DNA of 64,000 nucleotides from Ceratodon purpureus. Taxonomy: Eukaryota; Streptophyta; Bryopsida; Pseudoditrichales; Ditrichaceae. Of this stretch, positions 1 through 64,000 are shown piece after piece. Both the position numbers and the translations under genes were made by a program. The stretch spans positions 14,389,668 to 14,453,667 of the forward strand of contig CM026425.1 of assembly GCA_014871385.1 (NCBI GenBank), in the 5' to 3' direction. Numbering within the stretch: position 1 is the stretch's first letter; each line of letters starts with the position of its first letter. A model generated the notes under the pieces. The model was not told the DNA's origin. It saw only the letters and a program-made list of their open reading frames with translations, and did no database searches.

Positions 1-1500
1 ACCCATGTCTTTACATTACATTTTTTCAATCTAAGTTTCTAGTCATATATATCCCTCTGAAATTTACAGATTGCTGGGTCCCAGTCCTAATCTTGTCCAC
101 CACAGAATCCAGGCCTCCCACCCTCTATAGAATCTCAACGAAATTGCTCCGGAATTTTACATATTCCTTTTTTTACTTCTGTTTCCTTCCTTTCGTAAAT
201 GTTATAAAGCTCATTCCATTTTTTTCTGGAAATGTTTTCCTCTTCATGGTTACTTAACTTTTATTTTAATTACCTTTGTTTTTTATATTAATTGGTATAA
301 TACTCATTGGTTTTTTTAATTTTTTGGACATGAAACCCACTAAGCCATCGCCTTCGTTTGAATCGCAAAATCTCCATTCTCACAGGTTTGAGCTACAATT
401 TAAGTTCGGTCTTTTTAGGGTAGATCTCGGGATTGAAGTTGCTTAATTATATCCATGCGGTCCCAACATCAAGAAATCTCCTTCGCAATCACAGTAATTA
501 TTTTTATACATAACCCATGCAGTCACATTAATTAATACACTGACGCTAATTTTCTCTTGGAGTAGTCAGCACTTAAGGACTGTCCAGACCGCAACACTTG
601 GAGACCGCAGTACATTATCACATTATCACATACACATCAAACCAAACCACATTATCACATACACATTATCGCATATACATCCCATTCACATCACCCATAC
701 ATCCCATACACATCACCCATGCATCCCATACACTTCACCCGTACATCCCATACACATTATCGCATATACATTCCATCCACATCACCCATACATCCCATAC
801 ACATCACCCATACAATTAGCACAATCTTGCATGATGCCAACCTAGAAATTTAGGGAGACTCACTAAACTCCGAATAAACTCTACTCGGCCCCGACCACTC
901 TTGAATCGCATACTTGAAGTCCTCTTATTGGAACTGTCGGGGTTCCAGTTTCATATTAAGATTCTGTAATGTACCTAACTCTTTACATTACACTTTTTTA
1001 ATCCAAGTTTCTAGTCATAAATATCCCTCTAAAATCTACAGATTGCTGGGTCCCAGTCCTTATCTTATTCAGCACAAAATCCAGGCTACCCACCCTCTAT
1101 AGAACTTATACAACTTAGGTCCGGAATTTCACTCTATGCTTCTCTTTTCTTTCTTTGATGCCTATTTTTTTTTTAGTTCTTTTTCCTTTTTTTCGTAAAT
1201 GCTATAGAACTTATTCCAATTTTTTCTTAAATTGTGTTCCTCTTTATGCTTACTTAATTTGAATCAGGAAATCCTTAATTAAATCACAAAATCTCTAATT
1301 GAATCATAGAATCTCCATTCTCACAGGTTTGAGACAACAAGTAATCTCATTCGCAATCACAGTAATTATTTTTATTTATAACCCAGGCAGTCACACTAAT
1401 TAATGCAATCACAGTAATTATTTTTATTTCTAACCCATGCAGTCACACTAATTAATACAATCACACTAATTTTCGGTTCAAGGACTAAGCACATAAGGAC
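1..1500. repeat. Tandemly duplicated AT-rich spacer
   Basis: Bases about 10-130 recur, diverged, at about 970-1100: both contain the run around GATTGCTGGGTCCCAGTCCT and CCACCCTCTATAG. A second shared block, built on CAATCACAGTAATTATTTTTA and CCCATGCAGTCACA, occurs near 486-545 and twice more at 1353-1465. The copy offset is roughly 0.97 kb. I see no believable coding region between 1 and about 2230; the short ORFs there are repeat translations. Confidence 0.6.
610..815. repeat. Minisatellite, CATCACCCATACATCCCATACA type
   Basis: A degenerate tandem repeat of about 22 bases, alternating with ACATTATCGCATATACAT units. A 73-codon ORF over it reads only the repeat and is not credited as a gene. 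Confidence 0.75.
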
Positions 1501-2236
1501 TCTCGAGATCACAGCACTTCGAGCCGAGCTTCATTATCAGACATTACCTCGAGACCGCAATACATTCTCGTTGCTTCATTATCCCATAACCTTTGGCCTA
1601 ATCAGACATTACTTCGATATAAGCAAACCACCAACATTATATTTCCGTCACTTGGGCAGTGGCTTTGGTGAGTTATACTTCTCGAGAGAAAGCAATGGAC
1701 GTCGTACCTCGCAAAGGATAATCGCTGGGGCCATTCCCAAACTGACATAAACAAACTCAAATCGGATAAAAGAAAAATCGGATAAATGAAAAATCTGATA
1801 AATGAAAAATCTGCAGTTGTTGAGCAGTCTTTTTATCTCTCTCTCTGCCTAGACCTCATAATAATAATAGACTCAGCGACTAAATTAAAATACAATCAAT
1901 TAATGGAAAATTTTCCAAATAGTCTAATGGTGATCACCAAGTTGTTCCTTTATCTCTCTTACTTGGCTAAACTTTATATTCATATTAGTCTTACTTTATA
2001 TTGATAATAGACTTAGATACTAAGTAAAGGACAAGACTATATTCATAAAAGATTCGTAAATGATCTAATACTCTTCATTTCCTTAATTCGTATCCATGCA
2101 TGCACGGGAATAGGCACGCACGGTGATAGGTGTTTTTAAGGTCATACTCCTTGTTATAAAAATAAAAATAAAACCAACATGCTGCAGTTATAGAGTGAGA
2201 AACTTCACCCTAAACATCAAAATTTCCGCAAAGTTA

Positions 2237-2272
2237 CCGCTCACCGCTCACCGCTCACCGCTCATCGCTCGC
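2237..2272 (-). repeat. Heptanucleotide array, (CCGCTCA)n
   Basis: Five 7-bp units, CCGCTCA varying to TCGCTCG; the other strand reads (T/A)GAGCGG. The same heptamer family recurs at 6871-6921 on the + strand and at 50614-50670 on the - strand. This array ends just before the putative coiled-coil/RING gene. Confidence 0.7.
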
Positions 2273-2740
2273 AGAATAGCATTTCCCTAGAGAGAACCAT
2301 GCATCAGCCGAAATGTCATTGCAGGCAAGAGTTTGGTCGTTCCTCTCCGGAACTTATAGACCATCTTCTGCGGCGTGCATCGGACAAACAAGGAACAGAA
2401 CTCTGCACGTTTTTGTCATTGGCATACCTTTCAGTCATGCACCTGTTTGCTACTGAGAACAGATGTGTTGGACACTCTTCCAAGAGCAGTAGTGAAAGCG
2501 GAACTTCATGGACATGGTTTCCAGGTTGAACTACCAATCTCTAGTGTACTAAACCAGGTCTACAGCAGAACGGCCTCGTAGACGTTTCCACGGTAATTCT
2601 TCGTGATTACACATTGTTTCCGCAGTCCAACTTAATGAGTGGGATTTCTGCGAGGGGTAGAAGTTGTTTGAATCCTCATTGCGGAGTTACTGTTCCTGAC
2701 ATATCGACTACAATGTTTGGACACTTCTTTCTTCCGGCAG

Positions 2741-5700
2741 GTATTGTGAACGTGGGAAGGGTGCAGAGACCGAGAACACTGAGGACAGTGACAGCCCCGC
2801 ACAGTTGTGGTGCCCGGGAGAAGTGCGATTGAGGTTTACAAAGGACGGGGAACAAATTGGGCCTCGCATTCTCTCAGTCAGAAGACGGCAAAACAGGGCA
2901 GTGACTACGACTGCGGACTCAGCTTGCTCAAAGGACATGGAAGACGACATGCTCTTCTGCAGAGACGGACACGGTTGCAGAGGAATGCTGCTGCGACAAA
3001 CAGACCGGCAGAGGTCAGGGACCCTGCACAGGGGATTGAAATGTCGTCGACAAACGAGGACCTCCAATTCGTGCCTGCGGGGATGCAGAGAGGTCGTCCA
3101 GAGTGACAAGGAATTGAATACTGGGAAATGTTAAATAAGTGGAGGCCACAGAAGATTAGTCTGTGGCGCCAATGAGTCGCCATCATAGGGAGATACTTCC
3201 GTCGATGTCATGTGGAAGTGTGAATGGTTCGTTCAGTCGCTGAAGTTTCTGTCTGACTTGCAGATCCGTGCTTGAGCACCGGCAGCGTGAGCTACAGCAG
3301 CAGTGCAAGGGAGTGGACGGGGCGCTGGCGGAGAGACAGAAATCTCTGCGGGAGGAGGAGCTGAGCTGCGCGAACATGCGGCGACGGCGTGAAAGCTTGG
3401 TGGCGCACTTCCAGGAGGTAAGAAGAGAAGACGACATTCGGGACACCCAAATCCAGGGAGTAGGGGACACGGAAATGGTTGGAGAGGAGGAGCTCAGACA
3501 AATAGATAAGGACTTGGAGTTTGGGATGCACATTCTCAGCAGGGAGAGTGCACGGACAGAGGAGCTTCGGAAGGAGCAGGAGGGGCTGGAGCGCGATTTG
3601 AGAAGTGTTGAAACTGAAATCTTCCAGCGTGGGATGGACTCTACGCGTGCGGAGCTTTGGGTGGCAAGGTTAACAGATCAAGTGCAGCTCATGGCAGAAG
3701 GTTCGGGGATGGGAACAACACCGCTGCCGATTCGAAATCCGAGACAGCCAGTGGCAGGCAGGGCTGAGGTTATTTATATAGAGAACTGCCCTGTTTGCGG
3801 CTACAACTTCAAATGCCATAATATTTCTATAGCTGACTGCGGATGCACATATCATCATTTTTGCTTGGCAGCGTGGTTAAGTGATGGGAAAACACGATGT
3901 GCTGGTCAGCTGTGCGAGCAGGAATTCTGCACCGACTGGATGGCAAGTTTTGGGGCAAATCAAGTCCGCATTCCTCCGTTACGGCAGCCCAAACAGGAGG
4001 GTCTCGTGGGTAGATTCAACAGAGTTGACTCCGGAAATGTTGCTGCAGCCGCATCCACGAACTGTAAGTCCTTACTTTCAATCCCATTTGGTTCCTGGAA
4101 GAATGCTCTCCCTTCTATGTGATGCGTTGTAGAATGTGGCACATGGGTTGACCCCTACCGGAGGTCAGATCCCCTATTTTACTTGAAGTTCGTTCCCTCT
4201 TTGTCGGAGACTCGGAGTGCTCGTCTGTACGTTTGCTTCCTAGTATCTACCAAACCGACCCTGCGTTGAGAACATACTCTCGGAATTTGGATGTCTCTCA
4301 GAAGTCGGGGACGGAGTACTCGTCTGATACCGTTCGGGGGGTAAATGTTGTCGGTTGCTTGCCTAGGGGCTTCAATCAGTGTCCCGGATTCGGCGAGTCC
4401 AGGCACTGTCTATTACTGCGTCAGAGAGCTCCCCGGGTGTCATCCACTTCGTAATTAGAGAGGAGTCACATTCTTGTGCCATAGAGGGCGAACGCAGTCT
4501 CCACACGGGGCTATGTGCTGGCGTATTCTCGTTCGCTGTGGACGGGGGTTTCAGTTCTCTCGAGGTTCTTCTAGGACAGCACTTTCAATGTTAGTTTTGT
4601 GTACCTGCCCGTTTTCATATGTAAATCAGAGGCTCCGCTTCTGCAAGCTACTTGTGTACAGTGCCGTCCACTTGGTTCTGGGTTCATTCATGACTACTTT
4701 CCACTTCCCGGAGATATCAGTTCACCTAGCCACTGAAAATCGGTCATATCCACAGTCAGGGTACTGCGGTGCCAGGAGGGTGGCACGTTGAGGTCATTCA
4801 CTTTCTGGCCCCGACAGTGATTACCTTGACCACTGTAGTGTCTGAGCGCAGTGTCTGATCCGCTAAGGTGTAGCAAGGAAGTTAGAATCCCATGCAAACC
4901 ACAGAGAGGCAGCCGTGTGGACAAAAAAGACACTTTGCTTTGCTTCCACCTTGCGATGGCAATGCCTGCTCTCCTAGTGGACTCGGGTTTGATCAAAATT
5001 TGTCTGATCAATCACTGGATGGTAGTACGCATACCTTTCACTTCACTTCACCTGCTTGTTTGGTTGAGTTCTACTTTGCGGTTTCTACTCTCTAACACAT
5101 CAGTTTATTGTCCTCCTCCGAGACTGATGTGTTATGTGACATAACCTTGGAGGGTATGGTTAGTGCATCACAGGGCGGGTCAAAGGGATTCTGAAGCGTG
5201 ACGGGTACAAATTAACCTAGGTTCACTTCTGGAGCTCTGTGGGGGCCCTGAGTCACTGGAGAAGGACTGTAGAAGGGCTTTCAAGCAAACATGTCCTTGC
5301 TTACCACGAAGCAGCCGGTTTGCCCCTCCATTCCGTTGAAGCTAGTCACTTTCTGGGTAGTGGAGTTCGGGTGTGGCATATTCTGAGGTTACACATGTTC
5401 ACTTTCACTGTCGAGGGCCTTCTACGGAGACGTGAGAGGCGCTTTAAAAGTACTTCGATGGGGCCATGTCAGTTGCTTGCTTTCTTTTCATGGAATTCTC
5501 ACTAGCACAGTCCTGCAGTTCATAGGGACACGTTGAATGCACTGGATGATTAGTTCGACGTTGCCTTTGTCGCACCTGCACTGCCCACTTAGACACTGGT
5601 TCACTTGTGAGGAGCTGGGGAAGTGCTTTGACAGTGGTGAGGCACTGCTCTTTCGGTGGGCACAATGACTTTGACTTTACTTTCACTTGCGACGTGGCAA

Positions 5701-6538
5701 TTCAAGGGAAGTAAAGTGTAGCAGGGAGGCAACGTAGTCAGGGGACGTTTTGTAGGACCTAATGTTCTCCCGGGACTTACTTAGACGGAGCTTCGGAATG
5801 CTCTGTTGTATACGCATACATGTATATTGAGTAAAGAGTTGAATTGGTTGTTGATACACTTGTGATGCCAAGCGTGGCTGAGGAGCTGATTGAACTAACA
5901 TGCGGATTTTGGCAGTTGCATTTCATCTGCCGTCTGCATCAGGAACACCTGTGTCTCAGCGACACGAAGGGCCGGGAACACCGTCATCGGGGCAATTGGG
6001 CACTCCCGCGTCTGGAAGCTGGAGGACCCCAACGGGGAGTGTTGGCAAGAGGGATTCGTTCGGAAAAGGGCTACACGGCGAGGACGTGCCCTGCCGAAGC
6101 CTGGGCCAGGCTCAAAAATCAGGGACGCGGTCAAACCTGGGATCAGGCACAGGCCGGACTTCCGATGAGAGCGTACTTTTTGCAGAGGAAGACGTCTGTC
6201 TGAGTCAGGCGCCATCGGCATTGGTCGTGGCGCAAGAGGGGGTCCGCTGTAATGCGAAGGAGACCGTCATCCCGGAGACCGTCATCCCGGAGACATTGCC
6301 AGTGATTGGCGGCCCGGATGAAGGACTTCTGCAAGAGACAGCATCGAAGAAGGGCATGGCTGACACGGCGGACAGTGACGACGATGGTGTCGAGGTTCCA
6401 GAACCACCGATGGATACTATCCTACCCGATAGGGCCACCAGCGACGGAACCGCGGCAAATGAATCGTCTGCGCTCACCAAGGGAGTCGTGGAGTGGGCCT
6501 TGCCAGCAACCGAGTTCCAATCACTTGAGGGGGACACG
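2741..6538 (+). CDS. Coiled-coil plus RING-like zinc-finger protein (3 exons visible)
   Basis: Three exons join in phase: 2741-3013, 3264-4063 and 5916-6538. The borders are CGGCAG/G, GAG/GTCAGG, CTTGCAG/A, AACT/GTAAGT, GGCAG/TT and ACG/GTAAGT. Exon 1 is acidic (TENTEDSDSP). Exon 2 opens with about 150 residues of E/R/Q-rich coiled coil and then a zinc-binding module: CPVCGYNF, IADCGCTYHHFC, RCAGQLC, ending in DWMASFG. This resembles a RING-H2 finger, but the last pair is C-x4-C. Exon 3 is low-complexity, P/T/E-rich, with a VIPET repeat. The same finger is in exon 2 of the SUVR gene at 22.5-28.7 kb, which suggests a common origin. RING fingers usually mediate E3 ubiquitin ligation; that role is inferred here. 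The 5' end is not fixed. Exon 3 stays open to a stop at 6932-6934, so it may be terminal, and no SET part is seen. Confidence 0.55.
4064..5915 (+). other. Inferred 1.85-kb intron of the RING-like gene
   Basis: The stretch lies between the AACT/GTAAGT donor and the GGCAG/TT acceptor; phase 1 is kept on both sides. Small ORFs occur on both strands but none has recognisable domains. Confidence 0.5.
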
Positions 6539-6870
6539 GTAAGTGCTGAAACCCACGTTGAACCAGGCTCCTCCCCGACTACCCAGAAGGTAAATTCTCA
6601 AGGGACACGTCCGCACGGCACGCGACGTCAAGCGGCTCTGCACAATAAACTGTGCCCGTCCCCGGCTGTCACCCCTGGGAGTACAAGTGATGCAGGGAGG
6701 GAGACAGCGAACAAGAAAGTCAATCTGGGGCGAGGGCGATCTGCCCAGGGCATTGCAAGGGGAGAGAAAGGGAGCAATATGAAGCCACTTGCGCAAATCA
6801 GGATACAAGAGAAATTCCGAGCGCCAGCTGTAGTCAATGAAGTAGGGAAGGGGCGGGGAAAGTTAGCATG

Positions 6871-6921
6871 TGAGCGGAGAGCGGAGAGCGGAGAGCAGAG
6901 AGCAGAGAATGGAGAGCAGAG
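6871..6921 (+). repeat. Heptanucleotide array, (GAGCGGA)n
   Basis: Seven-base units TGAGCGG/AGAGCGG, decaying to AGAGCAG. It forms the translated tail RRAESGEQRAENGEQ of the last open frame. It is the inverse of the array at 50614-50670. Confidence 0.7.
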
Positions 6922-6934
6922 ATTTGACATTTAG

Positions 6935-7526
6935 CCAAATTTTTTAAAGCAAAGTAAACCCTATAACCGTGGAAAAAATCTAAAAAAAGGTATGGTTTTT
7001 TTACTTTTTTAAGTAAAGGAGCGTATTCCCGTGGAATTCAGGGTTATGTCTGGTAAAAACTTTTTTACGTTTAATTTTTTTGGTCCAAATTAGGGCTGAT
7101 GTCATGATGACGTCATCCATTCAATCCTTTACATTTGGTCCCTTATTGGATCTAGATAGGAGTAATCTAGCATCATGTTCTTAGATCACAACATTAAATA
7201 TTCAATAGAAAAGTAAAGGAAAAAAAATATCACAAAAGCTAAAGTTTAAGGTCTGAAACCTTAAACTTTATGGTCTGAAAGCTAAAGTTTATGGTCTGAA
7301 ACACTAAATTCAAAGTATTTCTTTTGTAACATTTCACTCTTCGTGTTATATTTTGAGCTTTACAGTTGGCGTTTCATCCTTTACATAACCCGAGACGAAT
7401 TGGAAATGAGAAACATAACTACTTTAAGATGTTTGGAGTAGAGTAGACGAAGGAATAGGCAATGAACTCCAATTCAATCAAATAAAATCAGATGCAAACA
7501 ATGAAAGACCGAAGCCTCGTTCAAAC
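6935..7526. other. AT-rich intergenic region with short repeats
   Basis: No gene seen. Three imperfect copies of a unit around AAAGTTTATGGTCTGAAA, some inverted (CTTAAACTTT), lie at about 7235-7305. It separates the 3' ends of two convergent genes. Confidence 0.5.
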
Positions 7527-10500
7527 TCACAATATGCTAGAATCACTACTTCCACTGTCAGAACTAGATGACTCGGAATCTCCTTCTACCGCCTCGTCAT
7601 CGACGAATATCAGAGCCCTAGGATCAAAAGTAGTTGGCCGACTAGGAACATATGTGAGGGCTCCAGATTGAAACGCCTGTGCTAAGTCCTCCGCGTAGTC
7701 CGGAAGTATAAAAGGCTGAATCGGGCTGGAATGAAGACGCCACGATGGAGTGGACACTGATGTTGGCCCACGTGGCGGTGTTGCCGAAACTACTCTGCAA
7801 TAGAAAACCGATTGTGGTTAGATTGAATACGTAGAGGTGCAAAGAGAAGAAATGCTTGGAGAATTTGAACAAAAAATAGAAGACTTACACCACTTATCAG
7901 GTCTTCTTGCTCTCTTTGGAGGCGCTTCGTCTGCTGCTGCCGGCCTTGAATGTTTTGGAGGGCCCATGGCAGATGACGTAGCCATATACGGTTTGAGAAG
8001 GGCGTTGAATATGGCTTTGTCCTCCTCACAAGCTATAATATGACGACCAATACTCTGGCAAGCCTTGAGGGAGGCACCTGAAAACACGTAGCATAGATAA
8101 GTAGTGAGTTCCTGTGGAGAAAATCAGAGGATTGGAAATGCAGAAACTGTTATTGGAGGATTACCTGTTCCCGCCGACCACTCGAAGACTATGTCACCGG
8201 GCTTGGTCATCTCCTCAATGATGCCCTGCATCATCTCAGGGGCTTTCTTCCTCGGGCCTCTCCACGGCACCTCTCCATTCATGAGCTGCGAGTTTAGCTG
8301 GGTGAAGTTCAGAATGGCATCACTCTCGGTAATGTGGAGGTCGTTGTGAACGACATCGGATTTCTTCGTTTGAAAAGAAAACTTGGATGGGGGGGTACCA
8401 CCACGAATGAAGACGCGCACCCAGAATCGAAGAGACTGCAAGAAACAACAATGTGTAAGTGCAATTAAGAAGATAACTTAGTAGAATTCAAAGACAAGCA
8501 AAGATTTTGATGTACATACCAAGGAGCCGGGCATCGTTGGGTGAGCCAAGCCTAGTCCATTGAAGCCCCACCAGTCTCGGTGCTGCACGAAGCCATCCTC
8601 AGCAGCAACTTCGGAAATCTTCGAAGCGAGACGTTGGTCGTTGTTGTGGATGATGCAGAGAGCACCATCAAACTGCAAGAAATGTCTTGCGAATTCGAAG
8701 AGGTCCTCCAAATAATCCTTGCCGCGTTTGTTCCAAGGCGGAGGGACGTAGGAGGGATTGGATATGGTGGGGACCGGAAGATTCTCAAGAATGTCGGCAA
8801 TGATCAAGTCGAATCCCAAGTGATTCTCCAGTTGGCATCTCTCAGGAACTCGGCTGTCGCGGCCTCCTCCAAACTTGAATAAACAAGAAATCAGAGTTAG
8901 AAAATATAAGGATTAGAGAATATCAGAATTCAAGGGAAAGAATGAAACAACGAATCATACCATTCGAATGATGTCTAGAGCCTTGTTCCATTCGGGATCG
9001 CCACCAACGTCTTCAAGTTCCTTGTGTCGGGATAGAACCAAAGGCACAGAGGAGTTGATGACATAAACCTGAGAGGAATTGAGAGTTCCAGCCGAAGAGG
9101 TACTCTGTGGGAATTTCTTGGTTTTCCTCTACTCGAGGAGACTTCTGGTGACCTCGGAAGTACTGATCGAGGAAGGAGCCGGCGAAGAAGCTGGAGAAGG
9201 CTTCGTAACGACAATACCTGGAGACGGCTCTGGTGCCTTCTCAGCTGGCGCAGAAGACTCCGCGCCAGTTTGCTGTGATGCCTCTGACTGAGAACGCAGA
9301 GATTTCAGTCGCCTTCCTCTCCCTTTCTTTGGTGGAGGAGCAGAAGATTGATCCTCTTGACCTTCGTCTTCGTCTGCACCATCCAAGGAGGCTTCGACCC
9401 CCACCTCACCCCCATCATGTAGCATCTTGACGTCCGCCTCCGAGTCAATTGTGAAACCACCAATACAATCAAGATACCAGCATCCAGCATCCAGGTGAGC
9501 AGCTTTATACCTTTTTATCTGCTTGGGAGAGTACATACACTGGTCCGAGGTTGTCTGCGTCCAAAGCTTGAAGTACATGGGGAGCTGCTGGAGCGTCATA
9601 GCCCCCTTCAAAACAAGCTCTCGCTTGAAGTACCTATGGGAAGACATAAAGAAGGTAAGTATAAGAAACAATTACAATGAAAATTATGAATTGGAAATGC
9701 GATTAAGTATGGTAACCTACCGGTAAATAACCCGCTTGACAACTTCAGCGGTTCCAGGGAATTTAGCGAAGTTGGACTTCTTGTCGAAGTGCTTCTCAGC
9801 TTTTTTTCCAATGAACGTAGGGAAGGCCTTGTCCCACAAGAGAATACGTGAACTCTCGACAAAATCGCCGGGCTGTTGGACATCAGGAAATGCCATCCAA
9901 TTTATATCGAGGTTCTCCGACTTGAATATGTCCTCGACTTCGTGGATGACGGCTTCCTGCAACTGTAATACAAAATTGGTATAAGTAGCAACGAAGAAGG
10001 AATACGGTGCAAAAATAAAGGAACAAGGAATTGGAAAGGATTTTTTATGAAAATTACCCCAGCCCAGAATGAAGCTTTGTTCAACCATGGGTCGAATTCG
10101 GTGTCTTTAAATTCAGATGGCAGAAATCTGTAAGACGATCGAGAATTTGGGGATGAATTCCACCACTTCAACCAACGAGCCTTGTATTTGGCCTCAACGG
10201 CCGCGGGAACAACCTTCTGAAGCTTATCGATTGACATCTCAGGCTTATTGTTGAGACTGAAATGGCGATTGATCTGCAAGAAGCACCGAAGTTTTAAAAA
10301 GATAAGTACAGAAATTTTTAAATTCATAAGAAACAGTCAATTGAACAACGATCAGTGAGTCACCTCATTGAGGAAGTCGTCACCATTCTTGGGATTTGCG
10401 ACAGCCAAGTACTTGGTAAAGTCCTTCTTCTTGATGGCTTCGACCATTCTCTTTGATGCCTCATTCATGACATCCCAAACTGCACTTGCAGACTGCTCAT

Positions 10501-11881
10501 CCACGGGTGTCTTCCTGCGGTAGGCATCGGCTGCCTCATCGGAGGCCGCAGCGAGTTCCCGCTGTAGAAATATAATTTAGCCTTAGGAAAGTCCATGAGA
10601 ATTCAATAATAAGAAGGAAATACAGAGTGGAGGTAGGACTTACTCGATACAGAAATGCGATGAAAACTTTAGTTGTCAATGGAAACCAGGAGGGATTAGG
10701 TGGCTTGTTCTTCAAACATGCGTCATACTCTTGAGGACTGAGGAGGTCTTTAAATTCCTCCAGCTTCATCATTCCGAAAGAGCGGATTCGAAATAGTTTT
10801 GCGGGGAGATTACTCTTCACGTGGTCATTCTCAGTCGACCTGAAAATAAACCGAAATACGAATGATGAATAATAGAGATGAAATAAATGTACAAATGGAA
10901 AAACAGGAAAAAAGAAACAAGTACTTACCAGTTGATGTCATGCATTGCGTGAAGAAGATTGCCAACATGGCCACGGGGGTCGAGGACTATGCAATGCACA
11001 GATATGTGCCATAATGGGTCCTCTGCGTGGTGCTTGTTGATATGACGAAGCCATGCTGAGAGGCGATGGTTACCTTCCCAGACAAAAAACATCTTCCCCG
11101 AGAATTGCGACCAGTCCTCGTCACTTTGAAGTTGAGATTCAAATGCATCATTGGCGTGCCTCCATAATGGGCTCCATCTAGCCATGACCTCATCTGTAAC
11201 ATCTCTTGTCTGCTCTTCGTTGTTGTACATAGAGATGTACATGACGCGGTCGCCATCTCTGTACCCCTTAACGAACTCCCGCTCCAAATGCTGTACCCTC
11301 ACTTCGCCCACTGGTCTAACCTTTGCCATTGGGATCATCCTGCACAGGGGCACTGTCATTCGAGACTTCTGCGATGGCTTGATCCTGAGCTTGTTGATGA
11401 CGGCGTTGGAGTCCACTTTGTATAGGGATTGATGTTCCAATTCCCCTTCCGTAGCAGTCTTCAAGTTTATCGGACAAGATGGTTTTACTAACACATCTTG
11501 TGTTTGCGTAACCTGCGAGAAGGTGCGCAAATTAGGAGAACAAGCACAATCAAAGAAAGGTATGCAAAGTAGACAAGTGTGTAAAAGAAAGTAACAATAT
11601 ATCTTCATACTGTCATCTCTCTTTTAACAACTCAATCATCAATCGTGATTGATAAAACTATCTACGTGAGGATCGACTATAGTACTCCTTAGGCTGTCTA
11701 CAGTTCCAGTGACGGCGCCTCCTCCAAAATCGCCTGGTCTGTTGGACAGGGCACGGCAGAATTGCCGGCAGAGCAAAGACGACATGGGCTGGCCTCCTGA
11801 CTCTAATCGGCGAGGAAGGAGAGGGTGGAGACATCGGCGGAGAGCCCTGTGGAGGAGACGTATGCATATAGCCCGGGGAGG
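7527..11881 (-). CDS. ParB-like plus degenerate N4/N6 DNA-methylase protein, 3' part (interrupted by the LTR element)
   Basis: Minus-strand exons in consistent phase: up to 11881, 10929-11512, 10644-10839, 10364-10561, 10058-10273, 9721-9962, 9153-9633, 8961-9104, 8520-8873, 8165-8435, 7889-8077 and 7527-7792 (stop at 7527). The exon at 10929-11512 has a ParB/sulfiredoxin-like module (KVRPVGEVRV, then FFVWEGNHRLSAW). Exons at 7889-8873 resemble N4/N6 methyltransferases: DLIIADIL where a DPPY motif is expected, YLEDLFEFARHFLQFDGALC, PGDIVFEWSAGTG and a GRHIIACEEDKA strand. The DPPY motif is lost, so catalysis is doubtful. Between them is a K/E-rich helical region and a P/S/E-rich linker. The last exon is acidic and Ser-rich. 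The 7889 and 9153 borders and the link from 11881 to 11512 are the weakest. Upstream exons lie beyond the LTR element, at 41365 and up. Confidence 0.6.
11877..11881. repeat. Target-site duplication GGAGG (left)
   Basis: GGAGG directly before the 5' LTR matches GGAGG at 41365-41369 directly after the 3' LTR. A 5-bp duplication is what Ty3-type integrases make. Confidence 0.9.
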
Positions 11882-12479
11882 TGTTAAAGGGATTTTTTGA
11901 GCAGTAAACAGTAAACTACTAGGAGCAGTAAAACAGTTAGGAGCAGTAAAACAGTTAGTTACTGCGGATTTCCTAGTTACTGCGTTTTGGATGAAGTTTT
12001 GACAGTCGGATGAAAAATCGACTTGAATGAAAAACGGACAGCGGATGACGACGGCTAGGGTTTGGGGGGGGTTAGGGAGGAGTGAGGGTGGCGGCTCTCA
12101 CTCTCTCTCACTCTCTTGCAGAGTTTTGTGTGGCTATGGGGATTAGGAAGTAATGTTAGGAGGTTAGGAAGATTGAGGGCCAGGGCAGGACTGATTGGAG
12201 CAGTATTGCTTGTATGGGACAGACTTTAATGCTGAAAGTAGAGCATGTTGAAGACATTGGAGTGTGTGTAATGATTACTAGGGATTTGAGGGAAATGGGG
12301 TGTTGGGTAGTTGCATTGATAGCATTTGAATGGAGCAGGGGCTGAATCTATTAGGTACAGTTAAAAGCAGAAGTGTGAGAAGCAGCAAGTGAAGGGTAGT
12401 GTTAATTTTTGTGGGTTTCCTTTTTGCTTGAAATAATAGACTTAGCTTTTGAAGGGTGAAGCTAAATCACCCTTTAACA
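11882..12479 (+). repeat. 5' LTR
   Basis: 598 bases, starting TGTTAAAGGGATTTTT and ending AAATCACCCTTTAACA; the short inverted ends are TGTTAAAGG/CCTTTAACA. It matches 40767-41364 with no difference seen. It contains GAGCAGTAAAACAGTTAG direct repeats and a CT-rich tract. Confidence 0.95.
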
Positions 12480-12480
12480 T

Positions 12481-12494
12481 TGGCGACCATGCAC
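12481..12494 (+). promoter_or_regulatory. Primer binding site (putative)
   Basis: TGGCGACCATGCAC begins two bases after the LTR. TGG is the expected complement of a tRNA CCA end; I did not identify the tRNA. Confidence 0.6.
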
Positions 12495-13553
12495 TAAGAA
12501 CGGATCAGGTGGCTTTTGCTGCGAATCTGTACAGTCCAGGACAGTTCTGGCACAGGTTGACAGGCACAGTGGCCAAGGGAGAGATTACAGTCATAGATTC
12601 GCAGTCACATGATTACAGTAACTGCTTTACAGTCACAGGGTACAGACACAGATTTGCAGTCACAGGATTACAGTAACTGCTTTACAGTCACAGGGTACAG
12701 ACACAGATTTGCAGTCACAGGAGTACAGTCACTGCTTTATAGTCCCAGGATTATAGTCACAGATTCGCAGTCCCAGAATTACAGCAGCAGAAGTACCACA
12801 GATGCTGCAGCAGGGGGACAGTTCAAGGCTGAGGGGATCAGGTTCCAGAATCCGGTGAGGAGGAGCCAATGTTCGAGCAGTCAACATTGTAGGAAGACCC
12901 CAGATTCTGCAGTTGGAGCGCATTTCGAAACTGAAGGTGCCAACTTCCGGAATCTCGTGGGAGAGGAGCCAATGCAAATCAGTCAACGGCACAGGAGCTG
13001 AGGACAGCTCCAAAGCAGAGGGAGGATAGTCACGGGTATCAGGTATGTTCCAAACCACTGTTTGAATTCAGACAGTCAGGAAAGGAACAGTAGTTTGCGT
13101 GAAAATGACCAGTAAAAAGTAGCGGTAAAAATCAAAAAGTTACTGACCAGTAAAAAACATTCGAGCAGTAAAAAAGTATCGGTAAAAAGTTAAAAAGTTA
13201 CTAGCCAATAAAAAAGTTGCGGTAAAAAGTGGAAAAGTTACCAGTCAGTAAAAACATAATCGAAGTAGTAAAAAGTAACGGTAAAAAGTTAAAAATTTAT
13301 CAATCCGTAAAAAATAGTTAAGCAGTAAAAGGTAACAGTGGAAACTGAGGGTAAAAATGCGAACAGTGAAATTGAGTTAAGAAAAACAGTAAGTAACTTG
13401 AGCAGAAAATGGAAAAAAGGGGAAAACTGAAAAAGTTAAAAACAAAACTGAATGGACAGTAGGAAACCAGGAAAAATCTGTGGTTAGAAGCTTGCAAAAC
13501 TGTAATGTATGGAAGCTTGAAAAACTGAGACTATGCTAGAACTTGCGAAACTA
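12495..13553 (+). other. LTR element leader, left part, with minisatellites
   Basis: Two near-identical ~55-bp tandem units (GATTACAGTAACTGCTTTAC type) and further decayed copies lie at about 12600-12785. A second degenerate array of AGTAAAAAGT and GCGGTAAAAA lies at 13085-13460 and echoes a motif of the LTR. The short ORFs here are repeat-driven; I see no real gene. Confidence 0.6.
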
Positions 13554-13557
13554 GGGG
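13554..13557. repeat. Target-site duplication GGGG of the DNA transposon (left)
   Basis: GGGG precedes the left inverted repeat and matches GGGG at 29330-29333. The exact border is uncertain because the left flank is a run of seven G. Confidence 0.6.
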
Positions 13558-13577
13558 GGGTGTAAGCACACTACGCC
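13558..13577 (+). repeat. Left terminal inverted repeat
   Basis: GGGTGTAAGCACACTACGCC, inverted at 29310-29329 with one mismatch. It is followed by a CCCCCC tract and three AAGTACTT-like motifs within 80 bases. Confidence 0.8.
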
Positions 13578-14431
13578 CCCCTAAAAAGTATGTCAGAAAA
13601 GTACTTTTTTGAAAGTACTGCGTGGAAAGTACTCTGTTTAGGGTAGAAAAAACTGTGCGAATGCATTTCCCATAACAGAATATGATTGGAACATTGCCCA
13701 GCATTGTTATTGAAATCCCAAGTTCACAAAAACAATCTAATGGAGTAACAAAATTAGTACTTTCCCGGAATTTAAAAGTATGTCAGATTGTCCAAAATTC
13801 TACAAAGTACAAGTTTTGTAATATTTAGATGTTATATTTTGCTGTAATATTGTAACTGGGTATGAGACTTGTAAATGGCTATGGCCCCCACTTGAAAAAT
13901 CTAGAAGAAGCTGAAGATCCGTGGAGATTTTTGCAGTCTTGTGGAATTTTTTTTTGCAGCCCATAATTCCTAAAATTAAAGGTTCTTTTCTGATTTTCCT
14001 ACGTAGAAGGCTTTCTAGACGTGTGCCCCATGTTGGCTAACGGCCCGATCATTCTTACTTGCTGTTTTATTAGACTTAGAGAATTTATGCGGCCGCCACT
14101 GAGAGTACTTCGCGGATGTAGTTTCACACAGGAAAGTACTTCTTGTACTTCCTGTCAAAATCTTCACCGTCCGAATAAGTCGTCGTTACATCATGGCCGT
14201 ACACGTAGATGATAAGGTCCGACAATAGTGGATCTCACTGGTTTGAAAGTCCGGTGGATCTTTCATTCATTAGCGTGATGGATGTATTGTTCCTTTTAAT
14301 TCTGTGCATCAGTCTGGGTTGCCTTGCATGCGACTGTGTGCCATGCAAGGGTTTTCGACGTCGCACACTCTGAGAAGTTGTGTTCGGAGCAGTGTAGGGT
14401 GCGGCGCAGCCTTTGCAAGGTATGCGAACCA

Positions 14432-17400
14432 ATGTCTGGGGAAGCAGGATCACAGACCCCGCCACTGGTTCAATCGTTGATAACGTCCTACTACGTTGTC
14501 AAGGATCCTCCGTTGCTAGTCCAGAGAGAAATTACTTATTACTATCCTGTGTGTGAGTGTGTCAACGAAGAGAGTGAAGGCGTGGGTCCAGAGTTTAGCG
14601 CCTGTTCATGGTATTCTCCAAGTGAGGATGTTGCCAGTAGCAGTGACGTTGCTGCCACGCCGACGTCAAGGCGTGGAGATATCGGCTGGTACCTACACAG
14701 TGCAAACCAGGTTCTCCAGACAAGAGACCGACTGGTCCACAATCCGAGGTCCCTCTTCGAATCTTTGGTCACGGAGGACGGACTGCCGCGTGAAGAAGTC
14801 ACAAGCGATCCAGATTGTCGAAGTCCTTGCCCTTCGGTGAGTATCTGTTCCATGTTTCTCGACTTCTCTTGATTTCTGACTATGTATGCTGAGTTTCTTT
14901 CTTGATATGTTGTTTGAAGGCAACTTTTTCCACATGTTTACATTTGTCCCTGTACGTAGGTTCAGGGCAATGGTATTTGAAGATTCTAGCTTGCAGACTG
15001 TGCTGGTCCCTCTCTAACCGTGTAGTCTCCACGGGTCTCATGACGTGTAGGATGGGAGACAAGGCCCGTTCACAGAGGTCCAGGGTGCGACGCTCTGGTC
15101 CCGCGGAGAGGACGGCATCCATGGAATCTGCAGAGGCTGCACGGTTAGAGAAGGCGGAGCGCGATCGTGCATACCAGCGACGCCATCGCGAGAGATGTTC
15201 GCAGGGAACGGAAGGAGGGGAGACGACGATGAAGGAAACAGCTGAGGATGCCATTTCGAGTCGAGATGCCTCTAGGGTTGCGCAGAAGATTGTGCAAAGC
15301 CTGTCTGAGGAACTGAGCCTTCTCCCTGGACCTGGTTGCCGTCAGATTGTGATGGAGAAGGTTCTACGTCATGGTCAAGTTTGGCCTCTTCTACCTTATT
15401 ATTATCCTCGTCACTTAGAGGCTAAAAGTATTCATTACTTGATTCAGAGTTTTAGAGCACAGTTACAGTCGTTGGCTATCCCTTTCTCAAATAACATGTT
15501 GTCAAGGAGGGGAGCATTGCTTGATGCTGCTGTTAGTGGGTCTGTGGGTGGTGTAAGGGCCCTTGCTCGTGTGTTAGGAACAAAGGCGGACAATATTCAA
15601 GCGGCCCTGGAAAGGAGAGAAGAATACGAGGATGGAGCTACTCGGTTTGCATTACTTCGAAGGCAAAAACGAGGAGATGGATCATCTAACTACACTGTCA
15701 CTACAGTTGAGGCGTGGTGGCATAGTCAGACAAGGGTAAGTCCTAATAGGAAGGACGTGGTCAACAAGGGCGGTGGTTTGAAGAGAGGAGGGGAAACACA
15801 TCCCAAACACTACTTGACAGTCACTCAGGTACGATTTGTGACTACGTTTATGTACTTTTACAGAGTTCAAACTAAAGTACTAGCAGTAAGGTAGTTGCAT
15901 TGTCCTTTTTTGCCCCTTATACTACTGTTTTGGTTTCCAAGTTCGGATAGTAGTATTAGGTGGAAACAATTAAGGTACCGGTGGAAGTGTTTGTACTACA
16001 TTCTGTCCAATAGTAGTATGTGAACTAGTACTTCCTAGACTAGAACTACGTACGCAGTACACCCGATACTCCAACTGTAATATGTCGACTACTACATCAT
16101 AGACTAGTGTGATGTCGACTACTACATTGAGTACTACATACTACTCTACCGGTACTGTAATATGTAGTACTCCATGTACTCTAACTATAATATATAGTTC
16201 TCTTGATACTCTAACTGTAATATGTAGTACTCCTGGTACTCTAAGTGTAATATGTAGTACTTTCTAGGTATAACTGTAGTATGTAGTACTCCAGGAACTC
16301 CAACTGTACCCTGTCAATTAGTACATCGTAGACCAGATCTACGTAAGTAGTACCCCTGGTACTCAAAGTTTTATACATAGGTACTTCCATCACTCAATGT
16401 ACTTCGTATTTCTTTATGTCGACATGCATAGTACTAACAAAACTGTTTTCACTTGATGTTTGCAGACCGCATTCTTCTTGCAGTTCAAAGAGGCTCATCC
16501 AGAGTGCAAAATCGGACAACGAAGGTTTGAGGAACTGAAGCCCTGGTATGTGAAACCTTTGAGGGACCGTAATGTGTGTTGTTGTATCTATCATGTTGAA
16601 ATGGATCTCATGAGGGTAGGACTGAACACCTTACGGGAGGAAAAAAGGGGTTTGCATGCACAAAGAGGTTGCTCCTGTGCTTGTGCTGTATGTTCTACTG
16701 TATTGGATGATGCAGCGGCTGATGGTGTATGCTGTGATGCTCATCACAGTGTATATAAGAGGATTACTCAACTTTGGGAAGCTTGTCTCTGCCCAAAGCT
16801 AGAGTTTGCTGAGTGGCATAATTTGAGCTGTCTAATGGGTGAATGTGAAGACTGTGGGGTAGAGACACTCCCGCTTTGCCCACATGAGCTGTCTTCGGAA
16901 GAAGAGCCGAAGCTACGTTGGAAACAGTTTTCTTACGTTCAGATTGGGATGGATCGAGAGACAGGGAAGCCAAAGAAGCGTTTGCAAGAGGTATATCAAG
17001 AGACAAGTCCGGTTTTGTTCATCAATTACATGAAACCAAAAATTGCTGCATTCATCAAGCACAATTTTATTGCCAATTGGCAGGACCATCAGTGCAAGGA
17101 AATGATGCGTAACTTGCCTGAGGGGGTACTTGTTTCTCACATTGATTTTGCAGAGAACTATGAATTTCAGATTCAAAATGAGGTACAATCCATGTATTAT
17201 ATGTCTGAGTATGTGTCCTTGTTGGTTCACATCACCCTCCAGAGGGTTCGTGATGAGGACGGTGAATTAGTCACCCTCAAACATACTCACTATTATATCT
17301 CAGACGATAAAAAACATGACAGTTTGTTTGTTCAGCATTGTCTCATGCTCCATTGGAGGTGGTTGAATGATAACGGTCAACCACCGTCGGAGCATTGGGT

Positions 17401-18663
17401 ATTTTCTGATGGATGCGCAGGTCAGTTTAAAGGTGCAACGGCAATGTACTTTGTTGCAAGGTATCCAAGCCTTACCGGTGGCTGCTCCATGATTTGGAAT
17501 TTTTTCGCAACCGGACATGGAAAAGGTACTCACTGTACTTTCTGTAGTATGGTCAATGTACTTTTTGTACTATGTCGCTGTCCATTATCTATTTGTGAAA
17601 TCTAGAAATTATTTCACACTATACCATGCTGATAGGGTTACCTTTATGGATGTTGTTGCAGGGGAATGGGATGGCGCAGGAGCAGTAGTGAAGCGTGCCT
17701 TACGCATGGAACAGATTCGTAATCCAGAGAGACAGTTACAAAACGCCCTCCAATGTGTCGACTTCTTGAAACAGGGCTTCTCAAGTCGTGCACCTTCTTC
17801 GTATGCTGGGAGCACTACCCGGGATATTCAACGTACCTTTTGGCACGTGGGCGAGCACGATATCAATAGAGAATCATCAATGGCATGCCACACCATTGCT
17901 GGTTCCAGATCATTTCATTCGATTATGGGAAATTCAGCCACAAATAATACTTCGTTGTTGGTGAGGGAACTTTCCTGTTACTGTGCTCCATGCATTGAAA
18001 GGGACTGGGAGAATTGCGAGCAACTCGAGCATGTCAAACGGTGGCGTGCTGTTCAGCTGCAGCCTAAAGCAGCTCCAGAAGAGGTGGACCTTATCGACGG
18101 AGACCCGATGGATCAGGTTGCGGCTCATGCTTAGGTTCTTTCTCATTATATTTCAGATTTCATCAAATTTAGATGTGTAACATTATGATATATGCGGCAA
18201 TCATGTTCACCTCTTTCCATGACTCTGTGTGATGTTTGCTATCCAGATTCTGCATGGAGAAAGTTTAGACGATGTACTGGAAGTTGGTGACAACTTTGTA
18301 GTCCCAGCCGAGCAGCCCAATGAAGAGGGAGTTGATTTCTACGTTTTGCAGTGCCAGCGACGTAAGTACCAACTACAGGCACCTCTGCAATGTCCATGGG
18401 GTGCTGATTTTGAAGCAGGGGATTATGTTGTCGAAGGGACCTACTATAGAAAATCTGGCCGTGGAGAATATACGTATACCTACCTAGATAAATCTGTAGT
18501 AGCTCATGTTGCCTCGAACTTAGTCTTAGCATGCAAGTTCCGAATGACACCAGCCACGTATTGCTTGAAAGGTGGGGATCCCGTTTATAAGATATCCTCA
18601 GAAGTTGTCGAGGTTGTGAGGCAGGCTCTATCTCACCTGTGGGAAACTGAGTGCAATGAATAG
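14432..18663 (+). CDS. DDE-like transposase of the 15.8-kb DNA transposon
   Basis: Phase-consistent exons: to 14836, 14920-15828, 16466-17525, 17662-18116 and 18247-18663 (TAG), about 1,080 residues. Exon 2 has a basic, Glu/Arg-rich start (RDRAYQRRHRER). Exon 3 holds a Cys-rich stretch (CSCACAVCSTVL), then SHIDFAENYEF and FSDGCAGQFKGA, and FFATGHGKG runs over the intron into GEWDGAGAVVKRA. These fit an RNase-H-fold DDE transposase with the two Asp in DFAENY and SDGCAGQ; the third acidic residue is not certain. I recall similar DFAENY/SDG.AGQ/SHGKG proteins in other eukaryotes as transposon-like and poorly classified. The C-terminal exon looks like a small beta-rich module (VGDNFVVPAE, FEAGDYVVEGTYYRK), perhaps Tudor- or BAH-like. 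No stops break the exons. The start is unsure: 14432 is the first in-frame ATG, but the open frame begins upstream at a Cys-rich stretch. The 14836/14920 intron is the weakest join. Confidence 0.65.
15900..16440. repeat. AGTACT-rich intron repeat
   Basis: Inside the second transposase intron, more than ten GTAGTACT/AGTACTCC units alternate with AACTGTAATATGTAGTAC, spaced about 25-50 bases. The same AGTACT word dominates the transposon ends and the SUVR intron at 25600-26300. Confidence 0.6.
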
Positions 18664-20253
18664 CTGGTTGCTATGAGATTTTAAGGTTATACAAGGGTTA
18701 CTAGTAAAATTGCAACCCCATGTTAAGCTATCACCAAGTCTGGAATTTCTAGCCTCATACCACATCTGATTAAGTGAAACTATACACTCTGCATTGTATC
18801 AGGGTCGTATATGGCTCTTGTCCTTTATCCAAGCAGCTCGGTGTTTGTTCTGTGAAAGATGTTCATCAACACAATTAAACGAATTTTTACTTACACAATA
18901 CTATGGAACTATAAAGGGTACGGTGGCTGATTTCATAGAAGCTAAATTATATAGACTGCAGTCACTTACCAGACTATTGCACATAGAAACCGTCGATGGC
19001 ACTTCAACTTAAAGAATATTAATGAGTCAGGACCCAAAACAAGTATGTGCCAATGTCATTTAGAACCACAACATAATCGAAAATAGACACTCATTCGGCA
19101 TGACAATTCTGTGATTCCTTGCCTCCCATTTGATTTGGAATTCGTCAGAGAATCAGCTATTTGGCAAATGGGACCATGAAACACGGCAAACCTGGAAAGA
19201 TAATGTCCTTTTGGATTGATGGATGACGCTTGTACCATATTAAGTAGTCACCGTTTTGAAAATGCTGAGTATTCTAAACATCAACAAGGATCTGAATGAA
19301 ATATTGGATACGTTGCAGAATGTGCGCTGGAATCACCGCGGTGTCCAATCTATTATTGTACAAACATTAAAGTCAGTCCATTTACAAGTTCTTCGTGGTC
19401 TTGGCGGATACTGAAACGATAAAAATAAGGGTTAAAATATGGAGCATCAATATAAACAGAAATATTAAGCTAGAGGTTACATAACTAAATGCGGGTTCTT
19501 CATGGTATGGTGTCGGAATCCTAATTAAGATGTGGCATCTTGGACTTCCAGACTAGGAACCTATGCCAGTAGCAGAATCCTGTGTTCCTTCAATGGATAA
19601 TGAGCTTTAAAAGCAAATCATAAGTGGGCAGGATTGAACGCTAAGGAGAACGATGCTAAAGAGTTAACTCTTAAACTCAAATCAGACTATGAGAAGAGCT
19701 TCAAAATTCAACTACTAGGTATATTAAAAAATGAACCTCCAGTATAAATAAATTAATAAAATAATTAAAGCATTACCAAAAACAAGTAAATAATTCGGAG
19801 GGATTGAAGTGTGAACATTTACTTTACACTACCCTTATTCTTTAACCATTCTGCTTATTATATCTCTTTTATTTATTTTATGGTTTAGAAACCTTCTTCT
19901 TTCTTGTCCTAAAACACCTCTTCTATTCTTTTAAAATTCCAACAACCTCTTCCCATCATCGATGTTCTTGTTACAATTTTATTCTTTTTTTAACTAGTGA
20001 TCCTACATCTTCCTCTTTTATATCTCTAAATATTCAACCACCCCACTTCGACCACTTTGTTATTGTTATCCTAATATTATTTATTTATTTATATTTTCTT
20101 CTAGTGATTCTTTTCTTCCTATTTTTTTCCCTTCGTATATCTTATTATTCATTTCTTATTTTTATCTTCCCTTCATTCCTCTTATTATTCTTTTTATTTA
20201 TTTATCTTCCCTTCTTATCTCTTATTGTAATTTGTTTTTTTAATTATTTGTTG

Positions 20254-20284
<31 letters not shown>

Positions 20285-22463
20285 CTTTTTAATTTTTTTT
20301 CCAACCGCCCCTCTCTTTCCTCATCTTTCATCTTGGTTGCTTTATATCTCTTGATATTCTACCATCCTTCTTTGACGGTTTTGTTCTTGCTATTCTAATA
20401 TTATTCTTTTCGTTTTTTCATCTTCCATTCTTTTCTCTTATTATTCTTTCCTTTTTCTATGTTCCCTTCATATATATTTTATTTGTTTATTTATGTATCT
20501 TCCCTTCGTATCTCATATTATTTGTTGTATTTTATTCTTCCCTTCATATCTATTTATTTTTATTTTTATCTATATATGTTCCCTTCGTATCGTTTATTAT
20601 TCATTTTTTCTTTCCATCTTCCCTTCATTCTTCTTATTATTTTTTGTGTTTATTAATCTTCCATCCTTATCTCTTATTGTAATTTGTTATTTATTTTTTT
20701 ATTGTTTTTATTTTTTAATTTTTAATTTTTTAATTTTTTTTCAACCAACCATCCCCTTTATCATCTTTCATCTTGGTTGGTTAATATCTTCAATTATTCA
20801 ACCATCCTTCTTCGACCCTTTTCTTCTTTATATTTTAATATTATTCTTTTTATTTATTAATCTTTTCATCTTATCTCATATCATAGCATTATTAATTGGT
20901 ATTTTTTTTATTTTTTTTATTTATTTATTTTTAATTATTTTTCTACCACCTAAGGTGTCATTTGTTATTTTCCATCTTGGTTGGTTTATATCTTTAAATA
21001 TCCAACCAATCTTTTTCAACCCTTTTTTGTTGTTACTCTAATATTATTCCTTTAATTATTATATTCCCTTCTTATCTCTTGTTATTCTTTTACGGTCTTA
21101 TCTTCTCTTTTTATCTCTTAATATTTTATTTTATTTTATTTTATTCTTATTTTTTTCTCTTTAAATTTTATTTTCTTTGAACTACCATGCTTGTCTCTTC
21201 TTACTCTTGGTATTTTATTTTTATTTTTTGATTTCACACTTCTTTTTATCTCTTATTCAACCACACTCCCTATTATTTATTTATTTGTGGTTCTATTTTA
21301 GTTCTCTGAAAATTTCCGAACCTTGTCTCAACCCCAAGCCACCACCACCCCCCAATCCCCCACATCCCCCACCCCCCAACCCCCCCTCCCCAACTCTCTA
21401 GCCCACTCTGAAATCCTCCTCCACTCCCAACCACCGTCTCCCTCCCTTCTCCTCCCTCTCTCTGTCTACCTTTCTCTCTCCCTAATTTAGGACAAGTGTC
21501 CATCTGTCCTTCAGCTGACCCTCTACCTTTGGCGGGAGGAAAGGAGCGGGAATTCTTGTGAGTGGGTGGAGTTTGATGCTTTACTGACACAGTGTCCGAG
21601 AGGGACGGAATTGCAAAAGTCTTTTCTACCACCTTATATGCTACCGTTGCAAACAAATGGTCATGGTACACAATCCGTTCGGGTGGTGGCTTTTGCATAA
21701 GGGTGGCTTATTTTGCCCGGACTTCTCTCAAGTCCAGGCTCGTCTTTCATATACCCGTGGCTTCAGCTCTTGATCTCCATTTCACTGTACAGAACCTCTC
21801 CTCTTCTTCTCTTGTTCCGGCTTATTTTCTTGCTTACTCTTGATCCCAAGTTTGGAAGCTTGATGTTTTCACTTGATGCGTTCATTGGCTAGATCTGTTC
21901 TTGACGAGAGCCCATTTTCTTTTCTTCTCTTTAGTTGACAGTTTCTATGAGGGTGCCTAACGTCCATTTTATCCGGTTGGTCTCATGTTGCGTATTTACT
22001 TACCCTTTCAATAAAGCAGCTTCATGAAGATCAGGGTGCAATTATGTCACTCCACCGAATCATCCAGGTCATGTTTACTTGAACTCAGTCTGATTGTTCC
22101 GCACAGTTTGTTAGATTGACAGAAATCCAGACTGAATAGGAAATTGCAACATAGTCTTGGCTACCTGGACTAACAAACATTGCGTGTACTGGAAGTTCGA
22201 CAAGGTTAAGCTATTTGTGTTGGCGATGCAGGACAAGGAGTGCTGAGTTGTGACAAGTGGTAGTGGAGGTCGGTATTTGTAGGGGAAATTAGGGGTCCTA
22301 CATTGATAAGAAGCCTGCTTGATATTTAGAATGTGATACTAGAGCTTTTCAACAAGGTGACTCTTGAAGCCTCATTCAATTAAAAAGTTCACTCGTAAGA
22401 GAGTCCAGTATTTCTGGCTGAGTTTTTAGAGGTAGCGTTTACTGTCATGTTCGGCACTTGAGT
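18664..22463. other. Spacer between the convergent transposon genes
   Basis: About 19850-21280 is a T-rich degenerate tandem array (TTATTTATTTATCTTCCCTTC-like units, with a run of about 30 T near 20250). About 21330-21480 is a C-rich tract (CCACCCCCCAATCCCCC). The rest shows no domains. ORFs of up to 182 codons over the array translate to F/L/I/Y-rich repeats and are not credited. Confidence 0.6.
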
Positions 22464-25400
22464 TTACTGTCTCCTACGTTGGTTGGAATCAGGTAGACAC
22501 TGTCCCATTGATTTCTTTTTGGTAGTGTTTTCCGTTTTGGAGAGTAGGGGCTTGTCTCGGCATTTGATACTTCCACACTGGCATTTGAAGGTGGGTACTT
22601 CCCGGTTGTCTGACTGGAAGTCCTCACCGTAGTCCTGTAGATCAATGAAGGCTTAAGTCAAATACGTATTTCTGTAGATACCAGCAGTATTTGCACTGTA
22701 AACAAAATATCAGTGACTTATTCAGCTTCTTTGTTTAGTCAATAACTTACCCATGTCAATTCCTCTAAAGGGTAGATGTCTCGCTTAGCGAAGAAGGCGA
22801 CATGGTAAATTCTATCCTCATCTGAATCAACTCGGGCTGGCATGTCAATAACGTTAGCTCCTTCACACCTACATTGTCGACACAATGGTAAATTAGCATT
22901 AGGATGAAAAAACGGTTTAGACCAAATTTTTACAACCTGGGAATACAGGTTCAAAACATATACGAACGTAGTAGCCGTACCTGTGGTTCATAAACCTTGC
23001 CACGTTTCCATAATGTGTTGCGTCGATACACAAGGAAGACCTATCTGTAGCCATAATTTCGGCACGCCAACAGGCATCTAACTGTAGGGTATAGGTCTGC
23101 CTAAAGCCTAGCAGCTTGTGAACCAAGTGATTTCGCCCAATCAGTTCTTCATTGGTAACAATCTCCCCAGCAAGCTCGAATATAAACTTACCAGCTTCTA
23201 TATACTCCACTGTCCGTACACCCCACCCTCGGGTTGAAGTTTTGAAAATCTGTGAGTTATATTAAAAGCCCGTAATTAATAACTACATTTCTTAAAAAAA
23301 ATAAATAAATAAATAAAAATTGTCTGTTGTATTGTACCTGAACATTAACCTTCATGCCGTGTTGAATAACCCGATTACCACAATGTGAATGGCACGCACA
23401 TTTAGAATTACACTCGGAAATGAAAAGCCTTGGGCGATGGCCAAAGCACTGGGATTCTTCACTGCTGGTGCCGTCGCTTGGGATATTGGAACAGTAACAA
23501 CCGGATCCCTTATCACAAAACTCTAGAGGTAGATCTCGGGCTCTATTCTTAGTGACCACAGCTTTTAGCGTGCCCTTTTTAGTATAGGCAAAGGAGCCAG
23601 ACTGTAGGGCACATGTGCAAGCCGCGGGATCAGACGCAAGACAGTCTGTGCCACAATCGGTACACCCGGATTTAGCCTTGAAGGAATTACCAACGGATGT
23701 CCACAACTCACCGGTGGAACCTTCCTCAACAAGTACCATGCTCTCCTTGATATAACCAAAATCAGGAGGTGAGAAGGAGCAACCGGCAGGTACAATTAAA
23801 GGGACTGGATTCCGCTCCTTGCCCAATGACACGTCCTTAATCAATATTATTTCCTGCTTTTGACAAACGAAAGAAATAAGTTTTTTTAAGTGCAAATTTG
23901 TTTGGCTGTTTGAAATATTTGAGTACTTTTCCGTAAGGTCACATACAAATGGCGTATGTTCAAAAAAAATACATAGATAGAAACAAACCTCCAACATGGT
24001 ACTCACATTCTACCGTACAAAACAGGGTGTAAATATTGTCTATCACCCACTGTAGTGACCACTAAACATTCCTAAGGCACACATCAAACAGTACTCTCCA
24101 AAACAAACTTAACCGGCTTTATCTTCTTCCCACTCTGGCAGCCCCCGGGACTGTCAACATCTGGACATGGACGGTGACTGGAACTCTCATGTGTTTTCCT
24201 CTTGCTCTTTTTCTTCTGCTCTGGCTTCTCCCCTGTAACCTCTGCCCTTTTAGATTTTCTTGTTTGAGGTTTTCTCTGCGGAGTCAAGTCTTCACCTTCA
24301 CCTGCATCATTCGATTTTGTGGAAGCACGGGTCCTCTGTGCCGGCCCCACACTTTCACCTCCTAGACGGTCACTTTTTCTCCGGCCTTCCTTATCCTTCT
24401 TTTGACCCTTGCCGTCTTCACCCTTCCTCCTACTCTTGGATGCCGATCCAGAACCACAGTGTCCCTCTCCCTTCTCTTCGTCCCCTGTTTTTGTTTCCAC
24501 CGCCTGTTCTTCCTCTCCAACCTCATTCTGTACCATCACATCTCCGGCACCCGACATCTCCTGAACCAGCGCAGTCCACGGCTTACCCCAAACCCCTGAG
24601 GTATGTTTGTCCTCCGGTGAACCTTGTTCACTCTCAGAGTATTTTTGTACCTTCGCCTCCATTCCGCCTTCATACAGCGCCTTTCTCCTCTTCTCACCTT
24701 CGGCAGCTACCATCTCATTTACTGTCACCTCCACTTTGTCAATGTCTCCAACTGCCTCGACGCCCGCCAATGTTGTCTCGAGACACTTTGGAACCTGGAC
24801 TGCAGCCATTACTGTCTCCACGTCCCCTACAACCTGACCGCCCTCCACTGCCTCGACACCGGGTGTTTTCTCGACGGTGCCCACGGACGAGACAGCCGCT
24901 GCAGGGGGAACCTCACATGTGTTTCCATGATCTTGCATCCCTCCATCTACCTCGAAACAGTCGCTGTCGACTTCCATGTCGCTTCCGTCGTCGTCCTTCA
25001 CTTGTCTACGCTGTGGCCCACTGTTCCCTTCCGACTCTTCGGAATCACTCCCGCTGGAACTACCACTGGCGGTAGTTCCCGAGCTAGACTTCATGCCGCG
25101 AAGTACTCCTGCAATACATAACCCACAGGTTGTAAGCTAGGGTGAAATCTACCAAATCTGTAGCTTAGAATAATAGAACAATATACAGAGTAGCATACCT
25201 TCACTCTCGGATTCATCATCCTCCTCTTCAGAATCAAACTCTGGCTCTTTCACCCTGGATCTTCCATACGATCCCTCCTCGAGACACTCGAACCCTGCAC
25301 TTGCATTTCGAACAACATGCTTACCATGCCCTGACTTTCCCTGCGATGTACCTGATTTCGCGTGAGAATGCTTCTGAACCTGCCGCACTAGATTTTCGTC

Positions 25401-28400
25401 CCTTCTCTGATCTCCCTCCTCCCTAATACGCATTAGGCTAGATGCGTACGTGTCACCCACAGCGGAGTCCTTGAACTTCGTCGAGCAAACAGCCTGACTC
25501 TGTTCCCCGAAGCTCGCCAAACCATGTGAAAGGCAAGACATTGGTTTTAGAGACGAGTCTGTCATTCCAACAAGAAACACAAATTAACACCTCGCTCAGT
25601 AGGACAAATAATAATCCGTGCATCTTATGTACATCCTAAAAATACTATTTTCACTAACAAACTCAAAAAGTACATTAAAAGTCAACTATAAAAACCACTC
25701 TAATGTACATGTAATACTCAAACCTTACATTTACTATGCAAAGTACTATTCAACTTACATTTTCTACAAGAGCATTGCGCGGTGTTACACTAGAACTACA
25801 CTAGAACTACAACATGTAGAACAGTTAGAACAGTACAAATTGTACAATAATAACATAAAGTACTATGCATCTTAGATGGAACCACAACATCAACTTACTT
25901 GTAATACTAGGAGTACAACATGTTCTACGAGTACTAAGGCTACAGGTATTGAAAGTACTGAGGGACGCACAAACTGTACACCGAGTACAAATCTTCTAGA
26001 CTCACAAGTATGTGCGGTTCGTGAAGTATAAAGAAGTTACAAAAAGGAAAAAAATAAACATAGATGCAAAGTACGACTAGATACTCTAAATGTACAAACA
26101 GTGCAGGGGAATGTATTCTTCCTTGAGACTCTGCAAGACAAGTATTACGTATCAGTAACTGGGACTATGAGTACCAGGACCGAGACTTCCACTACTACCT
26201 AAATAGAGTACTTCTACAAGTCTTTGTGCAACCTGGTAGCAGCAAAGTAAGCTGAGTACTTATGATAATCCCTATCAGAGAAATACATACAAAACCTATA
26301 ACTCAAAACTAAACAAATGCTAAGTACTCACCTGTGTTGGGACAACGTAGACGTGCTCGCTCTGCTCGTTCAGATAGCAAACGTGCCACCTCCTCGTCGC
26401 ACTCTGTCATCAACGACGCCACATCCTGATCAACAATACTCCCGGGGCCTCCCCATCCGAAACTGCGATGCCAATCTGGGTCGACTAATTTGTCACTACA
26501 ATTGGACGCAGCACACTTGTATCCGCTCTCATATGTCACCTTTGCGCAGAAAGGGTGGTACATATGTTTGCAACTTGCAATAACTATATCACTCTTAGGA
26601 AAACTGAACCCACATAGGGCACACTTGGTAATCTTCAAAAACCTCCGCTCAGGAGAACCGTCCTCGCCAAACGCGTTATCAGGGTAGACTAGAGGCACCG
26701 GATTGAGACTACATAAATTTCTGCCGTATCTGATACGGTCACATTCAGTCTTCACTCCCTCGCACAAACGGGCTTTCTGTTCCACTTGCCTCCTACACTC
26801 TACTGCCCCTAGATCCTTTTCTAACGCCTCTGACTCCTTCTGTGAAAGGGTCCGCTTCTGGTCCTCCAAGAGCTCGGCGAGGACTTGGCGCTTGGCTTCA
26901 CTTCCCGGGTGTAAACCGTCGCCTTCTTGATGAGAAGCTAAGTTTGCTTCGTAGGACTCCACCATCAGCAACGCCAGTCGCATGTCTTGAGCAGCCGTAT
27001 CCTTCGCCTTCAACGCCATCTGCTCTTCTACCTTCAGCCCCTCTATCTCCATCAATAAGATAGTGTGCATTGTCTGGAAGTATTCCAGACGAGACATCGA
27101 GGCTATCCCGCGGTCTTCAACCTTCACGGTGGGCGTCGTTACCTCTGTCTTCATACCCGGAGACGACTTCCACTTAGTTGGCGTGGAGGTTGGAGGAGGA
27201 ACAGGCCTCCTCTGCAAAAGACAGATTCTTTTAATTAAAAAAAAAGTGGGAATTCAAAAAAGGATTGAAAAAACACAAAATTACACCTAACATCTATACG
27301 CGTTTATGCATCCATTCAATTCACCAAGCAATGATAGTTAAAAACTGAGTAGCAATTGAGCATGCACAAGTAACAACTTTGATCTTACACAACAAAGCAA
27401 TCAGTGTAACGAACAATCTAAACAAACAGTGTAATTTAATAATTGCAATACACAAACATTGGAAACAAACATTGTTACCGCTGATCATATACCTTCAAGC
27501 AACCTCAACGCAGTCTCACCCTACCTTACAGCAGACCCTAACCCCGCCCCCTTAAACCTTAGAGCTTTGCCCACATGCACTAATACATTCACACACATCG
27601 ACACACGCACAGTCACTCGGAAATTCAGGTTCCTAACTACAGATTCCAGTATTCCCAACCTGAGTCCTCCACACTTGTGCAAACTCTAGAGAGTCGATTG
27701 CATAAACCTGACCGAACACGTTTTAGCAATCCCCTTGTTCCTAAAACCTCAAACCACAGATTTCTCATCGTGTACAACCCTGAACCTATAACAATGTCTA
27801 TCGCAAACCATCTCTAGTCTAAACTAACTGAATTCTCTCCGAAGGCTTAAGCCTGAATCTGAACTGGAAAATTGAGACCGCAACCCTCCACTTACAACCC
27901 GAATCATTATAACCCCCCAAAACAAACCAAGGAAGATATATCAAACTACAAAAACTGACCTTCGTAGGCGTCGCAGTCTCTCCACCGCCCGTAGGCTCCA
28001 TCTTCACAGAAGTATCCACCTTCAAACTTCTCCACGTCCTCTTCGTTACCTTGGCTCTTGTGTTTATCGCGAACCTCAACTTACTCAAATCTTGCTCGTA
28101 CTTTCTTCGCTGACTATTGTTTGTCTCCTGGCCGTATAGAGCCCAGTTTACCGGGTTGTTTTGATACTCCAAAACAACACCCACGGCAAACTGTTTGGTT
28201 ACACACCTAGGCATTTCGTCTATGCGGTGCTGGTAAACAATGGGGTGAATGACCTTGATCCGATTCACAATCTCCCGTACCTTACAATCCGCCCAACTGT
28301 ATCCACCCCGACCCCTCGCTCCTTCCGGCCTGAAACCCAACTCCTGCATCGTTTTGTCGGAGATATCCTTATCCTTCCTGCATCGATGCGGGTTGATGGA

Positions 28401-28679
28401 ATTCTGTCCACACTCCAGATTGTAGGTGTCCCGGAAATCCTCCCAGGTCAAGACATCGGGAGGGGACTTCAAACCGTCGATGAGTTCTTGCAACTCATGG
28501 ACCTCCAAGAAACGCTCCTCCTCCTTCACGACTACTGCCGCAACATCGCTCCCACCCGACTTAGTCCTCCCTTCTTTAGCTCCAATCCCGGAACCACCAA
28601 TCACTCCGGATCCTTGTCTTCCATCCCTAACACCAGGTCGCACACTGTCTAAACCTACGGACTTGCTCCTCTTCGACAT
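22464..28679 (-). CDS. SUVR4-like histone H3K9 methyltransferase fused to coiled-coil/RING-like N-terminus
   Basis: Minus-strand exons: 27960-28679, 26332-27211, 25199-25558, about 24114-25108, 23338-23853, 22981-23249, 22751-22868 and 22464-22634 (TAA), about 1,340 residues with matching phases. ATG 28677-28679 is the first Met. Exon 1 is unknown (motif DEMPRCV). Exon 2 is a coiled coil, then CALCGFSF, CKHMYHPFC, KCAASNC and DWHRSFG, the finger also seen at 3.8 kb. Exons 3-4 are a long charged, Lys-rich linker. Then comes a pre-SET (PPDFGYI, CTDCGTDC, CACHSHCGNRV). The SET follows (GWGVRTVEYI, FELAGEI, ARFMNHRCEGANVID, YHVAFFAKRDI, EELTWDYGEDF), with post-SET CQCGSIKCRDK. The NHRC.xAN and ELTWDY forms match Arabidopsis SUVR1/2/4 rather than SUVH. 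SUVR4 methylates H3K9 on transposon chromatin and binds ubiquitin through a WIYLD domain; here a RING-like module replaces WIYLD. The exon 4 donor is the least certain border. Function is inferred. Confidence 0.82.
25559..26331 (-). other. Intron 2 of the SUVR/RING gene
   Basis: Bounded by ACACAG/GTGAGT and AATGACAG/AC, phase 1. It is AT-rich with many AGTACT/GTACTA words like those in the transposase intron. No coding potential seen. Confidence 0.6.
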
Positions 28680-29309
28680 CAGGGGCGGCGTCTCCAACCC
28701 CCTAAACCTAGCGATGCTGTGCCTAGAACTCTCTGAACCCTAGCGCCTTCACCCCCAACTAAACCCTAATAAAAAGAAGCCAACCACAAACTAAGTCGAG
28801 AGTATAGTTTCCCCGCAGACCTAAGCAATCCAGCTCCGGAACTAAGACGCAATACTAAAAGAAAAGAAAAGCAAAGAAATTCCTATGCACAACACCAACA
28901 TCTCTCAAACCCTCTAACCCTCTATCAACCTAAACTAGCGGAACAGTTAACGATAGAGTTTGAACAAAGAGGTGTTAACGAAGAGGGAAAAGAAGAATAC
29001 ACCACGAAAAAGGAACGACAGTAGCTCCAGCACCAACGAGGCCAGTGCACTAGCGAGACCAAAGGTGCGAGATCAGAGGTGCGAGACGTTGGAGGTGCGA
29101 GACGACGACTACCGGCTAGACTGGTTGGACCCAATCCGACCACCTACTACCACCGGTAAATTGCTTCCTGATAGGTCGATCTTAATATGGACACAGGTGG
29201 CACGCGGTATAGAAATGGACGGTTAGGATTATCAGAAAAAAGTACTACACATACAGTTTGGCAGAAATGTACATCTGAAGTACTTTCGAAATCTGCCCAA
29301 AGTGTACCC
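28680..29309 (-). promoter_or_regulatory. Upstream region of the SUVR/RING gene, inside the transposon
   Basis: About 630 bases lie between the methyltransferase ATG and the right inverted repeat, so any promoter must lie here or in flanking DNA. Four GGTGCGAGA direct repeats occur at 29062-29104. I see no clear TATA box. Confidence 0.4.
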
Positions 29310-29329
29310 GGCGTAGTGTGCTTCCACCC
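29310..29329 (-). repeat. Right terminal inverted repeat
   Basis: Reverse complement GGGTGGAAGCACACTACGCC, 19 of 20 identical with the left end. It is followed at 29330-29333 by the GGGG duplication. Confidence 0.8.
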
Positions 29330-29599
29330 GGGGCAGAAAACTATCTACAGTAGGACAGTAAAGACTGACAGGTCCCAAAGGAACCAAAGTGGAAGGGTGA
29401 AAAAAAAGGGATGGACTGGACAGGAACCAGGAAACAGGAGGACTAGCATCCAACGGACCAGAGGAGGGCTGAGGACAAGGAACCGACAGCACCTACCCAG
29501 GAGTTTTGAAGGAGCAGACTCAGTGACTGGAAGTACCAGCCAAACCAGAAGAGCACCTGACCAGAGAGTACCAAGGGAGGAGCAGCAAACTGTACTGCA

Positions 29600-32500
29600 A
29601 TGGACAGAGAATACCCAGGGTGGGACAAGGAGGAGATAGCCAGGAGACAAGCAGCAGAACGGTTGGCAAGATACGAACTCAGAGAGCAAAGAGCAGCAGC
29701 AGAAGTAGGAAAACCAATGGGAGGACAATTAAGTTCAGAAGAAAGCATAGCAAAAGGGAGAACCAGGGACCTGATTGATATGGACCTGGTAGGAGAGAAT
29801 TCGAGCCAGGAAACAATACTTGGAATAAGCAGGAGGACAGGGTCAGCAAGAGGAGAACCTGGCCCAAGCTTCAAAAATTGGCAGGAGGATGAGGAAGAAA
29901 TTCGGAAGTATGAGGGACATCCACTATCACCCAGGACCAGCAGGAGGGAATTCCCAAGGCCAGGTGAAGGAGACACACAGCATTGCTGGAACCCCCAGGC
30001 CAGAATGGCATCAGCATATGACCATTTCCAGGAGGAGGAGAAGAAAGGAGGCAGCAGACCAGACACACCGAAACCAGGGGAGAAAACACCAGGTGATTTG
30101 GTGGAGACATTGGAAACGCTGAAGAAGAAATTGGAGGAAGTTAACGCTGGGGACAGAGTTCCGACAGGAGCAGCAACACTGTCAGAGATGTACAAAACGG
30201 GTAAGCCCACACAGGTGAATCCCAGGAGACCAGTGGTACATTTTGCACAAGAACAGTTCCAAGGAATGGAACAGGACGAAGAAGAGGAGGACAGAAGACA
30301 ACTGGAGCAGTTCAAGGCCCAACAGCAGGCTAGAAGGCAAGCAGAGAGAGAACGAAGAAACCAGCAGGCAACAGAGGACCTGTACAGGAGACAGATGGAG
30401 GAGCTAGGCCAAGCAGCCCGGTTCAGAGAGACAATGGAGGCGTGGGAAGAAAAGAACCGGGAGGAGATCAAACTGAAGGAAGCCATGAAACTATGGCAGG
30501 AAACAAAGAGGCTTGAAGAGCAGGACCAGGAGAAGCAGAGACAGGAGGCTCTCAGGACCTGGCAGGAGACTCAAAGGAGAGAGGAGATGAAGCAGGCAGC
30601 AGAGAGAAAAGAAGCAATGCAGCAGGACTTGCTAAGACAGGAGGCTCTGCGATTATTACAAGAGGCACAGAGATTGGAGGACCAGAAGAAGAAGGAGGAA
30701 GAAATGAAAGAAGCTACCCGGCAGGCGACCCTTTACAAATGGCAGGAGATACTGAGGGAAGAGAGCCAGAAACTCCAGGCCAAACCAAGGGCGGATCCGT
30801 GGGCAGCATATGATCATTCAGTGGTTCAGGGGGACAGACCAAGTCAACTGAGGGAAGCAGAATTGATGGGAGCACCCTACACTACATCTGTTATACCAGG
30901 AAGGCCAGGGACAGACCATTTCCCAACCTCGAGGACTCGGGTGAGCCCAACAGGAGGAGGAAGAGCACATTCTACCTATGTGGATCACCTCACAGGTGAT
31001 GAGTACAGACCAGAAGTCAACAGAACTGCCTACTGGCCAAGCGGAGGAGCAGAAGCCGGAGCAGGAGTTCCTGACATAGGAACAGGATACAGAGGACCAG
31101 CGGAGATAATGAGAGGGATGCCATATGACACTAGGCCACCTGCAGGAATAGGAGTACCAGGAGATACAGCGGATAGCAGTTATCCAGTGAGGCACGGTCC
31201 ACTATCCTACCCACCAGCTACTAGACCCAGAGTACCCCCAGTGACAGGACCAGTACTTGTGGCACAGAGGAAGCCGCTGACCTACTCCAAGTACAAGGAG
31301 GGGACGAATCCAGATGCTCACATACGGCAGTTTGAAAGGACCCTATGGCACAACGGAGAAACTGATGAGCAGGTGATAATCAACCTGATGGGTACCACTT
31401 TGCTGGACAAGGTTGGTGCATGGTATGAGAATTTCCTGGAGAACCATGTATACTGCTCATGGGAGGATGTTAAAGCTGCTTTCAGGAGGAGGTACAGAGA
31501 CCAGACTACTGATGAGGCAGTATACAGGGAATTGAAGTCCTTCAAACAGGGGGACAGAGAGAAGGTACAGGACTACTATGATCGGTTTATGACATTAATT
31601 AAATGTCTACAATCTGATCCAGGAGAAGGGTTCCGAATCACTAACTTTCGAGCCGGACTACTGGAGTATATCAAGATCACTACCAGTGTGGCACCAGTCA
31701 GGAGTTTGACAGAGTTGGTGGATGCAGCCTTGAGATGCGAGGAGAACTGTACTGATTCCAGTGGTAAACCCACTAAGATCGAGGTGAGAAAGGTGGAGAC
31801 CAGCAGTAAGGCAGCCACAGTGACCAGGAAGGAACCAGACCAGGAGGCTCCAAGGAAAGCCTGTGGTATTTGTAAGAAGCTGGGCCATGATGATAAGAAC
31901 TGTTGGTACAACCCAGCTAACCAGAGGGGGTCAGGTGCGAAGAAGGAAGGAGAAGAACATGTTGGTGTCAATGAAGTCTCTGCTTCTAAACCAGCAGGAA
32001 CTTACAGTTACAACCAAGGATACCAGCGACCACCTAATCCCAGGGCAGGCAGCAGCCAACAAAGGAGTTATGGTGATCAACCACCAAGTTGTTTCTTGTG
32101 TGGAGGAGTAGATCACAGAAGTTGGAACTGCCCCAAGAAGGCACAATGGGACCAGTTTTTGGCAGACCAAGAGAAGACCAACAAGAAGCAGGATCACCAT
32201 GTCAGTAATGTGGAGATTGAGCTAATAGAAGAACCTGAAGAGTCAGTGGGGGTAGCTACCATGACCAGAGCCCAGAGGCTGAAGGCAGGGTTGTTACCTA
32301 TCCAGGATGAATCAAGGGAACCTGAACCAAGAAAGGCCAGAACGAAGGAGGACTGGCAGGAGGAAGAGAAAATCAGGAATTCGATGCTAGAAACCTTGAA
32401 GGAAATTGAGCTTCAAGCAGAGCAGGAGAAGGCAGAAGCAGAGAGACTCAGGGCGACTTTAAAAACAGCAGAAAAGGAAGGGGATGGCGAAGTGCTGGAC

Positions 32501-35500
32501 AATGAGTGGGCAGGATTCCCAGACTCAGATACACTAGCCTACAGCACCAAGACAGTCGAGCAGGAATTGCGCGCAGAAGGGGAGACCAGTACAGAGAACA
32601 ACGAGGAGCAGCACTATGCAACTGTAGTTGGAAGAAAAATACTGGACAGTCCCATCACAGTCTCATTAGGACAGCTGCTGAAGATGGCTCCTAATTTGAC
32701 AGAATTTGTGAAGGCCCATGTATTCCCAGAAATGGTAGCAGACCAGCCAAGTCAGCCAGAGCCAGCACCAAGCAAGAAGCCAACAACCAGTCAACCAGGT
32801 AAGACCGATTTAATAGGCAGTCTGGCTATTGATGTTGACAGAGAACTGCCGGTGTTAACTGTGCAGATAGGCAATGGGACTCTGGAGAATGTCCTACTGG
32901 ATGGCGGATCAGGTGTGAACCTGATAACTGAGGAGGAGCGAAAAAGACTGGGCCTCAAAGACTCACAGCCTGCTCCTTTCAGATTAAGAATGGCGGACCA
33001 GACAGTCGTTGACCCGGTGGGGATGATTCGCAATGTGAAAATTCACATCCATGGTATTCCTTACCTTATTACCTTGACTGTTATTAAAAATAAAGAAGTT
33101 AACGAAGCCTATAGTATGCTGCTAGGCAGACCATGGTTGATTGATGCTAAGGTAAATCACGATTGGGGTAACAATCTGGTTACCATCAGAGGTAATGGTA
33201 CTGTAAAGACCATCTCAGTCAGTCAGAGGAAGGGGCCCAGGCCTAAGCTACCTGAAGTCCTAGTCTGCTATAATTTTACTGAAGGACTGACAGATGAGGA
33301 GGAAGCCTTGTGGTTAGCTAGTGAGCAGGACTTGCTGGCCGTTGGGACAGTCACCCTGCCTCGAATGGAGCCGAACAAGGACCAAGACAACAGAAAGGAC
33401 CAGGACGACATCAAGAGCCCGACAAAGAACCAGGACCAGGACCAGGGACAAGAGGGGGGATCACAGCGAGCCTACCCAGACCATTTCTACAACTTTGAGG
33501 AGGGCGACATTGAAGTGGATGAGACACCAGCCCGGGAGAAAGTGAAGAAATTGAAGATAGCATCCTGGACCTTACCAGAGTCGGAGCAGTTGAGAAAAAT
33601 TAACCTTGGAACAGAGGAGGAGCCCCAGTATCTGAAGATTAATGCAGCCATTAGTCCAGAACAGGCTATTGAAGCAGAGGCTCTGTTCAGGGAATTCAAG
33701 GATGTATTTGCCTGGACCTATAAGGACCTGAAGGGTATCCCACCCTCAATTGCACAGCACAGGATTGAGTTGGAGAAGGATATTCCACCATCCCATCAGG
33801 CCAGATATCGCATGAATCCAAATTATGCCAGTATTGTGAAGCAGGACTTGGATAAACTGCTTCAGGCTGGATTCATTACACCAGTAGAGGATGCTACCTG
33901 GTTATCCCCTATTGTTATTGTTCCTAAGAAAAATGGGAAGTTGAGAATTTGTATTGATTTTCGCAAACTGAATGCTGCCACTAAAAAGGACCCGTATCCA
34001 TTGCCATTTACTGAGGAAGTGTTGGATTCTGTGGCAGGACATGAGATGTATTCGTTTCTGGATGGGTATTCCGGGTACCACCAGATTCAGATAGCACCAG
34101 AGGACCGGCACAAGACTGCTTTTGTAACAGACTGGGGAGCATTTGTGTGGATAGTCATGCCTTTTGGGCTGAAAAACGCACCTCCCACATACCAGAGGGC
34201 AGTAAACAAAGCCTTTCGTGATTTTATTGGTGATTTTATGAAATTGTTTTTAGATGATTTCAGTGTGTACAGTGACATTATTAGCCATCTGGTCAAGCTG
34301 AGAAAGTGTTTTGAGAAATGCCGTGAGTATGGGATAAGTCTAAATCCTGAGAAATGTTTACTACTGGTCTTCTCTGGTATTATACTAGGCCACATTGTAT
34401 CTAAGGAAGGGAAATTTCCTGATCCTAAGAAAATTGAAGCAGTTGAGAACATGCCTAGACCAGAAAAACCAGTAGATGTACAGGTTTTTAACGGTTTTGC
34501 TCAGTTTAACAGGTGCTACATTAAGTCGTACGCACATATCATGGAGCCAATCACCAGGCTCATGAGGAAGACAGAGGAGTTCATCTGGTCAGACCAGTGT
34601 GAGCAGGCATGGAAAAAAATCAAGGAGCAGTACCAGAATGCGCCAATTCTCATTGCACCAAGATGGGACCTGGAGTTCCATGTGCATACAGACGCTTCGA
34701 ATATAGCAGTAGGAGTGATGCTGGCCCAGAATCCAACAGGGAAGTGTGACCAGCCCATTTCTTATGCTAGTAGATTGCTGAATTCTGCTGAGAGGAACTA
34801 CAGTACTACTGAAAGGGAAGCTTTGGCAATGGTTTATGCTCTAAACAAGTATAGACATTATCTGCTGGGCAATAAGTTTGTTTTCTATGTTGACCATATG
34901 GCACTGGTGTATCTGGTCAATAAGCCGCAGGTGTCAGGCAGGATAGCAAGGTGGTTACTGCTGTTTCAAGAATACGATTTTACAGTGGTGTATAAGCCAG
35001 GGAAAAATCATGGTGTGGCAGATGCGATGTCAAGACTGACCAACGGAGAACCAGCAACTGGTGTCGAGGACCAGACCAAGGATGCAAGTTTGTTTTATGT
35101 TAAACCAGAATGGTTAGAGGATGTACGTTCTTACCTGAAATCTGGTGTTGTACGACAGGACTTGTCTAAGGAGGAGCAGAGGAAGCTGATTCTGAAGTCA
35201 CTGCCCTATACACTGGTCCAGGGAGTTCTGCACAAGCGAGGACATGATCTGGTGGTCAGGAGGGTACTGGACCCAGTGCAGGCAGAGGTGGTGATGAAGG
35301 AGATGCACAATGGAGTAGCACGTGGTCATTTTTCACAAGATATCACGAGCAGGAAGATACTGGACGCCGGATACTGGTGGCCAGCGATACATCGGGATGT
35401 TGCAGAATACTGCAAGGCGTGTGATAGATGCCAGAGAGTGGGAGGCATGGCAAATACTGGTTTAGCTACCTTAGTGGCCAGTATGCCAGCAGAACCATTT

Positions 35501-36769
35501 ATGAAATGGGGATTGGACTTCATCGGGCCCATTAAACCAACAGCATCCCGAACAGGGAACAGGTACATACTGGTGGCTACAGATTATGCTACCAAGTGGG
35601 TGGAGGCAAGGGCGCTCAAAACCAACTCAGCAGCAGTTACTGCCAAGTTTTTGTATGAGCAGATCCTTTCCAGATACGGGTGTCCCTTGACACTTGTAAG
35701 TGACCAGGGTTCTCATTTTATAAATGAGGCTATAGAACACCTGGTGGAGCATTTTCTGCTCCAGCATCGTACATCAACAACCTATTACCCCCAGGGTAAT
35801 GGCCAGGCTGAATCAACAAACAAGGTGATTGGTCACCTACTGAGCAAGCTGGTCAATGATAGGCGAACAGATTGGGATGAGCATCTTCATACTGTACTGC
35901 TCTCCTACAGGACTGCTTACAAGGTGACTACAGGTTACACACCATTTCAACTGGTCTATGGCTTACATCCGTTAATGCCAACAGAGTACATAGTACCAAC
36001 CAGGAAGACCAGCTCAGAAATTGATTATACACCAACCAGGGTGTTGGCAGCCAGGATTGCGGATTTGGAGCAGATGGACACTTCAAGACTAGAGGCCCAG
36101 GAAGCAGTAGGGGCCAAGCAGTGGAACAGGGCACTTTGGAGCCAGCAACACTACAAACGCAAGGATTTTCAAGTAGGCGATTATGTGCTCTGGTATCCCA
36201 AGGGCCATAAGGAGCATGTGGGGAAATTCAAAAGTCGGTGGTTTGGACCTTATAGGGTCCAGTACAGGCTCCCCAACAACACTGCTCTGCTGGTCCAGGT
36301 AAAAAATTTTGAACCTGATCCAGTATTGGTAAACATCAATAAGTTAAAACCATACAGATTTTATGAAAAGGAAAACAAGGTAGTGGAAACCAGGACACCA
36401 GGATATTTGACCAGAGGACTGGTCAACGAGCAAAAGGGGGATAGTGTCCAGTCAGGGTTAGAAAATACAGGGATAGAAAGTGAAAAAAACTGTGAAGAAG
36501 GAGGCAGTGAAGCAGTAAAACAGCAGAAGGATAAAGAAAACAGTGAGAGAAAAATGAAAAATCAAAAGAAAAATAAGAATGAGCAAGAGGAAGGACAGAA
36601 AGCAGGGGAAGGAGACATGGAGGAGATGATTGAAAAAAATAAAGGAAATGGAAAAAATAAAGAAGTAGTAGAAAAAGAAAAAACAAAAGAAAAAAAAAGA
36701 GTTAGTGATAGTGGGATGTGGAATGATAGAGGTCATAAAGGGGAGAGAAAAAGGAATGGGACAGTTTAG
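29600..36769 (+). CDS. Ty3/gypsy gag-pol polyprotein
   Basis: An open frame of 2,389 codons. Rough order: E/Q/R-rich N-terminus (to ~420), gag core (~550-700), two zinc knuckles ([28 protein letters not shown]), aspartic protease ([11 protein letters not shown], ~1100), reverse transcriptase ([20 protein letters not shown]), RNase H ([24 protein letters not shown]), integrase ([30 protein letters not shown]) and an integrase C-terminal module (WFGPYRVQ). The protease-RT-RNaseH-integrase order defines Ty3/gypsy. A Lys/Glu-rich tail follows; no chromodomain was recognised. It looks whole. Confidence 0.95.
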
Positions 36770-39700
36770 AGGGCGGCCCATTAAGAAGGAGGACGGACAG
36801 AGTTCATCCGAACAGGATACTTCATCCATCCGACGGGAGGGTAGACTGGATGAAGTCCGAACGGGACTGGAGGAGGACCTTGGACCGGGTCAGGGTATTA
36901 GGGGTTTAGAGCCACAGCCAAGGAGAAGCGCCGACATTGCATTCTGGAGTTGCCAACAAAATAGGGCGAGCAGCGTGATTTGGAGAGAAGAAGAGGCGAG
37001 AGAAGGCCAAGGAGAGGAAGTGGAGAGAGAACTCAGAGCAGATCATAGCACAGGGATAGAGAACAGTGAGGCAGATACTTTCGGAGAAGCTAGGGAGAGA
37101 GAGTGGCGCAGTTTGGGGCAGGTAGGCGACTTCACTCACACGAGAGGACCAGCGCAGTTCAACCCGGAAGAGAGGGCGGCGCAGTTTCGGAAAGAAGAAC
37201 AGGAGCAGCAGCGGCTCCAAGAGGAGCAGCGGCGCCGACACACCAAGGAGGAGCATCAGCAGCAGCGGCTCCAAGAGGAGCAGCAGCGCCGACACACCAA
37301 GGAGGAGCATCAGCAGCAGCGGCTCCAAGAGGAGCAGCAGCGCCGACACACCAAGGAGGAGCATCAACAGCAGCGGCTTCAAGAGGAGCAGCGGCGCAAC
37401 GAGGAGCACCAGCAGCAGCGGCTCCAAGAGAAGCAGCGACAGCTCCGAGAGGAGCAGCAGCGCCAGTTCCAACTCAAGCAGCAACAGCTCAGGGAGGAGC
37501 AACAAAGCCAGCTTCAAGAGAAGCAGCGGCGACTTTGGGAGGAACAACAGTGCGAGTTTCAAGAGAAACAGCAGCGACTTAGGGAGGAGTACCAACGCCA
37601 GCACCAAGAGAAACAGCGGCTTCTACAGAAGGAACACCAGCGCCGAATCGAGGAGAAGTACCGGCAGCCTGATCGGGGAACTCTTCACTGCAGCAGGTTG
37701 GAAACCCTAAGGGGCGGTGACAGACAGGAAGAAGAAGGACACCGAGGCAGGGAAGACGAGGATCAACAGGAAGCGGTACAGTTCAGAAGCAGTGGAAGGG
37801 AGATTCGGCTCATAGAGGAAGAACAAGGGCAGCAACATCAGGGCCAGCAAAGACATTCCACTCAGGTATTTTCCACGACAATTGAGTTTTGGCGCACATT
37901 GCAGATTGAGCACAGGAAGAGCAGGGAAGGCCATACTCCGAATGAGGGAACTATAGAGCCAAGGGGACTGGTCGGATCAGTGGAAAGGGAAAATCAGGTC
38001 AGAGAAGGAAGGGGAAACAGAGTGAAAGCAGAAGGAGTAGAGGATCACTTCGGAACTCAAGAACCGCGACTGACTTTCCAAGATTGGGCCAGGGAGGAGA
38101 ATAGGGAAGGAAAAAAAACAGTAGAAGGGACAACCAGAATACAGGGAGGAACGATGGCGACGGAAGGAACCACAGGGCAGAGGGAAGGAAAGGAGCCAGC
38201 CCAGAAGCAGGGACAGTCTAAGAAAGGGACCCTGCACCAGTACATGAAGGGACCAGAGACAGCAGGGCAGGTCGAAGAGATGGAGATACAGGAGGGAGAG
38301 GAGGCTCCGCCACAGCCAACTCAAGCTACCTCCGAAGGGGACCGAAGGCCAGCACCAGTCTTGGAGCCAGAACTGAAGAAAGCAGGAGCAGGAACCCGAA
38401 GAAAACAGACGGAGGCCATGGCCAGAGCTCCCAAGCAAATCATGGTAACCAGGAAGAAGAAGAGGGGAATGAAGCTTACCTTTCTTCCCCTAGAACACTG
38501 GAAAACTTGGAGAGATCTCAAGGACGATGTCTGGGCTGAAAAGGTAAGCCTCGGGAATTTCTATGAGTATACATGGCCAACCCCTAGGACAGAGTTAGTT
38601 GCAGATTTCATAGAGGGTTTCCAGTACATAAAAGGGGAGAAACCGGACAATACCACCCCGATCAGAGCCTCGGTGAGAGGAATTCCAGTGGAGATCACCG
38701 CATGGACTATACAGCAGGCATTAGGGCTAGAAGGGAGCAAGATCGCACCAAGTCCCAAGGCTAACGGAGAATTGGACACCCGACACATGAAGCAGTTTGG
38801 TCTCACCCGAGCAGATCACACTTCTGATGGGACCAGAATCAAGGGGTTCGATGAACCATATCAAGACAGAGTCAAGGCACTGGTGGAGATCATGTGCGTA
38901 AAGAAGAAGTCATTCTATGCTAGCAACGAGCTGCTGGAAAACATATACCAGGCCGTGAGGAAGGGGGACCATAACTGGGCCCCATTGATTTTGTCCAGCC
39001 TACGCCGAATGCTGATTCGGGTCCACACCAGCGAGACCAGGGAGATCAAAGGGGGCGAACTTATAGATGCTCTGCTGAGAAACTGGTTCCCAGATGAGGA
39101 GCAGTATGTCGACCCGGAGCCAGGCCAGGAGGATGAGGAGGACGAGGACCAGGATAGCGAGGGTCAGCCTGATATAACACCTATCAGGCCGGAGGCCGAC
39201 CTTCCACCAGATGGAATTAGCGAGGAGGGGACCACACTACGACGACTGACCAGGGGCAGAAAGGACCAGGAGAAGAAAGCCGAGGAGCAGCATTCTCCAC
39301 CCCCACAGCAGGAACGAGGCACCAGGAAGCGCAAGAGGAAGGTTCAGTCCTCCCCCTCTACACAAAGAGATCAGGGGGCCACCTTCAAAAGATTGAGGAG
39401 GCAGAACAAGCAGCCAAGGTATAGGGACAGTACCACAGGGTCTCTGGATTCAGTGGAGGCAGCAGAAGTCGAGAGAGGCGCTATCACCTCCAAGACTAGG
39501 CGAACCCCAAAAGCCAAGGCTAAGAAGCACCAGAAGGGAGGAACAGAGCAGCAACCAGCTGAGACACCCAGGGAGGCGTCCAGGACCTTGTTGACACTGA
39601 GAACCTCTCAGCATACCGGAGAGACCAGTAACCGAGAACCACCAGTATTGGAACAACCAGGGGGTTTAGCACCGATGGCCGATCCTCAGGACCAGCAGCG

Positions 39701-40628
39701 GCCAGAGGAGGTAGTACACCAGACCGATGCTTTGCCACCAAGAAATCTGAGAGGGGCGTTTCAGTCAACAACCACTGGGAAGACAGAGGTGGCAGGTGGA
39801 CTGGAGCAATTGTTGGACCAGATGCGTGTCTGGATTGGGGAGATAGGGCGGATTAAGGATCTACAGGACCAGCAGGAGCAGCAGAATCCTACTTACGATG
39901 AGTTGGTTGCTAGGAACCAGGAGTTAGAAGGGAGGACGAACCAGCTAGCTACCCAACTCTATGCTGCGGGCCAGGAGTTGACGGAGCTTAAGAAGACATG
40001 GGCAGAGACCAGGAGGAAGCTCACAGTTTTCACGGAAGAACAGCAACAGGAACGAGCTAGGTGGGCAACACAAGGTGTGGAACTTGAAGGAAGGAGGCAA
40101 CAGCGACTGGACCTGGAGTTGAAGACGAATGCAAGGCTTCAAGACTACGATCGACTGGCTCTTGAGAATCAACAGCTTCGGCTACAGTTAGAGGTGGCAG
40201 AAAGATCTGCCACTCCGGCTAGTCGTGGTCTAGCCCGTCACTTGCTAACCACATCGAAGAAGCAGGTCTGCGAGGAATTGAAGACTTATACGGAGGATCA
40301 GGAGAGGCTTAATCGGTACTTAGTTCGTTTTGCAGATGCTTACCCTTCATTTGTGTATTGGTCCGATGATGAGCAGGTGGCCACAGAGGAGGTAGCGACA
40401 CCGGAACAGGCCATAGGGGCAGAAGAGGCGAGTCTTTTGACTCGGACATGTGGGGTGGTTGAAGGGATACCCAGGGAATTCACACCAGTCTCGGCGGTTG
40501 GATCGGCCTCGGCAGCAGGACCATCCTCAACAACAGGGCCAGTAGCAAAACGGACACTGCCCGGACCAACACCGACACCAGGAGTACCAGAAGAAGCGGC
40601 TACCGAGACTGCACCAGCTAGTGGCTAG
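36723..40628 (+). CDS. Second long ORF of the LTR element (about 1,300 codons)
   Basis: It follows gag-pol with a short overlap in another frame. The N-terminal third is a Q/E/R-rich coiled coil, including three near-identical tandem units of [17 protein letters not shown] type at about 37200-37390. The middle (about residues 590-780) is a globular domain with [28 protein letters not shown] and [12 protein letters not shown] know similar segments only from plant mobile-element proteins. The C-terminus is again charged and coiled. There is no signal peptide or membrane segment, so it does not look like an envelope protein. Function unknown. Confidence 0.7.
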
Positions 40629-40753
40629 AGTAGAACTAGGGGGGTATACTGGTAGGACCAGTAGTGGACTCTTTTTAAATTTTTATTTCCTTTTTTATTT
40701 TTGGCTAACTACATAAAACTAGAAGCCAGAGCATCTGAGGGCAGATGCAGACT

Positions 40754-40763
40754 AAAAGGGGGA
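40754..40763 (+). promoter_or_regulatory. Polypurine tract
   Basis: AAAAGGGGGA, three bases before the 3' LTR, is the usual plus-strand primer site. Confidence 0.8.
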
Positions 40764-40766
40764 TAA

Positions 40767-41364
40767 TGTTAAAGGGATTTTTTGAGCAGTAAACAGTAAA
40801 CTACTAGGAGCAGTAAAACAGTTAGGAGCAGTAAAACAGTTAGTTACTGCGGATTTCCTAGTTACTGCGTTTTGGATGAAGTTTTGACAGTCGGATGAAA
40901 AATCGACTTGAATGAAAAACGGACAGCGGATGACGACGGCTAGGGTTTGGGGGGGGTTAGGGAGGAGTGAGGGTGGCGGCTCTCACTCTCTCTCACTCTC
41001 TTGCAGAGTTTTGTGTGGCTATGGGGATTAGGAAGTAATGTTAGGAGGTTAGGAAGATTGAGGGCCAGGGCAGGACTGATTGGAGCAGTATTGCTTGTAT
41101 GGGACAGACTTTAATGCTGAAAGTAGAGCATGTTGAAGACATTGGAGTGTGTGTAATGATTACTAGGGATTTGAGGGAAATGGGGTGTTGGGTAGTTGCA
41201 TTGATAGCATTTGAATGGAGCAGGGGCTGAATCTATTAGGTACAGTTAAAAGCAGAAGTGTGAGAAGCAGCAAGTGAAGGGTAGTGTTAATTTTTGTGGG
41301 TTTCCTTTTTGCTTGAAATAATAGACTTAGCTTTTGAAGGGTGAAGCTAAATCACCCTTTAACA
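40767..41364 (+). repeat. 3' LTR
   Basis: 598 bases, apparently identical to the 5' LTR. It is followed by the GGAGG target duplication at 41365-41369. Confidence 0.95.
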
Positions 41365-44300
41365 GGAGGTTGGCTCATACACCGGGGATGTAGGCATGTA
41401 CACTGGAGATGTAGGCATGTACACTGGCGAGGTAGGCATGTACTGAGGAGAGTGGACCTCGAGAGGTCCACTTTCCACACCTACAGGGTTGGCTACATCA
41501 CAGGTACAGTAGTGCTGATCAAATGAATCCGAAAGATCGGAAACATTGATCACAGAAATGGGGGAAGTGCCGGACATCTCAGGAGCATCGGAAGATACCT
41601 AGAGTAGAAGAAATGAAGTGAGGATGAACTTAAATTTTTAAGGCGAAAAGAACTGGAATTCATAAGCAGAAGAAAACAATATAAATTGAAAATTGAATGA
41701 AATACCTCAGTTTCTGCTGGCGTCGGGTCTTGAGGTTCGCTCCCCAGATGATCTCCATCAGAATCCTAAGCAGTGTGATAAATATTTGAAAATAGAGCAA
41801 TCAAACCACAATGTCGACAAGGCTCCCAAAGAACTTTAAAAACATATAAAAAGTTCTAAAATTCTTTTCAAGACTTTGAGAGCATACACGGTTTCACCAA
41901 AAAAAAACAAATACAGAAAATCCTCAAAATGTCCCATGTAAAAAAAATCAAAAAAGAACATGAAAATACATGATTTGTTTCTCACAAAAATTCAGTGATT
42001 CAATGAAGACTTCGAGACCATATACGTATGGAGAGAACAAACAAAGCCGAATATAAATAAAGATAAAGAAATAATGCAAAATCCCCAAAATGACCCATGT
42101 ACTGCCGGCCTACTGTCGTTGACGACAGTAGGTTTGGAGATTTTTATTTTTTAAAATAACCCCAATAAAACATGAAAATACATGATTTGTTTTTCACAAA
42201 AATTCAGTGATTCAATGAAGACTTCGAGAGCATATACGTGTGGAGAGAACAAACAAAGCCGAATATAAATAAAAATAAAGAAATAATGCAAAATCCCCAA
42301 AATGACCCATGTACTCCCGGCATACTGTCGTTGACGACAGTAGGTTTGGAGATTTTTATTTTTAAAAAAAACCCCAAAAAAACATGAAAATACATGATTT
42401 GTTTTTCACAAAAATTCAGTGATTCAATGAAGACTTCGAGAGCATATACGTGTGGAGAGAACAAACAAAGCCGAATATAAATAAAAATAAAGAAATAATG
42501 CAAAATCCCCAAAACGACCCATGTACTCCCGGCCTACTGTCGTTGACGACAGTGGGTTTGGGGTTTTTTTATTTTTTATAAATTCCCAAAAAACCACGAA
42601 ATTACGTGTATTTATTCAAAAATATTTTGATTGTCTTTGAAAAATCCAAGAAAACCATTAAAATCCGTGTTTTTTTCACATAATTTCAGATTTGATAAAA
42701 ACTTTCAGAGCATACACGTATTTACGGAACAAACATTGCCCAATAATAAACAAAATGAAAAAAAGTATTCAAAATCCCCAAAATGACCCTTGCACTCCCG
42801 GCCTACTGTCGTTGACGACAGTAGGTTTGGGGTTTTTTTATTTTTCAAGAATTCCCAAAAAACCACGAAATTACATGTTCTTTTTTACATACATTCAGAT
42901 TTTCAATTAGAGTTTTAGAACAGAATCCCATGCACATAACACAAAATGTCGTAGAAAAAACATATTAAAAAAACAAAATACAAAATCCCGAAAATGAGCC
43001 TTGTACTCCCGGCCTACTGTCGTTGACGACAGTAGGTTTTGAGTTTTTTAATTTTTTAAAAATTGCAAAAACAACCATTAAAATACGTAAAAATAATCAC
43101 AGAAATTCAGATTTGCATTAAGACTTCTTGAGCATACACACATTCCATAACACAAAATATCGAAGAAAAAACAAAAAAAAAGAAACAAAATACAAAATCC
43201 CAAAAATCAGCCGTGTACTCCCGGCCTACTGTCGTTGACGACAGTAGGTTCGGGAGATTTTTATTTTTTAAAAATTGCAAAAACAACCATTAAAATACGT
43301 AAAAATAATCAAAGAAATTCAGATTTGCATTAAGACTTCTTGAGCATACACACATTCCATAACACAAAATATCGAAGAAAAAACAAAAAAAATTAACAAA
43401 ATACAAAATCCCGAAAACCAGCCTTGTACTCCCGGCCTACTGTCGTTGACGACAGTAGGTTCGGGAGATTTTCATTTTTTAAAAATTGCAAAAACAACCA
43501 TTAAAATACGTAAAAATAATCACAGAAATTTAGATTTGCATTAAGACTTCTTGAGCATACACACATTCCATAACACAAAATATCGAAGAAAAAACAAAAA
43601 AAATTAACAAAATACAAAATCCCGAAAACCAGCCTTGTACTCCCGGCCTACTGTCGTTGACGACAGTAGGTTCGGGAGATTTTCATTTTTTAAAAATTGC
43701 AAAAACAACCATTAAAATACGTAAAAATAATCACAGAAATTCAGATTTGCATTAAGACTTCTTGAGCATACACACATTCCATAACACAAAATATCGAAGA
43801 AAAAACAAAAAAAAAGAAACAAAATACAAAATCCCGAAAACCAGCCTTGTACTCCCGGCCTACTGTCGTTGACGACAGTAGGTTCGGGAGATTTTCATTT
43901 TTTAAAAATTGCAAAAACAACCATTAAAATACGTAAAAATAATCACAGAAATTTAGATTTGCATTAAGACTTCTTGAGCATACACACATTCCATAACACA
44001 AAATATCGAAGAAAAAACAAAAAAAATAAACAAAATAAAAAATCCCGAAAATCAGCCTTGTACTCCCGGCCTACTGTCGTTGACGACAGTAGGTTCGGGA
44101 GATTTTCGTTTTTTAAAAATTGCAAAAACAACCATTAAAAATAAGTGTGCAGCCAAGTACCCGAATGCACATCCAATCGTTCCTGGGTACTTCGCTACCA
44201 AACCACAAAGGAGTCTCATCGGCTGAAATGACTGCATAGAACTGCAGAGTAATAATAATCAGAGAATTGCAATCATTCTAAAAACGACAAAGTAAAGAGT

Positions 44301-46000
44301 CAACTCAAATATAACCTAATCGCACCGAGGAAGGCTAAAATGCTTACAACTGCATCAACACAGCCCTTAACAGTTTCCGTACTACCAGACGTGATCTAAA
44401 CCGCGTTGATAGGAAGTTCCTAGACTTTTTCACTGATGACAACAAAGTTTCACCTCCCAATAATATTCTCGTTCTTAAACCCAGGTCACAACTACGGAAG
44501 CGAAATCAAACCCATCGCCTGTAAAATGCAACGAAGAGAGCCCAGAATAAGAGATACTCGCCGGCCTGCCTCTGTTACTGTTCTGACCAAGAGAAGAATC
44601 CTTCCACAAAGGATCCCGATGGCAAGAATTGCTAGTAATCTACACATCACCGCAAGCTCACACGTCCACTCAGGATCTAATCCGCGGAGACTAATTCCAA
44701 GGGATCGCCTCCCCTCCGGTCACTCCAAGAGGCAGAAAAAACTCCAAAAAATCAACCAGCTCAAGCACAAAACCGGTACACCGACCCGATCCCCTCCCAA
44801 ACAACCTCCCCTCACAACACTCTCCACCACTTCACAAACCAACCTTCACCAACAAAACAACACACCGCAACCCATTACAACTACCCACAACCAACAGACC
44901 ACAGCCCACAACTTTAAAGAACAAACTCAAGCGACCCGTACATCTTGATTGTACGGCCAGATCTCATAACCCCAAACCCAACCCATTCAAAAAAACCCAT
45001 CATTGAAGAGGTACGGCTGGTCAGACGCCGTACCTGCTCTCCATCCTCAAGGTCCTCCTCCCCGTCGTCGCCGTCCGTTCGCTCCTGGTCGTCGGTCGCC
45101 TCCCCAGCCAACCCGAGCTGCTCAACACCTCCTCCTTGCTCGTCCGCGACCATGTCGCCAAGGCCCTGCCCCGCAGCCACTCCTCCCACTTGCTCCTCGT
45201 CGTCTCCCCTCATCAGCTCCAATCTTGCTGCCATTGCCTCGCCCCCTTCCCCTGCTCTCAGTATCTCGGACCTCGCCCTCCTTGCAATAGCCACCAAATG
45301 CTCCAGTTCGCTCCCCTCTCCTGCAAGTGAGCCTCCAGTCGAATCTCCAAGTACCCTTATCCTTGGGTATCTCTAAGCATAATTTTAAAATATTTACAAC
45401 CGTCATTTCTGAGGCATTCTTGTGAGATTAGAAAATCCATTGGAAATATGCGTAATACAAATAAAATTACGTATATACTAAAGCATCCGCCTAATATAAT
45501 ACTGAATTAATATAAACAATCAAAATCCGTCAAGAGGGTATAGAATAACTAACCTCATCCGAGTTAAAATGTAAATTTGATTGAGAATCCGTCTTCCCCG
45601 TCAAAGAGTCATTGAACTGGATAGACGGCTGCGGTGACTCCACTCTTTGACTACAATTAAAGACCAATTCTTCCGTCATGGCCTCACGTGCAACTCCACT
45701 TGAGAATATCACCTTTTCTTGCTCGTGTTCTTCAAGGACAGAGTTCTCTAAGAAATCTTCCTCTCGCTCTACTATTGAATCCAGAATGAGTTTACGAATG
45801 CTACAAAACTTCAATGCTACAGGCAGACCTGCTCCTCTCCTTTTCACGGGTGCACTCAAATGATCACTTTTAAATACCACCTTCTTACGTGATGCTCTCC
45901 TCTTCCTAGCTCTCCTATTCGTAAAATCTGTACCACCTGCTTTTCTTCTAGGTTTAGGAGTGACATAAGTGGAGGGAGATGGCCCTCCACTCTGCTTCAT
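41365..46000 (-). CDS. 5' exons of the ParB-methylase gene, with CTD-like heptads
   Basis: Directly beyond the LTR element the minus-strand frame is in register with the exon at 11881. It encodes four CTD-like heptads (three YMPTSPV, then YEPTSPx), on acceptor CTCTAG/GTATCT near 41600. The next exon, 41706-41766, is DSDGDHLGSEPQ-like and acidic. Possible further exons: about 44130-44236 (ADETPLWFGSEVPRNDW, acceptor CTCTGCAG), about 45020-45300 (acidic, VAIARRARSEILRAGEG) and 45554-46000, starting at ATG 45998-46000 and giving a basic N-terminus (KPRRKAGG, RRARKRRASRKK) that may be a nuclear signal. The satellite at 41.8-44.1 kb would be an intron. The link from the first exons to 41766 is not proven, and a separate gene is possible. 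Confidence 0.42.
41385..41460 (-). repeat. 21-bp repeat encoding YMPTSPV heptads
   Basis: Units of GTAGGCATGTACACTGG-A on the + strand, read on the - strand as YMPTSPV. This is close to the RNA polymerase II CTD heptad YSPTSPS, keeping Y1, P3, T4, S5 and P6. Confidence 0.75.
41820..44140. repeat. Satellite of about 211 bp with a perfect hairpin per unit
   Basis: Ten copies of an 11-bp stem (CCTACTGTCGT / ACGACAGTAGG) with a TG loop start near 42109, 42321, 42533, 42802, 43013, 43224, 43436, 43647, 43859 and 44070. Spacing is 211-212 bp except one of 269. The spacers are A-rich with CATACAC-type and CAAAATCCC-type blocks. Stem bases are almost unchanged while the spacers vary more. On the proposed model it lies in an intron of the ParB-methylase gene. 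Confidence 0.9.
44240..45018. other. Spacer with P/T-rich ORF, unassigned
   Basis: A 170-codon + strand ORF at 44436-44948 is T/P/Q/N-rich (LHQQNNTPQPIT) with no domain and no convincing start context. I do not credit it as a gene. Confidence 0.3.
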
Positions 46001-46060
46001 GTGTCTAAGTAACCTAATGACCTTCCTCACAATAAAGGACACCCTAGAACTTCAGCTCTG

Positions 46061-46068
46061 CTTATATA
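46061..46068 (-). promoter_or_regulatory. TATA box for the minus-strand gene
   Basis: TATATAAG on the - strand, about 60 bases before ATG 46000. This supports 46000 as a true gene start. Confidence 0.55.
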
Positions 46069-46509
46069 CTCATCATTCCTAACAACTACTGAACAACACC
46101 TCGTATCATAATATTAATGATCACTGACATGTACCTCTAAAAATGGTCACTCACATTGTACAACTAAAGATATATGAATTTTGAATTAAAGTTCATGTGC
46201 AAATAAATATAATTGAAATTCATCCGGGAATCAATATCATCTCCACTTAAATAGATTTTATGACAAAGGGTCACCTATCACTGAGGCGTGGCCATGAGTC
46301 CTAGACTGAAAGGCGGCTACAGCTAATCCTTGACATGCTGTCTACATCAAAAAATCAAACCACGATCTAAAGTGGTACTGACATGAGTTAATATAAGTAC
46401 TCTTAAATTCTCATTACGGCGCCAGTGATAACTAACTCTGTTACTTACGATCTAACTAACTTCCGTTACTCGTGATTCAGATTCATTTCCTCAGATGCAA
46501 CTACAACTG

Positions 46510-46517
46510 TATATAAT
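46510..46517 (+). promoter_or_regulatory. TATA box for the MULE-like gene
   Basis: TATATAAT, about 90 bases before ATG 46608. With the minus-strand TATA it makes a divergent promoter region of about 600 bases. Confidence 0.5.
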
Positions 46518-46607
46518 CATTGTATTGGACCACATCAGTCTCTTATTCCTGTGCACCTTCACTCGATTATTCTCTCGTTCCTGTGCACCTTCACTCTACG
46601 TTTCACT

Positions 46608-49440
46608 ATGGCGTACGCAGCTCCTCGGGAAGTCCAAGGCACAGTCGTCCTTTATGCTCACGGGCTTGGAATCCCTCTCTCTTTCCAGACCAGTGCCGAT
46701 GGTCTAGCTAGCGTGTCCTCCCAGCACCTAAGTATGAGATTCACTTTTAGAGAGGATACAATCAGGGTCGAGGAGGAGATTTTTGACGAGATAACAACTG
46801 AAGTCACTCACACTCTAGGTCAGTTGTCCGAGAGGGGTGAAGATGGAATTCTGTACTGGCGCTTGTATCCTGGAACATATAGAGTTTATGGACTTACAGA
46901 GTCGCAGATGCAGACGTCTACTGAGATTCTTACTTCCCGTCGTTCCTCTACTTGCACTGTTGAAACTCCGCTTCCTCGTCACGTCAAGGTCAAGGTAGAG
47001 TGTGGCGTGGATGCTACTCTTCATACTCCGGTCATCTCCCTCTCTTCAGATGAAGAAACTAGTCCTCCAATGTCGTCCCCTCCTGTCACAGAGGACGCTG
47101 CAGAGTCCAGGCCCACAGTCCCCCCTCCAGTAAAGTGCTCCACTTCCTCTCAAATTTCAGAGTATAGTACTATCAGTATTGTCGATTCACTTCGCAAACT
47201 TGCCGAGAGACCTGGTAGTAAGAACGTTCTGAAAAAACTAAACTACTCTAGAATGCGTCACGAGAGAGTAGGGTACCTGCCTGCCGTTTTCGATGGACCA
47301 GTTCTGTTTGAATTACCCCCTGCGGCATTAGGAGCATCGCGGTCGCAGGCAAAGTCCATGCAGGGAATGGACAAACGATACGACGGCCACGTCTGGACCA
47401 AGACCATCACCACCAACATCACCAACGACTTAGGGCTGTCTTTCCGGTCATGGAGAGGAATGGCGTTGCAGCGCCAAACTTCAAGGGCTTCATGGCGGAC
47501 AGCGCACAGGCCAACTGGAATGCAGTACGGATCGTGTACGGGACAGGGAACAAAGAGGACCGCATGGAGGATCGGGAGAGGACCTGCCTATTTCATTGGA
47601 CGCAGTCCATGGTCAATAATACTGAGAAGTACATCCCTGAAGAACTGTGGGAGCAACACAAGAAAATGTGCCAGCAATACCGGGCAGCGAAAACAATGGA
47701 GGAGGCGGATACTCTCTACCTCGCAATCAAAGGTTGGTGGGTTTCTACTGGAGCTGTCTCAGAGAAGGCCCTAGCTAGATTGGACCTCTGGCTTTGTTTC
47801 TGGCACTTCCGATTTCGCCAGTGGGGCGGCTTCATGACTGAGGTACCTTTTTTTCCTTGCTCATTCACTCCGTTTTCTACTTCGCAGTTACCCCACCGCA
47901 CTGAATGCCGAACCACATCTAACCAGTACTACCCTTGAATGTACAGAAATTTACTGAGGATGAACTTGCAGAAATGCCTACGTGTAACCTTGCTGAAACT
48001 GTTCACAGCAAATGGCTTCAGTCCTCTGGTAACAAGTGCGGCGACCTCTACGTGGCTACAGTTGATGACTATGTTCGGGCATTTCTTCAAGTTGTCAACT
48101 TCTACCAGTTTCTTAAAGGGGAAAATGGAGGGACGGGTCCATCCAAGAAGGAACTGAAGCTATGAGCGGCAGAGCGCAGAGCGAAGTTGACAGGGAGACC
48201 GCATGTGCTTAAAGACCCCATGTTAGAGATGCCTGGAGCAGAGGAGTTCTGCACATGTCTGCCACGCCTAGCTGGAGAGGAAGTGTTCGGATCCATGAAG
48301 CGGAAGCCCGACCTACCCCTTGGAGCTGAGGAAGAATTTCACCGTCCGGACAAGGTAAACTACTCCCATCCAAAAGCACCTAGTCGTAATGTCAGGGCTC
48401 GCATCTCCCAGATGCCCATCATTGTCGAGGATGACACCGAAGATGACACGCAGGTCGACGAAGGCCAGTCTCCTACAGAGGTTGCCGTGACAATTCCAGA
48501 GACCCCACGAAACGAGATCGGGATCCGCCAGGTGAATGCAGTTCAGGAGTCCAAGGTTGACGTCAAGGAATGGCACATTGCAAGATTGTTGAAGACTTCT
48601 GCAAAGTGCTGCTGGGCCCAGAGAGCTGTCACGAAGAAGAAATGTACGGAGAGAATTGTGAGGAACGTGAACGCTACTGCTGCACCTACCTACACAGGAG
48701 TTTGGACCAACATCCGCCGGAATACTTCGGAGAGGACGGAATTCTTCTTCTGTTCTGACGACATCGAAAGGTGCGTGAAGGGCTCAAGGCGCAAGTGGGT
48801 TGCTAAGTACTCTGCAACCCAGGAGATGCCTCCAATTCCAGCCGTCTGGCCTGTCAAGCTCGGGACAAACCTGAACATCACAGAAATACGTGCACTAGAG
48901 GCGGCTGGATTCCAGCTCCCGGAGAAGAAGCCGGTCTCCCCACGTCGCCTCTTCTCCTCTGCTCCGCCACCTGCAAATCTAAGTTCCTTGCCAGTTCCTG
49001 CAGATGCTGACCGCTACCCAGGCAAGAGAGACGGGAAGATGGTGAAGCGCACTGCCACTCGCCCTAATCCGCCGCAGCGACTCTCCATGGGCTCCTCCGA
49101 CACCCTGAGAGCTCGCCTCCGTTCTGTCACCATGATACCTCATCCTGGCCATGGTTGCATCATAGGGTTGGATTCCGGCATTCCACCTAATGTCTCTCAC
49201 TACCAGATCACCATCAGCTCCAACCCTGGTTGCAGTTGCCCAGCATTTCGGAAGACCATGACTAAGTTTCGTGGGCGGGTCCAATTCTCCTACTGTAAGC
49301 ACGTTTATTTCATCCTATTGAAGGTTTGCAACCGCGATCCCGACGATGACCTTTTCATCCACGCGCCTACCTATAGCTTCAACGAGGTCAAGATACTTCT
49401 CGAAAGCGGAATTCTGACACACCCTTCAGCAAGAAACTAA
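46608..49440 (+). pseudogene. MULE-like transposase with SWIM zinc finger, decayed
   Basis: The first frame runs from ATG 46608 (MAYAAPREVQG) to near 47440 and contains MQGMDKRYDGHVWTKT. A second frame from about 47440 holds the DDE-like core (FKGFMADSAQANWNAVR, RTCLFHWTQSM, FWHFRFRQWGGFMTE), an intron 47840-47949 (GAG/GTACCT to GTACAG/AAA), then PTCNLAETVHSKWLQ. Third: CTCLPRL and a SWIM finger near the end (CSCPAFRKTM, YCKHVYF). The two frames meet at TCTTTCCGGTC and a stretch normally between DGHVW and MERNG seems missing, so a deletion with frameshift is likely. An in-frame TGA at 48163-48165 separates KKELKL from AAERRAKL, probably from CGA. Two lesions suggest a dead copy; no terminal repeats were found. 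Confidence 0.7.
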
Positions 49441-49741
49441 AGGGCAGGCTACTTTTAGTCCATGTTCTTTCACGTGGACGGTGGCAACTAGGTTGCAAAG
49501 TAGTTGCTATTTGAATTATTCTCTGTATCGAATTAGCAATACATGTTTGTATTGTTTTTTTAAATATATAGGGTCCCACTATTCACATTGATTGACACGC
49601 CTAGTAATTGGTCCAACTAATAATGCAATGCATGTCACATTACTATATTCGACCACTTGTACCCTTCAACCCGTTAAGCACGGAAATATTATAGTAAATC
49701 ATCACTTTATTTCAACCAAGAAACTGCTGCAAATAGCTATT

Positions 49742-50185
49742 TCATTCCCTGTACTTAATGCGTTTAGTTTTGCCCTTTGCATGCTCAGCATATCTACCAA
49801 TATCAGACTCTTGTACTTGAGAAACTACATTCTTGTCCATTTTGGGCACTCCCAAACCTAGGTAGGGACGTTTCAATAATGGACTACTCCCACTTGACCC
49901 TTTAACTGCGTCCCTCGAATAAGTCCCGGGTGGGATCTTCCCAACCTTAGAGTATGCATGAGCTGGCAGCGGCTTCTCCACCTCGTCCTCAACCACTATG
50001 ATCTCCCTAGGATCTCGTAACACTGAAGGGTCTGTTCCCAACTCCACTCCAACATCCACGACCTCCGGAAGTGTAAGTGCTTCGCCACATCCAAATAGCT
50101 CGTCTTCCTCCTCAACCTCCACGTAAGGTTGAAACGGGCACACAACATCACCAAGGGAAACAGCAACCACCTCGATGTCCTCCAT
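49742..50185 (-). CDS. Small acidic hypothetical protein (147 aa)
   Basis: Starts at ATG 50183-50185 (MEDIEVVAVSLGDVV) and ends with a basic tail (KGKTKRIKYRE). The middle is acidic, D/E/V-rich (EVEEEDELFG; IIVVEDEVEKPL). No family recognised. It could be a single-exon gene or an exon of a mobile element adjoining the MULE-like remnant. Confidence 0.35.
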   Translation of the reverse strand: MEDIEVVAVSLGDVVCPFQPYVEVEEEDELFGCGEALTLPEVVDVGVELGTDPSVLRDPREIIVVEDEVEKPLPAHAYSKVGKIPPGTYSRDAVKGSSGSSPLLKRPYLGLGVPKMDKNVVSQVQESDIGRYAEHAKGKTKRIKYRE

Positions 50186-50613
50186 AATCCAGGATCGGTA
50201 CAAAACAGAAGTGTCCCTTACACAAAACGAAAAGAATGCGGAAATGAAGAAGACATTCCTCTCACCTTGAACTTAAATATCTTAAGGCATTGACTTGGCG
50301 CCCTAAGATCACGGACATGGCACCAGACACCAACATTCATCAGACGGGATGGGATCAATAACAAGCAGAAATTTACAGGAATGCGTCAAATTTACTATCC
50401 ACCACCAAAAATATTTAAAACAATAAAACGGTAATAGGATCAAAATGTCATATATTTCCCTGAATATTTGAAAAAATTCCACGGTCATAGGTCTTAAATT
50501 CAGCTTTTAATAGGTAACAGACGGAGAATATTCTCAGAATATTCCAGTATTCTAATTTTAGTGTCTAATTTTAGTAAATAAAGTACTGTTTTTAGATTTC
50601 AGACTTCATTTTC

Positions 50614-50670
50614 TGCTCTCCGCTCTCCAAATTTCCGCTCTCTGCTCTCCGCTCTCCGCTCTCCGCTCGC
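50614..50670 (-). repeat. Heptanucleotide array, (CCGCTCT)n
   Basis: Units CCGCTCT/CTGCTCT on the + strand, inverse of the 6871-6921 array. Both lie next to the sequence GCATNNGAGCGGAGAG when read on the matching strand. Confidence 0.7.
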
Positions 50671-52532
50671 ATACAAGTCTCCCTCGGGAAGGGGCGAGGT
50701 CGTGGAGGCAAGCCATCGAAGCGAAAGCGCGACTGAGGTACAGAGTGCGAGAGGTCCATCGTAGCAAGTTATTAGAGAAATGAGCTTGCAAATTTTGTCC
50801 CCCCCCCCGCCCCCCAATTTCGAGGGTGTATCGTACCGTGTGTTGTGGGGGAGATGTAGACCAGCCAGGTGAGTAGGCATGGTTCGGATTTAGGATACTG
50901 CAAATCTAACTCCAGCATATGTATAGTTTAGAGCGGGTCTGAACTCTGAGGGGTTGGCCATGGTGTCGACCGTACATGTATGTTTTACTTTTACTACCTT
51001 CGAGCTTTAGGAATGAGTCAGGTTGTGATGACGACAGTGTTTTCTGGTTTTGATTGTGTGCTTTTTTCTAATTCCAGGGTGGGCAGGGAATGGAATTCCA
51101 ACTTATCCACAGTTTGGCTTCGGCAGGGCGCAGAAGTCCTACACGGGCTAATATGCCTAAGTTCTCTGAATGCCAGGTATGGACTACTTTAGGGGTGAAT
51201 GGTGAGGTACCTTAGGGATTCTTTCGTTTTGGTAGGTGTAGGGCACCTTCTTCCTGAAATTGAGATGTTCATTGTACAGGCCGTTCATGTTTTACGGTGA
51301 AGAATTTTCGGATGGTTAGGGAGAGAATATTATCCACTGCATGAGCCAATTACAGCAGGTCGTAACGGATCCAGAACTGAACGGCTGGCGAGCTGCGGTA
51401 TTTTGGCCGTGTTGCAATGTATGGGTAATAGGAATGGTTATGAGTTGCTTCTATTTAATCTCCATGTAATAATATGATGGATCGCTTTCAACTCTTTTGG
51501 ACAGGGTGTTGGTAGGCTAGCATTCGGTAGGATAAAGTTGTGCGCAGTGCCAGTATTGTGACAGCAGGGATGTGGGAGCGTTTCGTTTGGGGATGCACCT
51601 GAATGCTGGTGTCAGAATAAGGCTGGTGTTGGTGTCTATGTGTAGCCAGAGGAGAGGTTCACGCAACGAGGTTCCTGTCCCGTGACCCGGGGCTGCGGAG
51701 ACGATGGGAGGTGTCAAGAGGCAGGCCCCGTTTTGAGTGAAGGTCTCTGTTGCGCTTTACTCAAGTAGTTGATCTTCGCAGCGTTGTGTAGCACTGTACG
51801 CTGATTGGTATCCCCTTATGATTTGCGACTGTGAAGCGTGTTTCAGAGCAGTTTCGATGGTTGTAGGAAGAAGGTTGCAGTCTGTCGGTTGCATGAGTGG
51901 AATGGTCGATTCTCGTGTCGACTGGATGGGTCTTTGGATCCATTGGTTGGTTGGTATGCAGCCAGTAGTATTGATACGACGATGACCGGATTTTGAATAG
52001 TGCAGATGTTTTTAGAGCTTCACAGTTATTGCTGTGTGCTTAAATGTTTAAATTGCTGTAAATTTCGCGTACGTGTCTTGAAATTTGTATTCTGAACTGG
52101 CTGATGTTGATAATGATGCGTGTACACTGTCCGATTATGAGAGTATGACGGACTCTTGTGATAACAATAGAATCATTCATGTATTTAACTGGATTGGTTA
52201 CCTCTCGCTTAGTTCTTCTATTGGGTAGAGCTTATTTCGATCATGTTTTGTAATGTCTTTGGCCGCTGTTCCGGTTTTGGAATCCAGTGGGTACATGTAT
52301 TCTTCTTTAAAATTTGGATAGTTTCAGATTGGTTCTTTCGACATATGCTTGTTTTCTTTTAGTGATCCTGTAGAGCTTAGGAATCCATCATTTTCACCGA
52401 CAGTGCATCATTACGAATGTGATGGGCTGAGCTTCTGTGATGTGTTTGACGTCCAGGGTTGCGGCTCATTGAATCTGGGATTTAATGACCTTTGGCGGCG
52501 TCCTTAATGCAGGGAGCTCTGAGGAAGAAACA
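50671..52532. other. Intergenic region, nothing assigned
   Basis: A C-run (CCCCCCCCCCGCCCCCC) lies near 50801-50817. Short ORFs on both strands lack domains or splice support. Confidence 0.4.
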
Positions 52533-52540
52533 CATATAAG
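52533..52540 (+). promoter_or_regulatory. TATA box for the B3 gene
   Basis: CATATAAG, about 110 bases before ATG 52649. Confidence 0.45.
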
Positions 52541-52648
52541 TGGAAGGTGAGAGTGGCCACGCCTGCGCATACCATTCCCGAAGCGTAGGATCAATCCGGA
52601 TTCCTCTGACGCTGTTGCATTCCTTCACTGGTTACTGCTCTTCGCTCG

Positions 52649-53671
52649 ATGGATGAGCAAGATGAACAAGAGGTCGCGGAGATTGAGGACGTGAGGCAAT
52701 TCTACTTCACAGTGAACATGCTGACGCGATCGCGGCGCACCCACCTCGTACGTGCTCCACTTCACGCAGCTTTGTCAATTTAGTCCTTCGCCTCATCCTC
52801 TTTCCCTTAATGGTTAAACTTGGATAGTGGTGCTGCTGCTACTGCTCTCTGTAGCACACGAGGCAGATGACTTTGCACACCTGCGTGCAGGAAATCCCCG
52901 AGGCATTCACCGACAAGACCGGGTGGCCTACGTGTGAGGAATGCGCTCTGGTGACGTCCACTTCGGACAGAAGGGACTGGCCCGTCCATTTCAGGTTTGA
53001 AGATGTCGGTGGCGGCAAACGCAGAGCAAGGAGTGTTGGCCATGGCTGGACCGTGTTTCTTCGAGATCAAAACGTCAAGAGTGGTAGTCTTCTCATCCTC
53101 GAAGTGATGGACTCCAGATCGTTGGCGGTGACCATCTGCCATCCTGATAGTCCACGAAAGCACGTTGTCAAAACACAGGAAGCAGCGCTGAGACGAAGGT
53201 CGGACGGCCCAGTCTTCACAAAGATAGTCAGGGCATCACATCTCCGGCCCGGGCTCGCAGCCAGATTGGTGAGCCTCATCCTACGATCTTGAAGTCTTCA
53301 CAGCATGTCCCTCACCAGCTCCTTTTTTTCTTCACGTTTCTTTAGTTTCTTCCATTTATGATTTGGGCATGGTACCGGATCACTCGAGGCTTGGGTCAGT
53401 GTTTTTTCTCTATGTTGGTTGTTCGTAGGATTTACCAACATCGTACTGGCGTGAGGTTGGTGCGGAGCGCTTCAGAGACACATGGTTCACGCTCGTCGGG
53501 CCATTGTCGGCAGTACGGGTGAAGAGTGCGGCGTACGTCACCCCGACTCAGACGTTCTGCTATCTCAGCAGGGATTGGTCCGATTTTGTCGCTCTGAACG
53601 ATTTCAAGCTCGGGGATACGCTCCAGTTCGCAGCAGTGGGCACGGCGGAGTTTAATGTCTCCCTGAGTTGA
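52649..53671 (+). CDS. Protein with two B3 DNA-binding domains (REM-like)
   Basis: Three phase-0 exons: 52649-52747 (CTC/GTACGT), 52867-53268 (AGGCAG/ATG; TTG/GTGAGC) and 53429-53671 (CGTAG/GAT; stop TGA), 247 residues. The first B3 runs from FYFTVNM through LHTCVQEIPEAFTD and RDWPVHFRF to GHGWTVFLRDQNVKSGSLL, the usual pattern of a strand, IP..F loop, WPV and GW..F..N..K.GD. The second B3 (exon 3) keeps DLPTSYWREV and YLSRDWSDFVALNDFKLGD. B3 proteins are plant-specific sequence-specific DNA-binding regulators in the nucleus. An intron splits the first B3 domain early. It looks intact and is very short for a two-B3 protein. Target genes cannot be told. Confidence 0.75.
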
Positions 53672-54384
53672 TGGTCTCTAGGGTATGATGATGATATTTG
53701 CTCTTCGTAGATAGTTAAGCACGAATTTTTATGGGTCCTCACAGTACTTTCCAGAGTTTCAATTACTGTGCTACTTTAGTCGTGCATACCGGCTTTTAAT
53801 CGCTGGAAGCTATGGTGCCAGCACAGTCTTCTCTATGATTCCCGAGGCATGTTACATCAGGAAAGTCTCCCCCTTAGAGTTTTATGTAAATTTGATATCA
53901 AATTGACTCAACAATAATCAATGTGAACTTTATATTAATTTGGTATTTTTTGGTGGTTACTGTTACATGCGCGGCTGAGTATGTGCGTGGTTCTTAGTGA
54001 GGTGCGTTTCTGGGCAGTGAATTGAGTTTTTTTGAGTTGTGCTGTGGTGGAGTGGTTTGGGGGTGTGAGATCGTTGCAGCTGCCAAGGTATGTTGGAACC
54101 TCAGTTTTTTATGTTGTTCTGATTATTTTGAGTGTAGATAGTACTTACGAAATTATGAACGCGTTGTAGACAGTGCCAATTTCTAATGAGTTTGTTTAGT
54201 TTCCATGGGTTGATGGTGTTCCCTCTAGCTAAGACTGAGTTCTTTATCTTTCCATTTTATTCTACATTTATGCATGGTTGAGTGATAAGCTCTTTACGAT
54301 CCATTTTCGTCACCGTCTCATTCTCACTTCACCCAAAGATCAATCACTGGCTAGTTTTGACCAAACTGACATGTATGTTTTCAG
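53672..54384. other. Spacer between the B3 gene and the P5A ATPase exons
   Basis: AT-rich. I looked for upstream P5A ATPase exons on the + strand and saw none. Confidence 0.4.
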
Positions 54385-55420
54385 GTAACTGCAAATAACT
54401 GGGAAAGTGGTGTTCTTATCCTCTTTCTGGTCTTTTTCGCACTTATTGCTGCTGGTTATGTGCTGAAAAAGGTGACGACTCTACATTCCATAGTGCTTGC
54501 AGCCTGTTGTTGTTTATCTGATAATATTGTGATCACTCGGCCATACTTTCACTGTGAAAACAATAAACATTTGAAATTGAAGTTCAAGGAGAAATTCAAA
54601 GAAAGGGGAATGTACATATAGCATCTGCATCAAGGCTTTAGAATGTTACGGTGAATGTCATCTGTTAACCTTAATTTCTGCACGCCAGAGTTTGTTTAGT
54701 GCTTTGCAAGATGCTGACCGTATTCTCAAATTTTATCCGGTTTGTGTAGGATTTGGAAGATCCAAGAAGGAGCAAGTATAAGTTGTTCCTGAACTGCTCG
54801 CTTATTTTCACTTCAGTGATTCCTCCCGAACTGCCTATGGAGCTCTCTATTGCTGTCAACACGTCTCTCATCGCTCTAGCTCGCAAAGGCATATATTGCA
54901 AGGAGCCGTTTCGTATCCCATTTGGTAGCAAGGTTTGTTTTGTTTACTATTCTGAAAGATTTTGCTGTGTTAATGGATAAATCTTGTGTTCTTAGTGAAT
55001 TGAGGATTGATTGTTTTGTAGAATCCAGAGCATTCTAAGATCAATTTGTTCTGTACGACAGCTTCATATGTTCCACTTGCAATTTTTATGGTTGTATCGC
55101 GCAGCTGATTGTGCTGGCGCTATTGACAGGTGGACGTTTGCTGCTTCGACAAAACTGGTACCTTGACAAGTGATGACATGGTAATCCACATTTAATTAGG
55201 CATCGATGTTTGTTTCCGTTTGCTCTTTTGGCACCGCCGTGTAAGCAGCATAGAAACAGTTTTGATTTGATAAAAGAACTAGTGTTTTTTTACTCATAGT
55301 AGTTAATGATCAGTACTGCCGCGATTATGTGGTGGCGTCTTCTGCTGGATTTGTAATATTGTTATCAGGAATTTCGAGGAGTAGTTGGTGCTGATGGAAA
55401 CCCGAAGTTGGTGCTGATGT
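54385..55420 (+). pseudogene. P5A-type ATPase fragment (four central exons)
   Basis: Exons 54385-54471, 54750-54932, 55130-55180 and from 55369, all phase 0 with AG/GT borders. They encode VTANNWESGVLILFLVFFA (membrane segment), then [32 protein letters not shown] (the PPELP motif of P5A pumps), [25 protein letters not shown] (phosphorylated Asp in DKTGT) and EFRGVVGADG. This matches plant MIA and animal ATP13A1/yeast Spf1, the ER pumps that remove mistargeted helices. A full protein has about 1,170 residues; only about 125 are present. No earlier exons are seen back to the B3 gene, and no later ones. It is either a captured fragment or part of a gene with huge introns. The kept residues look functional, so any break is recent. 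Confidence 0.75.
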
Positions 55421-57153
55421 TAGTCTGATTAATTGTTACATTTGATCTATTATGAATTTGCCGCATTATTACATTGTATGAATATGAAATGTACATTTAT
55501 TTGTGTTTTATGCACTAGAAATCTACCGTATGCATACAATTCACTGATCCTAAATCTACCCTATTATTTCATTTTCCCAACCCTAAGTCTACCCTGTAGC
55601 TACATCACTATTCAGTCCTGAATCTATAAATATTCAAAATTCCACCTCCAAAATTTTACTCAAAAGTAGATTTATGTGTGCAATTTTAAGATTTATTTCA
55701 TGTAGATTTTATATGCAATTTATATAAATTTAATATCTATTTTACCTTCAAAATTGTACGCAAAATTTATGTTTTTTTATTAATACAAAGGGTACTACTT
55801 AAATTGGCAAAAGATTAACGAAATGTTTTTATAAAAGGCTAGCTTATCAGATTTAATAGTAAAATTTTGTAGAATTTATATAAAATCTACTCCAGTAGAC
55901 ATTCCTGATGTAGGCATGTTAATGCACGTTTCTGCTGATCCTTCGTCTAAAACCAAAACTGCAATTATTCAACGGAATTCACTACATGTGGATGCAGTGC
56001 ATCAAGTGCACAGGGAGATAGTTGACTGCCAAATCAGGTTAGGAGGGTACGGCGAACATTTTGCCCAATTTGTAGGGGCTTGAAATCAAATTATCGTCGT
56101 TCAGAATCGGCGCATAACATTTTAGACAGGCTTTGTGCTTCGTGCTGCTACACATATAAGTGTTGGCCTTGAGTGGTGTGCATTCACTCTGTTGGAATAC
56201 CTTGTTGACAAGTATGCCTGAGCTCCACTGTAACGAGCACAGTGAAGTGATAAGTAAGAGGGCAGTGTTAGTGAGCTCATCTTTTTGGTCATGTGAGTGT
56301 ACAATACAATTGCGAAAATAATGATACGAACGTATGAAGGAACGTGTTTATTGGCCTCCCTGCTGAAATAGAACCTTAGAGTTTAATCAAGTTAAAGAGA
56401 TATGGAGAATCGAAACTGTCGAAATGCTGATGGGTATTGGAATTGTACCGAACTCAGTTTTATCATTTTAAAGACCTCGCACAATTTTGAAACTTGCTAC
56501 CTCCTGGAGAAGTCTTGTTCTTTACTGCTTCGTGCTGTAGAGATACTAGCCGAAAAACAACAGTGGAAAGACAGTGAAAGAGTGAAAAGCCATTGGAAAA
56601 AGTGAACACACTGAAGAAGTGAAAAGACACTGAAAAATTGAAGAACAGCAAACAAGGAATTGACAGTTGGAGAGTACGCGGACCACTTCTTCGTATCAAG
56701 ATGTGAAACCAGCAGAAATGGCTTTCAGTGTGTCGATTTCTCCGAAAATAAGTTGCCCATCACATGGCATACCACTAGTAGGGGTGGCCAGGAACTACAT
56801 ATCGTACTTAATGAGTGTTTGATTTAAAAGTTCCACACTACATGCATATGCTGTCGAAGACATTCTTGGAGGCCATATTTCCAAGTTCAGCAGTGTTGGT
56901 AAATCAATACGGTAAATCCAAAAGCATAAACTCGTAATGACGTTTCAAGAAATTTCCGGAAAAAGCTGTCTCTACACCACTTATCAGCTCCATCTTATAC
57001 CGGCATCACAGCCGACGGGGGACCACGAATCCCCAACCAGATACACTACTAGAACCTTGTATGCACACCCGGGAGAGAACGGGACAACGTCGCAGACATG
57101 CTATAAACATGGACAAAAGAAGCACACCCTCTACTCCTGTTGAACCTGTCGCC
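55421..57153. other. AT-rich spacer, nothing assigned
   Basis: No further P5A ATPase exons or other domains seen. A short AAG/TGA-rich stretch at 56560-56640 is low complexity. Confidence 0.4.
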
Positions 57154-57660
57154 TCACAGACCACCGAGCAGATTGGCGACTGAATGCAGCTTTTCCAGAG
57201 CCGTGTCGAGCACTTCAAGTTTCTCCTGCAATGACTGCTCAGCTGCGGTGAGTTCTTCAGATGTTCGAGCGACTACATCCTTCTGCCTCTGCATCTTCAG
57301 CTCCCAAAATTGCAGCTGAGAGTACGAGACTGCAACATTATCCAACCTGGAGGCAACGAGGTGCTCACACATTCGGTTGGGGGGTTTTGTAACTGATGGC
57401 GGCTCCTTCGTGGTGGAAGCACCGTCGTCGAGTTTGGTTGCTTTCAGATACTCTCGGGCTCTACGAAATTGATCTGCAGCTCTGTCATGGCTGCGTGACT
57501 TCTCCACCACTTTTCTCTGCAGCACATTCAGACGCTCCCGCTGCTCGGTCAGGCAGTGCCGGGTTCTCCCAACAGATTCTCCGAGGTCCTCGCGCACCCT
57601 CTGTAGACGCACGCGCTCGTTGTTCACCGCGACCAGGAAGCTCGGTCGGAGAAGCGCCAT
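57154..57660 (-). CDS. Coiled-coil protein or exon (168 aa)
   Basis: ATG 57658-57660 (MALLRPSFLVAVNNERVRL), stop at 57154. It has two heptad-rich stretches (LTEQRERLNVLQRKVVEKS; ELTAAEQSLQEKLEVLDTA) split by a short K/P-rich linker (DDGASTTKEPPSVTKPP). No family recognised. A minus-strand frame upstream (57690-57954, after acceptor AATCGCAG) is D/E/P-rich (GEEEQSADDSE) and stops being in register at a 13-G run (57696-57708), so the two may belong to one gene. Confidence 0.45.
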   Translation of the reverse strand: MALLRPSFLVAVNNERVRLQRVREDLGESVGRTRHCLTEQRERLNVLQRKVVEKSRSHDRAADQFRRAREYLKATKLDDGASTTKEPPSVTKPPNRMCEHLVASRLDNVAVSYSQLQFWELKMQRQKDVVARTSEELTAAEQSLQEKLEVLDTALEKLHSVANLLGGL

Positions 57661-58026
57661 AGGGGAAAGTGCGGAAACGTCCAGAGAGATAGGTCGGGGG
57701 GGGGGGGGTTCTGCGGACCGTCGCTGTGGACTTCGCGACCATACATCACAGGTTCTGGAACGGGAATCCGGGACGACAATGTCGGAGCTACATTGTTCGC
57801 AGGAGCCGGTCCAATTGGAGAAGCCATGGCCGGGGTCTCTGAATCGTCTGCGCTCTGTTCCTCTTCTCCGATGACGTCCATGCCGGCCGATGTCCCTCCT
57901 TCTGCATTGAGGTGTTCCGCGATGTTGGCCACTAGAGGGGATGATCTCTGCGATTTATAACTCACATACACAATAGTTAAGCACGTTAAGCAGTTCGTAG
58001 AACTAGTGATTCAGAAATTCAGAGAA

Positions 58027-58530
58027 TTAGACCAACCAGGAATTCAGAGAAATGACGGAGACATGGACAAACAAGAGCATCGGAGGTATTACACAGAGGT
58101 GTGCCCGAGGCATCACGATGGCCAGAGGGGGCAGGGGATCAGACAGTGCGGTGTATTCCGGGAGGATTCTGGGGGCGCCGCTCAGCGCCGGACGAGGGTG
58201 AGCTTGACGGAAGGCAAATTCAGCCCAATTTACCTCCACGCCCATAGCCTCCACGAGCAAGCCACGCGCGAATTCGGATGGCATCACGGAGGTCAATGGC
58301 CATGGCAGCTGCAGTACTCTCGAGTACAGCTCCCGCACGTAGAGTTCGTACTCCGGGAGACCGTGATCGCTGAATACGTACCCGTGGCCAATGCGGTGAG
58401 TGAAGAACCCAGCCAGTGCTCTGCGTGACGGCATGTACTCCGCAGGAGTCACCGTTGGAATCACGCCACGGCTGTGAAGTCGCATGTACGCGACATACCA
58501 GTTGAAGGAAGAAACTTCGACCATAGCCAT
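58027..58530 (-). CDS. Exon of an unrecognised gene
   Basis: After acceptor GGCTTCAG the frame reads MAMVEVSSFNWYVAYMRLH, ALAGFFTHRIGHGYVFSDHG, PEYELYVRELYSRVLQL and VEVNWAEFAF: a balanced, protein-like composition with aromatic residues. It may be an upstream exon of the coiled-coil gene at 57154-57660. No family recognised; both ends are uncertain. Confidence 0.35.
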   Translation of the reverse strand: MAMVEVSSFNWYVAYMRLHSRGVIPTVTPAEYMPSRRALAGFFTHRIGHGYVFSDHGLPEYELYVRELYSRVLQLPWPLTSVMPSEFARGLLVEAMGVEVNWAEFAFRQAHPRPALSGAPRILPEYTALSDPLPPLAIVMPRAHLCVIPPMLLFVHVSVISLNSWLV

Positions 58531-58587
58531 CCTGAAGCCAATGCAGAGAAACGAGAGGTGAGTCAGGTACACGGCGAGCTTTGGCAA

Positions 58588-60723
58588 AGGAGTAAGCCCG
58601 GTTGGTGTTCACACAGTCTGAAACGTAATAGGATCCGGAGACTGACGAAACTCGCAGAGAAACACTCTTACAATGGACATGGAAAATGCAGCAAGCAATC
58701 AAGAGAGAATGGCGTCACTCAAGCATGCAATTACAAGGAGCACAATGACTATGTGTCCCCAGTTAGGAAAAACATGCACACCACATGAAGATAAGCACCG
58801 GCGTCAGAGCACTACCTCGGGTTCGGTGATCAGAGATGCGGAAACGGGACTTAGGCGGAATGGTGACGCCGTTGAGGACAATTGCGAGCGGAGCCCTGAA
58901 GTGTGAGAGACACAGTGCAAGAGAAATAGCAGAGAACGCTGAAACCAGGGACAAGGATGTGGCTAAGAGGAAAAAGAGACTGGCGGAGTGCAGTGGCACA
59001 AACCTGAGTTTTTGGACGAGTACCCGGTGATGGTTGATTTGATCTGGTGGTGAAGAGGGATTGAGGATCATTGATGCAGCAGGGACACATCCGTCATGAA
59101 TCCCATGCATAAAGTTGCTCCCATTACGGCGCCCACATCTTCTATATCTTTGCTCATCATTTCTGGATCATGCCGAGGATGTCAATTCACATGGCCAGTA
59201 ATGTCACTACTCACTAATTATAATTCAGATTTTAGTGCGTTTAGGAACTGACTAATCCTGCGTGGATTAGAAGTCACTACTTGTACTTACTAGTACTTTA
59301 GCAGACTCCGAGCAGAGTAAGGGCCAATGATTCACTGAAATCAACCCTCGGAATTCGATAAGTGCATCTGCAGCCTGCAATGTAAAGAAATTTAGTGGAA
59401 TAAATAACTGTTACGGTGAGAAACTATCATAAGACAACTGATACTATGTAAGAACCACAGAAAAGGCTTACCTTATTACCGATGTGTGATAGTTCAGGAA
59501 GCTGCAGTCGTGGATGCGAATTCATTGTCAGTCACAGATCTGCCCAACTTCGCTGCTACCCTCAGAGGCTGAGGAGAACCAGACGATGATGCTTGTGATT
59601 GAGGAGATCGGTGCCATCTCCATCACAGAGCTCGGCTCAAAGTATACATCAGCAGCATCATAGACCGGGTGAAGACACAAGCAAGAGCAAAGTGTGCGGT
59701 GAGCATTTTCAAATGACAGCTTAATGTTAGACCCGCGACAGAATGACATAGACACTGTGCAGATCCGTGCCACCATCTTCTAGACTGTGTGACCACAAGC
59801 AAACGCTAAAGCGTCATGTTACATACGGATGTAGTGGAAATTGCGTCCTGTACCACAGTATAGATCCGAGAAGCCGTTGATGAGTTCTAACGGACTCGGG
59901 CACTAACCACTTTAATTCCACTACCTAAACACTGATGGAGTACGCCAAGTGGTCCATACCTTTCTGTCCACTTCGATTACCCTGTACACTTCGATTACCC
60001 TGTACACTTCACTGTACTTTACAAAGTGGAATAGAGTGGAAGCACTACGATGAACACGTCTAATTGACTGACTTATCGCGTATGCACTTTCTCTACTGTA
60101 ATACAAGTTCTGCAAGACGGGAGTACACTACCGGAAGTGGAAAGCAAGCAGGGGCTGACCACAAATTGCAGTCACTCCTACAATCAGCAAGAACCAATCG
60201 TTCTGTAAGTGGTGACAAAGTACATGACGAAGTTGCGAAATGGCTGAAGTGCAGCCTACTTAATCAGAAGTGGTACTTTACAGCGTTCTAGGGATGAAGT
60301 GCACTTGAAGAACAACAAGTGTTTTGTCACCGACTAATGCTACCCTTCTCTACATCACAGTAAAGCTTTCAGGCACTTCAAGTATACAAAAGCCCACAAC
60401 AGTCTCCAGTGAATGTGACATCGCTGCTAGCAAGTGGAGTGAAAGTGATATAGGGGATCGGACAGGGATCACGATGGCTAGTTAGGACATGAAGGGGTGA
60501 AAGACGTGTTAACAACGGGTATAAGCACTGGTCAACGGGCAATCACAGCGTGGGAATTGTAAGTAATGGACGCTAAGTGCCGACCTAAGCGAACCAAACC
60601 GGAAAACCACATACGGGTAGTACCATGCAAGTGTAAAATCCTGACGAAGTAAGTGGGTGGATGAGTACGTGCAACCGCGGCCCTTGTAAGTAACAGCAAA
60701 GCAGTTTCTAAGCAGAAGCACAT
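58588..60723. other. Spacer, nothing assigned
   Basis: A 20-bp direct repeat (CTTCGATTACCCTGTACA) lies at 59972-60010. ORFs of 60-115 codons lack domains. Confidence 0.35.
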
Positions 60724-61194
60724 CTACTCCAAGGAAATCCAGCGCAATTTCAACATACCTCCAGAAGCTTGTCCGGATAGGGCTTCTTCGTTTCTCTGGA
60801 TAAGTCGTTTATCACCCGTCGGCCGTGCAATTCCCCCTGCCCAACTGTACTGTAAATAGCACTTCTGTTGTAAAAACCAGAGGCCGATGGCAACTTCAAC
60901 CAGAATGCCCTTAACCGAACAAAACCACGAAGGTGGAATACTTACGAACTTCACTTCTGCACGCTTACATGGCGAATTCCGCGCCATGTAAACCATGAGA
61001 TTGCAGTTAGCAGGGGCATTCAGAATGTATTCGCGTCTCCTAGGAGGTCTGTTGCCGTGGGTATCCCAAACGTCATTGCTCCCTGCAACGTCACGGTTTA
61101 CACAGCGCGGCATTTCGGCCATGGGACGCTCACGTAGAATATTCATATGTAATACGATCAGATGGAGGGCAGAAGGGCTGCGGGCACATGGCAC
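60724..61194 (-). pseudogene. Fragment related to exon 1 of the SUVR/RING gene
   Basis: The frame holds LHLIVLHMN, then AEMPRCVNRDVA and later PPRRREY. Exon 1 of the SUVR gene has IHPIVYQH, DEMPRCVTKQFA and SQRRKYE in the same order and spacing. The identity is short but clustered. It may be one exon of a related gene or a decayed copy; no RING or SET part is visible next to it. Confidence 0.35.
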
Positions 61195-62535
61195 GACGAT
61201 AAATTAGTACGTCAATTGGGTGTTGCTCATACTCCAACGGATAGAATATGCACCCAAGAGAACAAAACAGAGTTACGCTCCGCAACGGGAATCCACATAC
61301 ATGTACATCGGTGAAATAAGAATCAACAACGATCTATTACCTAAGAGCATGTATACTGCAGTCGGTCGCAAGAAGCCTGACACCCTCACTGCTGACGCGC
61401 AATGTAAAGAAATTTTTCCTGGCTTCTGATACGATATTCTGTTGGCAGAAACGAGAGGACCATTATTAGTTTCCCTTGTATACACACGGGTACAAGCTAT
61501 GTAAGTTGCGTATGGACAAGAACCCAACTTCATTAAGAACACACCCGTGGATCACGGGCGAGAGAACATCTTGCACTCAAAATCCAGGAACGAAAGGAAG
61601 GGAACCACGACATGCAGTGCAACAGCCAAAGTACTTTAACTCCGGACAGAGCAGCGAGCGGAGAAATTCCCCACAAATGTCCTCTTGCAACTGACCCATA
61701 AGAGCAAATGTAAGAGAGTAAGTGCTGACCTAGTAGTCCAGCGCAGCGATCGGAAAATGTCATTGCAACGCCTTCTCGCGAAGCGTCACGGCGCCTAGCG
61801 CGCTCCACTCCCAGCAGCCATGGCCGCAAATCTTCCGAGCTTCACTTTGTGCCTCACAGAATAAGCCCAGGGCCGCTATTATCCTCCTGGATTTCAGTGG
61901 ACGCACCCTCGTCATAGCGAGATCAAACTCTGGAGCTGCTGTCTTCAAGTGCTCCGTATCTCCTAAAACATGTCAGGCAATCTGAGGAAGCCCCATCACA
62001 GGTGGACCTCGATTTCGTGCGTGGGAAGCAAGCACCATACAATCTCCGGTCGCTGTGCGCAAGACACCCCGTACTGTCCTCGCCACAGAGTCAGAGACCT
62101 CAATATTACAGAATCTCCTTCTGCACACTGATTTTCCGATTCCTGCACTTATCTCTCACAACTTTCCGTGTAGATCCCTGTCTACTGTACCTGAACAAGA
62201 GGTCGCGGGTAGCATTTCCAGTTGGTTGCCACGCCCGCACTTCCCCACGTGCAGAACAGTGCCTTTTTCAGTGGCCCACATCAGTAAGCCAGAAAAGAGA
62301 TGCTACCCCCAGGCTACTGTTTTGGACGTAGTGCAGCATTATCTGATGCAGAAGGAGACAAACCATACCTGCACACCAGTGTACCAATTCTTTTAGGAAA
62401 CAACTGTGATTTCAATACCCTAAAAATTGCAATTCACAATGCCATTCTCCTCTTCTTTCTGAAAGCAAAATCATAATTATGTCATGACCGAAGTTTACAG
62501 ATGATCTAAACATCAGGAAGTAGATCTCGACTTAC
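61195..62535. other. Spacer where the kinase 3' exons were expected
   Basis: The kinase C-lobe should follow on the minus strand, but I see no exon encoding the expected YG.SPFEYAL-like segment here. Confidence 0.4.
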
Positions 62536-63954
62536 ATAACAGCATAGAGAGTGCACCCAAGAGCCCGAATATCTGTGCGCTCATCTAAACTTGACTCGCT
62601 AGGAGGGTCCCATAGCTCGGGCGCTCTATAAGGAGCTGTACAATGTTGTGCAGCCCATTCCTGCATCACAAATACTAAACATCGTTAGGGGCCACAACAA
62701 GATGACATTCTTGAGTTTCATATTTGAGACTTACCATCTGGTCAACTAGAATTCCAACAGATGAATCGTAAAACTAACAAAATGTGAGAGTACATGTTCT
62801 CTTGCAATGGTATAATACCTGGACAGCCATTGCTTCCTTCCGATTTTGCAACTCTCTTCGAGCAGGTCCAGCGCTACCGAAATCCATGATCACTGTCTCC
62901 GGAGGTTGATTCTTTGGAAGGGTTAGCAACACGTTTCCAGGTTTCAAGTCGTTGTGAGCGGACGGCGGGTCATGAGAATGCCTGTGCTTCAATCCTGTGC
63001 AGATCTGTTTCATTGACTAGTGTTACATACGACCCTCTGTAGACCAGCTAGAGTCCTATGATAAAACTTTAGGCGCGTATTGGTAGACTGCAAAATAAAA
63101 GAAATTAGAAACTCGTGATCGCAGAAACCACATACTTGTTGGAATATATGAAGGACAGTGATAGTGGGGAGGTACGTCTTCGCTTCCTGCATTCGAGTTA
63201 AGTGGTCAAGCACAGTCCCGTCTCGGTAAACTGGAAACAGCAGTTAAGCCTCTTGACCCCACGTCGCTTCGGGTGACTGTACAGAAGCACACAAGCACAG
63301 AACCTCAGAAATTTTGAAGGCATTAGCAGAACTTTGATATCCTCAAAAGATTACGGCTGCCGCAAACAAAATGGTAGGATAACATTGACGTACGTTTACA
63401 GTGATAATTGAATGCTCCAGAAGACGGATTAAATTGGGATGATCGAAAAGGGAAGGGACTTCGATCTCCTTATTCACCAATTCCAGCTGCTCGTCAGACT
63501 GGATCAGTACCTTCTTCAACGCATACATCCCATCTTCTGTACACAAAATCCAATCCCCGCCAAGAATTTATTTGGTTTGCGCTCAATGCTACACTAAAAT
63601 TGCCATTCCAAGAGAAATACAAAAGAAGTCTTCTCTTCCCCTCAAAACCCTGTTTGAGATCGAATACCATATACATCTCCTTATGATACTACTGTTGGAC
63701 ACGAAAAAAATGCAGCACGACCTGAGAAAGCAGAGATGGCATTTATGATTTAACGCACCAGAAGCGTGAGACGGATCCTTCGCATCCTTCCACTGCTGCT
63801 GCTCAGTGAGCTGCTCTCTGACCAGATACACGAACGCAAATCCTCCCTCCCCAGGCTGGCGTTGAATCCGAAACCGTCGCTTGTTCACCCACACCTCCGC
63901 CCCGCTGCCAACAGCTCCGACTAGGGCATCCAGCCCTGACCATGTGCACCCCAT
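62536..63954 (-). pseudogene. STK16/NAK-like Ser/Thr protein kinase, nonsense codon and no 3' end
   Basis: Minus-strand exons 63759-63954, 63394-63536, 63136-63276, 62819-63004 and 62536-62660 join in consistent phase. The start ATG 63952-63954 gives MGCTWS, a likely myristoylation/palmitoylation signal as in STK16. Motifs: GEGGFAFVYLV (P-loop), YALKKVLIQS (ATP-binding Lys), EIEVPSLFDHPNL (Glu), LLFPVYRDGTVLDHL, AHNDLKPGN (catalytic Asp), DFGSAGPAR and TAPYRAPELWD (APE). Exon 3 has an in-frame TAA at 63244-63246 exactly where relatives have Tyr in EAYLLFPVYRDG. After CTLYAV the donor AT/GTAAGT is intact, but no C-lobe exon follows. So this is either a pseudogene or a gene with one recent nonsense change (or a sequencing error) and a distant 3' end. 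Confidence 0.75.
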
Positions 63955-64000
63955 TGCCTCCCAACCTATCCCCACGCCACACTCTCCAATTCCCTCCCTC

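Follow-up and report, generated by a model that had tools for sequence, protein, structure and literature searches.

Enzyme genes that act on chromatin or DNA marks have been described in several kinds of DNA transposon. Families of the HarbingerS and MuDR lineages of Phytophthora carry separate SET genes (Repbase Reports 2014, as relayed in passages of PMC12730594), and fungal DNA transposons of several superfamilies hold, according to the same passages, TET/JBP genes, which encode a DNA dioxygenase and not a histone methyltransferase (PMC12730594). In SETMAR, a SET domain and a transposase make up one fused gene. The Sola1 group is listed for the moss Physcomitrella in a table of PMC9033089.

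Here we describe a DNA transposon of 15,772 bp at positions 13,558–29,329 of a 64,000-nucleotide stretch of the genome of the moss Ceratodon purpureus (the whole stretch is hereafter the window). As far as the sources above describe them, HarbingerS and MuDR elements resemble this one in combining a DNA transposon with a gene for a SET-domain histone methyltransferase, and differ from it in their Harbinger and MuDR lineages and oomycete host; the fungal TET/JBP elements likewise hold an epigenetic enzyme as a standing gene. The likeness to SETMAR is the joining of a SET domain to a transposase, and the SUVR-type protein encoded here has the SETMAR SET domain as one of its best PDB matches, whereas this SUVR gene is a separate one in a multicopy element.

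Anatomy and mobility of the element

The element lies within a Gypsy-type repeat, and its boundaries agree with those proposed in the first-pass annotation: terminal inverted repeats (TIRs) complementary at 19 of 20 positions, with a GGGG target-site duplication (TSD) on either side (Table 1). Empty sites exist for the window copy, the joined flanks having 198 candidate matches, of which 40 were scored and all 40 continue through the site without a break, with a single GGGG in all three of the sites read base by base. An Rfam search of the window gave no match. Subterminal AAGTAC repeats are commoner, weakly, at the element ends.

Table 1. Positions of the element's features in the window.
Feature	Position	Strand	Evidence
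Left TSD GGGG	13554..13557	.	single GGGG at three empty sites read base by base
Left TIR GGGTGTAAGCACACTACGCC	13558..13577	+	19/20 complementary to right TIR; genome-wide matches
Transposase N-terminal exon region (matched part 15052-15816)	14893..15894	+	ORF; matched in 11/11 clade A, also clades B, C
Transposase core exon, conserved cysteines, GHGK at end	16457..17524	+	alignment of 34 rows; 207 homologues
Transposase C-terminal exon part 1, matched part, with DGAGAVVKR block	17601..18131	+	ORF; clade-A matches
Transposase C-terminal part 2	18229..18660	+	ORF; clade-A matches
SUVR-type gene	22464..25583	-	domain matches, motifs, PDB relatives; own splice model
SUVR exons, own model	25108-24114; 23853-23338 (Pre-SET); 23249-22981 + 22868-22751 (SET); 22634-22464 (post-SET)	-	
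SUVR likely upstream exon	within 25583-25149	-	own model
RING-like exon, C-x2-C ... C-x-H-x-Y-H-x2-C ... C-x4-C	26312..27211	-	zf-RING_16 match; alignment
ORFX, no known domain	27960..28697	-	present in 11/11 clade-A elements
Right TIR GGGTGGAAGCACACTACGCC	29310..29329	-	19/20 complementary to left TIR; genome-wide matches
Right TSD GGGG	29330..29333	.	single GGGG at three empty sites read base by base

The inverted ends are not confined to this locus. With up to two mismatches, the 20-bp end occurs 115 times (54 + 61) in the 362-Mb genome, against 0/1 for the reversed pattern used as control. A 4-bp TSD accompanies all 20 end-pairs read (11 of clade A, one of clade C and eight others); the pairs drawn from the genome-wide search were those 14–16 kb apart together with two short ones, wider pairs (e.g. 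C6:26.07–26.09 Mb) being left out. The duplication is perfect in 11/11 clade-A pairs, which show ten different sequences (GACT twice), and the TSDs read include GGGG, GCCA, CCCG and GCGA. The ends begin with GGGT, full-size pairs read span 10.8–16 kb, and short elements of ~770 bp have the same ends, the right end of one of them carrying an additional base. The family therefore combines TIRs at both ends of many copies with TSDs of constant length and varied sequence and, for the window copy, empty sites. Element E1 and the window element (E3), located on contigs C2 and C5, are 99.7% identical over their whole length, which indicates recent activity. The window element is a young copy in a large family of cut-and-paste type DNA transposons, and we regard its anatomy and mobility, as described here, as practically certain.

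Gene content, linkage and selection

The predicted transposase gene is represented by transposase-like ORFs on the plus strand (14,893–18,663). The public protein set contains 207 homologues of its core, and an alignment of 34 rows shows D283, D288 and D318 to be invariant and D230 nearly so. The window core had no match in a Pfam search, which detected no reader domain and in which single relatives gave scattered weak matches, and the core profile had no match in the PDB; searching the alignment against viral contigs and genome contigs produced 15 and 23 pattern matches, respectively, and no confirmed relative. Sola1 and other Sola groups have 4-bp TSDs, and Sola is a candidate superfamily for this transposase.

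On the opposite strand, the full SUVR-type SET enzyme anticipated by the first-pass annotation was recovered, with a Pre-SET domain (E 2.8e-10), a SET domain (E 5e-19) and a post-SET CxCxxxxC in a reading frame that stays open through the five exons of our own splice model, and with the motifs GWG, NHRC, ELTWDYG and CQCGSIKC. Pre-SET, SET and post-SET with catalytic motifs, the layout of the SUV39 class, are found in the window copy and in clade B, and the catalytic motifs are retained across clades except in the clade C post-SET, which had no match. In 4 of 11 clade-A elements (E5, E10, E12 and E14) the matched SUVR blocks contain in-frame stops or breaks. By sequence, the best PDB relatives (G9a/EHMT2, SETMAR, EHMT1, Clr4, SUVH6 and SUVH4) are H3K9 enzymes, with H3K36 and H3K4 enzymes ranking lower; we infer H3K9 specificity from family and motifs, and the enzyme is likely to be active on H3K9. 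Plant SUVR1/2/4-type enzymes have NHRC in place of NHSC in the SET domain; NHRC is present in the cargo SUVR, and NHSC in the two host SUVH-like genes read. In a SUVR tree the cargo and four metagenome proteins stand apart from these two host genes, a topology that neither supports nor contradicts a single cargo origin. For SUVR4, passages of PMC7218100 assign a role to an N-terminal WIYLD domain. No such ubiquitin-binding domain was detected among the scanned parts of SUVR, the N-terminal gene model being our own, so that a mechanism taken over directly from that of SUVR4 and ubiquitin is not supported.

The earlier count of just two genes was too low, as the minus strand also carries ORFX-RING sequences in the interval from SUVR to the right end. 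The RING-like part matches zf-RING_16 with an E-value of 7.8e-4 and 19.5 bits, below the curated Pfam cut-off of 27.4, and its cysteine/histidine pattern is retained in clades A, B and C. ORFX and RING, both found in 11/11 clade-A elements, share one ORF in clade B and make up one long protein in nine public homologues (42–98% identical); they probably belong to the same gene in clade A as well.

Transposase, SUVR and ORFX-RING sequences follow one order in all 15 elements read for genes, and the gene set is present in 11/11 elements of clade A, 2/2 of clade B and 1/1 of clade C; transposases of clades B and C are 57–63%, and their SET sequences 48–52%, identical to those of the window. A clade-B locus listed without SUVR (C9:5.05 Mb) carries SUVR, RING and ORFX when read (1/1 such loci read). 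Several copies thus enclose transposase and SUVR in matching ends that are flanked by 4-bp duplications of differing sequence, and the possibility raised in the first-pass annotation, that SUVR homologues never lie between such ends, is contradicted by their presence in all 11 clade-A elements.

Among the matches listed (from 114 of 1172 candidates for the transposase, 118 of 1036 for SUVR, whose matches are listed in part, and 150 of 699 for SET), 71 of 113 transposase loci have, within 20 kb downstream, a SUVR/SET piece on the opposite strand. Random placement yielded 0.9 such loci on average and never more than 4, with contig sizes partly approximate and 18 Mb taken for some contigs. Of the 115 transposase rows the final two, both fragments of a single locus (C6:87.96 Mb), do not enter this count, nor do the three top-ranking SET rows, which are host-like genes (L001–L003). 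An earlier count with shorter lists paired 41 of 115 transposases with SUVR where 1.7 were expected, and in each of the 41 the SUVR lay downstream and on the other strand. The same listed matches leave 42 of 113 transposase loci without such a piece and 42 of 110 SUVR loci without a transposase within 25 kb, but the clade-B locus C9:5.05 Mb, one of the former, has SUVR as described above, and two of the latter (C6:54.0 and C6:70.7 Mb) show transposase blocks when the elements are read. SUVR genes systematically adjoin transposases.

Purifying selection acts on the genes between subfamilies, with rough dN/dS values, for the window element against E13, of 0.03 for SET, 0.07 for RING, 0.13 for ORFX and 0.09 for the transposase core. 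Within subfamilies the values are mostly 0.2–0.6 (range 0 to 2.2), and many copies therefore drift. The genes have been co-inherited over deep divergence and have very probably been retained by selection because they benefit the element. The long persistence of the gene set in related elements suggests that a silencing-type enzyme serves the transposon itself.

Possible roles of the chromatin genes

The first-pass annotation proposed that the enzyme might repress rival elements, adjust the heterochromatin of its own element or steer insertion. The reading that we favour, with a modest degree of confidence, is that of a transposon family whose SUVR and ORFX-RING write heterochromatin on element copies. 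The SUVR protein would methylate H3K9, and ORFX-RING, as a putative ubiquitin ligase or its adaptor, would help to place or stimulate the mark. The heterochromatin written jointly on the copies would limit the element's own expression and the damage to its host, and may keep the copies in a state usable by the transposase. That SUVR acts mainly on the element's own chromatin has, in our judgement, slightly less than an even chance. A more far-reaching version is tentative and rather unlikely as a whole: in a separate giant-transposon lineage in moss, H3K9 writer and RING would constitute a chromatin module that is obligate and dates back to the origin of the lineage, marking its own copies so that the parasite sets its own silencing level, a possible counterpart of the coupling between histone ubiquitin and Clr4 in fission yeast.

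SUVR might instead counteract the silencing of the element, as transposons' epigenetic genes, SET genes included, are read in passages of PMC12730594. SUVR4 acts on H3K9me1 with a product state that depends on ubiquitin in vitro, although the passages of PMC7218100 disagree as to which state, and retention of the genes under strong selection would also suit such a role. However, the Pre-SET, SET and post-SET domains resemble those of ordinary repressive enzymes, and the SUVR parts scanned yielded no WIYLD, and we consider counteraction unlikely. Less probable still is insertion targeting, in which the mark or its writer would hold the transposase at heterochromatin and thereby direct new copies into safe DNA rich in repeats. 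The window copy's position inside a Gypsy-type repeat is consistent with this, as is the concentration of 63/115 transposase and 98/150 SET matches listed on C6, the probable sex chromosome, which makes up 30.5% of the genome; but repeats accumulate on non-recombining chromosomes anyway, the SET count on C6 includes host genes, and the transposase core lacks a detected reader domain.

Many plant transposons hold captured gene pieces (Pack-MULE), and SUVR and ORFX-RING could likewise be host genes acquired by chance and hitch-hiking. The genes are, however, long and open, not fragments, and their order and orientation are constant in three clades despite the divergence of transposases and SET sequences; the between-subfamily dN/dS of 0.03–0.13 (E3 against E13) contradicts passive capture, which we reject as very improbable. 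An arrangement of two adjacent elements whose inverted repeats match by chance, conceivable in a repeat-rich region, is refuted by the empty site and by the collinear unit at 10 further places, each with its own TSDs, which leaves this explanation a negligible probability.

If the enzyme writes H3K9 methylation, a genome parasite would own the mark with which hosts silence parasites, and would have retained it in no fewer than three of its lineages. With near-identical copies whose genes are open in a moss, self-limitation, host evasion and chromatin-steered insertion by transposons become testable. SET-gene counts in such genomes may be inflated by transposon copies.

Relation to described transposons

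A separate SUVR gene in a DNA transposon had been presented as new. Separate SET genes in DNA transposons are already in print, in the passages of PMC12730594 cited above, and the idea is therefore not new; our literature search found no published report of the combination seen here, in which moss elements retain a SUVR-like enzyme together with a RING-like gene.

Harbinger elements of Ectocarpus are described in passages of PMC12477816 as having a 3-nt ANT/TNA target pattern, whereas the TSDs of the window family are 4 bp long and varied in sequence, which does not fit Harbinger as described there. The 4-bp TSD is shared with Sola2 (PMC3627910). Sola2 TSDs are, in the part of that source drawn upon, AT-rich, whereas this family also uses GGGG, CCCG, GCGA and GCCA, which does not fit the Sola2 group. 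Sola2-Fanzor resembles the window family in another respect, near-identical transposase halves being joined to different other halves (PMC3627910). Sola1-1_Ec32 of Ectocarpus, as described in passages of PMC12477816, is likewise giant (21.5 kb) and carries a modifying-enzyme gene opposite the transposase strand, the enzyme being a ParB-DNA methyltransferase there and a SET protein in the window element.

Termini, copies and insertion sites

Inverted ends of 20 bp, pairing at 19/20 positions, bound window positions 13,558-29,329, and GGGG adjoins the element on either side, confirming in sequence the ends and duplication described in the first-pass annotation. Within a genome of 151 contigs and 362.5 Mb, the window begins at C5:14,389,668 and the end sequence recurs at 54 and 61 places with at most two mismatches (reversed-pattern control: 0 and 1). 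Ten more end pairs of the window element's lineage (clade A) were fetched as opposite in orientation and 14-16 kb apart, selected by spacing and not by duplications. All 11 pairs, including the window copy, carry a perfect 4-bp duplication (GGGG, TTGT, GCCA, AATA, AGGA, GACT, ATAT, GACT, TAAG, TGAT and TATA). Two copies on contig C2 match the window copy (E3) from end to end, E1 at 99.7% identity and E2 at 99.3%. Two short elements with the same ends (duplications TTTA and CAAT) are likely non-autonomous.

The 120-bp flanks on either side of the window copy were fused through one GGGG and searched against the genome; all 40 scored matches, from 198 candidates, cross the junction at 94-98% identity, and the three read base by base have a single GGGG. 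We take these empty sites to be other copies of the Gypsy-type repeat around the window insertion. The search proposed in the first-pass annotation thus returned several copies with matching ends and varied 4-bp duplications, together with empty sites for the window copy.

Coordinates of features associated with the element, the window and the element's short relatives
Feature	Location	Strand	Remarks
Second RING-like ORF	window 3244-4122	+	Outside the element; 26% identical to the product of the element's RING exon (E 1.8e-11); it may belong to a different mobile element or be a related host gene
ORFX and RING-like exon	window 28,697-26,312	minus	Absent from the first-pass gene list
Gag-pol-like ORF	window 29561-36769	+	Beside the element; 2402 aa, no stop; Gypsy-type label from reading the ORF
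ORFs with weak SWIM zinc-finger match	window 46476-49440	+	E 0.023, below cut-off; resembling a Mutator-like transposase
Short element, ~770 bp	C6:7295647-7296414		Clade-A ends, 4-bp duplication
Short element, ~770 bp	C6:51210358-51211129		Clade-A ends, 4-bp duplication

A linked gene set shared by three lineages

The plus strand of the window element encodes the transposase in several exons, and the minus strand a SUVR-type gene whose five predicted exons, in our own splice model, are open across Pre-SET, SET and post-SET. The element had been thought to hold just these two genes; ORFX and a RING-like exon also lie on its minus strand. Pieces of transposase, SUVR, ORFX and RING were matched by tblastn in constant order and orientation in 11/11 clade-A elements, so that both originally named genes do lie between matching ends in several copies. 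Matched blocks are free of stops and frame breaks for every gene in five of the 11 (E1, E2, E3, E7 and E13) and for SUVR in seven; tblastn left stretches of the rapidly evolving SUVR N-terminus unmatched in E9, E12, E13 and E14.

Among the matches listed, 71 of 113 transposase loci have a SUVR/SET piece no more than 20 kb downstream, on the other strand (54/71 in clade A, 17/42 in clade B), where random placement gave a mean of 0.9 and a maximum of 4. The one locus read that lacked SUVR among these matches (C9:5.05 Mb) has SUVR, RING and ORFX. The 110.5-Mb contig C6 (30.5% of the genome) accounts for 98 of 150 scored SET matches and for 63 of the 115 transposase rows that were scored. We infer that C6 is probably a sex chromosome; for the moss Ceratodon purpureus, PMC8000587 gives a genome of ~360 Mb and U and V chromosomes each exceeding 100 Mb. 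Separately, five SET matches of equal score (41.9 bits, 194-aa frame), at C13:10342 (near the contig start), C18:7611, C73:32228, C108:14060 and C119:20437, possibly represent a subtelomeric or unplaced repeat.

Clade B transposases are 60-63% identical to that of the window, and the clade has different ends (GGGTTCAAGTACGCTAGACC; allowing two mismatches, 27 and 37 places against none in either control) with 4-bp duplications in 6/6 pairs read. Both elements examined, near-identical to each other, share the window layout, with identities of ~38% (ORFX), 42% (RING), 52% (SET) and 61% (transposase). The single clade C element (10.8 kb, duplication AACT) has the same layout, at 57% (transposase), 48% (SET), 34% (ORFX) and 28% (RING). 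In clades A and C, ORFX and RING each have an ORF of their own; in clade B they form one 651-aa ORF matched by nine public proteins at 42-98% identity. Because of this, we count three genes, ORFX-RING presumably being a single gene in clades A and C as well. The set of transposase, SUVR and ORFX-RING is old.

Nei-Gojobori dN/dS between E3 and E13, which lies at C8:213,923-228,830, was 0.03 for SET, 0.07 for RING, 0.13 for ORFX, 0.20 for the SUVR N-terminal part and 0.09 for the transposase core, figures that are rough since dS exceeds 1 for SUVR, RING and ORFX. Values within subfamilies were mostly 0.2-0.6 (range 0 to 2.2), a spread to be expected should many copies be dead. Between E3 and E13, dS rises from ~0.3 in the N-terminal and core exons of the transposase to 0.65 and 1.17 across its C-terminal parts, and reaches 1.3-2.7 over the right half (SUVR, RING, ORFX). 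This unevenness suggests a mosaic ancestry, in which halves were apparently exchanged between subfamilies.

Protein identities, possible roles and known relatives

Among solved structures, SUVR best matches G9a/EHMT2 (E 1.7e-33), SETMAR (through its SET part), EHMT1, Clr4, SUVH6 and SUVH4, with H3K36 and H3K4 enzymes scoring more weakly. Its GWG, NHRC and ELTW motifs are conserved across the three clades, and its post-SET cysteines in clades A and B, the clade C post-SET piece being unmatched. NHRC is typical of plant SUVR1/2/4; NHSC takes its place in both of the host SUVH-like genes that were read. Scans of parts of the protein revealed no WIYLD domain. Given these relatives and retained motifs, the protein likely has H3K9 activity.

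The transposase would act on the ends to move the element. What we infer most strongly is that SUVR and ORFX-RING are retained for their benefit to the element. Together they would mark the chromatin of the element's own copies, a role we tentatively prefer to counter-silencing, which seems unlikely, and to insertion targeting, which is more doubtful still. By analogy, a RING-like protein beside a putative H3K9 writer recalls the reported stimulation of Clr4 by H3K14 ubiquitin (over 250-fold; PMC8443253) and the in vitro response of SUVR4 to ubiquitin (PMC7218100).

The first-pass annotation took an intact SUVR gene, carried separately by a DNA transposon, to be new. Phytophthora DNA transposons with SET genes are already described in PMC12730594. 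No report of SUVR, or of SUVR with RING, in DNA transposons of plants or mosses appeared among the hits listed from a literature search outside subscription papers, preprints and Repbase Reports.

Searching the public protein set at E <= 1e-3 yields 207 homologues of the transposase. A 34-row alignment shows invariant D283, D288 and D318 and a nearly invariant D230, with GHGKG followed by a DGAGAVxKR block. The window protein has no Pfam or PDB match, and no relative was confirmed among the viral or prokaryote contigs scanned. Sola is the leading candidate among known superfamilies, compared by description rather than by sequence. It is favored by the 4-bp duplications, by a Sola1 recorded from Physcomitrella (PMC9033089) and by a giant Ectocarpus Sola1 (PMC12477816), which resembles the moss element in carrying a modifying enzyme gene on the strand opposite its transposase.
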